A stretch of DNA of 38,062 nucleotides from contig QKFD01000012.1 of the NCBI GenBank assembly GCA_003251535.1, positions 1-38,062 of the forward strand, read 5' to 3'. Made by a program: the position numbers and the translations under genes. Shown here piece after piece: positions 1-38,062 of this stretch (its first letter is position 1; the number at the start of each line of letters is the position of its first letter). Below the pieces are notes generated by a model that was not told where the DNA came from, searched no databases, and saw only the letters and a program-made list of their open reading frames with translations. Source of the stretch: Chromatiales bacterium (lineage in GTDB: Bacteria > Pseudomonadota > Gammaproteobacteria > Thiohalomonadales > Thiohalomonadaceae).

Positions 1-337
1 CTCATTTTACGCGCAGTTCGCATCGCGTTCGCGGCAAGGATATTTTTCGCTCTGAACAGGTGCTCATTTCCCGAGGAATTTTGAGCGCGCCTCGCCACAA
101 AATTGTTAATGACGTCGCTACACGACCCCTAACTGATGGATTTTTAAGGAGAAAAATGAGGGGATGCTTGAGTGTCCAGGCACTTCTTAGGGCACTTCTT
201 AGGATACATCTGGATGCAACTACTTTGAGTGGATGGAGAAACAAATCGACAAAAAGACCGAACGATATGCAACACCAGATTAGAACCATCTAGAATCATA
301 TCCAAAAGCACCCAGTCTCTTGGTTATTAACTAGTAA
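1..337. other. Gene-free left edge
   Basis: No convincing gene is seen. Short open frames on both strands have no recognisable domain, no good ribosome binding site and no paralogue in the window. The only local structure is a perfect tandem pair of the 12-mer GCACTTCTTAGG at about 180-203. The stretch lies downstream of the RHS debris on the minus strand and is probably degraded accessory DNA. Confidence 0.4.
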
Positions 338-799
338 CTATTCCCACAGAGGAGATGACTCTTCATATATTTTCTTTCTAAGAAACTGAGGCTCCGACCT
401 CTCAATAGCCGTCTGCAACTGCATCAAAACCTCATGACTTCCAAATACCACATCTCCTCTCTCTACTTTCTTATAAATCATATATGTAGCCGCATAAATA
501 ATTGCCCCGTCCGACGTCCTATTTATGATAGACAGCATCATCTCCACTTCTATCTTGGGATCAGCAATTAAAATATATATAGGTTGAAAGTTTCTTGGGC
601 GAGAATACACCAACCCACAACCTGAAATCTGTAGCTGCTGTTCTAGCCCATACTGATTCATCCACGATGCGGTGACAGGACGCTTTTGCCCAAACAAAAC
701 ACTACAATACTCCGGGTATTCTATATCTATCACCAAGCAACTTGAGCAACAGGCCACACAAAAAAATGCAAAGGCAATCCAATTCATTTTGGACAACAT
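338..799 (-). CDS. Putative RHS immunity lipoprotein, orphan paralogue
   Basis: A 153-residue protein of unknown family that is clearly a paralogue of the protein at 2479-2949. Both share an N-terminal hydrophobic segment, a YPEYC motif, VLFG, an ISGCGL(V/I)YS motif near residue 60 and a similar C-terminal half. The N-terminus contains cysteines (CVAC, CSSC) that could form a lipobox, suggesting an envelope lipoprotein, although the cleavage site is unclear. The start codon sits 16 bases inside the preceding RHS remnant, exactly the overlap seen at the intact locus. A purine run (GGGGATGG) precedes the ATG. I infer an immunity protein retained after its toxin was lost; no domain proves this. 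The gene looks intact and is AT-rich compared with the rest of the window. Confidence 0.6.
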   Translation of the reverse strand: MLSKMNWIAFAFFCVACCSSCLVIDIEYPEYCSVLFGQKRPVTASWMNQYGLEQQLQISGCGLVYSRPRNFQPIYILIADPKIEVEMMLSIINRTSDGAIIYAATYMIYKKVERGDVVFGSHEVLMQLQTAIERSEPQFLRKKIYEESSPLWE

Positions 800-1070
800 A
801 AACCATCCCCTATCTTATTAAGAATCTCGCCTTCCAGCTTGCAGGCATCTTCGTAGGGATAGTCGAGTTGAGCGACGGTTGGTGGTCCGCCATCACCGCT
901 GTAGCCGAGCGGTCCATTGCCCACCAGTGTACGGATAGTGCCATCCGGGCGCCCCCCCCGAATTCGACCACTAGAGGTATCGGCGACAACAGCTCTTCGT
1001 GAGTTCCTAGAACAATGGCATAGGGGCCGGCTAGTTGAGCTTCGGTAACGCAGATACATGCCACTTCCAA
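784..1070 (-). pseudogene. RHS/NHL remnant joined to a toxin C-terminal tip
   Basis: This fragment is homologous to two separate parts of the large RHS gene. Its first part (about 849-1050) matches the NHL region of that gene at about 6070-6270, including the peptides RPDGTIRTL and LGYSGDGGPPTVAQL. Its last 20 codons, ending KIGDGLCCPK, match the extreme C-terminus of the intact RHS protein (KIGGGLCCQK). All the RHS repeats and the metalloprotease core between them are missing. A one-base deletion near 990 relative to the intact copy puts the upstream part (TEAQLAGPYA) out of frame. It is therefore a degraded deletion product of a second RHS copy, not a working gene. The immunity-like gene at 338-799 overlaps its 3' end. 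Confidence 0.75.
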
Positions 1071-1217
1071 AATACCTTTGATTTGTGCTGAGCCATTGCA
1101 GCGCTCCTCAGTAAGTAATGGGCCAAGACACTGATGAAATACCTTAGCGAATAAAGGGGGGTTGTCATTGTACGCTTACGTTCTCCCACGTAGACGTCTC
1201 GTTGCAGTAACGCATCA

Positions 1218-1986
1218 TCACTCACCACGCTGACAACTATCAAAATCTTGGCATCTAATTAGCCACCGCTCTTCATAACCAAAATGATTTGGCGCAAGTT
1301 GAACAATGGTAGCTCCAGCCCCCACATAAATATTTCCATTCACGTCAATTGCAATAGAATCCGAACACCCAAAACCAACTATTGACTTGTGCAGAACATC
1401 TACTTTTCCTGTTAGCCATACGCGAACCAGCCTCTTGCCTGCAATCAATACAATAGAGCGATCTGAATCTGCAAAATAGGTCCTAGGGGCACCCGGAAGC
1501 TGAACGAGTAATTTATCCTTCCACTCCTGCTCAAATTCATATATACAGATGACACTTCCTCGTGCGTTGGACAAGTGAGCCAACCCTTCAGCAGCACAAA
1601 TCCCATCTCCCATTTTAATAAACTGTTCGACCTGCACGCCTGCCATCTTATAGTGATATTTTGCATCTTTACTAAACCAAAACAGTGCCCACCCCATTCA
1701 CCACAACTGTAACCGACTAGAAATCCATTACTAACGGCCACCACGTGCCTGGGGAACGAACCATATTCTCCAATGGAAAAGCAGGATAATTGTCTATATT
1801 CTCATATGATTCAGAATACAGATTTTCCTTGGGCACCTTCCAAACGAACTTGGCATGATTTTCACAGTACCAAAATTGACTACCCACATTAGGAGGTGCG
1901 TGGGACTCAAACGCACCATCCACATCTGTACTAACCAACTGGCCTAACAAACCCAACGCCACAACATACAATATCGCAGCATTCAC
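1218..1986 (-). pseudogene. Secreted NHL/propeller-like protein, frameshifted
   Basis: Three consecutive minus-strand frames can be joined into one protein. Frame one (1986-1717) starts with a signal-peptide-like segment and ends at TAG after TWWPLVMDF. Frame two carries VAVSNGFLVGYSCGEWGG. Frame three (to 1218) carries WFSKDAKYHYKMAG and a propeller-like motif, SIAIDVNGNIYVGAGATI, similar to NHL/SMP-30 blades. The frames switch near 1740 and near 1685, so two indels have broken the gene, or the assembly has two errors there. The intact product would have been a ~255-residue exported protein of unknown role. The context between RHS debris suggests former RHS-associated cargo. The family assignment rests on one blade-like motif only. 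Confidence 0.45.
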
Positions 1987-2478
1987 AACAATTACCCATA
2001 TTACATGATTAAGGTAAGAGGTAAGCGTTGCCGCCAGAGAGTTGACCTAGATTAACTCACTAATCTACAAGTCATCTACAAGAAAACCTGCTTCTTTGGT
2101 TGCAGGATGTCTGCCCTGTTGAGATAGCATTCGGCGATAGTCAAGAGCCTGATAAGGCAGCTTTAAGGGGATGGGCGGCGCCAACCAACCCCTTGCCAGA
2201 GCAGCCCTCAAAGCGAGTAGCTAGGTGGCAAAGACAGTGCCACTACCCCCTAGGCGTTATAGGATGGGCGGGAGTTGATGGAAGAAGGCTAAGCAAAAAG
2301 CGCATTAATAGAGGTGCCAGCCGTGCGCGATGCCACATACATCTAGAACGGTTTGTAAGAAATACAACCGCCAATATAATTGCATTCATCCCAAACAACA
2401 CAACCCCTCAAAAAAACTGGAAAACACTTATATAAGGGAATCCAAAGAGACCACCAGAGCATTACCCCTTCTATCAAA
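1987..2478. other. Gene-free gap with possible transposase scar
   Basis: No functional gene is supported. A plus-strand open frame (2100-2435) contains a stretch around KKRINRGASRAR that faintly resembles the C-terminal helix region of IS110-type transposases. The likeness is weak, there is no DEDD catalytic domain, and no terminal repeats are visible. It may be a scar of the event that duplicated the RHS tip. Confidence 0.2.
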
Positions 2479-2949
2479 CTAGCGCTCTCCATGCCATAAG
2501 AACGAAGTAAACTCTTCCACCTCCGCCCTGGAAAACGGAGAATTCATTCTATAAATAGAGGCACGCAATGCAGACAGCAGCTCTGGGTCTTGGAAACCAT
2601 CATCCCCCTTCTTAATTTTGCGAGAGATAAAATAGGCAGCCGAATAAACAACAGTATCCTCTGTAGTATAAGATAAAATATCATTTAACATCAAAACATC
2701 CACATCAACATACCTAATCATCACACCTATGGGTTGAGCATCTCTTGGATGAGAATAAATGAGCCCGCATCCTGAAATTTCAAGCTGCTCTTTTAAATTA
2801 TACTTACTCATCCACTCTATAGTTGGCGGCAGCCTACGCCCAAACAATACACCACAGTATTCCGGATATTTTATGTTATTTATTGTACACCCAAAACAAC
2901 CTATCACTTGCACTACCACTCCAAAAAATACGATCATTTTTGGCAACAT
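2479..2949 (-). CDS. Putative immunity lipoprotein for the RHS tip toxin
   Basis: A 156-residue protein of no recognised family. The N-terminus (MLPKMIVFFGVVVQVIGC) has a hydrophobic stretch followed by VIGC, a fair lipobox, so it is predicted to be anchored in the envelope. The start codon lies inside the last codons of the RHS gene, preceded by GGAGGTGG at good spacing, so translation is coupled to the toxin. A paralogue at 338-799 has the same overlap with an RHS tip. Position, size and coupling are typical of RHS/CDI immunity genes. A lipoprotein location would imply that the toxin acts in the periplasm or on the envelope. The immunity role is inferred from context only. Confidence 0.65.
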   Translation of the reverse strand: MLPKMIVFFGVVVQVIGCFGCTINNIKYPEYCGVLFGRRLPPTIEWMSKYNLKEQLEISGCGLIYSHPRDAQPIGVMIRYVDVDVLMLNDILSYTTEDTVVYSAAYFISRKIKKGDDGFQDPELLSALRASIYRMNSPFSRAEVEEFTSFLWHGER

Positions 2950-5900
2950 AAACCACCTCCAATTTTGTCTGCAATCTCATTTTGCAACTTATACGCCGCT
3001 TGCTCATACGATATGTTTTCATACGAATCACTCTCACTCATACCTTTCGCCAAGTTTGCATTATACTCATTCAAATAATTTGACAAAAACCCCACCTGCC
3101 CTTCATCGAAAGATTGTTTATTATGTAATATCTCATGCCCCAAAACAGCAATCCCTTCCCCTGTTTGTAAATTCACATATTCTCGCAGGAATACCTGCCA
3201 TGAGGAACCAGCAGTAGTGGCCTTAACATCCTCCCCAAAAAAACTAGGAAACTCATAATCATTTTGGGTAATATCAATGCGATCCAAATCAAAACCAGGG
3301 AAAAAATCTTTAAGCAGCTGCTTCTCGCAGTCGCTCAATGGCCGCAGGCCATCGATGTCCAGCTCATTCACTGGGTCGTTGTTGGCATATACATAATAGT
3401 TACTCCCTCCCGAGAATCCCACAGGGTCCTTTGACAGCCAACGACCCACAACGGGATTGTAATCTCTCACACCAAAACGCACCAACCCAGTGTCGGAGTC
3501 ATAAAGTCCTCCAGCGAACCCCCAAAGAGTCCACTCCATCTGATTAGCAAAGGTCGGTCGGCCCCATTCGTCATAGTGAATACGCTGTACAACCGCTCCG
3601 GTAGCCGAATTTATAATTAATACAGGACTCCCAAGGTGATTGGTAATGACGCGATAAGCCGTGTTATTTTTAATGACATATGAGGGCACATTTACCTGCT
3701 CTCCGTAGACAAAGTAGGCCACTATCTCCCCCGCCCCATCTACTTCAGCCAGAGGGCTCAGTTGTCCCGAATAGATCCATCGCTGAACTAACTGGCCATC
3801 CACTTGCTTACCTATGCGCCGATTTTGCCCATCGACGAGGTAATCGATAGCGGTGCCCGTGGGCAGAACGACCTGCTTCAAATTATTAAAGCTATCGTAA
3901 GCGTAATGTGTTATAGCAGCTCCCGCTATTTGCTGGTAGAGTTCGCCATTTGCTGTATATTCAAACATGGTGTCGTTGTATTGCAGCTGGCGATCTTGGC
4001 TATCATAGAGGGCCACACCGACGCCATTCACCTGCTCTAGGTTGCCATTCATGTCATAACGATAGGTGGTCGTAGCATTTCCATCACGCTCGACAGCACT
4101 CAATCGTCCTGCAACATCATAGTCATATCGTACACGATATGTTTGGCCCTCTATCATTTCGGCCACTTCCACAATACGTCCCGCTCCATCCCTGACATAA
4201 TCGGCTATATAAAGCGGTTGATTGGCAAATAGCACGCGCTCATGAACGATATCGCCAAATTCATTATGCTCACTCTCTGTGATTACGTTCTGAAGCGTGG
4301 TGCCAGATATCCAGCCGTTATCTGGATATCTATCAATGTGCAAATCGCCGACTTGCGTCAGCAGGCCATCATGGTCATATTCATAACTCACTGACCACTC
4401 ACCCAGGCGGAGTTCATCTAATAGAAAATCGCTATTATAATGCCGCCTGACATTCCCCTCTACAGTGCCTTGAATACGCTCTTCTGTTAGCAAGAACCCA
4501 TCCCACAGATAGTCGATTCGCTCACCTGTGCTGGTCGATACCGCAGCAAGTGTCGACGCAGCAGGAGCATATTCATACTTCACATACCCCCCCGAAAAAT
4601 CGACTTGTCTTAGATGACCCGATAGATCATAAGAGAGATCAACTGTCTCTCCGCTGGGTCGTAAGAGACGAGTCAGCTGTTTATCCCGATTATAGCGGTA
4701 GTGGGTAATGTCGCTTGAGGTCGATACATCGGGGGGATCATAGGCACTCAGTGGTTGATCACCCACCTCATAGCTGAAGCGATGAGCGGTTCGTCCAGGA
4801 GGAGAGATGGCAGTAATTTGACCCATTGAATTATATTCATACTTGATTGAACGCCCCCCCGGCAGGGTTTCTAGCGTGACCCGCCCCATCGTATCTCTTT
4901 GCATTGAGGTCGCTCGACCCAGCGGATCTATTACTGTCTTGACATACCCATATTCATCATAGGTGATTCCATAATGCCGTGCCGAGGCCCCTTCACCCTG
5001 GATAACAGAGATCAACCGGCCCCGATCGTCATAGACATTTGACTTGGGGGCGATACCAACCGTTTGTATTTGTACTGTTTGGCCAAAGTCATCCAATACT
5101 ATTTTTTGCTCCCTCCCCGCTGCTGAAGTCAACGTCAGGGTGCTGTTCGCAGCGTCATAGCGACGCACTTGAGATTTTCCATTGCGCGTCACCGTCACCT
5201 CTTCTACTGCGAGTGATAGCGGATCGCTCTCGTTCTGTAGGGAGTCATTTTTTGTAATAGAGAGATGTGTTGCTCGGCCGGATGGTGTGGTCAGTGTGAC
5301 CGACTCTAGGCGGGGGACCTCCCACCCGAAGCGGGGATCACCCGTTTGACTGGCCTGAATAGAGGTACCATCGGGTAAAACGGCGCTGAGATGCCCCTCT
5401 GGGGTACGCACTCGCTCATGAGAGTGACCCGCGCTGTAAATGGTGGTACGAATTTTATTACCAAAACCATCCTCTACGATGGAGTAACTCTTGCTCTGAC
5501 CTTCAGCGGTTACCATATCTATCCGATGACCACCGGGTATCTCTGTACGGGTGCTATCCCAGCGACTCCCATTTGCACCGGCATCTTGGACAAGACGCCC
5601 ATCCTCAGCGTAGCTAAAATGGGAGGTGTCTCCCCTGGGATTGGTGAAATCAGTCAAACGACCTTGGCTGTGGTACTGCATTTGATGTTGACTTCCATCA
5701 GGGTGGCGCAGTGCTGTCAACACCCCTTCGCCATTTATCTCTAGGCGTGTGGTCTGGCCATCGGGACCCATGATTGCACTGACTTGCCCTGCTGGATCGC
5801 GTTGCAACGTGACTCGGTTACCGTAAGGATCTTGAATGGCCGTTAAGCGGCCGGCGGCGTCATGTTCAAAGGTGCGAATGGCTTTTCCAGTCCGAGCATC

Positions 5901-8900
5901 TACCGTTTCACTATGACGACCAGCGGCATCCATATGGATCATATGTTGACCCGCTGATGAGAGATAGGAGGCTTCGCCGAGAGCGCGATTGGGCCAGATA
6001 GAGCGGATACGACGAATGGAGCCATGACCACCATCGGCAATGTAGATCTCATTGTTATATCCGGTGGTGACATCGTAGGGATAGTAGAGTTGAGCGACGG
6101 TTGGCGGTCCGCCATCACCGCTGTAGCCGAGCTGTCCATTGCCCGCCAGTGTACGGATGGTGCCATCTGGGCGCACCACCCGAATTCGACCATTAGAGGT
6201 GTCGGCGATATACAGCTCTCCTTGAGGTCCTGGCGCAACGGCATAGGGGCCGGCTAGTTGAGCGTCAGTAGCGGGACGTCCGTCACCACTAAAACCGGCG
6301 CTGCCCGCAATGCCTGCAAGGGTTTCCAGATGGCCATCTATCTTCAACTTAAGAAGGTCACTCTTGCCAATATTAGCAATCAACAGTTCCCCAGCAGGGG
6401 TGAAGGCAATCTTGCCTGAAAACCACAAGGCAGAATCCTTTGATACAGACCAGATATGTCCATTGGGATCGACCCGATAGATGCCGGCAGCGCTGATATA
6501 CAGCTCACCGCCAGGACTCAGCGCGATCCCATATATATATCGGTCCAACTTTGCAGCCGTCGCCTCAGCCCCTTCTAATTGAGCGCCCGTCAGCGTGCCG
6601 CCGCCCGCCACCAATACTAATTCTCCTGCGGGGGTAAGGCGCCAGACACGGCTCCAGTTTTCAACAAAATAGAGGCTTCCCTCATCGGCCATCACCATCT
6701 GAGTGGGATTGGTGAGCTTGGTTTTCATTGGCGTCGTTCCATCGACCAGGTAGGTGTGACCTGCGACGGGGTAGGCCATGCCATCGGGGGTGATACGAGA
6801 GATGCGGTCGTAGTAGATATCCGCCACATAGAGCGTGCCATCAGGGGCGACGGCAATACCCTGCGGATTTCTGAATGCCGTTTCCCGCGCGGGCCGACCG
6901 GTGACTGGGAGTTTATCCTCCAGGCCGATTGAACCACCGCCGATGGTCTCGATAATGGTGCCCAAGTTGCTGGCAGTTCGCACCTGCCCATTGCCCTGCC
7001 AAATTTTTCCTCCACCCGCAAAGTCATAACCATCTACTGTCCAGCCGCCCAATCCGAGTCCAGCAGCATCAAAACGACCCAGAGGAAGCTCACTCTGTTT
7101 CCACAAGATGATTTCTTGGCGAGCACGCACACCCGTCACACCACTTCCTACCGAAGCGAATGCCTGTTCGAAGTCACGAGTTTCATAATATTGTGCGGCA
7201 TATACGTAACCCACCTTCACCTGTGCCCATTGGGTGCCTTGGGTCTTCCTTCCGTAGACATCTAAGCCATCCCAGTCGTAGGTAAATGATTGGTCTGGCT
7301 GTGCAGGGAGGGTTTGGGTGACCGATTTACCTGCAATCCAAACCTCCACTTCAATACGTGCTAGCGTCTCTGGCACCTGCTCACTGGACACAGGGAAGGT
7401 GAGCCGTGTACGACCGGCACGATTGCTGCGGTAGTTCAACGCCAGCCCGGTGCCGGTGAGCGGCACTCGTTCACCCAAATTTTGATTCTCACACTCGATA
7501 ATAGAGCCTTGTACCTCGCAGAACTCCTCTTCATCCTCCTCTTGATCCGGGCTGGGGGGCGCCTGCGCATCCCCCGGCGGACCATAGGGCCAGTTACAGT
7601 CCCAAGGCGAGAAGTGCTCCATGGTGACCCGCCAGAAGCTGCCCCCCACGGCGAAGCGACTGGCGATGGCGATCTGCTCCTCATCGCTGATCCCAAGGGC
7701 TGCCAATGCGGTGGCACTGGCGACGCTGCCGCTACCGTCCAGGTCGAGTTGGGCGCGGCCCCCATCCACGGCTAGCAGCGTGATGACCCGGCCGTTATCT
7801 GCCGGCACCCACACCGCCCGCGTCCGGTCATACCACCCCACTGGAACAACGGCGCCAGTCGCAAAGCCGAGGAAGTTCTCCACATAGAACGCCACCGGCC
7901 GGTCGAAGTGCAGCTCGGCGTCGGCCACCCCCGCTTCATCCACCCCCATCTCCACCGCGTAGGTGTAGGCGGAGGTGGGGGGGAGCTGGGCCGGCATGGC
8001 GGCGGGGCCACGCTCGCCCACGGTGTATTCGGTCATGCGGAGGGTGAATTGGGTGAGCGGGGTGGTAGTGCCGTCGGCCTCTGTCAGGCTGGCTTGGGTA
8101 CCACTGGGGAGAAAGAGTGTGGCCTGGCGCTCGCCATCGCTATCGGCCACGCGGGAGGCGGTGGCCAGCTGGGGACCTGGGAGGCTGAGATCGATGGGGG
8201 TGGCCTGGCTATCGGCCTCGATGACTACCACCTCGTCCAGCAGGGTGAACTGCTGCCACGCCACTTTTACCTTGCGTTGCAGCGGTAGCCACGGCTGCCC
8301 TTCGATGGCCACCACTAGATATCCGCCGCCGTTGACGGCTAGATCAAACTCGCCATCGAGCCGACTGCGGGTGTAGCCATACTCTGGATGGTCAAGCAGG
8401 CTCACCCGCAGTCCAGCCACCGGTGTGCCAGTGCGGTCCACCACCCGCCCGCGGATCACCGCGGCCCGCGCCGGCTCGATGGTGCCGGCGACCACACCGA
8501 TCTGGATCGGGTTCTCACCGCTATAGAGGAAGCGGGTGGAGTCATCGAGGGTGGTATGGACGGTGGGATCGATGGCGGGGCCGACCACTGCCGGATCGGG
8601 CGGCAGATCCACCACTGTGAGCACCACCGGTCCACTCACCCCACCGGGGCCACTCGCCACTAGGGAGAGCTGGTCATCCACCTCGGCAGCTGGCAGCAGG
8701 AAGAAGCTCCCGTTGGGCTCAACGGTGGTGGTGACCTGCGCGCCGCTCCTCAGATTACGCAGGGTGATCGCCGCCGCCGGCGTGGCCGCCCCAGCGCTGC
8801 CGGTCACCGGCACCTGGCCCGCCTGGAGCAGGCCGGCAGCGACCCGTTCAGCATGGAGGTAGGTAGGGGGCAGGGTGTCCAGGATCAGTTCGAGGTTGAG

Positions 8901-10427
8901 GGTAGTGGTGTGGCCGACGGCATCGGTGGCGCTCAGTTGCAACAGATTGCCCCCCTCGCTCAGGGTGAGGGGGGCGCTGAAGTGGCCGCTCTCGTCTACC
9001 CCTACTGGGTCGCCGTTCAGCGTCAGGGTCACCGGCTCGCTCACCTCACCGGCGAGGGTGATGGCAGCCTCCGCCAGCGTCTCACCGCTTTGGTGGGAGG
9101 TGATGGTCAGGGTCGGGGCGAGGGTATCCACCTGGATCGTCACCGCTGCCGTCGCCGGATGGCCGGCACGGTCGCGCAGGGTAGCGGTGATGTGGTGGCT
9201 CCCTTCGGTCAAGGGGGTGGCGGGGAGGCAGTTGGCGCTGTCACTGGCCAGGGTGCAGATGAATGGTTCGGCTCCGCCCTCGGCAACCACCTGTAGCGAG
9301 TCCGGATCGACGCCGGCCCCGAGATCGCTGAAGCTGAGCTGGAGCGTGGGGCTGGCGCTGTCCAGCAGTGCCCCCTCTCCTGGAGCAGTGATGGCCAGTT
9401 GCGGCGGCAGGGTGTCCACAGTCAAGGTGATGGGGCCGGCGCTAGTGGTTTTGCCCAGCCGATCACTTAATGTGGCCCCCAGCGTCACCGCTCCGCTGGC
9501 CAGGGGGGTGAGCGGGGTACAGCGGGCAGAGCTATCGCCGTCACTACAGGTCACCTCCAGAGGGGCGCCGTTGGCGGTGAGGGCGAGGGAGCTGTGTTCC
9601 ACACCGGCGCGATCGTCGGCGTATTGGAGGAGGATGGAGGGGCGCCCATCACCCAGGATGCTACCGGCAGCAGGGCTGGCGATCTCCAACGTGGGGGCCG
9701 CCTCATCCAGGTTGAGGTCAAAGCGGAAGGTGAGGGCCTGCCCCATCTCGGGGTGGAGGTAGACCGCCATGAGATCAAGCCCGGCGGGGGCGTCCGCCAG
9801 CTCATCCTCGGCCAGTGGCGCCACCCCCTCCCAGTCGGTAAGGGCTGCCTGGACCAGCCCCCAGCCGGCCACCAATAGCAGCGTCAGCAGCAGACCATGG
9901 CGCCGCATGGTGCCACCTCGGAGCCCAATCCAGGCAGCGAGCAGCAGGGCTGCCAGTAGTGGCATGAGGGGTGAAGAGAGGAGCGGGATGGCACTACCAA
10001 CGACCACCACCAGATCATCCTGTAGCAGGGCGTCCCCCTGCTCCCCCGCCCGAGAGGCAAAGCCGAGCCGCAGCGGGCCAGCCAGCTGGGCCGTGCGCGG
10101 CAGTCGCGCCTCCACTACATCGCCAGCGTAGGCCGCCTCACCCACGCCGATGGCGTAGGGCGCTGTCGTCAGCGCTTCAGCGGCGCCAAACTCGCTCCCC
10201 GCACAGAGCTGGCGCTCCACCGCGACCACCTGCGGTCCCTCGCTGGCCTGCTCAATGCGTACCGAGAGCCGCTGCTCTGCACCGGAGAATATCCCCTCGG
10301 CAGTGGCCACCGAGCACCCGCTCTGCGGGGTATTGCCAATATCCAGCAGGACCCACAACTCTCGCGGGGTCGCGGAGGCGGTGGAGAGCCACAACAGCAG
10401 GAACAACCCAAAGTAACGCAGGCGCAT
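2934..10427 (-). CDS. Giant secreted RHS/NHL protein with metalloprotease-like tip
   Basis: A 2497-residue exported polymorphic-toxin-like protein. Residues 1-19 form a signal peptide. A hydrophobic IPLLSSPLMPLL-type segment lies near 147-170, and a second signal-like segment starts at Met174, which has its own GAGG ribosome site. Ig/cadherin-like domains span roughly 245-620. An acidic linker (QEEDEEE) is near 965. NHL propeller repeats span about 1170-1480 and YD/RHS repeats about 1480-2360, closing with the RHS core signature DPVGFSGG and YANNDPVNELDIDG. The variable tip (2361-2497) has H2431-E-I-L-H2435 and, after ~40 residues, SYEQAAY with E2475, the layout of DUF4157-like zinc peptidases. 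GC content falls sharply across the tip, as usual for exchanged RHS ends. The likely immunity gene overlaps the 3' end. No clear ribosome site precedes the first ATG. The toxin role is inferred. Confidence 0.88.
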   Translation of the reverse strand: MRLRYFGLFLLLWLSTASATPRELWVLLDIGNTPQSGCSVATAEGIFSGAEQRLSVRIEQASEGPQVVAVERQLCAGSEFGAAEALTTAPYAIGVGEAAYAGDVVEARLPRTAQLAGPLRLGFASRAGEQGDALLQDDLVVVVGSAIPLLSSPLMPLLAALLLAAWIGLRGGTMRRHGLLLTLLLVAGWGLVQAALTDWEGVAPLAEDELADAPAGLDLMAVYLHPEMGQALTFRFDLNLDEAAPTLEIASPAAGSILGDGRPSILLQYADDRAGVEHSSLALTANGAPLEVTCSDGDSSARCTPLTPLASGAVTLGATLSDRLGKTTSAGPITLTVDTLPPQLAITAPGEGALLDSASPTLQLSFSDLGAGVDPDSLQVVAEGGAEPFICTLASDSANCLPATPLTEGSHHITATLRDRAGHPATAAVTIQVDTLAPTLTITSHQSGETLAEAAITLAGEVSEPVTLTLNGDPVGVDESGHFSAPLTLSEGGNLLQLSATDAVGHTTTLNLELILDTLPPTYLHAERVAAGLLQAGQVPVTGSAGAATPAAAITLRNLRSGAQVTTTVEPNGSFFLLPAAEVDDQLSLVASGPGGVSGPVVLTVVDLPPDPAVVGPAIDPTVHTTLDDSTRFLYSGENPIQIGVVAGTIEPARAAVIRGRVVDRTGTPVAGLRVSLLDHPEYGYTRSRLDGEFDLAVNGGGYLVVAIEGQPWLPLQRKVKVAWQQFTLLDEVVVIEADSQATPIDLSLPGPQLATASRVADSDGERQATLFLPSGTQASLTEADGTTTPLTQFTLRMTEYTVGERGPAAMPAQLPPTSAYTYAVEMGVDEAGVADAELHFDRPVAFYVENFLGFATGAVVPVGWYDRTRAVWVPADNGRVITLLAVDGGRAQLDLDGSGSVASATALAALGISDEEQIAIASRFAVGGSFWRVTMEHFSPWDCNWPYGPPGDAQAPPSPDQEEDEEEFCEVQGSIIECENQNLGERVPLTGTGLALNYRSNRAGRTRLTFPVSSEQVPETLARIEVEVWIAGKSVTQTLPAQPDQSFTYDWDGLDVYGRKTQGTQWAQVKVGYVYAAQYYETRDFEQAFASVGSGVTGVRARQEIILWKQSELPLGRFDAAGLGLGGWTVDGYDFAGGGKIWQGNGQVRTASNLGTIIETIGGGSIGLEDKLPVTGRPARETAFRNPQGIAVAPDGTLYVADIYYDRISRITPDGMAYPVAGHTYLVDGTTPMKTKLTNPTQMVMADEGSLYFVENWSRVWRLTPAGELVLVAGGGTLTGAQLEGAEATAAKLDRYIYGIALSPGGELYISAAGIYRVDPNGHIWSVSKDSALWFSGKIAFTPAGELLIANIGKSDLLKLKIDGHLETLAGIAGSAGFSGDGRPATDAQLAGPYAVAPGPQGELYIADTSNGRIRVVRPDGTIRTLAGNGQLGYSGDGGPPTVAQLYYPYDVTTGYNNEIYIADGGHGSIRRIRSIWPNRALGEASYLSSAGQHMIHMDAAGRHSETVDARTGKAIRTFEHDAAGRLTAIQDPYGNRVTLQRDPAGQVSAIMGPDGQTTRLEINGEGVLTALRHPDGSQHQMQYHSQGRLTDFTNPRGDTSHFSYAEDGRLVQDAGANGSRWDSTRTEIPGGHRIDMVTAEGQSKSYSIVEDGFGNKIRTTIYSAGHSHERVRTPEGHLSAVLPDGTSIQASQTGDPRFGWEVPRLESVTLTTPSGRATHLSITKNDSLQNESDPLSLAVEEVTVTRNGKSQVRRYDAANSTLTLTSAAGREQKIVLDDFGQTVQIQTVGIAPKSNVYDDRGRLISVIQGEGASARHYGITYDEYGYVKTVIDPLGRATSMQRDTMGRVTLETLPGGRSIKYEYNSMGQITAISPPGRTAHRFSYEVGDQPLSAYDPPDVSTSSDITHYRYNRDKQLTRLLRPSGETVDLSYDLSGHLRQVDFSGGYVKYEYAPAASTLAAVSTSTGERIDYLWDGFLLTEERIQGTVEGNVRRHYNSDFLLDELRLGEWSVSYEYDHDGLLTQVGDLHIDRYPDNGWISGTTLQNVITESEHNEFGDIVHERVLFANQPLYIADYVRDGAGRIVEVAEMIEGQTYRVRYDYDVAGRLSAVERDGNATTTYRYDMNGNLEQVNGVGVALYDSQDRQLQYNDTMFEYTANGELYQQIAGAAITHYAYDSFNNLKQVVLPTGTAIDYLVDGQNRRIGKQVDGQLVQRWIYSGQLSPLAEVDGAGEIVAYFVYGEQVNVPSYVIKNNTAYRVITNHLGSPVLIINSATGAVVQRIHYDEWGRPTFANQMEWTLWGFAGGLYDSDTGLVRFGVRDYNPVVGRWLSKDPVGFSGGSNYYVYANNDPVNELDIDGLRPLSDCEKQLLKDFFPGFDLDRIDITQNDYEFPSFFGEDVKATTAGSSWQVFLREYVNLQTGEGIAVLGHEILHNKQSFDEGQVGFLSNYLNEYNANLAKGMSESDSYENISYEQAAYKLQNEIADKIGGGLCCQK

Positions 10428-10499
10428 CGGGTAGAGACCACGGCTGGGGCGCGCCGCCAGATGGCCTCTGCCACGGCACGCTCGGGGGAAGGGGCCTCT

Positions 10500-10537
10500 A
10501 CCCTAGCCAGTGAGCGGGGGAGGGTTCAATCTGGCAC
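10500..10537 (-). promoter_or_regulatory. Candidate promoter of the RHS gene with shared 13-mer
   Basis: On the minus strand the sequence GTGCCAGATTGAA (10525-10537) contains a -35-like TTGAAC. It is followed after 18 bases by TAGGGT (10500-10505). It lies ~100 bases upstream of the RHS start. The identical 13-mer lies ~92 bases upstream of the DUF2202 gene with similar promoter geometry, and the flanks (AAAATTTTTA and AATATTTC) are also alike. Confidence 0.4.
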
Positions 10538-10695
10538 TAAAAATTTTCTGGCGGGGGGAAGCTTCACTGCGAGGGGGGTCGCCCTCTCCCCACCGGAGGG
10601 GCTGGCTGATGCACCCTTCAACCAGTGGATTTCACCGTACTAGGCGCGGCCCCGCTCCAGGGGCAGCGCGCACTTATGATGAGCCACCCGGCCCC

Positions 10696-11118
10696 TCAAC
10701 GGGGGCAGCCGTTGCGATCAGTCGCCACCCCTGGCGGCGTGTTGGGGCAGCGATCGCGGTAGTCTGGGGTGCCATCACCATCGCTATGGCGGGGACAGCC
10801 GTTGGCGGCCACTCCGGCCACTAGTGCCTCTGGTAGGTCGTGGGGACAGTAGTCGGCGCTATCCACCACCCCATCATGGTCGCTATCCAGTTCGCAGCCG
10901 CTCTCATCCACTGGCCAGGCCTGGGGCCCGGGACGCAGCCGTTCCTGGCGGTAGACGGCGGCAAAGGGGTCGTTCGGCGCTACCTTACGGAGTTGGGCCG
11001 TGGCGGGGCAGCGGTCCTGCTCATCGGCGACCCCATCGTGATCGGCGTCGGCCATCGGGGCAGCGGTGAGCGGTAGAGAGGTGCTCAGTAACAGGGTCAG
11101 TGCGAGGGAACGTAGCAT
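10696..11118 (-). CDS. Secreted thrombospondin type 3 repeat protein
   Basis: A 140-residue exported protein. Residues 1-20 form a signal peptide (MLRSLALTLLLSTSLPLTAA). The mature part consists of TSP3-like calcium-binding units: DADHDGVADEQDRCP, DSDHDGVVDSADYCP and DGDGTPDYRDRCP, each with the Asp-rich DxDxDGxxD loop followed by Cys-Pro. It ends with TDRNGCPR. TSP3 repeats bind calcium and usually stabilise surface or secreted proteins; here the protein is almost nothing but repeats. There is no OmpA peptidoglycan-binding domain, which such repeats often precede. It lies 74 bases downstream of the DUF2202 gene in the same direction, so the two may be co-transcribed across an intervening hairpin. 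The function is unknown. Confidence 0.8.
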   Translation of the reverse strand: MLRSLALTLLLSTSLPLTAAPMADADHDGVADEQDRCPATAQLRKVAPNDPFAAVYRQERLRPGPQAWPVDESGCELDSDHDGVVDSADYCPHDLPEALVAGVAANGCPRHSDGDGTPDYRDRCPNTPPGVATDRNGCPR

Positions 11119-11151
11119 CGGGCAGGCATTTCGAGAGGGACCGGAGGGGAT

Positions 11152-11176
11152 GGGGGCGGCGCAAACCGCCGCCCCC
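11152..11176 (-). terminator. GC-rich hairpin between DUF2202 and TSP3 genes
   Basis: A perfect 10-bp stem (GGGGGCGGCG with CGCCGCCCCC) and a five-base loop lie 16 bases after the DUF2202 stop codon. No T-run follows, so it may attenuate or protect the mRNA rather than end transcription. Confidence 0.5.
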
Positions 11177-11192
11177 GCTTAACCACCACTCA

Positions 11193-11876
11193 TCAACGAC
11201 CGAGGATGGTGTCCACCTCCGCCTGGGAGAGGTACTGCGCCTGGTAGTTACCCGTCCCGATCACCGCCTCTATCTGTCCGACGAAGGAGCGCAGGTGGTT
11301 CTCGGATCCATCCACCAGGGAGCTGTAGGAGTTGATAAGGGCGTTGGCATCGGTATAGGTGAGGCCACAGCCATCCTCGGCCAGCCCCTTCAGCGCCACG
11401 ATGGCCTGCGGGCAGAGGACGATATCGTGCATATCCAGCTCTTCGATGAAGGCGCCGACATAGAGCGCCTCCAGCTCACTGATGGCACCACGCTCGGTGA
11501 GCTGCTGGAACTTCTCGTTGAAATAAGCACCGTAGTCCGTGCCGGTGAAGACCCCGATGCTAGTGGGGAGGTCATTGGCGGTGGGGTTGGGGTCCGGCAG
11601 ATTAAACTGCGCCAACTTATCGCGCATGGTGTCGGTGTGGGTCTGCTCCGACTGGGTGCCGATGGTGTTGAAGACCGGCTGCGCGGGGTACCAGCTGGCG
11701 AGGGTCAGGTAGACATCCCGGGCCAGCTTCTCCTCCTCGCGCATGAAGGTCAGGTGGGTCTGCTCGGCAGCATCAAGCGTGGCGCCGCCACCACCGCCAG
11801 CGGCGGCAAAGGCGACGCTCCCCAACAACAGACTACCGGCACAGCTGGCGATCACTAGAAGGCGTGGTGTTGACAT
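11193..11876 (-). CDS. Secreted DUF2202 ferritin-like protein
   Basis: A 227-residue exported protein. A signal peptide covers about residues 1-25, followed by a short glycine run (GGGGG). The rest matches the DUF2202 family, a ferritin-like four-helix fold. It shows LTFMREEEKLARDVY in the first helix, EQTHTDTM in the second, ELEALYVGAFIEELDMHDI in the third, and SENHLRSF in the fourth. These Glu/His pairs (E-E-E-K-L-A-R-D, SEQTH, EELDMHD, ENH) are the usual di-iron-type positions. The biochemical role of the family is not established; metal binding in the periplasm or outside the cell is an inference. The gene has a plausible promoter with a 13-base element shared with the RHS gene. Confidence 0.88.
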   Translation of the reverse strand: MSTPRLLVIASCAGSLLLGSVAFAAAGGGGGATLDAAEQTHLTFMREEEKLARDVYLTLASWYPAQPVFNTIGTQSEQTHTDTMRDKLAQFNLPDPNPTANDLPTSIGVFTGTDYGAYFNEKFQQLTERGAISELEALYVGAFIEELDMHDIVLCPQAIVALKGLAEDGCGLTYTDANALINSYSSLVDGSENHLRSFVGQIEAVIGTGNYQAQYLSQAEVDTILGR

Positions 11877-11943
11877 AAGTTCTCATTCTCCTTGATGTTT
11901 TTTGGCCACCCGAGGGGGTGGAGCCGTCCCAACAAGATTTAGA

Positions 11944-11980
11944 CTTATGCCAAACAAGCCCTACTAATTCAATCTGGCAC
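11944..11980 (-). promoter_or_regulatory. Candidate promoter of the DUF2202 gene
   Basis: Minus-strand TTGAAT (11967-11972) is followed after 17 bases by CATAAG (11944-11949). The -35 box is embedded in GTGCCAGATTGAA (11968-11980), the same 13-mer seen upstream of the RHS gene. The element sits ~92 bases before the start codon. Confidence 0.45.
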
Positions 11981-12029
11981 GAAATATTCGTTTCAAAGTT
12001 GCAACCGAGCGCTCAATCTCGCCACTGCC

Positions 12030-12875
12030 CTAGCGATTCTCTCCCCGCGAGACCCGCAACAGCACCCCATCGAGCATTCGGTGGGTCAATAGCCGCCGCA
12101 ACGTGGCAAATAGATAGGTGGGGAAGGTGACGTAGTAACGCGCCTGGGGCCGCCGACTCTCCAAGGCGTGGATCAACTTGGTCAATACCGCCTCCGGCGG
12201 CAGGGTGAAGGGGGCCGCCGGTCCCAGCTTCTCTAGCCGCGCCTGGACCCGCTGATAGACCTCGCGGTGGGGGCTGTTGGCCACCTCGATATGCTGGCGA
12301 AACATGGCCATGGCGTTGGCGCGAAAACGGCTGGTAATGGGGCCGGGTTCGATCAAGGCCACCTCAATGCCGCTCCCTGTCAGCTCCAGGCGCAGGGTAT
12401 CGGTCAACCCTTCAAGGGCATACTTGCTGGCGACATAGGCCCCGCGGTAAGGCAGGCCCACCAACCCGAGCAGGGAGCTATTCTGCACAATGCGCCCATG
12501 GCCCTGGCGCCGCATCACCGGGATCACCTGACAGGTCAGCTCATGGGTGCCAAACAGGTTGGTCTCAAACTGCTCCCGCAGCACCTCCCGCGTCAGGTCC
12601 TCCACCGCCCCCGGCTGGCCATAGGCACCATTGTTGAACAGGGCATCCAAGGTCCCCCCCGTGCGCTCCAGCACCGTCTGCACGGCCTGGCTAATGCTGT
12701 TGGGGTCCCGCAGATCGAGCACCAACGCCTCCAAGCCCTGCGCCGCCAATGGCGCCACATCCTCTGCCTTGCGGACGGTGGCGAAGACCCGCCAGCCGCG
12801 GCGCGCCAACCCTTCGGCGCAGGTGAGGCCGATCCCGGAGGAGCAGCCGGTGATCAGGATAGAGCGTGGCGCCAT
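12030..12875 (-). CDS. Short-chain dehydrogenase/reductase (SDR)
   Basis: A 281-residue cytoplasmic NAD(P)-dependent oxidoreductase of the classical SDR family. It has the cofactor motif TGCSSGIG at residues 9-16 and the structural motif NNGAYG at 81-86, a variant of NNAG. The catalytic serine lies in NSSLLG (133-134), followed by Y147-x-x-x-K151 (YVASK). The conserved PG (EPGPI) lies beyond the active site. The arginine following the first strand (TVRK) favours NADP over NAD. The last ~60 residues (TFPTYLFATLRRLL) resemble SDRs annotated as acting on hydrophobic substrates. The substrate is unknown. It stands alone on the minus strand between unrelated genes. Confidence 0.9.
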   Translation of the reverse strand: MAPRSILITGCSSGIGLTCAEGLARRGWRVFATVRKAEDVAPLAAQGLEALVLDLRDPNSISQAVQTVLERTGGTLDALFNNGAYGQPGAVEDLTREVLREQFETNLFGTHELTCQVIPVMRRQGHGRIVQNSSLLGLVGLPYRGAYVASKYALEGLTDTLRLELTGSGIEVALIEPGPITSRFRANAMAMFRQHIEVANSPHREVYQRVQARLEKLGPAAPFTLPPEAVLTKLIHALESRRPQARYYVTFPTYLFATLRRLLTHRMLDGVLLRVSRGENR

Positions 12876-12974
12876 AGGGGACTCCGAGGGGCTGGATGCC
12901 GACCAGCAAGAGCGGCCGGGAGGAATGAAAGGGGCGCTAGTAATACCACAGGTCGATGGCGAACCGCGGACCTC

Positions 12975-13628
12975 TCAGGCCAGTAACACCGCCACCAGAC
13001 CGGTGAGAAAGATGCCATCAAAGGTGCCGGCACCACCGATGGAGGCGACCGGGGCGCCGATCTTGCGGATATCCCCTAACCGCAGCAGATCAGCGCCGAT
13101 GAGCACCCCCAAGGTGCCGCAGATATAGGCCAGGGGGGCCGAGAAGGTGGGGTCCAGAATGATCGCCAAGAGCGCCGCAGAGACCGGCGCCACCAGGATC
13201 GGCATCCCGATCCCCAGGCGCGGGATGGGACGAGAGACGGTATAGCAGAGGAGCGACATCAAGCCGATGGCCAACAGCACCTTGCCGAGGGGGAGCGGGT
13301 ATTGGCGCATCAGGTAGAGGCTAAAGAGTAAGGGGACTAGACCGCCCCCGACGTTCACCGCCACCACGGTCTTACCCGCCCACTCCAGTGCCGGGAACTG
13401 GAAGAAGCGCCCCATCGGTGGCATCTCCTCGGGGCGTGGGGGATCGGCGCGAAGCTGGAATAGAGGCAGGTTGATGAGGCTACCCCCGACCGAGGCGAGC
13501 AGCAGTAGCACCGCCGACTGTGGCGACAGTCCCAGCTTATCGAAAGCGATGGTCAAGGCGCCTACCTGCACCACAGCCAGTAGGAAGCCCAAGCTGAACA
13601 GCAGGATGACAAGGTTGAGTGGCTTCAT
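12975..13628 (-). CDS. DUF1614 membrane protein
   Basis: A 217-residue integral membrane protein with about six to seven hydrophobic helices. It fits the DUF1614 family, recognised from VGGSLINLPLF near residue 50, VAVNVGGGLVPLLFSLYL near 90-107 and VASIGGAGTFDGIFLTG near the C-terminus. No catalytic motif is apparent and the family has no established function. It is transcribed divergently from the secreted protease gene. A perfect 12-bp hairpin lies only 16 bases upstream of the start codon, and no clear Shine-Dalgarno sequence is present, so the hairpin may influence its expression. Confidence 0.82.
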   Translation of the reverse strand: MKPLNLVILLFSLGFLLAVVQVGALTIAFDKLGLSPQSAVLLLLASVGGSLINLPLFQLRADPPRPEEMPPMGRFFQFPALEWAGKTVVAVNVGGGLVPLLFSLYLMRQYPLPLGKVLLAIGLMSLLCYTVSRPIPRLGIGMPILVAPVSAALLAIILDPTFSAPLAYICGTLGVLIGADLLRLGDIRKIGAPVASIGGAGTFDGIFLTGLVAVLLA

Positions 13629-13643
13629 GGAGGAGAGTGTAAA

Positions 13644-13674
13644 CCGCCGGCGCAGTGATGTTCTGCGCCGGCGG
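13644..13674. other. Perfect 12-bp palindrome between divergent genes
   Basis: CCGCCGGCGCAG (13644-13655), a seven-base loop, and CTGCGCCGGCGG (13663-13674) form an uninterrupted hairpin in the 5' leader of the DUF1614 gene. No T-run follows on the plus strand; on the minus strand only GGTTTA follows. It could be a leader hairpin, a protein-binding palindrome or a remnant terminator. Confidence 0.55.
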
Positions 13675-13846
13675 CCAGTGGTTGCCCTCCTGCAACTTAT
13701 CCCTCGTGCGACACTCCAAGCGATGTTTATTGCCCCTGCCCCTTGGCAAATAGGGCGGATACCGATTCAATGCGCAACCAGACAGCCCCGCTGTCAGAGG
13801 TACCCGTGTGGGCGCCCGCCCCCCACCGTCACGGAGAGAGTTCACC

Positions 13847-15925
13847 ATGAGATCGCTGTCCCTGCTGCTCGCCGCCCTCCTCGCCACCCCTGCCGCCGCG
13901 GAGCCATTGACTGATCGCCTCATCGTCCACTGGCGGAGTGCCACCTCCGGCGACCTGGGGCAGGATCGGCTGAGTCGCATCGCCAGCGGGATCGGCCTAC
14001 CCCTCACCCAGCTGCGGGAGGGGGCAGGGACCAGCATCGTCGCCCTGGATCAGCCCCAATCGCTCTCTGAGGTCACCCGCCTGGCGGCGCTGATCGCCCA
14101 GGACCCGGCGGTCGCCTTTGCGGAGCCGGACCGACGCATATTCCCCCTGCGTCAGCCCAACGATCCCTACTATGCCCAGCAGTGGGGGCTGCAAAGCAGC
14201 GCTGAACAGGCGGCCGCCGCCTCCCTACCCTCGGCCTGGGAGCGCTCCACTGGCTCCACTGGGGTGGTGGTGGCGGTGATCGACACCGGTATCCTGCCCC
14301 ACACTGATTTGGCGGGACGCACCCTGACGGTGGAGGGGCAGAGCTACCCCTACGGCTACGATTTCGTCTCTGCCGACGGCCCGAGTACCTTTGTCACCGC
14401 CAACGACGGTGACGACCGTGACCCCGATCCCTCTGATCCCGGTGATTGGGTCACCGCCGCCGAGGCCAGTGCCGGGGTGTTGCAGGGCTGTCCGCAACAG
14501 AACTCCTCCTGGCACGGCACCCATGTCGCCGGCATCATCGGCGCCGCCGCTGACAACGGGATTGGCGTTGCCGGCATCAACTGGAACTCACCGCTACTGC
14601 CGGTGCGGGTGATGGGCAAGTGTGGCGGCTATGAGTCCGATCTGGCCGATGCCATCCGCTGGGCGGCTGGCGGCAGCGTCTCTGGCGTCCCCGCCAACAG
14701 CCACCCGGCCCAGGTGATCAATATGAGCCTGGGGGCGACGGGCTACTGTAGTCAGACCATGCAGTCGGCCATCGACAGCGCCCGGGCAGCAGGCGCCTCG
14801 GTGGTGGTGGCCGCCGGTAACAGCGGCAGCAATCTGGACGAGACCCCCGGTTTTCCAGCCTCTTGCGACGGCGTGGTGACGGTGGCAGCCGTGGGTCGAG
14901 AGGGGATGCGGCCCAGCTACAGTAGCTACGGTGCCGTGGTCGATCTGGCGGCCCCCGGCGGATCCACGCCCCTCAACCCCAATGGCATCCTCTCACTGCT
15001 CGATTCAGGTACCACCTCCCCCATAGGCGACGAGGTCTACGGCTTCTATCAAGGGACCAGCATGGCCACGCCCCATGTCAGTGGGGTGCTGTCGCTCATG
15101 CTATCGGCCTACTACGAACTGACCGGCGCCCGCCTCAACGCCAGCACCGCAGAGCAGCTCCTGGTAGCCACCACCCGCCCCTTCGCCGAGACCAGTAACT
15201 GCACCACTGCCACCTGCGGTAGCGGCCTGCTGGATGCCGCCGGGGCAGTGGCGGCGGTGACCACACCCCCGACCATCACCCTAGCCGCCGCCGCCATAGA
15301 GGCGACCCCAGGGATCACCATCCCCCTCTCCGCTACGGTGAGCGATGACGGCAGCGTCAGCCACCTCCAGTGGCAGCAGAGCGACAGCAGCGGCTACACC
15401 GCCACCCTCTCCGGTGCCCAGCAGGCCACTGCCACCGCCCAACTCCCCAGCGGCATCCCCAACGGCACCACCCTCGCCTTCACCCTCATCGCCACCGATA
15501 ACCTGGGGTTGAGCAGCAGCGCCAGCGTTGGGGTGACCATCACCGTCACCGCCGCGGCGCCGGTCCTGACCGAGGTACCCGCCCAGCAGGTCAAGGTGGG
15601 ACAACCACTCAGCTTCCAGGTGAGTGCCAGCGATGCAGACAATGGCCCGCCGCTACTGAGTGCCAGCGACCTCCCCAGCGGGGCCAGCTTTGTTGACAAT
15701 GGCGACGGCAGCGCCAGCTTCAACTGGACCCCCAGTGCCGAGCAGGCAGGGAGCTACACCATCACCCTGACCGCCACCGACCGGGACAACGCCGCCCTCA
15801 CCGATAGCCAAGCACTCACCATCAGCGTGACGCAAGGCGGCGGCGGCGGTGGCGGTGGCCTGTTCCATCCCCTCTTCGCCCTGGCGTTACTGCTCAGCCT
15901 CCGCCCTTGGCGCGCGAGGGGGTAG
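13847..15925 (+). CDS. Secreted S8 subtilisin-like protease with GlyGly-CTERM tail
   Basis: A 692-residue exported serine endopeptidase. I chose the ATG at 13847 because GGAGAG precedes it and a signal peptide follows (MRSLSLLLAALLATPAAA). Residues ~20-105 look like an inhibitor-type propeptide. The catalytic triad is D146 (VIDTG), H223 (WHGTHVAG) and S405 (GTSMATPHVSG). Two Ig/cadherin-like domains span about 485-660, the second with YTITLTATD. The C-terminus is Gly8 (664-671), a hydrophobic segment (LFHPLFALALLLSL) and a basic end (RPWRARG), which is the GlyGly-CTERM sorting signal. Such tails are processed by rhombosortases on proteins exported by type II secretion. Both systems follow directly downstream, 94 bases away, so this is probably their local substrate. 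Confidence 0.95.
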   Translation: MRSLSLLLAALLATPAAAEPLTDRLIVHWRSATSGDLGQDRLSRIASGIGLPLTQLREGAGTSIVALDQPQSLSEVTRLAALIAQDPAVAFAEPDRRIFPLRQPNDPYYAQQWGLQSSAEQAAAASLPSAWERSTGSTGVVVAVIDTGILPHTDLAGRTLTVEGQSYPYGYDFVSADGPSTFVTANDGDDRDPDPSDPGDWVTAAEASAGVLQGCPQQNSSWHGTHVAGIIGAAADNGIGVAGINWNSPLLPVRVMGKCGGYESDLADAIRWAAGGSVSGVPANSHPAQVINMSLGATGYCSQTMQSAIDSARAAGASVVVAAGNSGSNLDETPGFPASCDGVVTVAAVGREGMRPSYSSYGAVVDLAAPGGSTPLNPNGILSLLDSGTTSPIGDEVYGFYQGTSMATPHVSGVLSLMLSAYYELTGARLNASTAEQLLVATTRPFAETSNCTTATCGSGLLDAAGAVAAVTTPPTITLAAAAIEATPGITIPLSATVSDDGSVSHLQWQQSDSSGYTATLSGAQQATATAQLPSGIPNGTTLAFTLIATDNLGLSSSASVGVTITVTAAAPVLTEVPAQQVKVGQPLSFQVSASDADNGPPLLSASDLPSGASFVDNGDGSASFNWTPSAEQAGSYTITLTATDRDNAALTDSQALTISVTQGGGGGGGGLFHPLFALALLLSLRPWRARG

Positions 15926-16018
15926 AGGATGAGGCACTTCTCAGCAGCAATAGCAGAAAACGGCATACTCTCTGGTATCATCCGCCCGCTTTTTGGGACC
16001 CATTGGAAAGTTGAAGCT

Positions 16019-16468
16019 ATGCACAATCGACGCAATCGGGCGCACGCCCAAGGTGGCTTTACGCTGATCGAAGTGATGGTGGTGGTGGTCATCCTCGGGA
16101 TCCTGGCCGCCATCGTGGTCCCTAGAATCATGGATAGACCGGATGCCGCCCGCGTCACCAAGGCCAAGCAGGATATCCGCGCCCTCCAGAGCGCCCTCCA
16201 GCTCTACAAGCTGGACAACTACAACTACCCCTCCACCGATCAAGGGCTGGAGGCGTTGGTAAAGAAGCCGACCGGCAACCCCGAGGCCCGTAATTGGAAG
16301 ACCGGCGGCTATCTGGATCAGGTACCTAAGGACCCCTGGGGATTTGACTACCAGTACCTGAGCCCAGGCGCCAAGGGAGAGATCGATCTCTTCACCTACG
16401 GGGCCGATGGCCGGGCCGGGGGTGAGGGGGTCAATGCCGATATCGGTAGCTGGAATCTCCACGAGTAG
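16019..16468 (+). CDS. gspG: Type II secretion major pseudopilin GspG
   Basis: A 149-residue major pseudopilin. Starting at the ATG at 16019 gives a short basic leader ending in Gly-Gly before [20 protein letters not shown], the type IV prepilin cleavage site with Glu at +5. The GspG calcium-binding core follows, with [18 protein letters not shown], then [12 protein letters not shown] and DLFTYGADG. Length and motifs are full GspG. Earlier starts in frame would put an unnatural 30-residue extension before the leader. It forms the shaft of the periplasmic pseudopilus that pushes substrates through the GspD pore. It opens the gspG-N operon, 93 bases after the protease gene. Confidence 0.97.
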
Positions 16469-16477
16469 GTCTACAGC

Positions 16478-16492
16478 GGGCCGTTGCGGCCC
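16478..16492 (+). terminator. Intercistronic hairpin after gspG
   Basis: GGGCCG, a three-base loop TTG, and CGGCCC lie directly after the gspG stop codon, with no T-run. Such a hairpin could stabilise the gspG message or dampen read-through, matching the need for far more GspG than minor pseudopilins. Confidence 0.35.
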
Positions 16493-16503
16493 CCGGAGCC
16501 CCC

Positions 16504-17064
16504 ATGCCCCGCGCCTCCGGCCACGCCAGTGCCAGCCGATACCTCACCCAGGGGCGGGGTGAGGGCGGTTTCACCCTGCTTGAGCTGCTGGTCAGCTTGG
16601 TGCTCATCGGCATCATCCTCACCTTTGCCACCCTCTCCATCGGCGATGGCGGACGGGGTGACCAGATCGCCCAGGAGGCGCGCCGCCTGGCCGCCCTATT
16701 GGAGCTGGTGGGGGATGAGGCGATCCTGGATGGACGGCAGTATGGTCTGCAACTCAATGAGACCGGCTACCGCTTTTTGGTGCGCTCCCGCGGGAGCTGG
16801 GGGCTGGCAGAGGATGATCTGCTGCGACCGCGGGAGCTGCCGGCCGATCTGGCCCTGGCCCTGGCCATAGAGGGGCGCCATGTGGATCTCCCCACCAAAT
16901 ACCCACGCAAAGAGATCAAACCCCAGCTCCTGCTACTCTCCAGTGGAGAGCGGACCGCCTTTGAGTTACGGGTTGGTCAGGCCCAAGGCGGCACCGCCCT
17001 CTGGCGGGTCTGGGGGGGGCCGGTGGGACGGCTAGAGCTGGCCCCTCAAGAGGGGAGATTGTGA
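16504..17064 (+). CDS. gspH: Type II secretion minor pseudopilin GspH
   Basis: A 186-residue minor pseudopilin. The leader ends GEGG before FTLLELLVSLVLIGIILTFA, the prepilin peptidase site with Glu at +5. After the helix comes the GspH-type segment GDQIAQEARRLAALLELVGDEA and the typical GRQYGLQLNETGYRFL strand region. GspH joins the pseudopilus shaft below the tip complex. The stop codon overlaps the start region of gspI. Confidence 0.93.
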   Translation: MPRASGHASASRYLTQGRGEGGFTLLELLVSLVLIGIILTFATLSIGDGGRGDQIAQEARRLAALLELVGDEAILDGRQYGLQLNETGYRFLVRSRGSWGLAEDDLLRPRELPADLALALAIEGRHVDLPTKYPRKEIKPQLLLLSSGERTAFELRVGQAQGGTALWRVWGGPVGRLELAPQEGRL

Positions 17065-17471
17065 GAGTGGCTATGGTCAGGAGAGGCAGCGGCGGCTTTA
17101 CCCTGCTAGAGGTGATGGTGGCACTGGCGGTGGTGGCCATCGCCCTGGGGGCCATCATCAAGGGGGCCAGTGACAACGCCGCCACCGCCGGCTGGCTGCG
17201 AGACCGTACCCTGGCCCACTTCGTCGCCATGAATCAGGTTGCCGAGCTGCAACTGGCGCAGAGCTGGCCGGCGCCGGGGAAGCGCCACGGCGACGTGGAG
17301 TTGGCGCACCGGGAGTGGCGCTGGCAGGCCGAGATCAGCGCCACCTCCGATGACCGGGTGCGGAAGCTAGAACTCACTGTCGCCCTCAGCCAGCGACCAG
17401 ACGCCGTGCTCGATCACCTCACCGCCTTCCTACCCAAACCTCGCCAGCGCAAACAGGCCAACAGCTCATGA
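17061..17471 (+). CDS. gspI: Type II secretion minor pseudopilin GspI
   Basis: A 136-residue minor pseudopilin if the GTG at 17061 is used. The ATG at 17073 is an equally good start, four codons later. The leader ends SGG before FTLLEVMVALAVVAIALGA, with Glu at +5. The GspI pattern follows: an AMNQVAELQL motif and HREWRWQAEI. GspI is the core of the pseudopilus tip complex with GspJ and GspK. It overlaps gspH upstream and gspJ downstream by four bases each, so translation is coupled. Confidence 0.93.
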   Translation: MRVAMVRRGSGGFTLLEVMVALAVVAIALGAIIKGASDNAATAGWLRDRTLAHFVAMNQVAELQLAQSWPAPGKRHGDVELAHREWRWQAEISATSDDRVRKLELTVALSQRPDAVLDHLTAFLPKPRQRKQANSS

Positions 17472-18184
17472 GCCCCCCTCCAGCGGTGGCTAGCGGCCGC
17501 GGTTTCACCCTCCTGGAGCTGCTCATCGCCCTGGCCATCTTTGCCCTCTTCTCGGTGATGGCCTACGGTGGGCTGCGCACGGTACTCGATGCCCGTAGCG
17601 AGACCGAGCGCCAGGCGACCCGCCTCAGAGATCTCCAGAGCACCTTCACCCTGTTGGAACGGGACCTCGTTCAACTGGTGGACCGACCGATCCGCGATGA
17701 GCTAGGGGATCGCCTCCCGGCCATCCAAGGGGGCGGGCTCTACGAGCCACCCCTGGAGTTCACCCGCGGCGGCTGGAGTAATCCGGCGGAGCAGCTCCGC
17801 AGCACCCTGCAACGGGTTGGCTGGCGGGTGGATAGCGAGGGCCACCTGGTGCGCCAGAGCTGGTCGGTACTGGACCGCACCCAGGGGAGCGAAACGATCG
17901 AAGCAACGCTGCTCGATCAAGTGGATAAGCTCAAGGTGCGCTTCCTCGCCGTGGACGAGGAGAGCGAGTGGAGTGAGGATTGGCCCCCGGCCAGTGATGA
18001 CCCCAGCCAACCGCCGCCGTTACCGCGTGCGGTGGCGGTCACCTTGGAGCTGATGGACCTAGGGGCGATTGAACGGATCTTTCCGCTGCCGGATCAGTTT
18101 GAGGCGGCCTCTCAGGAAGGGGAGGATACAACGGAGACGGGCGGTAGTTCGTCTCAAACCGATACCCAAAGCAGTAGCAACTGA
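17468..18184 (+). CDS. gspJ: Type II secretion minor pseudopilin GspJ
   Basis: A 238-residue minor pseudopilin. The leader ends SGRG before FTLLELLIALAIFALFSVMA, with Glu at +5. Typical GspJ features follow: LQSTFTLLERDLVQLVDRPIRDE and a late LEFTRGGWSNP motif. The C-terminus has a low-complexity acidic, Ser/Gln-rich tail (about 25 residues) that looks unstructured. GspJ belongs to the GspIJK tip complex. The gene starts within gspI (ATGA overlap). Confidence 0.95.
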   Translation: MSPPPAVASGRGFTLLELLIALAIFALFSVMAYGGLRTVLDARSETERQATRLRDLQSTFTLLERDLVQLVDRPIRDELGDRLPAIQGGGLYEPPLEFTRGGWSNPAEQLRSTLQRVGWRVDSEGHLVRQSWSVLDRTQGSETIEATLLDQVDKLKVRFLAVDEESEWSEDWPPASDDPSQPPPLPRAVAVTLELMDLGAIERIFPLPDQFEAASQEGEDTTETGGSSSQTDTQSSSN

Positions 18185-18190
18185 GCCGGA

Positions 18191-19168
18191 GTGCGCCGCT
18201 TGAATCCAGCCAGCCCCCACCGCCGCGGAGCCCCTGCTGCCCCCCTTCAACAGGGTGGCGTGGCCCTCGTCACCGCCATGCTGGTGGTGGCGCTCGCCAC
18301 CGTGGCCGCTGTCGCCATGGCCTCCCGCCAACAGATTGATGTACGCCGCACGGCCAACCTGATCCAGGGGGATCAGGTCCTGCTCTATGTGCTGGGGGTG
18401 GAGGGGTGGGCCGGCCAGCTGTTGGCACGGGACCGAGAGGACAACGATAGCGACGACTTGAGCGAGTCGTGGGCCCAACGCCTCCCCCCCATCCCGGTGG
18501 AGGGGGGGGAGATAGCTGGCGAGGCGATCGATCTCCAGGGCCGCTTCAACCTCAACTCGCTGGTGCGGGAGGACAATAGCGCCGATCCACTGGCGGTTGC
18601 CCGCTTCCAGCGCCTCCTCACGGCCCTGGATCTCGATCCCGCCATCGCCACCGCCCTAGTGGATTTCATCGATGAGAACGAGGACCCCGCCCCAGAGGGA
18701 GGGGGGGCTGAGGATGGCCTCTATCTCACCCTCGATCCCGCCTACCGCACCGCCAACCGCCGCCTCAGCTCGGTCTCAGAGCTACGGCTGGTCGCCGGGG
18801 TGACCAAAGAGACATTCGAGAAGCTGGCCCCGCTGGTCAGTGCCCTGCCGGAGCCCACCGCCATCAATGTCAACACCGCGCCGGGGCCGGTCTTGGCAGC
18901 CCTAGTAGATGGGATCAGTGCCAGTGAGGGGCAGGAGATTGCCGATGAACGCGGCACCAAAGGCTACGAGAATGTAGAAAAATTCCTGGCCAACGAGCGC
19001 TTCGCCGGCCACCAGAGCAGCCGCGAGGGGCTCTCGGTGAGCAGCCGCTATTTCATGGTAACCTCCATCGTCCAGATTGGACGCAGCAGCCAGCGCTGGC
19101 ACTCACTCCTGGTCCGTGGCGATCAGGGTGAGATCCGCATCTTGCAGCGCAGCCAGAGCATCGACTGA
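18191..19168 (+). CDS. gspK: Type II secretion minor pseudopilin GspK
   Basis: A 325-residue tip pseudopilin starting at GTG, six bases after gspJ. The leader ends QQGG before VALVTAMLVVALATVAAVA; as is normal for GspK, no Glu is present at +5. The large alpha-helical insertion typical of the family is visible, including DLQGRFNLNSLV, DENEDPAPEGG with the calcium-type acidic cluster, and NRRLSSVSELRLVAGV. The helix-hairpin-like INVNTAPGPVLAAL follows. GspK caps the pseudopilus. Confidence 0.95.
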   Translation: MRRLNPASPHRRGAPAAPLQQGGVALVTAMLVVALATVAAVAMASRQQIDVRRTANLIQGDQVLLYVLGVEGWAGQLLARDREDNDSDDLSESWAQRLPPIPVEGGEIAGEAIDLQGRFNLNSLVREDNSADPLAVARFQRLLTALDLDPAIATALVDFIDENEDPAPEGGGAEDGLYLTLDPAYRTANRRLSSVSELRLVAGVTKETFEKLAPLVSALPEPTAINVNTAPGPVLAALVDGISASEGQEIADERGTKGYENVEKFLANERFAGHQSSREGLSVSSRYFMVTSIVQIGRSSQRWHSLLVRGDQGEIRILQRSQSID

Positions 19169-19172
19169 AGCC

Positions 19173-20393
19173 ATGCCCATCACCCTCTATCTGCGGCTTC
19201 CCGCCGATCCCACTGCCACCACCAGCTGGCTGGCCCTAGAACCCGGCACCATCGCCCGCAGCGGCAGCTCCCTGCCGGCCGCCGCCGGTCTCGGTGCCCA
19301 GCGGGTGATCGCCCTGGTACCCGGCAGTGAGGTGCTGCTCACCCATGCCGATCTGCCGGCCACCTCGCGCCAGCGGATGCTACAAGCGGTCCCCTACGTG
19401 CTGGAGGAGCAGCTGGCCGACGAGGTGGAGGCGCTCCACTTCGCCGTCGGCCGCCGCAACAGTGACGGCCAGGTGCCGGTGGCGGTGGTGGCCAGTGCCT
19501 ACATGGAGCGCTGGCTGGAGCAGTTGACCGCCGCCGGTCTTGCGCCCCACCTGCTGCTACCCGACATCTTGGCCCTGCCATGGGAACCCGACAGCTGGAC
19601 GCTGCTACTGGAGGAGGAGGCGGCCATCCTGCGCACCGGTGAGGCGCAAGGCTACGCCTTTGAACCGGATCTCCTCGCCGCCGCCCTCCCCCACGCCTTG
19701 GCGCGGGAGGAGCGGCCGCGCCAGATGGTGGTCCATGACTGTCGCCCCGCGGCACCGCCCGACCCTAGCCTGGAGCTGGCCTGTGGCGCCGCAGAGGTGG
19801 GGTTGGTACGGCGCGACTGCCGTCTTGGCGCCTTCCAACTACTGGCCAGTGGCCCCATCGAGGGGGCCATCGATCTGCTTCAGGGCCCCTTCAGCCGCCG
19901 GGAGCAGGCCGGCAAGCGGTGGCGACCCTGGATCCCCACCGCCGCCCTGCTGGCCGCCCTGCTACTACTGGAGGGAGGGATGCTATTCAGCGAATATCTT
20001 CAGCTCGCCCGTACCGATCAGCAGCTCACAGAACGCATTGAAGCGGTCTACCGGGAGGCCTTCCCCGACTCCAAGCGCATTGTCGATGCGCGGGTGCAGA
20101 TGGAGCAGCAGCTGACACTGCTGCGGGGGGGCGCCGGACAGCAGGAGTTTGCCGATCTGCTCACCCGCGCCGCCCCGATCCTCGCCGCCACCCAAGGTCT
20201 GGAGCTACAAGCCTTGCGCTACCGCGAAGGGGAGCTGGAGCTGGAGATCCGCCTGGCCGAGCTGGCGGGACTCGATCGCCTCAAGGCGGCCCTGGGAGGC
20301 GAGGCGGGCCTCAGTGCCGAGATCCAGAATGCCAACGCCGCCGATAGCACCGTGGAGGCGCGCCTAGTGCTGCGCCGGAGTGGAAGATCATGA
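19173..20393 (+). CDS. gspL: Type II secretion platform protein GspL
   Basis: A 406-residue inner-membrane assembly protein. I chose the ATG at 19173 (MPITLYLRL), four bases after the gspK stop, over the longer open frame that lies inside gspK. The N-terminal ~250 residues form the cytoplasmic actin-like domain that binds the GspE ATPase (LVPGSEVLLTHADLP, PYVLEEQLADEVEALHFA). One transmembrane helix lies near 275-295 (WIPTAALLAALLLLEGGMLF). A periplasmic ferredoxin-like domain follows with a coiled section (LARTDQQLTERIEAVYREAFP). It pairs with GspM. Confidence 0.94.
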   Translation: MPITLYLRLPADPTATTSWLALEPGTIARSGSSLPAAAGLGAQRVIALVPGSEVLLTHADLPATSRQRMLQAVPYVLEEQLADEVEALHFAVGRRNSDGQVPVAVVASAYMERWLEQLTAAGLAPHLLLPDILALPWEPDSWTLLLEEEAAILRTGEAQGYAFEPDLLAAALPHALAREERPRQMVVHDCRPAAPPDPSLELACGAAEVGLVRRDCRLGAFQLLASGPIEGAIDLLQGPFSRREQAGKRWRPWIPTAALLAALLLLEGGMLFSEYLQLARTDQQLTERIEAVYREAFPDSKRIVDARVQMEQQLTLLRGGAGQQEFADLLTRAAPILAATQGLELQALRYREGELELEIRLAELAGLDRLKAALGGEAGLSAEIQNANAADSTVEARLVLRRSGRS

Positions 20394-20887
20394 ACGCCCT
20401 AAAGAGCTGGTGGGGGGGGTTGCAAGCGCGCGAGCGTCAGCTCCTCGGTGGTGGCGGTCTCCTACTCACTGTGATGTTGCTGTGGGCCTTTGTCTGGTAC
20501 CCCTTTACTAAAGAGTTGCACCGGCTGCGCAGCTCGGTGACCGAGCAGCGCGAGCTGCTGGCCTGGATGGAGCAGGCGGCCCAGGAGGCGAAGCGGCTGC
20601 AAGGGAGCCAGACCCATAGCGCCCCCCGCGGCGGCCGGCAGTCCCTGCTCACCATCGTTGACTCCACTGCCCGCTCCCAAGGGCTAGGCACCAGCCTAAA
20701 ACGGGTCCAGCCCGAGGGCGAGGCGGTACGGGTGTGGCTGGAGCAGGCGTCGTTCGACACCGTATTGCGCTGGTTGAATCTAGTGAGCCAACAGCACGGC
20801 GTCAGCATCACCGGCCTCGCCCTGGAGCGTAGCGCCACCCCCGGCCAGGTGGATGTGCGCGCCATCTTGGCGGGACCACAGCCATGA
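20390..20887 (+). CDS. gspM: Type II secretion platform protein GspM
   Basis: A 165-residue bitopic inner-membrane protein. A short cytoplasmic N-terminus (with LQARERQLL) precedes a helix at about 22-42 (LLLTVMLLWAFVWYPF). A coiled segment and a periplasmic ferredoxin-like domain follow, including SLLTIVDSTARSQGL and VSITGLALERS. GspM stabilises GspL and links it to the pseudopilus. The start overlaps the gspL stop by four bases. Confidence 0.93.
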   Translation: MNALKSWWGGLQARERQLLGGGGLLLTVMLLWAFVWYPFTKELHRLRSSVTEQRELLAWMEQAAQEAKRLQGSQTHSAPRGGRQSLLTIVDSTARSQGLGTSLKRVQPEGEAVRVWLEQASFDTVLRWLNLVSQQHGVSITGLALERSATPGQVDVRAILAGPQP

Positions 20888-21642
20888 GGCGCCTACTCGC
20901 CCAGCTGCTGCTTGGTGCCATCGCCTTCGCCATCGGCTTAGTGGTGCTGGTACCGGCCGAATTTGCCCTCAACCGGGCCGAACCGCTGCTCGCCGCCCAA
21001 GGGGTGAATCTCACCGCCCGCGGTATTGAGGGGACCCTCTGGCAGGGGCGCGCCGCCGCCGTGGCGGTGGCCGGGATACGGATCGATGACCTCACCTGGC
21101 GCACCTCCCTACTGCCCCTGCTCAGCGGCCGGCTCGGTGTCGATCTCACCGCCCGCCTCCCTGGCGGCAGTGCCAGCGCCAACCTGACGCTGGATCGCCA
21201 AGGGGGCCACGCTGAGGGGGCAGAGATGAGCTTTGATGCGGCCCTCCTCAGCTACCTCTCACCCCTGCCGATGGCGGCCAGCGGGATGTTGTCGGTCAAC
21301 CTGGCAGAGATCGGCTGGGAGGGGGAGCAGCTCACCGCCATCAGCGGTCGGCTACTCTGGCGCCAGGCGGGCCTAACCGCCCCCCAAAAGATCGATTTCG
21401 GCGATCTGGTCGTCGATCTAACCCTAGGACCACAGGGCGGGGTCCAGGGGAAACTGAGTGATGGCGGAGGCCCCCTCAAGGCAGAGGGCGATATCACCGT
21501 GGAGGCGAGTGGTGCCTGGCACATCAACGCCCTTTTGAGTGCCCGAGAGGGGGCGCCACGGGAGTTGTATGACGCCCTCAAATTTATCGGCCGACCCGAT
21601 CCGCAGGGGCGCTACCGCCTGCGCTTTGCCGGTCGCCTTTGA
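20884..21642 (+). CDS. gspN: Type II secretion protein GspN
   Basis: A 252-residue protein with an N-terminal membrane anchor (LLLGAIAFAIGLVVLVPAEFAL) and a periplasmic beta-rich domain (GIEGTLWQGRAAAVAVAG, ITVEASGAWHINALLSA) that fits GspN. The motif EGTLWQG and the closing GRYRLRFAGRL are characteristic. GspN is a non-essential accessory subunit present in some type II systems. The start overlaps gspM by four bases, and its stop overlaps the rhombosortase start. Confidence 0.9.
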   Translation: MRRLLAQLLLGAIAFAIGLVVLVPAEFALNRAEPLLAAQGVNLTARGIEGTLWQGRAAAVAVAGIRIDDLTWRTSLLPLLSGRLGVDLTARLPGGSASANLTLDRQGGHAEGAEMSFDAALLSYLSPLPMAASGMLSVNLAEIGWEGEQLTAISGRLLWRQAGLTAPQKIDFGDLVVDLTLGPQGGVQGKLSDGGGPLKAEGDITVEASGAWHINALLSAREGAPRELYDALKFIGRPDPQGRYRLRFAGRL

Positions 21643-22211
21643 TGGCTGATCGGCGCTGGCTGCTGCCGCCACTGCTGGTGGGTCTGGCGGCGCTGGCCGC
21701 CGCCGGCTGGGATCGGGAGCTACTTCAGTACCAACGGGAGGCGATCTCGGCAGGGGCGTGGTGGCGACTGCTGAGTGCCCACCTCACCCACCTCAACCCC
21801 ACTCATCTGCTGCTCAATCTGCTGGGTCTGGCCCTCAGCTGGGCCCTGGTGGGCCGACGCCTCTCCCCCCGGCGCTGGCTCCTAGCCCTCCCCCTGCTGG
21901 CCCTCGGGGTGGGGCTTGGGTTGTGGCTCTTCTCACCGGAGATCGCGTGGTATGTGGGGCTCTCTGGGGTACTCCACGGTGTGCTGGTGCTCGGCGCCCT
22001 AGCGGGTCTACGCCAGGAACCACTGGAGTCGGGGGCGCTGCTGGCGCTCGTACTGGCCAAGCTGGCTTGGGAGGGGTGGTCCGGCGCCATGAGCACGGCT
22101 TGGGTGGGACCCGTGGTGGTACGCGCCCACCTCTACGGCGCCATGAGTGCCCTCGCCCTCTTCCCCCTCTTTGCCTTTAAGCGCAACCCTCAACCACCAC
22201 TGAAACGGTAG
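21642..22211 (+). CDS. rrtA: Rhombosortase (rhomboid-family sorting protease)
   Basis: A 189-residue intramembrane serine protease with about six hydrophobic helices. Rhomboid landmarks are the first helix to HLTHLNPTHLLLNLLGL, the catalytic-serine motif GLSGVLHG, and the catalytic histidine in RAHLYGA near the C-terminus. The short size and GLSGVLHG signature fit the rhombosortase branch rather than house-keeping GlpG. Rhombosortases remove the GlyGly-CTERM tail from exported proteins before type II secretion. I use the ATG at 21642, overlapping the gspN stop (TGATG); a TTG one codon earlier is less likely. Its place at the end of the gsp operon, with a tailed protease just upstream, strongly supports the assignment. 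Confidence 0.93.
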   Translation: MADRRWLLPPLLVGLAALAAAGWDRELLQYQREAISAGAWWRLLSAHLTHLNPTHLLLNLLGLALSWALVGRRLSPRRWLLALPLLALGVGLGLWLFSPEIAWYVGLSGVLHGVLVLGALAGLRQEPLESGALLALVLAKLAWEGWSGAMSTAWVGPVVVRAHLYGAMSALALFPLFAFKRNPQPPLKR

Positions 22212-22630
22212 ACACCGATGGCCAGCGCCACCACCAGGGCCAGCAGCACCACAGCACCGTAGATATGCTGGAGGTGATCGAGACGGGCAAACTCCTCCCA
22301 CTGCCCCCGCTCCACCGCAGCTGCCCGCCGCAGCACCAGCCAGACGCAGTAGATGTTCACCGCCACGGCCAGCACACCAAAGGCCACCTTGACCTGGAGC
22401 AGAGGGGTGAGGATCCCCGCCTGCATCAACAACATGCCCCCAGTCAACAGCACCAGGGTGAACGCCGGGATCTCAATTAATAGATCAACCCGCCGGTGCA
22501 GCCTCACCAAGATCCGCTCTTGGTCCCGCCCCTGACCCAACAGCGCCCGCTCGAACAGCGCCTCGGTCAATACACAACCCAGCCAAAGTCCAGCAAATGC
22601 AATATGGAGTGGCAGCCAAACGGCGCTCAT
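22190..22630 (-). CDS. Four-helix membrane protein, CopD/DUF2269-like
   Basis: A 146-residue integral membrane protein with four predicted helices. Histidines lie at helix ends (WLPLHIAFAGLWLG, RLHRRVDLLIEIPAF, LDHLQHIYG), a layout seen in small CopD- or DUF2269-type proteins that may bind haem or copper. I cannot assign a family firmly. It is convergent with the rhombosortase gene, with the two 3' ends overlapping by 22 bases, and is transcribed in the same direction as, and just downstream of, the gene at 22660-23442. Confidence 0.7.
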   Translation of the reverse strand: MSAVWLPLHIAFAGLWLGCVLTEALFERALLGQGRDQERILVRLHRRVDLLIEIPAFTLVLLTGGMLLMQAGILTPLLQVKVAFGVLAVAVNIYCVWLVLRRAAAVERGQWEEFARLDHLQHIYGAVVLLALVVALAIGVYRFSGG

Positions 22631-22659
22631 TAAACGCTCCCCGTTATTCTGTCGATGGC

Positions 22660-23442
22660 TCAGGTCTGCGCCAGGCGGGTGAGCTGCTCCAACAGCTCCC
22701 GCTGGCCGCGTATCGCCCGGATCGCCTGTTTGAAGTAGGGGCGCAAAGATGATTTGAGATGTCTGCGTGCGCCCCGCTCGCTCTCTGGTTTAAGCGCCAC
22801 GAACAGCGCCAGGGCGTAACTCATATCATATTGCGACAAAAAACTCTGCCGCTGGGCCGGCGCTGCGCACGATCCGCAACTACGCACCTGGGTGGTGAAG
22901 GCGGTGTTGACCAGCATCACCCCAAACCCCAGAAATAGCGCGATCACCTCCGCGGCGTGGGGTCGATTCTCCTCTCCCCCCGGCGGCGGCTGCGGTGCCG
23001 CAGCGGCCAGATAGAGGGCCAGGGTGTGGGCAAAGGCGGCGATCATCGCCTCGGGATGATCGATCAGCTGCGGGTCATAACTGATCTTCAACGACGGACC
23101 GCTCACCACCAATTGACCGCTAGCGGAGGGCGCGAGACGCAACCGCTCCGGCACCACCCACTGCTGCGCGGCATAGGGGTTAAACCCCAGTGGGGGTACC
23201 AACTCCATAGGCCAGTGGTCCAAACCGCTATAGTGCCGCACCCGCTCAAACATCAGCTGCGCCATCCCATGCACACTCTCAGCACGGCCAGGGAAAAACT
23301 CCGGGGTCGGCTCAATGAGCCGGGTATCGCGGAGAAAGATCCCACCATCCAGGTGCTGAATGGCCCAGGCAAAGAGATCAAACAACCACGTCGCCGTGGC
23401 CTCATCGATCACCGGAGTAGCCTTTCTGAAGAGTCCAAACAT
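22660..23442 (-). CDS. Conserved hypothetical protein
   Basis: A 260-residue, mostly soluble protein of no recognised family. It starts MFGLFRKATPVIDE. Visible features are a Trp-rich N-terminal domain (ATWLFDLFAWAIQHL), a PPGGEEN linker, then a segment RPHAAEVIALFLGFGVML. A CxxC pair lies in RSCGSCAAPAQRQSFLSQYDMSYALALF near residue 195, and the C-terminus is basic (LKSSLRPYFKQAIRAIRGQ). The GFG(V/F)ML-to-FLSQYDMSYALA region resembles proteins that use a helical domain with a metal- or redox-binding cysteine pair. The function is unknown. It is followed 29 bases later by the membrane protein at 22190-22630. Confidence 0.7.
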   Translation of the reverse strand: MFGLFRKATPVIDEATATWLFDLFAWAIQHLDGGIFLRDTRLIEPTPEFFPGRAESVHGMAQLMFERVRHYSGLDHWPMELVPPLGFNPYAAQQWVVPERLRLAPSASGQLVVSGPSLKISYDPQLIDHPEAMIAAFAHTLALYLAAAAPQPPPGGEENRPHAAEVIALFLGFGVMLVNTAFTTQVRSCGSCAAPAQRQSFLSQYDMSYALALFVALKPESERGARRHLKSSLRPYFKQAIRAIRGQRELLEQLTRLAQT

Positions 23443-23517
23443 GACGGAACAGGAGGTTGATGACGGAGCGCAAGAGAATACAGGCTAACAGCCAAAAGGG
23501 AAGGTAGTGCTTACTCT

Positions 23518-23815
23518 GCTTACTCGGACACCCATCCGATGCTTACTCGGACACCCATCCCAATCTCCCAAGCAATCGTCCCGTGGAATCTCCTTGGGAA
23601 TCTCCTTGGAGACGGAATCTCCTTGGACGCCCATCCCGCAACCTATTCGGACACCCATCAGAGGAAAGCAATCTCCCTGGATATCCACCTAGCGCCCAAG
23701 AAATCGCGGATGCCTACCCAGACACCCACCTCAGCAGCCATCTCGTAGACACCCATCTCCGCCTACTTGGACACCCACCTCAGCAACCTTTCCGAGTCCT
23801 CGTGGACACCCACTC
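23518..23815. repeat. Intergenic array of degenerate GGACACCCA(T/C)C repeats
   Basis: About nine copies of a core close to GGACACCCA(T/C)C occur here: for example at 23526, 23549, 23625 (GGACGCCC) and 23649, then near 23678, 23719, 23747, 23767 and 23802 with one or two changes. Spacing is irregular. Inside the array the 13-mer GGAATCTCCTTGG occurs three times (23585, 23597, 23614). No coding, spacer conservation or dyad typical of CRISPR is present. It fills the gap between two outward-facing genes. Confidence 0.75.
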
Positions 23816-23913
23816 GATGCGACTCGATGAGGTGATGACAGTTGGCAACAACGCTAGAAAGTGCGGATGATGGCACCACCCCATCACTAGCGCTGGAGGC
23901 GACAAAGACGGCC

Positions 23914-24342
23914 ATGGGCATCCCAAGATCCATCCCCCTGCTGCTCGTACTACTCGCCACCCCAATGTCGTTTCTGGCAGCGGATCTACCGTGGACCGGT
24001 GGTGACTTTGGCGGTGGTTGGGAGTCGGATGGGCGCGGCGGTTTCCGCGGTACTGGGGAGAATTATGGCCAAGGGTGGGAAGCGGATGGTCGCGGTGGTT
24101 ATCGCGGCACCGGCAAGAACTATGGCGCCAGGTGGGAGGCGGATGGCCGCGGTGGCTATCGCGGTAGCGGCAAGAACTATGGTCAAGGGTGGAGTGCCGA
24201 TGGCCGCGGCGGCTTCCGTGGCACCGGCGACAACTACGGTTCCAACTGGGAAGGGGATGGGCGGGGCGGTTACCGCGGCAGCGGCCACGAGTACGGCCGT
24301 TCCGCTACCAGCGACGGGCGCGGCGGCTTCGACAGCCGCTAA
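23914..24342 (+). CDS. Secreted protein of 19-residue Gly-rich tandem repeats
   Basis: A 142-residue protein. I use the ATG at 23914, giving a clean signal peptide (MGIPRSIPLLLVLLATPMSFLA); an upstream in-frame ATG would bury it. The rest is five full copies and one partial copy of a 19-residue unit, close to WEADGRGGYRGTGKNYGQG. Every unit keeps DGRGG, an aromatic residue, RG(T/S)G and usually NYG. Corresponding DNA units are 57 bases and differ mainly at third positions, so selection acts on the protein. No cysteine or catalytic motif is present. Aromatic/Gly/Arg repeats suggest a structural, adhesive or self-associating exported protein; this is inference. Confidence 0.75.
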   Translation: MGIPRSIPLLLVLLATPMSFLAADLPWTGGDFGGGWESDGRGGFRGTGENYGQGWEADGRGGYRGTGKNYGARWEADGRGGYRGSGKNYGQGWSADGRGGFRGTGDNYGSNWEGDGRGGYRGSGHEYGRSATSDGRGGFDSR

Positions 24343-24354
24343 GCCACAGGGAGG

Positions 24355-24431
24355 TGGCGCCCCCGAGACGATTTGAACGTCCGACCTGCCCCTTAGGAGG
24401 GGGCTGCTCTATCCAGCTGAGCTACGGGGGC
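24355..24431 (-). tRNA. tRNA-Arg (anticodon CCT)
   Basis: A 77-base tRNA on the minus strand. The acceptor arm GCCCCCG pairs with CGGGGGC, and the D-arm sequence is TAGCTCAGCTGGATAGAGCA. The anticodon stem GCCCC/GGGGC closes the loop CTCCTAA, giving anticodon CCT. The T arm contains GTTCAAATC. The 3' CCA is encoded. The gene is convergent with the Gly-rich repeat gene, whose stop codon is 12 bases away. Confidence 0.95.
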
Positions 24432-24479
24432 GAAGGCGGCAGAGGATAACAAACATTAGGAATTTTAGGAATTGACCGC

Positions 24480-24496
24480 CCAAGGCGGGGCCTTGG
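24480..24496 (-). terminator. Hairpin downstream of the universal stress gene
   Basis: CCAAGGC, a three-base loop, and GCCTTGG form a 7-bp perfect stem 8 bases after the stop codon of the minus-strand stress protein gene. No clean T-run follows, so termination is only plausible. Confidence 0.4.
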
Positions 24497-24504
24497 CTGC
24501 CCGG

Positions 24505-24954
24505 CTACTTCACCAAGGTGATGGGCACAGTTGTCAGGTAGATCACCTTGGTTGCCTTAGACCCCAGCAGCAGCCCAGAGATGGTACCGAGGCCACGGGT
24601 CCCAATGATGATCTGGTGAAAACCGTTATCACGGGCAAAATCGGCAATCCCCTCCGCCACGTGGCCGGCTACCCGCACATGGTGACCGCAAGGGATACCG
24701 GCCTGCTCCAAGCGGGCGATGGCCCCTGCCAGGGCGGCGTTGCCCTCATCTTGGTAAAAGGCGCTGATCGCCTCGGCACTGGCAAATTTGCGCACCTCGC
24801 CATAGGTAATGTTGCGCCGCACATTGAGGAGGTGTAGCTCCACCTCAACGCGGCTGTTCTGCACAAAGCCGATGGCGTGTTCGACGGCTCGCAGCGAGTT
24901 GTCGGAGCCGTCCACCGGCACCAGTACTTTGAGAGGATTGGGGAGGGTCGCCAT
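24505..24954 (-). CDS. Universal stress protein, UspA family
   Basis: A 149-residue cytoplasmic protein with the UspA fold. VLVPVDGSDNSLRAVEHAI forms the first strand and helix, and the C-terminal ATP-binding signature is IIIGTRGLGTISGLLLGSKATKVIY, that is GxRGx(2)GxxxGSxA-like, here G-T-R-G-L-G then G-L-L-L-G-S. It therefore probably belongs to the nucleotide-binding class. AAGGAG precedes the ATG at good spacing. It lies 21 bases downstream of the TerC-family gene and is probably co-transcribed with it. Its specific role is unknown. Confidence 0.93.
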   Translation of the reverse strand: MATLPNPLKVLVPVDGSDNSLRAVEHAIGFVQNSRVEVELHLLNVRRNITYGEVRKFASAEAISAFYQDEGNAALAGAIARLEQAGIPCGHHVRVAGHVAEGIADFARDNGFHQIIIGTRGLGTISGLLLGSKATKVIYLTTVPITLVK

Positions 24955-24975
24955 GGCAGCTCCTTGGGCTTGGGG

Positions 24976-25719
24976 TTAGTGACTCTTGGGGTTGGCCAGC
25001 GGGTGCAGCTGGGCAGGATGGGGCACCGAGGCCACATCCAGGTGGGGCACCGGCCGCCGCCGCGCCATCCCGCGCCCTACCGCCACCACCACCACCGCCA
25101 AGACCACTGGCACCGTATCGTGTAACCAGTGGGCACTGGTGTCTATCCACTGTGTCAACAGCGGCTCTGAGACCACCATCTCCCCCGCCACATAGCCGAG
25201 CAGTGCCGCCCCCGCGGGGACAATCACCGGGAAGCGGGCAGTGAGGTGCATGATCAAGCCACTGCCGAAGACGATCACCGGCATACTGATGAGCAGACCT
25301 ACCACCATGAGCAGGAGATCGCCGCGCGCCGCTGCCGCCACCCCCAGTACGTTGTCCAGGCTCATCACAAAGTCTGCCACCACAATGACCCGCACGGCCG
25401 CCGCGAGGGTCATCGCACTCCCCGTACTCCCCTCCTCGCCCTCCGACGGCAGCAATAACTTGACCGCCACGTAGGTGAGCAGCGCGCCGCCAGCCAGGCG
25501 CAAAAAAGGCAGTGACAACAAGCCCGCCGCCCCGGCGGTGAGCAGCACCCGTAAACCGATGGCAGCAAACGAGCCGAGCCACGCCGCCCGCCGCCGCTCC
25601 TTGACCGGCAGGTCACGACAGGCTAGGGCGATGACGATGGCGTTGTCGCCCGATAACACAATGTTGATACCAATGATGGCGAATAGGGCGCCCCACTGAC
25701 TGTTGTCGAATAGCTCCAC
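24976..25719 (-). CDS. TerC/YjbE-family membrane protein
   Basis: A 247-residue integral membrane protein with about seven helices. The TerC signatures are IIGINIVLSGDNAIVIALACR near the N-terminus and the pseudo-repeat VADFVMSLDNVLGVAAAA mid-protein; each carries the Asp-Asn (DN) pair thought to bind metal. I use the GTG at 25719 because homologues start just before the first helix (VELFDNSQWGALFAIIGIN); the longer open frame would add 26 residues of non-membrane sequence. Family members include manganese exporters and tellurite-resistance-linked proteins, and the YjbE branch is often controlled by the yybP-ykoY manganese riboswitch. Metal efflux, perhaps Mn, is the best guess. Confidence 0.88.
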   Translation of the reverse strand: MELFDNSQWGALFAIIGINIVLSGDNAIVIALACRDLPVKERRRAAWLGSFAAIGLRVLLTAGAAGLLSLPFLRLAGGALLTYVAVKLLLPSEGEEGSTGSAMTLAAAVRVIVVADFVMSLDNVLGVAAAARGDLLLMVVGLLISMPVIVFGSGLIMHLTARFPVIVPAGAALLGYVAGEMVVSEPLLTQWIDTSAHWLHDTVPVVLAVVVVAVGRGMARRRPVPHLDVASVPHPAQLHPLANPKSH

Positions 25720-25800
25720 GAATGCGCTCGCCTCGTCTGCCGAGCCACCGACTCCGCGACACATTGGAGTAACGGGGGCTACCGTTGATCCCCTCACGAC
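25720..25800 (-). promoter_or_regulatory. Weak candidate leader element (yybP-ykoY-like) of the TerC gene
   Basis: On the minus strand, GAGGGGATCAACGG near the 5' side and GGCAGACGAGGC just before the GTG start recall the GGGGAGTAGC and GACGAGACC ends of the yybP-ykoY manganese riboswitch. The middle was not folded and the first conserved box is degenerate. The only support is the gene family downstream and these two short matches. Confidence 0.2.
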
Positions 25801-25873
25801 GACACATCAGTGCGGGACGGAAACAAACATCTTGCGGATCGCAGATGACGAAACGACTATCGTGAGTAGATGC

Positions 25874-26013
25874 GCGACGGAACTGTCGCTAAGGGGGGTG
25901 ACGCGGCGCAGGCCGCGGGCTAGGATGGCGACCTTCGCAGTGGGCGGAACGGGTGGCATAGCACCACGAGCCACCGCCCCACCCCATGGGCCGTCGGTCA
26001 TTGCCAGACCGAC
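25874..26013. other. Intergenic palindromes between TerC gene and Mrp/Mbx operon
   Basis: This divergent intergenic region (25720-26049) holds three perfect small dyads. They are GCGAC/GTCGC at 25874-25889, CGCGGC/GCCGCG at 25902-25917 and GTCGGTC/GACCGAC at 25993-26013. A -10-like TAGAAT at 26037-26042 lies immediately before the first operon gene, but no good -35 box was found. The dyads could be operators or structured leader RNA of either gene. Confidence 0.35.
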
Positions 26014-26049
26014 ACAATCCGGCAGCGTTCGGTAACTAGAATCTTGCGC

Positions 26050-26574
26050 ATGACTCCGCACTCTCACTCCGCCGCACCGACGACCGCAACCACCCTCACC
26101 GCCCTCTTGGTAGCCCTGCTGTTATGGCTACTACTCACCGGCAGCCTCGACGGCCAAGAGCTGTTCATCGGCCTGCTGGTGGCGGTGGTTACCGTGCTGC
26201 TGGCACGCCGCCGCAGCGCCCTGTTTGACGGCATCATCTGGTCTAGCCAGTTGCCTGGGGCAGTGCTGCTCTACCTCGGCTACTTCCTCCGCGCCCTGGT
26301 GCACGCCAACCTCGATATGGCACGGCGCATCCTCTCGCCCGCGCTCCCCATCCGGCCGGCCCTGGTGCAGGTACGCACTGAACTCACCTCACCCCTCGGC
26401 CGTCTACTGCTAGCCAACAGCATCACCCTCACCCCCGGCACCTTAACGGTGGAGGTGGAGGATGCGCTGCTCACCATTCACTGGATTGACGTGCCGCCCG
26501 ATACCGACATCGATGCCGCCACCCGCGCCATCTGTGCCGACTTCGAGCGCTACTTGCGAGGGTTTGTGCGGTGA
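26050..26574 (+). CDS. mrpE: MrpE/MbxA-like antiporter subunit
   Basis: A 174-residue membrane protein of the MnhE/MrpE family. Two to three N-terminal helices (ALLVALLLWLLLTGS, ELFIGLLVAVVTVLLA) are followed by the family core YLGYFLRALVHANLDMARRIL. The conserved strand SITLTPGTLTVEVEDALLTIHWIDV is also present. The ATG at 26050 is preferred to a TTG two codons earlier. No strong ribosome site is visible. It is the first gene of the 14-gene operon and equals MbxA/MbhA in archaeal complexes, where this subunit contributes to the sodium-translocating Mrp module. Confidence 0.92.
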   Translation: MTPHSHSAAPTTATTLTALLVALLLWLLLTGSLDGQELFIGLLVAVVTVLLARRRSALFDGIIWSSQLPGAVLLYLGYFLRALVHANLDMARRILSPALPIRPALVQVRTELTSPLGRLLLANSITLTPGTLTVEVEDALLTIHWIDVPPDTDIDAATRAICADFERYLRGFVR

Positions 26575-26843
26575 CTCTGGCGGAACTGTTACAACTGGTG
26601 GCCCTGACCCTATTTGCAGCGGCCATCCTGCTCGGCCTCCTGCGCCTGGTGCGCGGCCCAGCCACCCCTGATCGCCTCGTGGCGGCCGACACCCTAACGG
26701 TGATCGCCACCGCCCTGCTGGCGGCCCTCGCCCCACGCCTCGGTAGCGCCCTCTATCTGGACGTCGCCCTGGTCTACGGCGTGCTCGCCTTCGTCGGCGT
26801 GGTCGCCCTGGCCCGCATCATTGAAACTGGAGGGGTGCGATGA
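26571..26843 (+). CDS. mrpF: MrpF/MbxB-like antiporter subunit
   Basis: A 90-residue, three-helix membrane protein starting at GTG, overlapping the previous stop by four bases. It shows the MrpF pattern: LRLVRGPATPDRLVAADTLTVIATALLA, with the conserved Asp pair (PDR and AAD), then ALYLDVALVYGVLAFVGVVALAR. MrpF is a small, obligatory subunit of Mrp antiporters and of Mrp-containing hydrogenase-like complexes. Confidence 0.93.
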   Translation: MTLAELLQLVALTLFAAAILLGLLRLVRGPATPDRLVAADTLTVIATALLAALAPRLGSALYLDVALVYGVLAFVGVVALARIIETGGVR

Positions 26844-27151
26844 ACCTGCTCGGCAGTCTGCTCCTGGTGGTGGGGGCGCTGTTCTGTTTTCTCGGCGCAC
26901 TCGGGCTGTGGCGTATGCCCGATGTCTATAACCGTATCCAGGCCGGCACCAAGGCGGTCACCCTCGGCACCCTCACCACCCTGCTTGGGGTGGCGCTGAT
27001 CCAACCGGGTTGGTGGCCCAAACTGTTGGCCATCGGTGGTCTACTGCTAATTACCAACCCCATCGGCTCCTCGGTCATCGCCCGCGCCCTGCTCCGGGCC
27101 GGTGTGGATCCGTGGCACCGCCCAGAGGCGGATAAAAGGGGCACCCCATGA
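26840..27151 (+). CDS. mrpG: MrpG/MbxC-like antiporter subunit
   Basis: A 103-residue, three-helix membrane protein. It has the MrpG signature ALGLWRMPDVYNRIQAGTKAVTLG, close to the family RxPDxxxRxHAxxKxxTLG, and then NPIGSSVIARA. The histidine common in MrpG (RxHA) is Gln here, as in IQAG, which may be a lineage feature of complex-associated forms. The start overlaps the mrpF stop by four bases. Confidence 0.93.
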   Translation: MNLLGSLLLVVGALFCFLGALGLWRMPDVYNRIQAGTKAVTLGTLTTLLGVALIQPGWWPKLLAIGGLLLITNPIGSSVIARALLRAGVDPWHRPEADKRGTP

Positions 27152-27429
27152 CCGCATTAGATCTGGTCATTCTGGCCCTGGTGGCGCTGCTCATCACCGG
27201 TGCCCTAGCAGCAATGCTGCTACGCAATCTGTTGGGTGCCGCGGTTGCCACTGCCCTGGTCTCCCTTGGGGTGTCGGTCTTTTTTGTCATCCTGCGGGCG
27301 CCTGATGTCGCCCTGACCGAAGCGGCGGTGGGGGCGGGGCTGAGCGGCCTGCTGTTGGCCCTGGCCGCCCGTCGGCTCGGCCTGTGGCGCATCGAGGTGC
27401 AGCAGTCAGAGGAGGAGCGTCAGTGCTAA
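27148..27429 (+). CDS. DUF4040/MbxD-like subunit
   Basis: A 93-residue, three-helix membrane protein corresponding to the DUF4040 domain found at the C-terminal part of MrpA or as separate MbhD/MbxD. Visible motifs are the LVSLGVSVFFVILRAPDVALTEAAVGAG stretch, which contains the conserved APDVALTEAAVG, and the following SGLLLALAARRLG. In Mrp complexes this segment helps to form the ion path with MrpB. Being separate from the large NuoL-like subunit is the arrangement of Mbh/Mbx complexes rather than stand-alone Mrp antiporters. It overlaps both neighbours. Confidence 0.88.
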   Translation: MTALDLVILALVALLITGALAAMLLRNLLGAAVATALVSLGVSVFFVILRAPDVALTEAAVGAGLSGLLLALAARRLGLWRIEVQQSEEERQC

Positions 27430-28121
27430 CCCGCTACGGATCGCTGCTGTTCGCCACTGGTTTTGCCTTTCTGCTCTTCAGCCTATTCATCGCCCTACCC
27501 ATGGGCGAGCCCCCCACCCTCGCCGGTCAGGCCATCCTCAATGAGGCGGCCAACAGTGTCGGGGCGGCCAATATCGTCACCTCGGTGGTGTTGGCCTACC
27601 GCGGTATCGACACCCTAGGTGAGCTGTCGATCCTATTCGCCGCCGCCACCGCCGTAGGTCTGGTACTAGGTGGCCAAGCGCGGGCGCCACGCCCCAGTAA
27701 GGAAGATGGGGCGGGGGGATTCATCCTGCAAACGGGGGTTGACCTGCTCTTCCCGCTGCTGCTGGTGGTGGGGTTCTACATCATCTTGCACGGCCACCTG
27801 ACGCCTGGTGGCGGTTTCCAGGGGGGGGTGGTACTGGCCGCTGCCCTCGTGCTACCCGTGCTGGCCCGCCCTGAGGAGAGCCCCTCGCCGGCGGCCCTCG
27901 CCTGGGTCGAGGGGTTGGCCGGGGCGGCCTTCATCGCCACCGGACTCGCCGCCCTTGCCTATGACCATGCCTTCCTGACCCCGCTCTTGGGCGCGGGTCA
28001 GCTGGGCGATCTCTTCTCTGCCGGCACCCTGCCGCTGCTCTACCTCGCCGTGGGTCTCAAGGTGGGAGCGGAGCTGGCCAAGCTGCTGCTGCGCCTGGCC
28101 GAGGAGGGCCCTGCCGCATGA
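27423..28121 (+). CDS. mrpB: MrpB/MbxF-like antiporter subunit
   Basis: A 232-residue membrane protein. GTG at 27423 is the likely start: it follows GGAGGAG and overlaps the previous stop. An N-terminal extension with two helices contains GAANIVTSVVLAYRGIDTLGELSILFAAATAVGL, the MbhE-type fused segment. The MrpB domain follows: DLLFPLLLVVGFYIILHGHLTPGGGFQGGVVLAAALVLP, with the hallmark HGHLTPGGGFQGG. MrpB thus appears as a fusion of MbhE- and MbhF-like parts, as in Mbx operons, where a separate E gene is lacking. Confidence 0.92.
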   Translation: MLTRYGSLLFATGFAFLLFSLFIALPMGEPPTLAGQAILNEAANSVGAANIVTSVVLAYRGIDTLGELSILFAAATAVGLVLGGQARAPRPSKEDGAGGFILQTGVDLLFPLLLVVGFYIILHGHLTPGGGFQGGVVLAAALVLPVLARPEESPSPAALAWVEGLAGAAFIATGLAALAYDHAFLTPLLGAGQLGDLFSAGTLPLLYLAVGLKVGAELAKLLLRLAEEGPAA

Positions 28122-28603
28122 GTGAATTTGGACTCGTCGCCCTGCTGGTGGGGGCCCTCGGCCTGATCGCCATCGGCATCGCTGGCCTGGTACTCGCCCG
28201 CAACCTATTCCGCTTGGTGCTGGCCCTGGCCGTCGCCGAAGCGGGGGCCAATCTGCTACTGGTACTGGCCGGTTTCCGCCAGGGGGCCAGCGCCCCCATC
28301 ATTGAAGGGGGCAGCACCCTCCACCAAGTTGCCATGGTTGACCCCATCCCGCAGGCGATGGTGCTTACTGCCATCGTCATCGGTGTGGGGGTGCAGGCCC
28401 TCGCCCTGGCCCTCGCCGTGCGGGCCCGTGAGGCCTACGGCAGCTTGGATATGGACCAGCTACGCGCCCGCATGGAGGCCGATATCATCGCCGCCGCCGG
28501 CACCGCCCCGACCACCAGTCAGGAGGCCCCCAGCGGCGCTCGTCCGCTCCCCCCGCCCCTGCCGAGCCCGGCTCGTATCGCGGCTGAGGAGCCGTCATCA
28601 TGA
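28118..28603 (+). CDS. mrpC: MrpC/MbxG-like (NuoK-like) subunit
   Basis: A 161-residue protein with three NuoK-like helices: LVALLVGALGLIAIGIAGLVL, FRLVLALAVAEAGANLLLVLAG with a membrane glutamate, and DPIPQAMVLTAIVIGVGVQALALALAV, with the DPxPQAxVLTAIVIG motif. The C-terminal ~50 residues are soluble and Pro/Ala-rich, longer than usual for MrpC (about 110-120 residues). The role of this tail is unknown. The gene overlaps both neighbours by four bases. Confidence 0.92.
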   Translation: MSEFGLVALLVGALGLIAIGIAGLVLARNLFRLVLALAVAEAGANLLLVLAGFRQGASAPIIEGGSTLHQVAMVDPIPQAMVLTAIVIGVGVQALALALAVRAREAYGSLDMDQLRARMEADIIAAAGTAPTTSQEAPSGARPLPPPLPSPARIAAEEPSS

Positions 28604-30072
28604 TCGCCCTGACTGTCGCCCTACCGCTACTCGCCGCCTTCCTGCTGCCGCTCCTACCAGCCCTGGCGCGCCAGTTTCTCGGCCCCTTGGTGCTGTTGGC
28701 GGTGGCCGCCTTTGGTCTCTGTCTTGCGGGCAACGCCCTGGACGCCCCCAGCGTGGTGGCAATAGGTGACTTCCGCCCCCCCCTCGGCATCGTCTTCTAC
28801 GCCGATGGGGTGGCCGGCCTGTTTGTCTTCGCCATCGCCGTGGTCACCCTGCTGCTCTGGCCCTGCGCCACACCCAATGGGCAGCCGGATCCCCAGATCA
28901 CCCGCAAGCACTCCCTCACCCTGCTCATGGCGGCGGCGAGTTGTGCCCTGGCGCTCTCGGGAGACCTGTTCAACATCTATGTCTTCTATGAGCTGGCAGC
29001 GGTGGCCGGTTACGGACTGGCCGCCGGGAGCCGCACCCCGGCGGCCCAGGTAGCCACCTTCCGCTTCACCCTCTTGGGGAGCCTCGGCTCACTGCTGGCG
29101 CTCATCGGCATCACCCTTATCTACTTCCGTGCCGGCAGCCTCAATCTGGCCCACCTGGCGGAGCTGGCCCCCAGTACCCTGCACGACCCGCTGGGACTGG
29201 CCGGCTTCCTGCTCATCCTGCTGGGTTTTGGGGTGAAGTCAGAGCTGTTCTTGGTCAACAGCTGGGCGCCGGAGGTCTACGCCACCGCCGAGAGCCGGGT
29301 CTCTGCCCTACTGGCCGGTCTCATCTCCAAGCTGGCGCTGCTGGCGGTGGTGCGGCTGCTGGTGCTGGTCTTCCCCGTCCCCGAGGCGAGCCAGCTGCTG
29401 CTGGTGCTGGGGATGCTCGGGATCCTCACCGGCGAACTGGCCGCCTATCGCGCCCGCGACTTCCGCCGCCTCCTCGCCTGGTCCTCCATCGGCCAGCTGG
29501 GGGCCGCCTTTGTCGCCTTCGCCATCCCCGGTCCGGCCGGCCTGATGGCCGGCATTGCCGTCGCCCTCCACCACTTGATGGTGAAGCCGGCACTATTCCT
29601 GCTGGCGGAGCGCTGGGGCGGTAATCTGGCGCAGTTGGCGGGGGCGGCCCGCAACTCCCCCATCGCGGCCGCGCTGTTTGTGCTATTCGCCCTCTCCCTC
29701 ATCGGGGTACCGCCACTGCCCGGCTTCTGGGCCAAGTACCTGCTGCTCTCCGGCCTGGCTGGCGAACCGGCCGGTCTCTGGTGGTTGGCGGGTCTGGTGG
29801 TGCTGACCACCACGGTGGTTGAGGCGGTCTACCTGTTCCGCATCATCGGCACCCTCTATGGCCACCAGCAGGGCAGTGTAATGCAGAGCCGGACCGCAAC
29901 CACCGGCAGTGGCATCTTTGCCTTGCTGCTCGTCGGTACTGCCCTCAGCGCCCCGCTGCTGGCGGCACCACTCCAGAAGATGGCCACCCAGTTGGCCGAC
30001 ACCGACGGTTACGTGGCGCAGGTGATCTCCGCCACTATCACCGCTCCTCAACGCTCCGGGACGGCGCCATGA
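28600..30072 (+). CDS. mrpD: MrpD/MbxH-like (NuoM/N-like) proton channel subunit
   Basis: A 490-residue membrane protein with about 14 helices, homologous to the antiporter-like subunits of complex I. The helix-5 glutamate lies in DLFNIYVFYELAAVAGYGLAA. The helix-7 lysine lies in GFGVKSELFLVNSWAPEVY, where most relatives have KxxxxPxHxWLPxAH; the proline-histidine part is altered. RVSALLAGLISKLALLAVVRL and the LLAWSSIGQLG segment follow, then an HHLMVKPALFL helix with another lysine. It should translocate cations within the complex. It starts with an ATGA overlap. Confidence 0.93.
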   Translation: MIALTVALPLLAAFLLPLLPALARQFLGPLVLLAVAAFGLCLAGNALDAPSVVAIGDFRPPLGIVFYADGVAGLFVFAIAVVTLLLWPCATPNGQPDPQITRKHSLTLLMAAASCALALSGDLFNIYVFYELAAVAGYGLAAGSRTPAAQVATFRFTLLGSLGSLLALIGITLIYFRAGSLNLAHLAELAPSTLHDPLGLAGFLLILLGFGVKSELFLVNSWAPEVYATAESRVSALLAGLISKLALLAVVRLLVLVFPVPEASQLLLVLGMLGILTGELAAYRARDFRRLLAWSSIGQLGAAFVAFAIPGPAGLMAGIAVALHHLMVKPALFLLAERWGGNLAQLAGAARNSPIAAALFVLFALSLIGVPPLPGFWAKYLLLSGLAGEPAGLWWLAGLVVLTTTVVEAVYLFRIIGTLYGHQQGSVMQSRTATTGSGIFALLLVGTALSAPLLAAPLQKMATQLADTDGYVAQVISATITAPQRSGTAP

Positions 30073-31931
30073 CCACCCCGCTCGATCTCCTGCTGTTCAC
30101 CGCCGCCGCCACCGTGGCAGGGGCCTTCGCCCTCGGCCGCTGGCGCGATATCGCCTGGCTCACCGGCGCCTTCTACATCGCCCAGCTGATCCAGCTGACC
30201 GGCCTCGATCTCCCCAGCGCCAGCCACGCCGGCTTTACGCTGTTTGGCCAGCTGGTGGGGTGGCAGATGGACGGCTTCGGCCGCTTCTTTGCCATCATCA
30301 CCGTGGGGGCCGCGGCCGCCGCCACCGCCTACATGGGGGGTGAGTGGGGCGAGCGCTACCGCCAGGCCGGCCACAGCCTGGTCTGGCTGCACGGCGCCCT
30401 CGCCATCAATGTGCTGGCGATGCTGCTGCTGCTCGCCGGTAATGACCTCATCGCCCTTTTCATCGGCTGGGAGCTGACCAGCTGGGCCAGCTTCCTGCTC
30501 ATGGCCCAAGGGGGGGAGCGGGCGCTGCGGGCTGCCCTGCGTTACGTCCCCTACGCCATGGGGGCCGCCATGGCGGTGCTGGGCGGGATTGTGCTAACCC
30601 ACGCCTTCACCGGCACCCTCCAGTTCACCGAGTTGGCGCAGCGGGTGCCGCAGCTGGAGAACTGGCAGTTGGCGCTGATGGTCACCCTCTTCGGGGTGGG
30701 CTTCTCCATCAAGATGGGGCTGCTGCCGTTCCACCTCTGGCAGGCGCCCGCCTACGCCGAGGCGGCCGGGGCCGGCACCTCCTTCCTAGGGGCCATCTCG
30801 GCACGCATGGGGCTGTTTGCCCTGGCGCTGCTGCTGGTGAAGTTTGTCTCCCTCACGCGCCTGGCGGACCTCGAATTTGTCAGCGGGCTGTTTGACGCCC
30901 GCGACCTCATCGCCTGGGTCGCCGCCTTCACCATCGTCCTGCCCACCTTTACCGCCCTCAAGCAGAACGATGCCCGCTACCTGCTCGCCTGGCACGGCAT
31001 CGGTCAGGGGGGTTACATGCTGCTCGGCATCGTCATCGGCGACGCCACCGGCAGTGCCGGTGGCCTGCTGCATGTCTTCAACTACGCCACCTACCAGGCC
31101 GCCCTGGTGCTCTCCGTCTTCGCCGTGCTGCACCGCACCGGCACCGCTGATCTCAACTCCCTCGGCGGGCTAGTGACGCGGATGCCGCTCACCTTCCTGG
31201 TCATGTTGATGGGGATCATCGGCCTCGCCGGCCTGCCGCCGATGAACGGCTTCGTCTCCAAGTGGCTGGTCTACCGCTCACTGATGATAGAGGGGCGGCC
31301 ACTGCTGTTCTTGATGACGGTCATCGGCACCCTCGGCACCATCCTCAGCGTCTATAAACTGATTCACAACACCTTCCTGGGCCAGCTGCGGCTGGAGCAC
31401 GAGGGGATCCGCGAGGCGCCCTGGAGCATGACCATACCGATGCTGGTGCTGGTAGGAATCGGCTTCGTCACCGGCGTCGCCCCCGGCCTGCCGCTCCAGT
31501 GGGTCAATGATGCCCAGGCCGCCCTCGGGCTGCCGGTGTTGCCCCACACCCTCGGCGGCGTGGAGTCCTCCCAGGGCGGGCTCGATATGCTCTGGGTGGT
31601 GGGGGTGCTATTCGCCGGCTTTGGTATCGGTGCCCTGCTCTTCTACGGGGTGGGCAACCGCTCCAAACGGATCCACCAGCTGGACAACTACGCCGGTGGC
31701 CACTTCCTCTCCGCCGATGTGCGCTACCACTACAGCGACCACTTCTACGCCGGCCTGATGCACCGCATCGGCCCCCTCTATCGGGGTAGCTTCACCCGGC
31801 TTGAAGAGGCCGTCGCCTCCGCCAACGACACCCTGGCCGCACTGATGCAGGCGTGGTATCGGCAGCGGGTACCGATGTTGACACTACTGGTTGCCGCCAC
31901 CGCGGGCCTGGGATGGATGGTGCTCCAATGA
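30069..31931 (+). CDS. NuoL/MrpA-like second antiporter subunit (MbxH'-like)
   Basis: A 620-residue membrane protein of the proton-conducting transporter family. Key residues are visible: glutamate in ALFIGWELTSWASFLLM, lysine in GFSIKMGLLPFHLWQAPAYAEA and histidine in LLAWHGIGQGGYMLLG. A late helix carries GIIGLAGLPPMNGFVSKW with lysine. After the core there is a ~130-residue C-terminal extension including RIHQLDNYAGGHFLSADVRYHYSDHFY and a final helix (MLTLLVAATAGLGWMVLQ). This tail is reminiscent of the anchor of hydrogenase-type subunits. A second large antiporter subunit beside MrpD is the hallmark that distinguishes Mbx from Mbh. It overlaps both neighbours. Confidence 0.88.
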   Translation: MTTPLDLLLFTAAATVAGAFALGRWRDIAWLTGAFYIAQLIQLTGLDLPSASHAGFTLFGQLVGWQMDGFGRFFAIITVGAAAAATAYMGGEWGERYRQAGHSLVWLHGALAINVLAMLLLLAGNDLIALFIGWELTSWASFLLMAQGGERALRAALRYVPYAMGAAMAVLGGIVLTHAFTGTLQFTELAQRVPQLENWQLALMVTLFGVGFSIKMGLLPFHLWQAPAYAEAAGAGTSFLGAISARMGLFALALLLVKFVSLTRLADLEFVSGLFDARDLIAWVAAFTIVLPTFTALKQNDARYLLAWHGIGQGGYMLLGIVIGDATGSAGGLLHVFNYATYQAALVLSVFAVLHRTGTADLNSLGGLVTRMPLTFLVMLMGIIGLAGLPPMNGFVSKWLVYRSLMIEGRPLLFLMTVIGTLGTILSVYKLIHNTFLGQLRLEHEGIREAPWSMTIPMLVLVGIGFVTGVAPGLPLQWVNDAQAALGLPVLPHTLGGVESSQGGLDMLWVVGVLFAGFGIGALLFYGVGNRSKRIHQLDNYAGGHFLSADVRYHYSDHFYAGLMHRIGPLYRGSFTRLEEAVASANDTLAALMQAWYRQRVPMLTLLVAATAGLGWMVLQ

Positions 31932-32827
31932 GCTTCGCTGGAATCTTGATCGAACTGACCCTGATGCCGCTGGTGGCCTTCACCATCGGCCTGTTCATGG
32001 TGTTGATGATGCGCAAGATCGCGGCCAAGATTCAGCGCCGCGTCGGCCCGCCGCTGCTCCAGCCGCTGTATGACATCATCAAGCTCTACAGCAAGCAGAC
32101 CCAGACCTCCCACGGCCTGCTACACGACATCGGTATCGTCATGGCGGTGGGTGGCTATATCGCCGCCGAGACCATGGTGCCGGTGCCCGGGATGCACGGC
32201 ATCGCCGACAAGGCGGGGCTGCTCACCCTGGCCTACGTCACCATGATCCCCTCCCTGGGGCTCGCCCTCGGGGTTGGCCAGTGCGCCAACCCCAACGGCT
32301 CCATCGGTATCTCCCGCGCCCTCACGGCGATGCTCGCCTACGATGTGCCGTTCGTCATCATCATCTTTGGCACCGCTTGGTTCTACGGCTCCAACAACCT
32401 GGTGGAGGTGGTGGCCGCCCAGCAGGCCGGCGGGATCGCCACCTGGGGCGTGATGCAGATGCCGATCCTGGCCATCGCCGGCCTGTTCTCGCTCTACGCC
32501 ATGCTCGGTAAGCAGCCGTTTGAGATCTACGTTGCCCCGGCCGAGATCGCCACCGGACCGATGGTGGAGATGGGGGGCAAATTCCTCGGCGGGCTGTTTG
32601 TGATGCAGTGCTTCCAGCTCTTTACCGCCAGCGCCATCTACGTCTCGCTCTTCCTTGGCGGCGGTGAGAACTGGCCCTTCTTTATTGCCAAGCTGTTTTT
32701 CATCATCGCCATCCCCATGAGCCTCGCCTTCCTGTTCCCCCGCTACCGCACCGAAGATGTGCTGGCGGCGGTCTGGCGCTGGCCGGTGATCTTGGGGTTG
32801 GCGGGTGTCTGGCTGGTGATGCATTGA
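31928..32827 (+). CDS. NuoH/MbxM-like membrane anchor subunit
   Basis: A 299-residue membrane protein with about eight helices. The ATG at 31928 overlaps the previous stop. Family landmarks are KIAAKIQRRVGPPLLQPLYDIIKLYSK, that is the QxRxGPxxxQPxxDxxKL motif, and DVPFVIIIFGTAW. The conserved loop KQPFEIYVAPAEIATGPMVEMGGKFLG then carries acidic residues like those in NuoH that line the entry to the membrane arm. In complex I this loop helps form the quinone cavity; in Mbh/Mbx it couples the redox module to the antiporter module. Confidence 0.94.
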   Translation: MSFAGILIELTLMPLVAFTIGLFMVLMMRKIAAKIQRRVGPPLLQPLYDIIKLYSKQTQTSHGLLHDIGIVMAVGGYIAAETMVPVPGMHGIADKAGLLTLAYVTMIPSLGLALGVGQCANPNGSIGISRALTAMLAYDVPFVIIIFGTAWFYGSNNLVEVVAAQQAGGIATWGVMQMPILAIAGLFSLYAMLGKQPFEIYVAPAEIATGPMVEMGGKFLGGLFVMQCFQLFTASAIYVSLFLGGGENWPFFIAKLFFIIAIPMSLAFLFPRYRTEDVLAAVWRWPVILGLAGVWLVMH

Positions 32828-32839
32828 GGTGATCGACCT

Positions 32840-33577
32840 ATGACAGATCTCCGCACTATCCCCGTGGTGGCTGCTGGCGAGGAGCGTCCCTCCGGCGGCC
32901 AGGGCAACCTACTCGCGCGGGTGTTCGACGAACTCACCGCCTTCTGCCGCTCGCGGTCGCTGTTCATGCTCCACTACTGCACCGGCTGTGGTGCCGTTGA
33001 GCTGCCGCCGGCGATGACCTCGCGCTTCGATATGGAGCGGCTGGGGATCCAGCCGATGGTCACCCCGCGCCAGGCCGATATCCTGCTGGTGACCGGCTAT
33101 GTCTCCACCAAGACCCTGAAGCGCATCATCCTCACCTATGAGCAGATGAACTCGCCCAAATATGTGATCGGCATCTGCTCCTGCACCGTCAATGGCGGCA
33201 TGTATTGGCAGAGTTACGCCACCGCCAAGAAGCTCAACGACTATCTGCCGGTGGATATGTATATCGCCGGCTGTATGCCGCGCCCCGAGGCGGTGATCAG
33301 CGGCCTGCGGGAGCTGATCGCCAATATCCGCGCTGGCCGGTCCGATTACTGGCGTGACTACTACCGCCGCTATGATCACTACCTCGGCAACCAGCAGCGG
33401 CTGTTCGGCGAGAACTGGCAGACCCCCACCGATGTCATTGCAGAGGCGCGCCACTACGGCCTGTTTGGCCCCGAGACCCTGGGCGAACACACCGCGCTGC
33501 TAGAGCAGCATCAAACCCCGCTCCAGCCATTTGAGATGCGCCTCGGCCTCAAACAAGACAAAGGCAGCTCATCATGA
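32840..33577 (+). CDS. NuoB/MbxJ-like small subunit (N2-type 4Fe-4S)
   Basis: A 245-residue soluble subunit carrying the cluster nearest the active site. Cysteine ligands fit C47-T-G-C50, C115 in SCTVNGG, and C145 in AGCMPRPEA. The spaced CxxC rather than the adjacent CC pair of true complex I NuoB places it with the hydrogenase-like Mbh/Mbx branch. The C-terminal ~85 residues are an extension (YWRDYYRRYDHYLGNQQRLFG) not found in short NuoB. It is the only gene in the set not overlapping its upstream neighbour (12-base gap), with a GAGGTGATC ribosome site. Confidence 0.92.
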   Translation: MTDLRTIPVVAAGEERPSGGQGNLLARVFDELTAFCRSRSLFMLHYCTGCGAVELPPAMTSRFDMERLGIQPMVTPRQADILLVTGYVSTKTLKRIILTYEQMNSPKYVIGICSCTVNGGMYWQSYATAKKLNDYLPVDMYIAGCMPRPEAVISGLRELIANIRAGRSDYWRDYYRRYDHYLGNQQRLFGENWQTPTDVIAEARHYGLFGPETLGEHTALLEQHQTPLQPFEMRLGLKQDKGSSS

Positions 33578-34170
33578 CGCCGACAGACGCGCCGGGACAC
33601 GATGTCACCACCACCCTCGACTTCCTGCTCCAGGAGGTGGATGGGTTACGTACCCGCTGGGTGGCCCCCCGCCGCCTGCGGGTCGATCTCCCTGCGGAGA
33701 CCCTGCCTGCCCTGCTGGAACTCCTGAAGGGGCGGGCCGGTTATGTCCACCTCTCTGCCATCAGCTGCGTTGACTGGCCGGACGATGGCCAGTTCGAGCT
33801 GGTCTACCACACCTGGTCCTATGAGCTGAATGTGCTGGTGATGGCCCACATCCGCATCCCCCGTGACCCGGGGGTCTACCTCTCCATCTATGACCTCTAC
33901 CGCCCGGCGGCCTTCTTCGAGCGCGATATCCACGAGATGTTCGGCCTCTGGTTTGAGGGCAGCCCGGATATGGGCAAGTTCATCCTCACCGAGTGGGAGG
34001 GGCCACCGCCCATGCGTAAAGAGTTTGACGGCGAGGCGTGGGTGATGGAGCAGTTTGGTTGGCAAGAGTACCGCCCCGAGTGGCTGACGGAGATCGAGGC
34101 CAAGGGGGGTGGGATCAGCAAGCGCCCGGAGCAGCTGCGCGGCGACAAGGGTGAGGATGGCACAGCATGA
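33574..34170 (+). CDS. NuoC/MbxK-like subunit
   Basis: A 198-residue soluble subunit of the NuoC family. The N-terminal domain includes YVHLSAISCVDWPDDGQFELVYHTWS. The family signature AAFFERDIHEMFGLWFEGSPDMGKFIL, close to ERE(V/I)xDxFGIxFxGHPDLRRIL, is followed by WEGPPPMRKEF. It stabilises the NuoB/NuoD-like pair in the peripheral arm. It overlaps both neighbours by four bases. Confidence 0.93.
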   Translation: MTPTDAPGHDVTTTLDFLLQEVDGLRTRWVAPRRLRVDLPAETLPALLELLKGRAGYVHLSAISCVDWPDDGQFELVYHTWSYELNVLVMAHIRIPRDPGVYLSIYDLYRPAAFFERDIHEMFGLWFEGSPDMGKFILTEWEGPPPMRKEFDGEAWVMEQFGWQEYRPEWLTEIEAKGGGISKRPEQLRGDKGEDGTA

Positions 34171-35309
34171 GACCGGAAAATTATCAGGCGGTCAGCCATC
34201 CGCCGAGCCACGAGTATGAGGTCTTTTTCGGCCCCAACCACCCGGGCATCGAGGGTAACTACGCCCTCAAGGTGCGGCTACATGGCGATGAGGTGACGGC
34301 GGCCCGGGCCGACGGCGGCTATCTCCACCGCGGCTTCGAGAAGCTGATGGAGGGGCGGCTCTGGATCCAGAACATCGCCCTCGTACCCCGTATCTGCGTC
34401 CCCGATCCGGTGCCGATGGAGGTGTGCTACTCCCTCGCCATCGAGGCGCTGGGGGGGCTGGAGGTCCCGGAGCGGGCGCAGTGGATCCGAGTGATGCAGC
34501 TGGAGCTGTCGCGCATCGCCGCCCACCTCTTCACCTTTGGCGGGAACGCCGCCACCACCGGCATGTATACGCCGATGTTCTGGGGCATCGCCGATCGTGA
34601 CCTCATCCTCGACCTGTTTGAGGAGCTGTCCGGGGGTCGCGTCTACCACATCTACAACATCCCTGGTGGGGTGCGGCGCGACCTGCCGGAGGGCTATCTC
34701 AAGCGGGTCAGCGACACCCTCGACTATATCGAGTCACGCCTGCCGGACTACGACAACCTGATGTTCACCAACCAGGTATTTGTCCGCCGCGCCACTGGCG
34801 TCGGCATTATGACCCAGGAGCAGGCGCTGGACTGGGGGGTCACCGGCCCCAACCTGCGCGCCACCGGCCTCCCCTTTGATGTGCGCCGCGACGACCCCTA
34901 CCTGATCTACGACCAGCTGGAGTTTGATGTCCCCGTGGAGGAGGCGGGCGACGCCTGGGCCCGCACCTTGGTCCGTCGGGCCGAGCTGAAGCAGAGCTTG
35001 CGCATCTTGCGCCAGGTGGTGGCGCGGCTGCCGGAGATCGACGGCCCCATCCGCGCCCCCATCCCCAACCCCTTGGCCTGGAACCTACCCCTGGGCGACG
35101 TCTACACCCGGGTGGAGTCCTCCAAGGGGGAGCTGGCCTACTACGTGGTCTCCAACGGCGGTGACAAGCCGTGGCGCGTGCATGTCCGCGGCCCGTCGGC
35201 CATGCACGCGGTGCAGGTGCTGGAGCACCTGGTCACCGGGGCGCGCATCGAAGATGTGGCGCAGATCATGTTCTCCCTCGACGCCTGTCCTCCGGAGGTC
35301 GACCGCTAA
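34167..35309 (+). CDS. NuoD/MbxL-like catalytic subunit lacking a full NiFe site
   Basis: A 380-residue homologue of NuoD and of group 4 NiFe-hydrogenase large subunits. The N-terminal motif is FFGPNHPGIEG, with E29 where complex I has the quinone-site histidine. The first nickel motif CxxC is C77-V-P-D80; the second is C374-P-P-E377 in DACPPEVDR. Thus each pair keeps one cysteine and has an acidic residue in place of the other. Neither a standard NiFe centre nor a standard quinone site is expected. This is like the modified sites reported for Mbx/Mbs sulfane reductases, although I could not align them here. It has full family length and overlaps both neighbours. Confidence 0.92.
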   Translation: MRPENYQAVSHPPSHEYEVFFGPNHPGIEGNYALKVRLHGDEVTAARADGGYLHRGFEKLMEGRLWIQNIALVPRICVPDPVPMEVCYSLAIEALGGLEVPERAQWIRVMQLELSRIAAHLFTFGGNAATTGMYTPMFWGIADRDLILDLFEELSGGRVYHIYNIPGGVRRDLPEGYLKRVSDTLDYIESRLPDYDNLMFTNQVFVRRATGVGIMTQEQALDWGVTGPNLRATGLPFDVRRDDPYLIYDQLEFDVPVEEAGDAWARTLVRRAELKQSLRILRQVVARLPEIDGPIRAPIPNPLAWNLPLGDVYTRVESSKGELAYYVVSNGGDKPWRVHVRGPSAMHAVQVLEHLVTGARIEDVAQIMFSLDACPPEVDR

Positions 35310-37141
35310 TGAGCGATATCGACTATAAACAGCGCGGCAGCCTGCTCAACCCGCTGCGCAGCCTGGGCTTCTTTGGCCGGCCGCCGGTCACCCAGCCGCT
35401 GGAACCGCGCCCCGCCTCTATCAACTACCGCGGCTTCCACCTCAACGACTGGGAGAAGTGTGTCGGCTGTGGCACCTGCCAGAAGGTGTGCGACAACGCC
35501 GCCATCTCCATGGTCCACATCCCCGACCTACCTGCCGATCCGGCCAAGGGGGTGCGACCGGAGCGGCCCGCCATCGACTACGGCCGCTGCTGCTGGTGCG
35601 GGCTCTGCGTAGACATCTGCCCCACCGGGGCCCTCGCCCTCTCGCGGGAGTATGTCCACACCTGCGTCGATGCCGACCTCTCCAGCTACTTCATCCTGCC
35701 CGATAGCCACGGCATCCACGGCCAGCCCTACGAAAAAGGGTGGGCCAAGACCGCCGACGCCGACCTCATCAGCCTGCTGCGGGAGCCGATGCCGGAGCTG
35801 GAGCCGGAGCAGCGGATCGAGAACTTTGACGAGATCGTCGGCGGCTATGACCCCCAGCAGGCGCTGCTGGAGGCGTCGCGCTGTGTACAGTGCGGCATGT
35901 GCCACGACGCCTGCCCCACCCACATGCACGCCCCCCAGTACATCCGCGCCATCTGGGAGGGCAAGCTGGAGGAGGCGGTGGGCTGGATCTACCAGACCAA
36001 CCCCTTCGCCCACATCTGCGGCCGGGTCTGCACCCGCCGCTGCGAGACCGCCTGCTCCATCGGCCACCGCGGTGAACCCATCGCCATCCGCTGGCTGAAG
36101 CGCTACGCCATGGATGCCATCCCCCACGAGCGGGTGAAGCAGATCGCCGCCGCCGGCCGCTGCGAGACCCCGAGCGGGCAGCGGGTGGCCATCGTCGGTG
36201 CCGGCCCCGCCGGGCTCACCTGCGCCTTCGATCTGGCCAAGCAGGGCCACGCCGTCACCGTCTTTGAGGCGCTATCCCAACCGGGTGGTATGACCCGCTG
36301 GGGGATCCCGGAGTACCGCCTCCCCTATGACCGGATCGACCGTGACATCGATGTCATCCAATCCCTGGGGGTAGAGATCCGCTGCAACACCCGGATCGGC
36401 AGCGACATCACGCTGGAGGAGCTGCATCAACAGTACGATGCCGTGCTCATCGCCCTCGGCCTACAGATGGGCCGCGGGACCCGCATCCCCGGGAGTGACC
36501 ACCCACAGGTCCGGCGGGCGGTGGATCTCCTACGCCAGGCCACCGCCGGCGAGGAGTTTGGCACCCCGCAGAGCGCCGTAGTGATCGGCGGCGGCAACGT
36601 CGCCATGGATATCGCCCGTACCCTGGCCCGCCTGCAACGTCAGCGCTTCGGTACCGCTCAGGTGACCATCACAGCGCTGGAGGAGCTATCCCACTTCCTG
36701 GCCGATCCGGTGGAGATCAAAGAGGCCCACGAGGAGGGGATCACCATCCTGCCAGCCCGCGGGCCGCGGGAGGTGGTGGTGGAGGACGGTAATCTAGTGG
36801 GGCTCGCCACCTGGCGGGTCACCTCCATCTTCGACGAACAGGGCCGCTTCTCCCCCACCTACGACCAGGAGGACGCCCAGATCCATACAGCCGAGATGGT
36901 GGTAGAGGCGATTGGCCAGATGAGCGACACCGGCCTGCTGGGCGATGAGTTGACCGAGCGGCTCGCCTGGAACCGCGGTCGGCTCCAGGTGGATAGCGAC
37001 GGCCGCACCAGCGAGGCATGGCTCTGGGCCGCGGGTGACATGGTGCGAGGCCCCGATGTGGTCAGCGCCGTGGCCGACGGCCACCGGGTCGCCGCCAGTA
37101 TCCACGCCGCCCTCAGTGCGGCCAAGGAGCAGAACCCATGA
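35309..37141 (+). CDS. NuoI-like ferredoxin fused to GltD/NfnB-type NAD(P)H oxidoreductase
   Basis: A 610-residue fusion protein. The ATG at 35309 overlaps the previous stop and is preceded by GGAGG. Residues 1-~145 are a NuoI/MbxN-like two-cluster ferredoxin, with cysteines 51, 54, 57 and 61, then 94, 97, 100 and 104. Residues ~165-250 are the iron-sulfur domain of GltD/NfnB proteins, with cysteines 192, 195, 198 and 202, then 237, 241, 245 and 249. The flavin domain follows: GAGPAG (297-302), QPGGMTRWGIPEYRLP, the NAD(P)-binding GGGNVAMD (427-434) and the closing AAGD with VSAVADGHRVA. It should pass electrons between NAD(P)H and the NuoB-like cluster, replacing a separate dehydrogenase module. 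The direction of flow is unknown. Confidence 0.93.
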   Translation: MSDIDYKQRGSLLNPLRSLGFFGRPPVTQPLEPRPASINYRGFHLNDWEKCVGCGTCQKVCDNAAISMVHIPDLPADPAKGVRPERPAIDYGRCCWCGLCVDICPTGALALSREYVHTCVDADLSSYFILPDSHGIHGQPYEKGWAKTADADLISLLREPMPELEPEQRIENFDEIVGGYDPQQALLEASRCVQCGMCHDACPTHMHAPQYIRAIWEGKLEEAVGWIYQTNPFAHICGRVCTRRCETACSIGHRGEPIAIRWLKRYAMDAIPHERVKQIAAAGRCETPSGQRVAIVGAGPAGLTCAFDLAKQGHAVTVFEALSQPGGMTRWGIPEYRLPYDRIDRDIDVIQSLGVEIRCNTRIGSDITLEELHQQYDAVLIALGLQMGRGTRIPGSDHPQVRRAVDLLRQATAGEEFGTPQSAVVIGGGNVAMDIARTLARLQRQRFGTAQVTITALEELSHFLADPVEIKEAHEEGITILPARGPREVVVEDGNLVGLATWRVTSIFDEQGRFSPTYDQEDAQIHTAEMVVEAIGQMSDTGLLGDELTERLAWNRGRLQVDSDGRTSEAWLWAAGDMVRGPDVVSAVADGHRVAASIHAALSAAKEQNP

Positions 37142-37650
37142 CTCAGCATGAAGGCACCGTCCACGGCATCGCTCGGCTGCGGGACAAGACCACCCTACGG
37201 GAGATCCTAGAGGTCGCCACCTCCTTCGAGGCGAGCGCCCGCGACTTCTACACCGACCTCGCCCCTAAGGTGAGCAAGCGGATCCGCTACCTGGTGGAGG
37301 AGCTGGCGGCCGAGGAGCAGCGCCACTTCGACCTGTTTAATGACCTCGCCCAGCGGACGGACCTGCACGAGCAGATTCAGCAGGAGATCGACACCCCCGC
37401 CAGCGACAGCCAGTTCTCCGACTGCCTCCATCTACCCCACCTAGGCGAGGCACCGGATGATCAAGAGGTGCTGCAATACGCCATGGGGCGGGAACACACC
37501 GCCATGGTCCACTACGGCGAACTAGCAGAAACCACCCCACCCGGCCCCATCTGCGATCTCTTCCACTACCTCGCCTCAGAGGAGACCAAGCACAAGCTGG
37601 AGCTGGAGAAGCTCTACTACCAGCTGGTGCATCGTGGCGGTGGGGTGTAG
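37138..37650 (+). CDS. Rubrerythrin-type ferritin-like di-iron protein
   Basis: A 170-residue, all-helical protein. Di-iron ligands are placed as in rubrerythrins: Glu in ATSFEASARDFY, ExxH in AAEEQRHFDLF, Glu in MGREHTAMVHYGE, and ExxH in ASEETKHKLELEKLYY. The C-terminal rubredoxin domain of classical rubrerythrin is absent. It overlaps the preceding fusion gene by four bases (ATGA), so it belongs to the operon. Rubrerythrin relatives reduce peroxide using electrons from NAD(P)H flavoproteins or rubredoxin, so it may protect the complex or accept electrons from the fused flavoprotein. That role is inference. Confidence 0.9.
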   Translation: MTQHEGTVHGIARLRDKTTLREILEVATSFEASARDFYTDLAPKVSKRIRYLVEELAAEEQRHFDLFNDLAQRTDLHEQIQQEIDTPASDSQFSDCLHLPHLGEAPDDQEVLQYAMGREHTAMVHYGELAETTPPGPICDLFHYLASEETKHKLELEKLYYQLVHRGGGV

Positions 37651-37683
37651 TTGCCCGCCATAGGAGGGATGACAAGGAGAAAA

Positions 37684-37811
37684 GTGTGCCGGGGTGGGGA
37701 TTGTCGGGTGACGCTCCGCTAACCCGACCTACCGACGATGCCCTCTTTCTTGCTTCCTTGGGCCTCAAACTCCATGCGTTAGCGGCGCAACGGGACAGCA
37801 AAGACGAGCCC
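37684..37811. repeat. Intergenic repeat, copy 1, with REP-like palindrome
   Basis: This ~128-base unit is nearly identical to 37936-38062, differing by about five changes including one indel. Near its start is a REP-like dyad (37703-37728), GTCGGGTGACG then GCTAACCCGAC. No gene is present; translations in all frames are broken or lack motifs. Confidence 0.85.
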
Positions 37812-37823
37812 GGCCACCTGTAG

Positions 37824-37850
37824 GTCGGCGTTAGCGCAGCGTAACCCGAC
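37824..37850. repeat. REP-like palindrome between the two repeat copies
   Basis: GTCGGCGTTAGCG and CGTAACCCGAC form an imperfect dyad of the same family as the dyads in both flanking copies, but in the opposite orientation. This is the kind of GC-rich REP element often found after operons. Confidence 0.75.
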
Positions 37851-37935
37851 AACCCTCCGCAGGAGCGCAACCGCATTCCACTGGCCCTATGGGTGCGGCT
37901 CGGTGTGGTTGTTCCGCTGCCGCGTTTGTGGAGGT

Positions 37936-38062
37936 GTGTGCCGGGGTGGGGATTGTCGGGTTACGCTCCGCTAACCCGACCTCCGACGATGCCCTTTTTC
38001 TCGCTTCCTTGGGCCTAAAACTCCATGCGTTAGCGGCGCAACGGGACAGCAAAGACGAGCCC
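37936..38062. repeat. Intergenic repeat, copy 2, running off the window
   Basis: The second copy of the ~128-base unit starts 252 bases after copy 1 and reaches the last base of the window. Its palindrome (37955-37980) has perfect 9-bp arms, GTCGGGTTA and TAACCCGAC. Ongoing matching at the edge suggests the array or unit may continue. Confidence 0.85.

Follow-up and report, generated by a model that had tools for sequence, protein, structure and literature searches.

An archaeal-type Mbx/MBS complex with a fused, apparently NAD(H)-suited entry module in a likely sulfur-oxidising gammaproteobacterium

The window, i.e., the whole stretch of DNA analysed here (38,062 nucleotides; Chromatiales bacterium, Thiohalomonadaceae; assembly GCA_003251535.1, contig QKFD01000012.1, positions 1-38,062, forward strand), contains at 26050-37650 an operon whose product, judged by gene order, residues and a tree, is a complex of the Mbx/MBS type and belongs with neither complex I nor the hydrogenases. 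We consider it rather probable that this is an MBS-type NADH:polysulfide (sulfane sulfur) oxidoreductase with NAD(H) entry, coupled to H+/Na+ movement. Sequence comparison establishes the architecture, the clade, the cluster ligands and the loss of the quinone and nickel sites and of the YRR motif. A likely sulfur oxidiser would carry a pump of the archaeal sulfur-reducing type whose fused entry domain looks suited to NADH.

A wider claim, to which we give roughly even chances, holds that complex I has here a second NADH-driven relative, put together independently: in sulfur-oxidising proteobacteria, an NAD(H):polysulfide pump made from a GltD-type module and MbsN, retuned from NADP(H) to NAD(H) and equipped with a diiron guard. 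In Beggiatoaceae and their kin this pump would supply the enzyme still missing for anoxic stored-sulfur respiration and, reversed, would lead directly from sulfide to NADH; on this view a different MBS core (type 2) has also received the input module and the guard.

The locus and its family

Thirteen Mbx/MBS-type subunit genes, all on the plus strand, occupy positions 26050-37141, and a 14th gene follows them. Most junctions among the 13 are overlaps of 1-4 bases; a 12-base gap lies ahead of the NuoB gene.

26050..26574, +, MrpE/MbsA-like subunit (MNHE; PF01899, 5e-38)
26571..26843, +, MrpF/MbsB-like (PF04066, 7.4e-17)
26840..27151, +, MrpG/MbsC-like (PF03334, 2.8e-24)
27148..27429, +, DUF4040/MbsD-like (PF13244 MbhD, 1e-17)
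27423..28121, +, MbsE-like, MbhE and MnhB in a single chain (PF04039, 5e-25; PF20501, 2e-5, under the curated cut-off; GTG taken as start)
28118..28603, +, MnhC/MbsG-like (PF00420, 5.9e-20)
28600..30072, +, MbsH-like antiporter subunit, MrpD-like (top PDB match 6u8y_H, 7e-57)
30069..31931, +, MbsH'-like antiporter subunit, MrpA/NuoL-like (top PDB match 6u8y_X, 2.2e-47)
31928..32827, +, MbsM-like membrane anchor, NuoH-like (top PDB match 6u8y_M, 4.7e-47; next, a chloroplast NDH subunit, 3.4e-17)
32840..33577, +, MbsJ-like, NuoB-like (6u8y_J, 1.2e-61)
33574..34170, +, MbsK-like, NuoC-like (PF00329, 2.4e-25)
34167..35309, +, MbsL-like, NuoD-like (6u8y_L, 402 bits)
35309..37141, +, MbsN fused to an NfnB/GltD-type FAD/nicotinamide module, 610 aa (four [4Fe-4S] motifs; ALE where YRR is expected; K264)
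37138..37650, +, rubrerythrin/ferritin-like diiron protein without a rubredoxin domain (PF02915, 3.5e-14)

The order equals that of P. furiosus PF1453-PF1441 (mbx), with nuoH ahead of nuoB and one MnhB gene. An earlier note on this DNA had claimed a complete 13-gene Mbx/Mbs-type complex in archaeal mbx order, including the second large antiporter subunit, and both claims are borne out, all genes being present on the plus strand with Pfam matches. Its span of 26050-37650 needs a qualification: the 13 genes end at 37141, and the remainder is the 14th gene (37138-37650), which it did not mention. In a published operon table mbx has one MnhB gene and mbh two (PMC2678158); an mbh-type order was rejected because the window has one MnhB gene and nuoH before nuoB.

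In PDB comparisons the L, J, H, H' and M subunits all match entry 6u8y (P. furiosus MBS) best, as does the NuoI fusion over its N-terminal part. The MbsL-like protein scores 402 bits against 6u8y_L, 272 against complex I and 137 against MBH; for the MbsJ-like protein the values are 212 (6u8y_J), 114 (best chloroplast NDH chain) and 100 (MBH). In a quick IQ-TREE analysis of MbsL with SH-aLRT support, a 90-row MBS clade holds the window protein and P. furiosus MbsL (support 100), and complex I (98), Fpo (91) and the NiFe rows (100) form separate groups. This tree of NuoD-like proteins, which the earlier note had proposed, upholds its view that the complex is neither complex I nor a hydrogenase.

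The residues point the same way. In MbsJ the ligands expected from sequence for the proximal, site-differentiated [4Fe-4S] are C50, C115 and C145, with C47 a further cysteine; the three align ungapped with C28/C93/C123 of 6u8y_J, a short CxxC loop is also found, and all three are kept in 77/77 complete rows. In window MbsJ, CTGC takes the place of the tandem cysteines of complex I. Of the four NiFe cysteines MbsL keeps C77 and C374 (C85 and C385 in 6u8y), each NiFe pair being one Cys short (RICVPD and LDACPPE vs RICGIC and DPCxxC-type rows); E29 and V78 replace the quinone residues His38/Tyr87 of T. thermophilus Nqo4. Membership of complex I (Nuo) was rejected given the missing quinone His/Tyr, the missing NuoB tandem cysteines and the position outside the NuoD clade, and a group 4 [NiFe] hydrogenase (Mbh, Ech) given the two incomplete large-subunit CxxC pairs. 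A regular complex I is also encoded in the same genome (contig C41). As to the electron acceptor, which the earlier note left open, the kept cluster cysteines and the missing quinone and nickel residues favour sulfane sulfur or polysulfide and argue against quinone and H+.

Some other positions vary. Five charged MbsM residues have been named in MBS; of these, the window has Met for E104 and Gln for E193. In MbsH the counterparts of H330 and E219 are Val and Lys, and in MbsH' that of K248 is Arg. These departures weigh against the proposed function. MbsJ C25, reported to be dispensable by mutation, is Gly in 28/80 rows, and MbsL C385 is Tyr in 3/3 type-2 rows (L016, L017, L107); through these two replacements, nature itself puts the MBS mechanism to the test.

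The fused module and the diiron partner

The C-terminal extension of MbsN is an FAD/nicotinamide module of ~460 residues with Fer4_20 and Pyr_redox_2 domains, in which two [4Fe-4S] clusters and FAD are expected. The phosphate-binding motif YRR is missing from the window fusion, where ALE stands at its place. Among sequences read through the site (L024 read separately; some rows are near-copies), YRR is absent from 39/39 proteobacterial fusions (type-1 36/36, type-2 3/3) and 4/4 spirochaete fusions, and YRRR is present in 28/28 fusions from other phyla. Three DsrL enzymes have been assayed, according to PMC7596348: the YRR-bearing enzyme uses NADP(H) exclusively, and in the pair lacking YRR one enzyme has a strong preference for NAD(H) and the other requires it. 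By analogy with DsrL only, the loss of YRR in the fusion, which shares 32% identity with the DsrL of the host, suggests NAD(H) as cofactor. With ALE in place of YRR, the window module does not fit the NADP(H)-dependent GltD/NfnB type. We infer that electrons would enter from NAD(H) rather than ferredoxin; the nature of the fusion had gone unremarked in the earlier note.

In the 14th gene product, candidate Glu/His ligands are invariant in 32/32 rows. None of the 18 YRRR-bearing loci with room for it has a rubrerythrin-type gene after the fusion. The diiron protein probably shields the open, oxygen-sensitive clusters in oxygen-exposed hosts. We found no description of an NAD(H) input or a ferritin partner of Mbx in the literature searched.

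Distribution, host and proposed function

The locus survey kept the best 80 of at least 564 matches. All gene classes occur in this order in 45 of these 80 named loci; most of the other 35 are ended by a contig edge, and eight (L047-L054, six of them looked at in detail) have scattered genes. The same order recurs in the genomes of four relatives, in two of which the two antiporter genes are fused. Since relatives share the order, as the earlier note's check of neighbouring genomes anticipated, the operon is no assembly artefact. Its occurrence is patchy (5/56 genomes in the relatives search, own included; 4/20 in its own family), and the nearest MbsL among the loci kept (90%) belongs to a MAG labelled Parasulfuritortus, a betaproteobacterium; in view of both observations, the previous assertion that the operon is not a fresh import is unproven. 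The stated match of codon usage to the chromosome is borne out in part (r = 0.93 vs 25 long ORFs on this genome's other contigs; 0.85 for five other window genes), yet G+C is higher in the operon (0.663 vs 0.607 in the part of the window ahead of it; GC3 0.86 vs 0.80). Nor is the complex as unexpected here as the earlier note held: 37 of the best 80 loci (L021-L056, L064) bear labels of beta/gammaproteobacteria, of Pseudomonadota or of symbionts from these groups, and a "putative Mrp-Mbx complex" of the gammaproteobacterial tubeworm symbiont Endoriftia is already in print (PMC11636981). The operon also occurs in Parasulfuritortus cantonensis LSR1 (L030), which is a named strain.

The complex is widespread in rDsr sulfur oxidisers. 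In a 229-genome class sample, dsrA occurs in 9/9 complex-bearing genomes vs 73/229 overall (chance 2.4e-5, or 7.5e-5 without the window; kinship is ignored, but there are nine family codes). Of 20 named carriers among the proteobacteria, a count without the type-2 carriers G003 and G008, three (L044, L045, L048) have no dsrA, and it is also missing from spirochaetes with the NAD-type module (0/3 genomes); both findings weigh against the proposed function. The host genome has two RuBisCO-family genes, dsrA twice and one dsrL-like gene; the host is likely an autotrophic and likely an aerobic sulfur oxidiser.

We infer the cofactor NADH, the substrate, direction, coupling and ferritin role, and the pathway may be represented as follows. 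NADH would give a hydride to the FAD of the GltD-type module, and electrons would pass singly through four [4Fe-4S] clusters, first the pair in the module and then the pair in the MbsN part, to the three-cysteine proximal [4Fe-4S] of MbsJ, at which S-S bonds would be cleaved in the MbsL/MbsJ/MbsM chamber. A three-loop link to MbsM and MbsH' would drive both antiporter-like subunits together with the Na+ module of Mrp type. In the cell the complex would act mostly reductively, with stored sulfur as its electron sink whenever oxygen or nitrate runs short. It should be noted that NADH to sulfur would yield ~10 kJ/mol per 2e, so that the complex would be near balance and may run backwards.

This reverse direction is the strongest alternative, which we regard as possible but clearly less probable: a proton or sodium motive force would push electrons from sulfide/polysulfide to NAD+ for CO2 fixation in one step, bypassing quinone and complex I. 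The NADH and sulfur potentials are only ~50 mV apart, making the reaction reversible, and the RuBisCO-family, dsrA and dsrL-like genes of the likely autotrophic host fit such a role, as does the bias of A. vinosum DsrL, which lacks YRR, to NAD+ reduction (PMC7596348). However, MBS has been characterised as a reductase, ordinary complex I is already available for reverse transport, and spirochaetes with the NAD-type module lack dsrA (0/3 genomes). In Endoriftia, moreover, network inference makes the Mrp-Mbx genes neighbours of rTCA, as sulfur-globule-protein genes are, and not of CBB, with which Sox, rDsr, bc1 and cbb3 go (PMC11636981).

It is unlikely that ferredoxin is still a partner, in an Rnf-like device (ferredoxin:NAD+ with ion pumping) or by bifurcation at the FAD, although P. 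furiosus MbsN, a part kept here, accepts electrons from ferredoxin (PMC7684303) and the module belongs to the NfnB family, able to bifurcate. All 15 cluster cysteines and K264 are invariant in 31/31 fusions, and K264 stands where NfnB has a Glu (E117) as ligand of its proximal cluster. The lysine alone proves little, because the host GltD, of a family not known to bifurcate, has Glu there. StnC, whose FAD is non-bifurcating, has Lys at the same place (PMC10482914), no NfnA-like domain is among the operon's Pfam matches, and four operons of other phyla have the NfnB-like gene standing separate. A bifurcating NfnB was rejected on the invariant K264 and the missing NfnA-type domain.

That the redox arm is idle, in a remnant or plain Na+/H+ antiporter for salt and pH, is very improbable: several charge-axis residues are unlike those of P. 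furiosus, but cluster ligands are invariant across phyla, and Beggiatoaceae-type genomes with scattered genes keep the fusion in 6/6 cases at 62-66% identity. Least credible is a second, diverged, quinone-reducing complex I, for which the homologous peripheral subunits and similar chamber would speak, against Glu/Val at the quinone residues, CTGC for the tandem cysteines, MbsL outside the complex I clade and the regular complex I on C41.

NADH-dependent reduction of sulfane sulfur would have a place in known physiology. Sulfur-storing bacteria have long been known to reduce the sulfur inside them when oxygen is absent; for Beggiatoa, PMC4959497 describes stored polymers or hydrogen as the source of electrons, in a text that lacks the word "reductase". 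For this process the operon is a concrete candidate that would pump ions and for which a cofactor can be predicted. The fusion also shows how an Mrp-type pump can gain a new electron input.

Comparison with known systems

With P. furiosus MBS (PF1453-PF1441, 6u8y) the complex shares gene order, 13 subunits, two antiporter subunits, single-chain MbsE, the three-cysteine set of MbsJ, two MbsL cysteines and the lack of quinone His/Tyr. The window adds the FAD/nicotinamide module on MbsN and the diiron gene downstream, its host is likely an aerobic sulfur oxidiser, and some charge-axis residues differ. The archaeal donor is ferredoxin, whereas the fused nicotinamide module would argue for another donor. 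YRRR-type bacterial Mbx (Bacteroidota, Ignavibacteriota, WOR-3, Thermotogota, Fermentibacterota) has the same order and the same fusion; it differs in the YRRR, which suggests that it probably uses NADP(H), in MbsJ C25, often Gly, and in having no rubrerythrin-type gene after the fusion.

Two systems are likened by description. The 13-subunit MBX of Thermotoga maritima, not compared here by sequence, has been described as homologous to P. furiosus MBS, with an mbxA transcript that increases with sulfur and ferredoxin taken as donor (PMC9431562). The Endoriftia "putative Mrp-Mbx" has the same name and host type as the window complex; the relevant text of PMC11636981 gives no subunit anatomy, cofactor or ferritin, and the tubeworm-symbiont loci L025, L027 and L028 carry the NAD-type fusion and the diiron gene. 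NfnB, StnC and DsrL share Fer4_20 and Pyr_redox_2 with the window module, which has Lys as in StnC and no YRR as in DsrL-1; unlike them, it is part of a membrane pump subunit, and its identity to the host DsrL is 32%. Finally, complex I has homologous L, J, K, M and H subunits and NADH is the likely donor in both, whereas the window complex has a GltD-type NADH module rather than NuoEFG, another substrate site and an Mrp-type membrane arm.

Operon organization and identity of the core

The genes of the operon all lie on the + strand, and most junctions are overlaps of 1-4 bases.

26050-37141, + strand: thirteen genes of the complex
35309-37141, + strand: fusion gene (610 aa), an MbsN-like chain with a C-terminal NfnB/GltD-type FAD/nicotinamide module
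37138-37650, + strand: 14th gene, coding for a rubrerythrin/ferritin-like protein (the diiron partner)

Pfam matches in the membrane part are MNHE, MrpF, MnhG, MbhD, MnhB with a weak MbhE, an MnhC-type protein (Oxidored_q2), two Proton_antipo_M proteins and NADHdh, followed by Oxidored_q6, Complex1_30kDa, Complex1_49kDa, a protein combining Fer4, Fer4_20 and Pyr_redox_2, and a rubrerythrin-type protein. The earlier note had likened this arrangement to archaeal mbx operons, and the genes indeed follow the order of Pyrococcus furiosus mbx (PF1453 to PF1441), with nuoH preceding nuoB and MnhB encoded only once, as compared with the accessible part of PMC2678158; according to the same text, mbh differs from mbx in having two MnhB genes and nuoH after nuoD. 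Every gene class occurs in mbx order in 45 of 80 named loci (the best 80 of at least 564 matches), and the antiporter subunits come from two separate ORFs in 43 of these and from a single long one in the other two.

Compared to all PDB chains, the NuoD-like protein (MbsL) scored 402 bits with chain 6u8y_L of the P. furiosus membrane-bound sulfane reductase (MBS), as against 272 for the highest-scoring complex I chain and 137 for MBH; the corresponding values for the NuoB-like protein were 212 for MBS, 114 for chloroplast NDH, 100 for MBH and at most 99 for complex I. The first PDB match of the antiporter and anchor subunits was also 6u8y. The diagnostic MBS features were taken from the portion of the MBS structure paper available to us (PMC7684303), in which MBS is also reported to lose activity with ferricyanide and to regain it with Fe2+. 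The three proximal-cluster cysteines are kept in all 77 complete rows, and the window MbsL retains the equivalents of both C85 and C385, lacks His38 and Tyr87, which bind quinone in complex I, and is without one cysteine of each [NiFe] pair. In the MbsL tree (125 rows), a 90-row MBS clade that includes P. furiosus, together with sequences of the phylum to which a DHVE2 archaeon belongs, is separate from the complex I, Fpo and NiFe rows. The earlier claim that the complex is neither complex I nor a hydrogenase thus stands, the NuoD-like protein being placed outside both in the tree and the NuoB-like protein scoring highest with MBS. An ordinary complex I is encoded separately in the genome, on contig C41, where NuoD has L-, H-, I- and C-like neighbours. 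No rpoB was found in this genome, which is incomplete.

Bit scores, residues and the MbsL tree all speak against reading the complex as complex I, as a hydrogenase or as quinone-reducing, and these alternatives were dropped. It should be noted that all trees are "quick" IQ-TREE runs, that the Fpo and NiFe labels were assigned by us from motifs, and that the P. furiosus rows are partial chains. Loci L002-L010 and all matches under 250 residues were left out before MbsL alignment, and L001, L050, L053, L056, L058, L063 and L102 were left out of the tree.

Several MbsL and antiporter sequences deviate in single residues. In L116 and L119, both belonging to the phylum of a DHVE2 archaeon, His occupies the place of quinone-binding His38 and Val is kept at that of Tyr87; L120 has lost both C85 and C385. 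The antiporter subunits of spirochaetes L059 and L060 have Glu at the expected places of MbsH' K217 and MbsH K250, so the pump chemistry there may differ.

No recurrent sulfur gene adjoins the operon at a fixed place among the flanking ORFs of L014-L017, L021-L056 and L064; the widest cluster of flanking ORFs (six loci) resembles a PAS-type sensor, and the remaining clusters printed comprise three loci each. A ~130-base repeat (window 37686-37830 and 37931-38062, similarity ratio 0.87) lies at the right contig end and may be the reason why the assembly stops there. For codon usage, the ORFs of other contigs formed a set unfiltered for antisense ORFs. Elsewhere in the window, positions 13808-22211 hold a protease ORF followed by secretion ORFs, which we take to be a subtilisin-like protease with a GlyGly-CTERM-like tail and general-secretion gspG to gspN-like ORFs; the last ORF (21639-22211) is presumably rhomboid-like, possibly a rhombosortase. 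The region 338-10427 contains a 2497-residue protein encoded on the - strand, presumably RHS/YD-repeat-like with a metalloprotease-like tail bearing HExxH, and two similar small ORFs (338-799 and 2479-2949) that we assume to resemble secreted or lipoprotein-type proteins. A glycine-rich protein of short repeats (GKNYGQGWEADGRGGYRGSG-like) at 23842-24342 had no match in the Pfam search.

The fusion protein and its nicotinamide site

Residues 6-119 of the fusion match MbsN at 78 bits, compared with 48 bits for the best NuoI of complex I; the stretch from 158 to 605 is similar to NfnB, GltD, dihydropyrimidine dehydrogenase and StnC-like chains. Among these, PDB chains 5jca, listed as "NfnI subunit alpha", and 4ylf, listed as "dihydropyrimidine dehydrogenase subunit A", are presumably the NfnB-type proteins from P. 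furiosus and T. maritima. The cluster cysteines, eight of MbsN type and seven of GltD type, do not vary in any of the 31 fusions aligned. In the module tree, 60 fusions drawn from many phyla form one clade; the MbsN fusion is not peculiar to the lineage of the window. The N subunit of archaeal locus L089 has 200 residues and no module. An origin of the module from DsrL was rejected: the host DsrL is merely 32% identical and falls on a long branch outside the 60-row clade. Loci L055 and L056 were left out before module alignment, and L036, L066, L069, L091, L094 and one host GltD relative were left out of the tree.

The nicotinamide-site motif takes three forms: (i) YRRR, in 28 of 28 fusions read from Bacteroidota, Ignavibacteriota, Calditrichota, WOR-3, Thermotogota, Fermentibacterota and others; (ii) ALE or near, in proteobacterial operons like that of the window (type 1, 36/36, the window uncounted and Beggiatoaceae-type fusions counted) and in those on another MBS core (type 2, 3/3); (iii) SLE, in four of four spirochaetes. 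The window itself reads ALE, and Parasulfuritortus cantonensis has ALQ. The count leaves out L055, a copy of L014. The automatic reading gave no motif for ten type-1 loci (L041, incomplete; L047-L054, contig without fusion; L024, IALE by eye), two of six spirochaete and nine of 37 other loci.

According to the accessible part of PMC7596348, Y310-R311-R312 hold the NADP phosphate in T. maritima NfnB, and among three assayed enzymes DsrL-2, with YRR, was active solely with NADP(H), whereas DsrL-1, without YRR, preferred or required NAD(H). The fusion has Lys at the place of the NfnB Glu ligand, as does StnC, which has lost bifurcation (available text of PMC10482914). This Lys is the weaker sign of non-bifurcation, because the host GltD has Glu at that place. 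Together, the missing YRR, the analogy to DsrL and the Lys for Glu point to an electron entry that uses NAD(H) and probably does not bifurcate. In four operons (L073, L074, L077, L088), the YRRR-type fusion has a separate NfnB-like gene downstream.

Diiron partner, carriers and possible module exchange

The 14th gene product is ferritin-like, with weak PDB matches (2fzf, 3.5e-4), and all 32 rows share the residues E31, E59, E60, H63, E119, E148, E149 and H152. Where at least 700 bases of room follow the fusion, the partner gene comes next in 31 of 33 type-1 and both type-2 proteobacterial loci, and in none of four spirochaete and 18 other loci. The 33 include six Beggiatoaceae-type genomes in which the operon is scattered; all six have the fusion, followed by the partner in four. 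Since the host carries a haem-copper oxidase gene, we infer a role in oxygen or peroxide protection.

In type-2 operons (L016, L017, L107), MrpD and MrpA form a single chain of about 1040 residues, and MbsL C385 is lost. Their MbsL groups with Fermentibacterota (support 99), where loci L081 and L085 also have one long antiporter ORF, and holding it with NAD-type rows was rejected (p = 0.003; 42-row subset, group named after the larger tree was seen). The type-2 fusion protein nests within the proteobacterial NAD-type clade of the module tree (support 100). The simplest reading, with the topology test on the MbsL side, is that the same input-plus-guard cassette may sit on two cores.

Named carriers, by record titles among the best 80 of at least 564 matches, include Sedimenticola, Candidatus Thiodiazotropha, symbionts of Lamellibrachia and Escarpia, Thiohalocapsa, Lamprocystis, Parasulfuritortus, Thiomargarita and Parabeggiatoa. 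In the class sample, MbsJ was found at E <= 1e-38 in 9 of 229 genomes, with nine different family codes; dsrA was over cut-off in all nine, compared to 73 of 229 overall. Of 20 named proteobacterial carriers, 16 had dsrA over cut-off, one (L024) had it fragmented and three were without; it was over cut-off in none of 11 others. The host carries two copies of dsrA, one of them close to a dsrL-like gene, along with two RuBisCO-family genes and one COX1.

Genes of the complex are scattered in Beggiatoaceae-type genomes L047-L054 and L144-L149. In L054, the antiporter genes are separated from MbsL by an ORF resembling a DNA cytosine methyltransferase. L048 has a full-length MbsL gene (9423-10580) and, 1.4 kb on, a second 100-residue MbsL piece (12023-12325); the Dichelobacter nodosus label of this MAG seems doubtful.

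Direction of electron flow and known complexes

Electron transfer from NADH to sulfur yields only about 10 kJ/mol per 2e, and therefore an NAD-linked complex would do little pumping or operate close to equilibrium. The ferredoxin-to-sulfur reaction in MBS yields 41 kJ/mol per 2e (accessible part of PMC7684303). We rank a reductive role first, because MBS itself is reductive, spirochaete carriers are without dsrA, and putative Mrp-Mbx genes of Endoriftia neighbour rTCA and not CBB genes, in the network of PMC11636981 as far as its text was available. The same three points count against the reverse direction of the same complex, which the probable autotrophy of the host and the near-zero NADH-sulfur span would favour and which ranks below the reductive role.

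Within the open-licence PMC literature, "Mrp-Mbx" occurs in one paper, PMC11636981, available in part. Neither the NAD-type fusion nor its diiron partner appeared in any report found among the accessible text of open-licence PMC papers. Therefore, as far as these texts extend, the complex is known, and known in outline in one gammaproteobacterium, and its electron input is a new variant.
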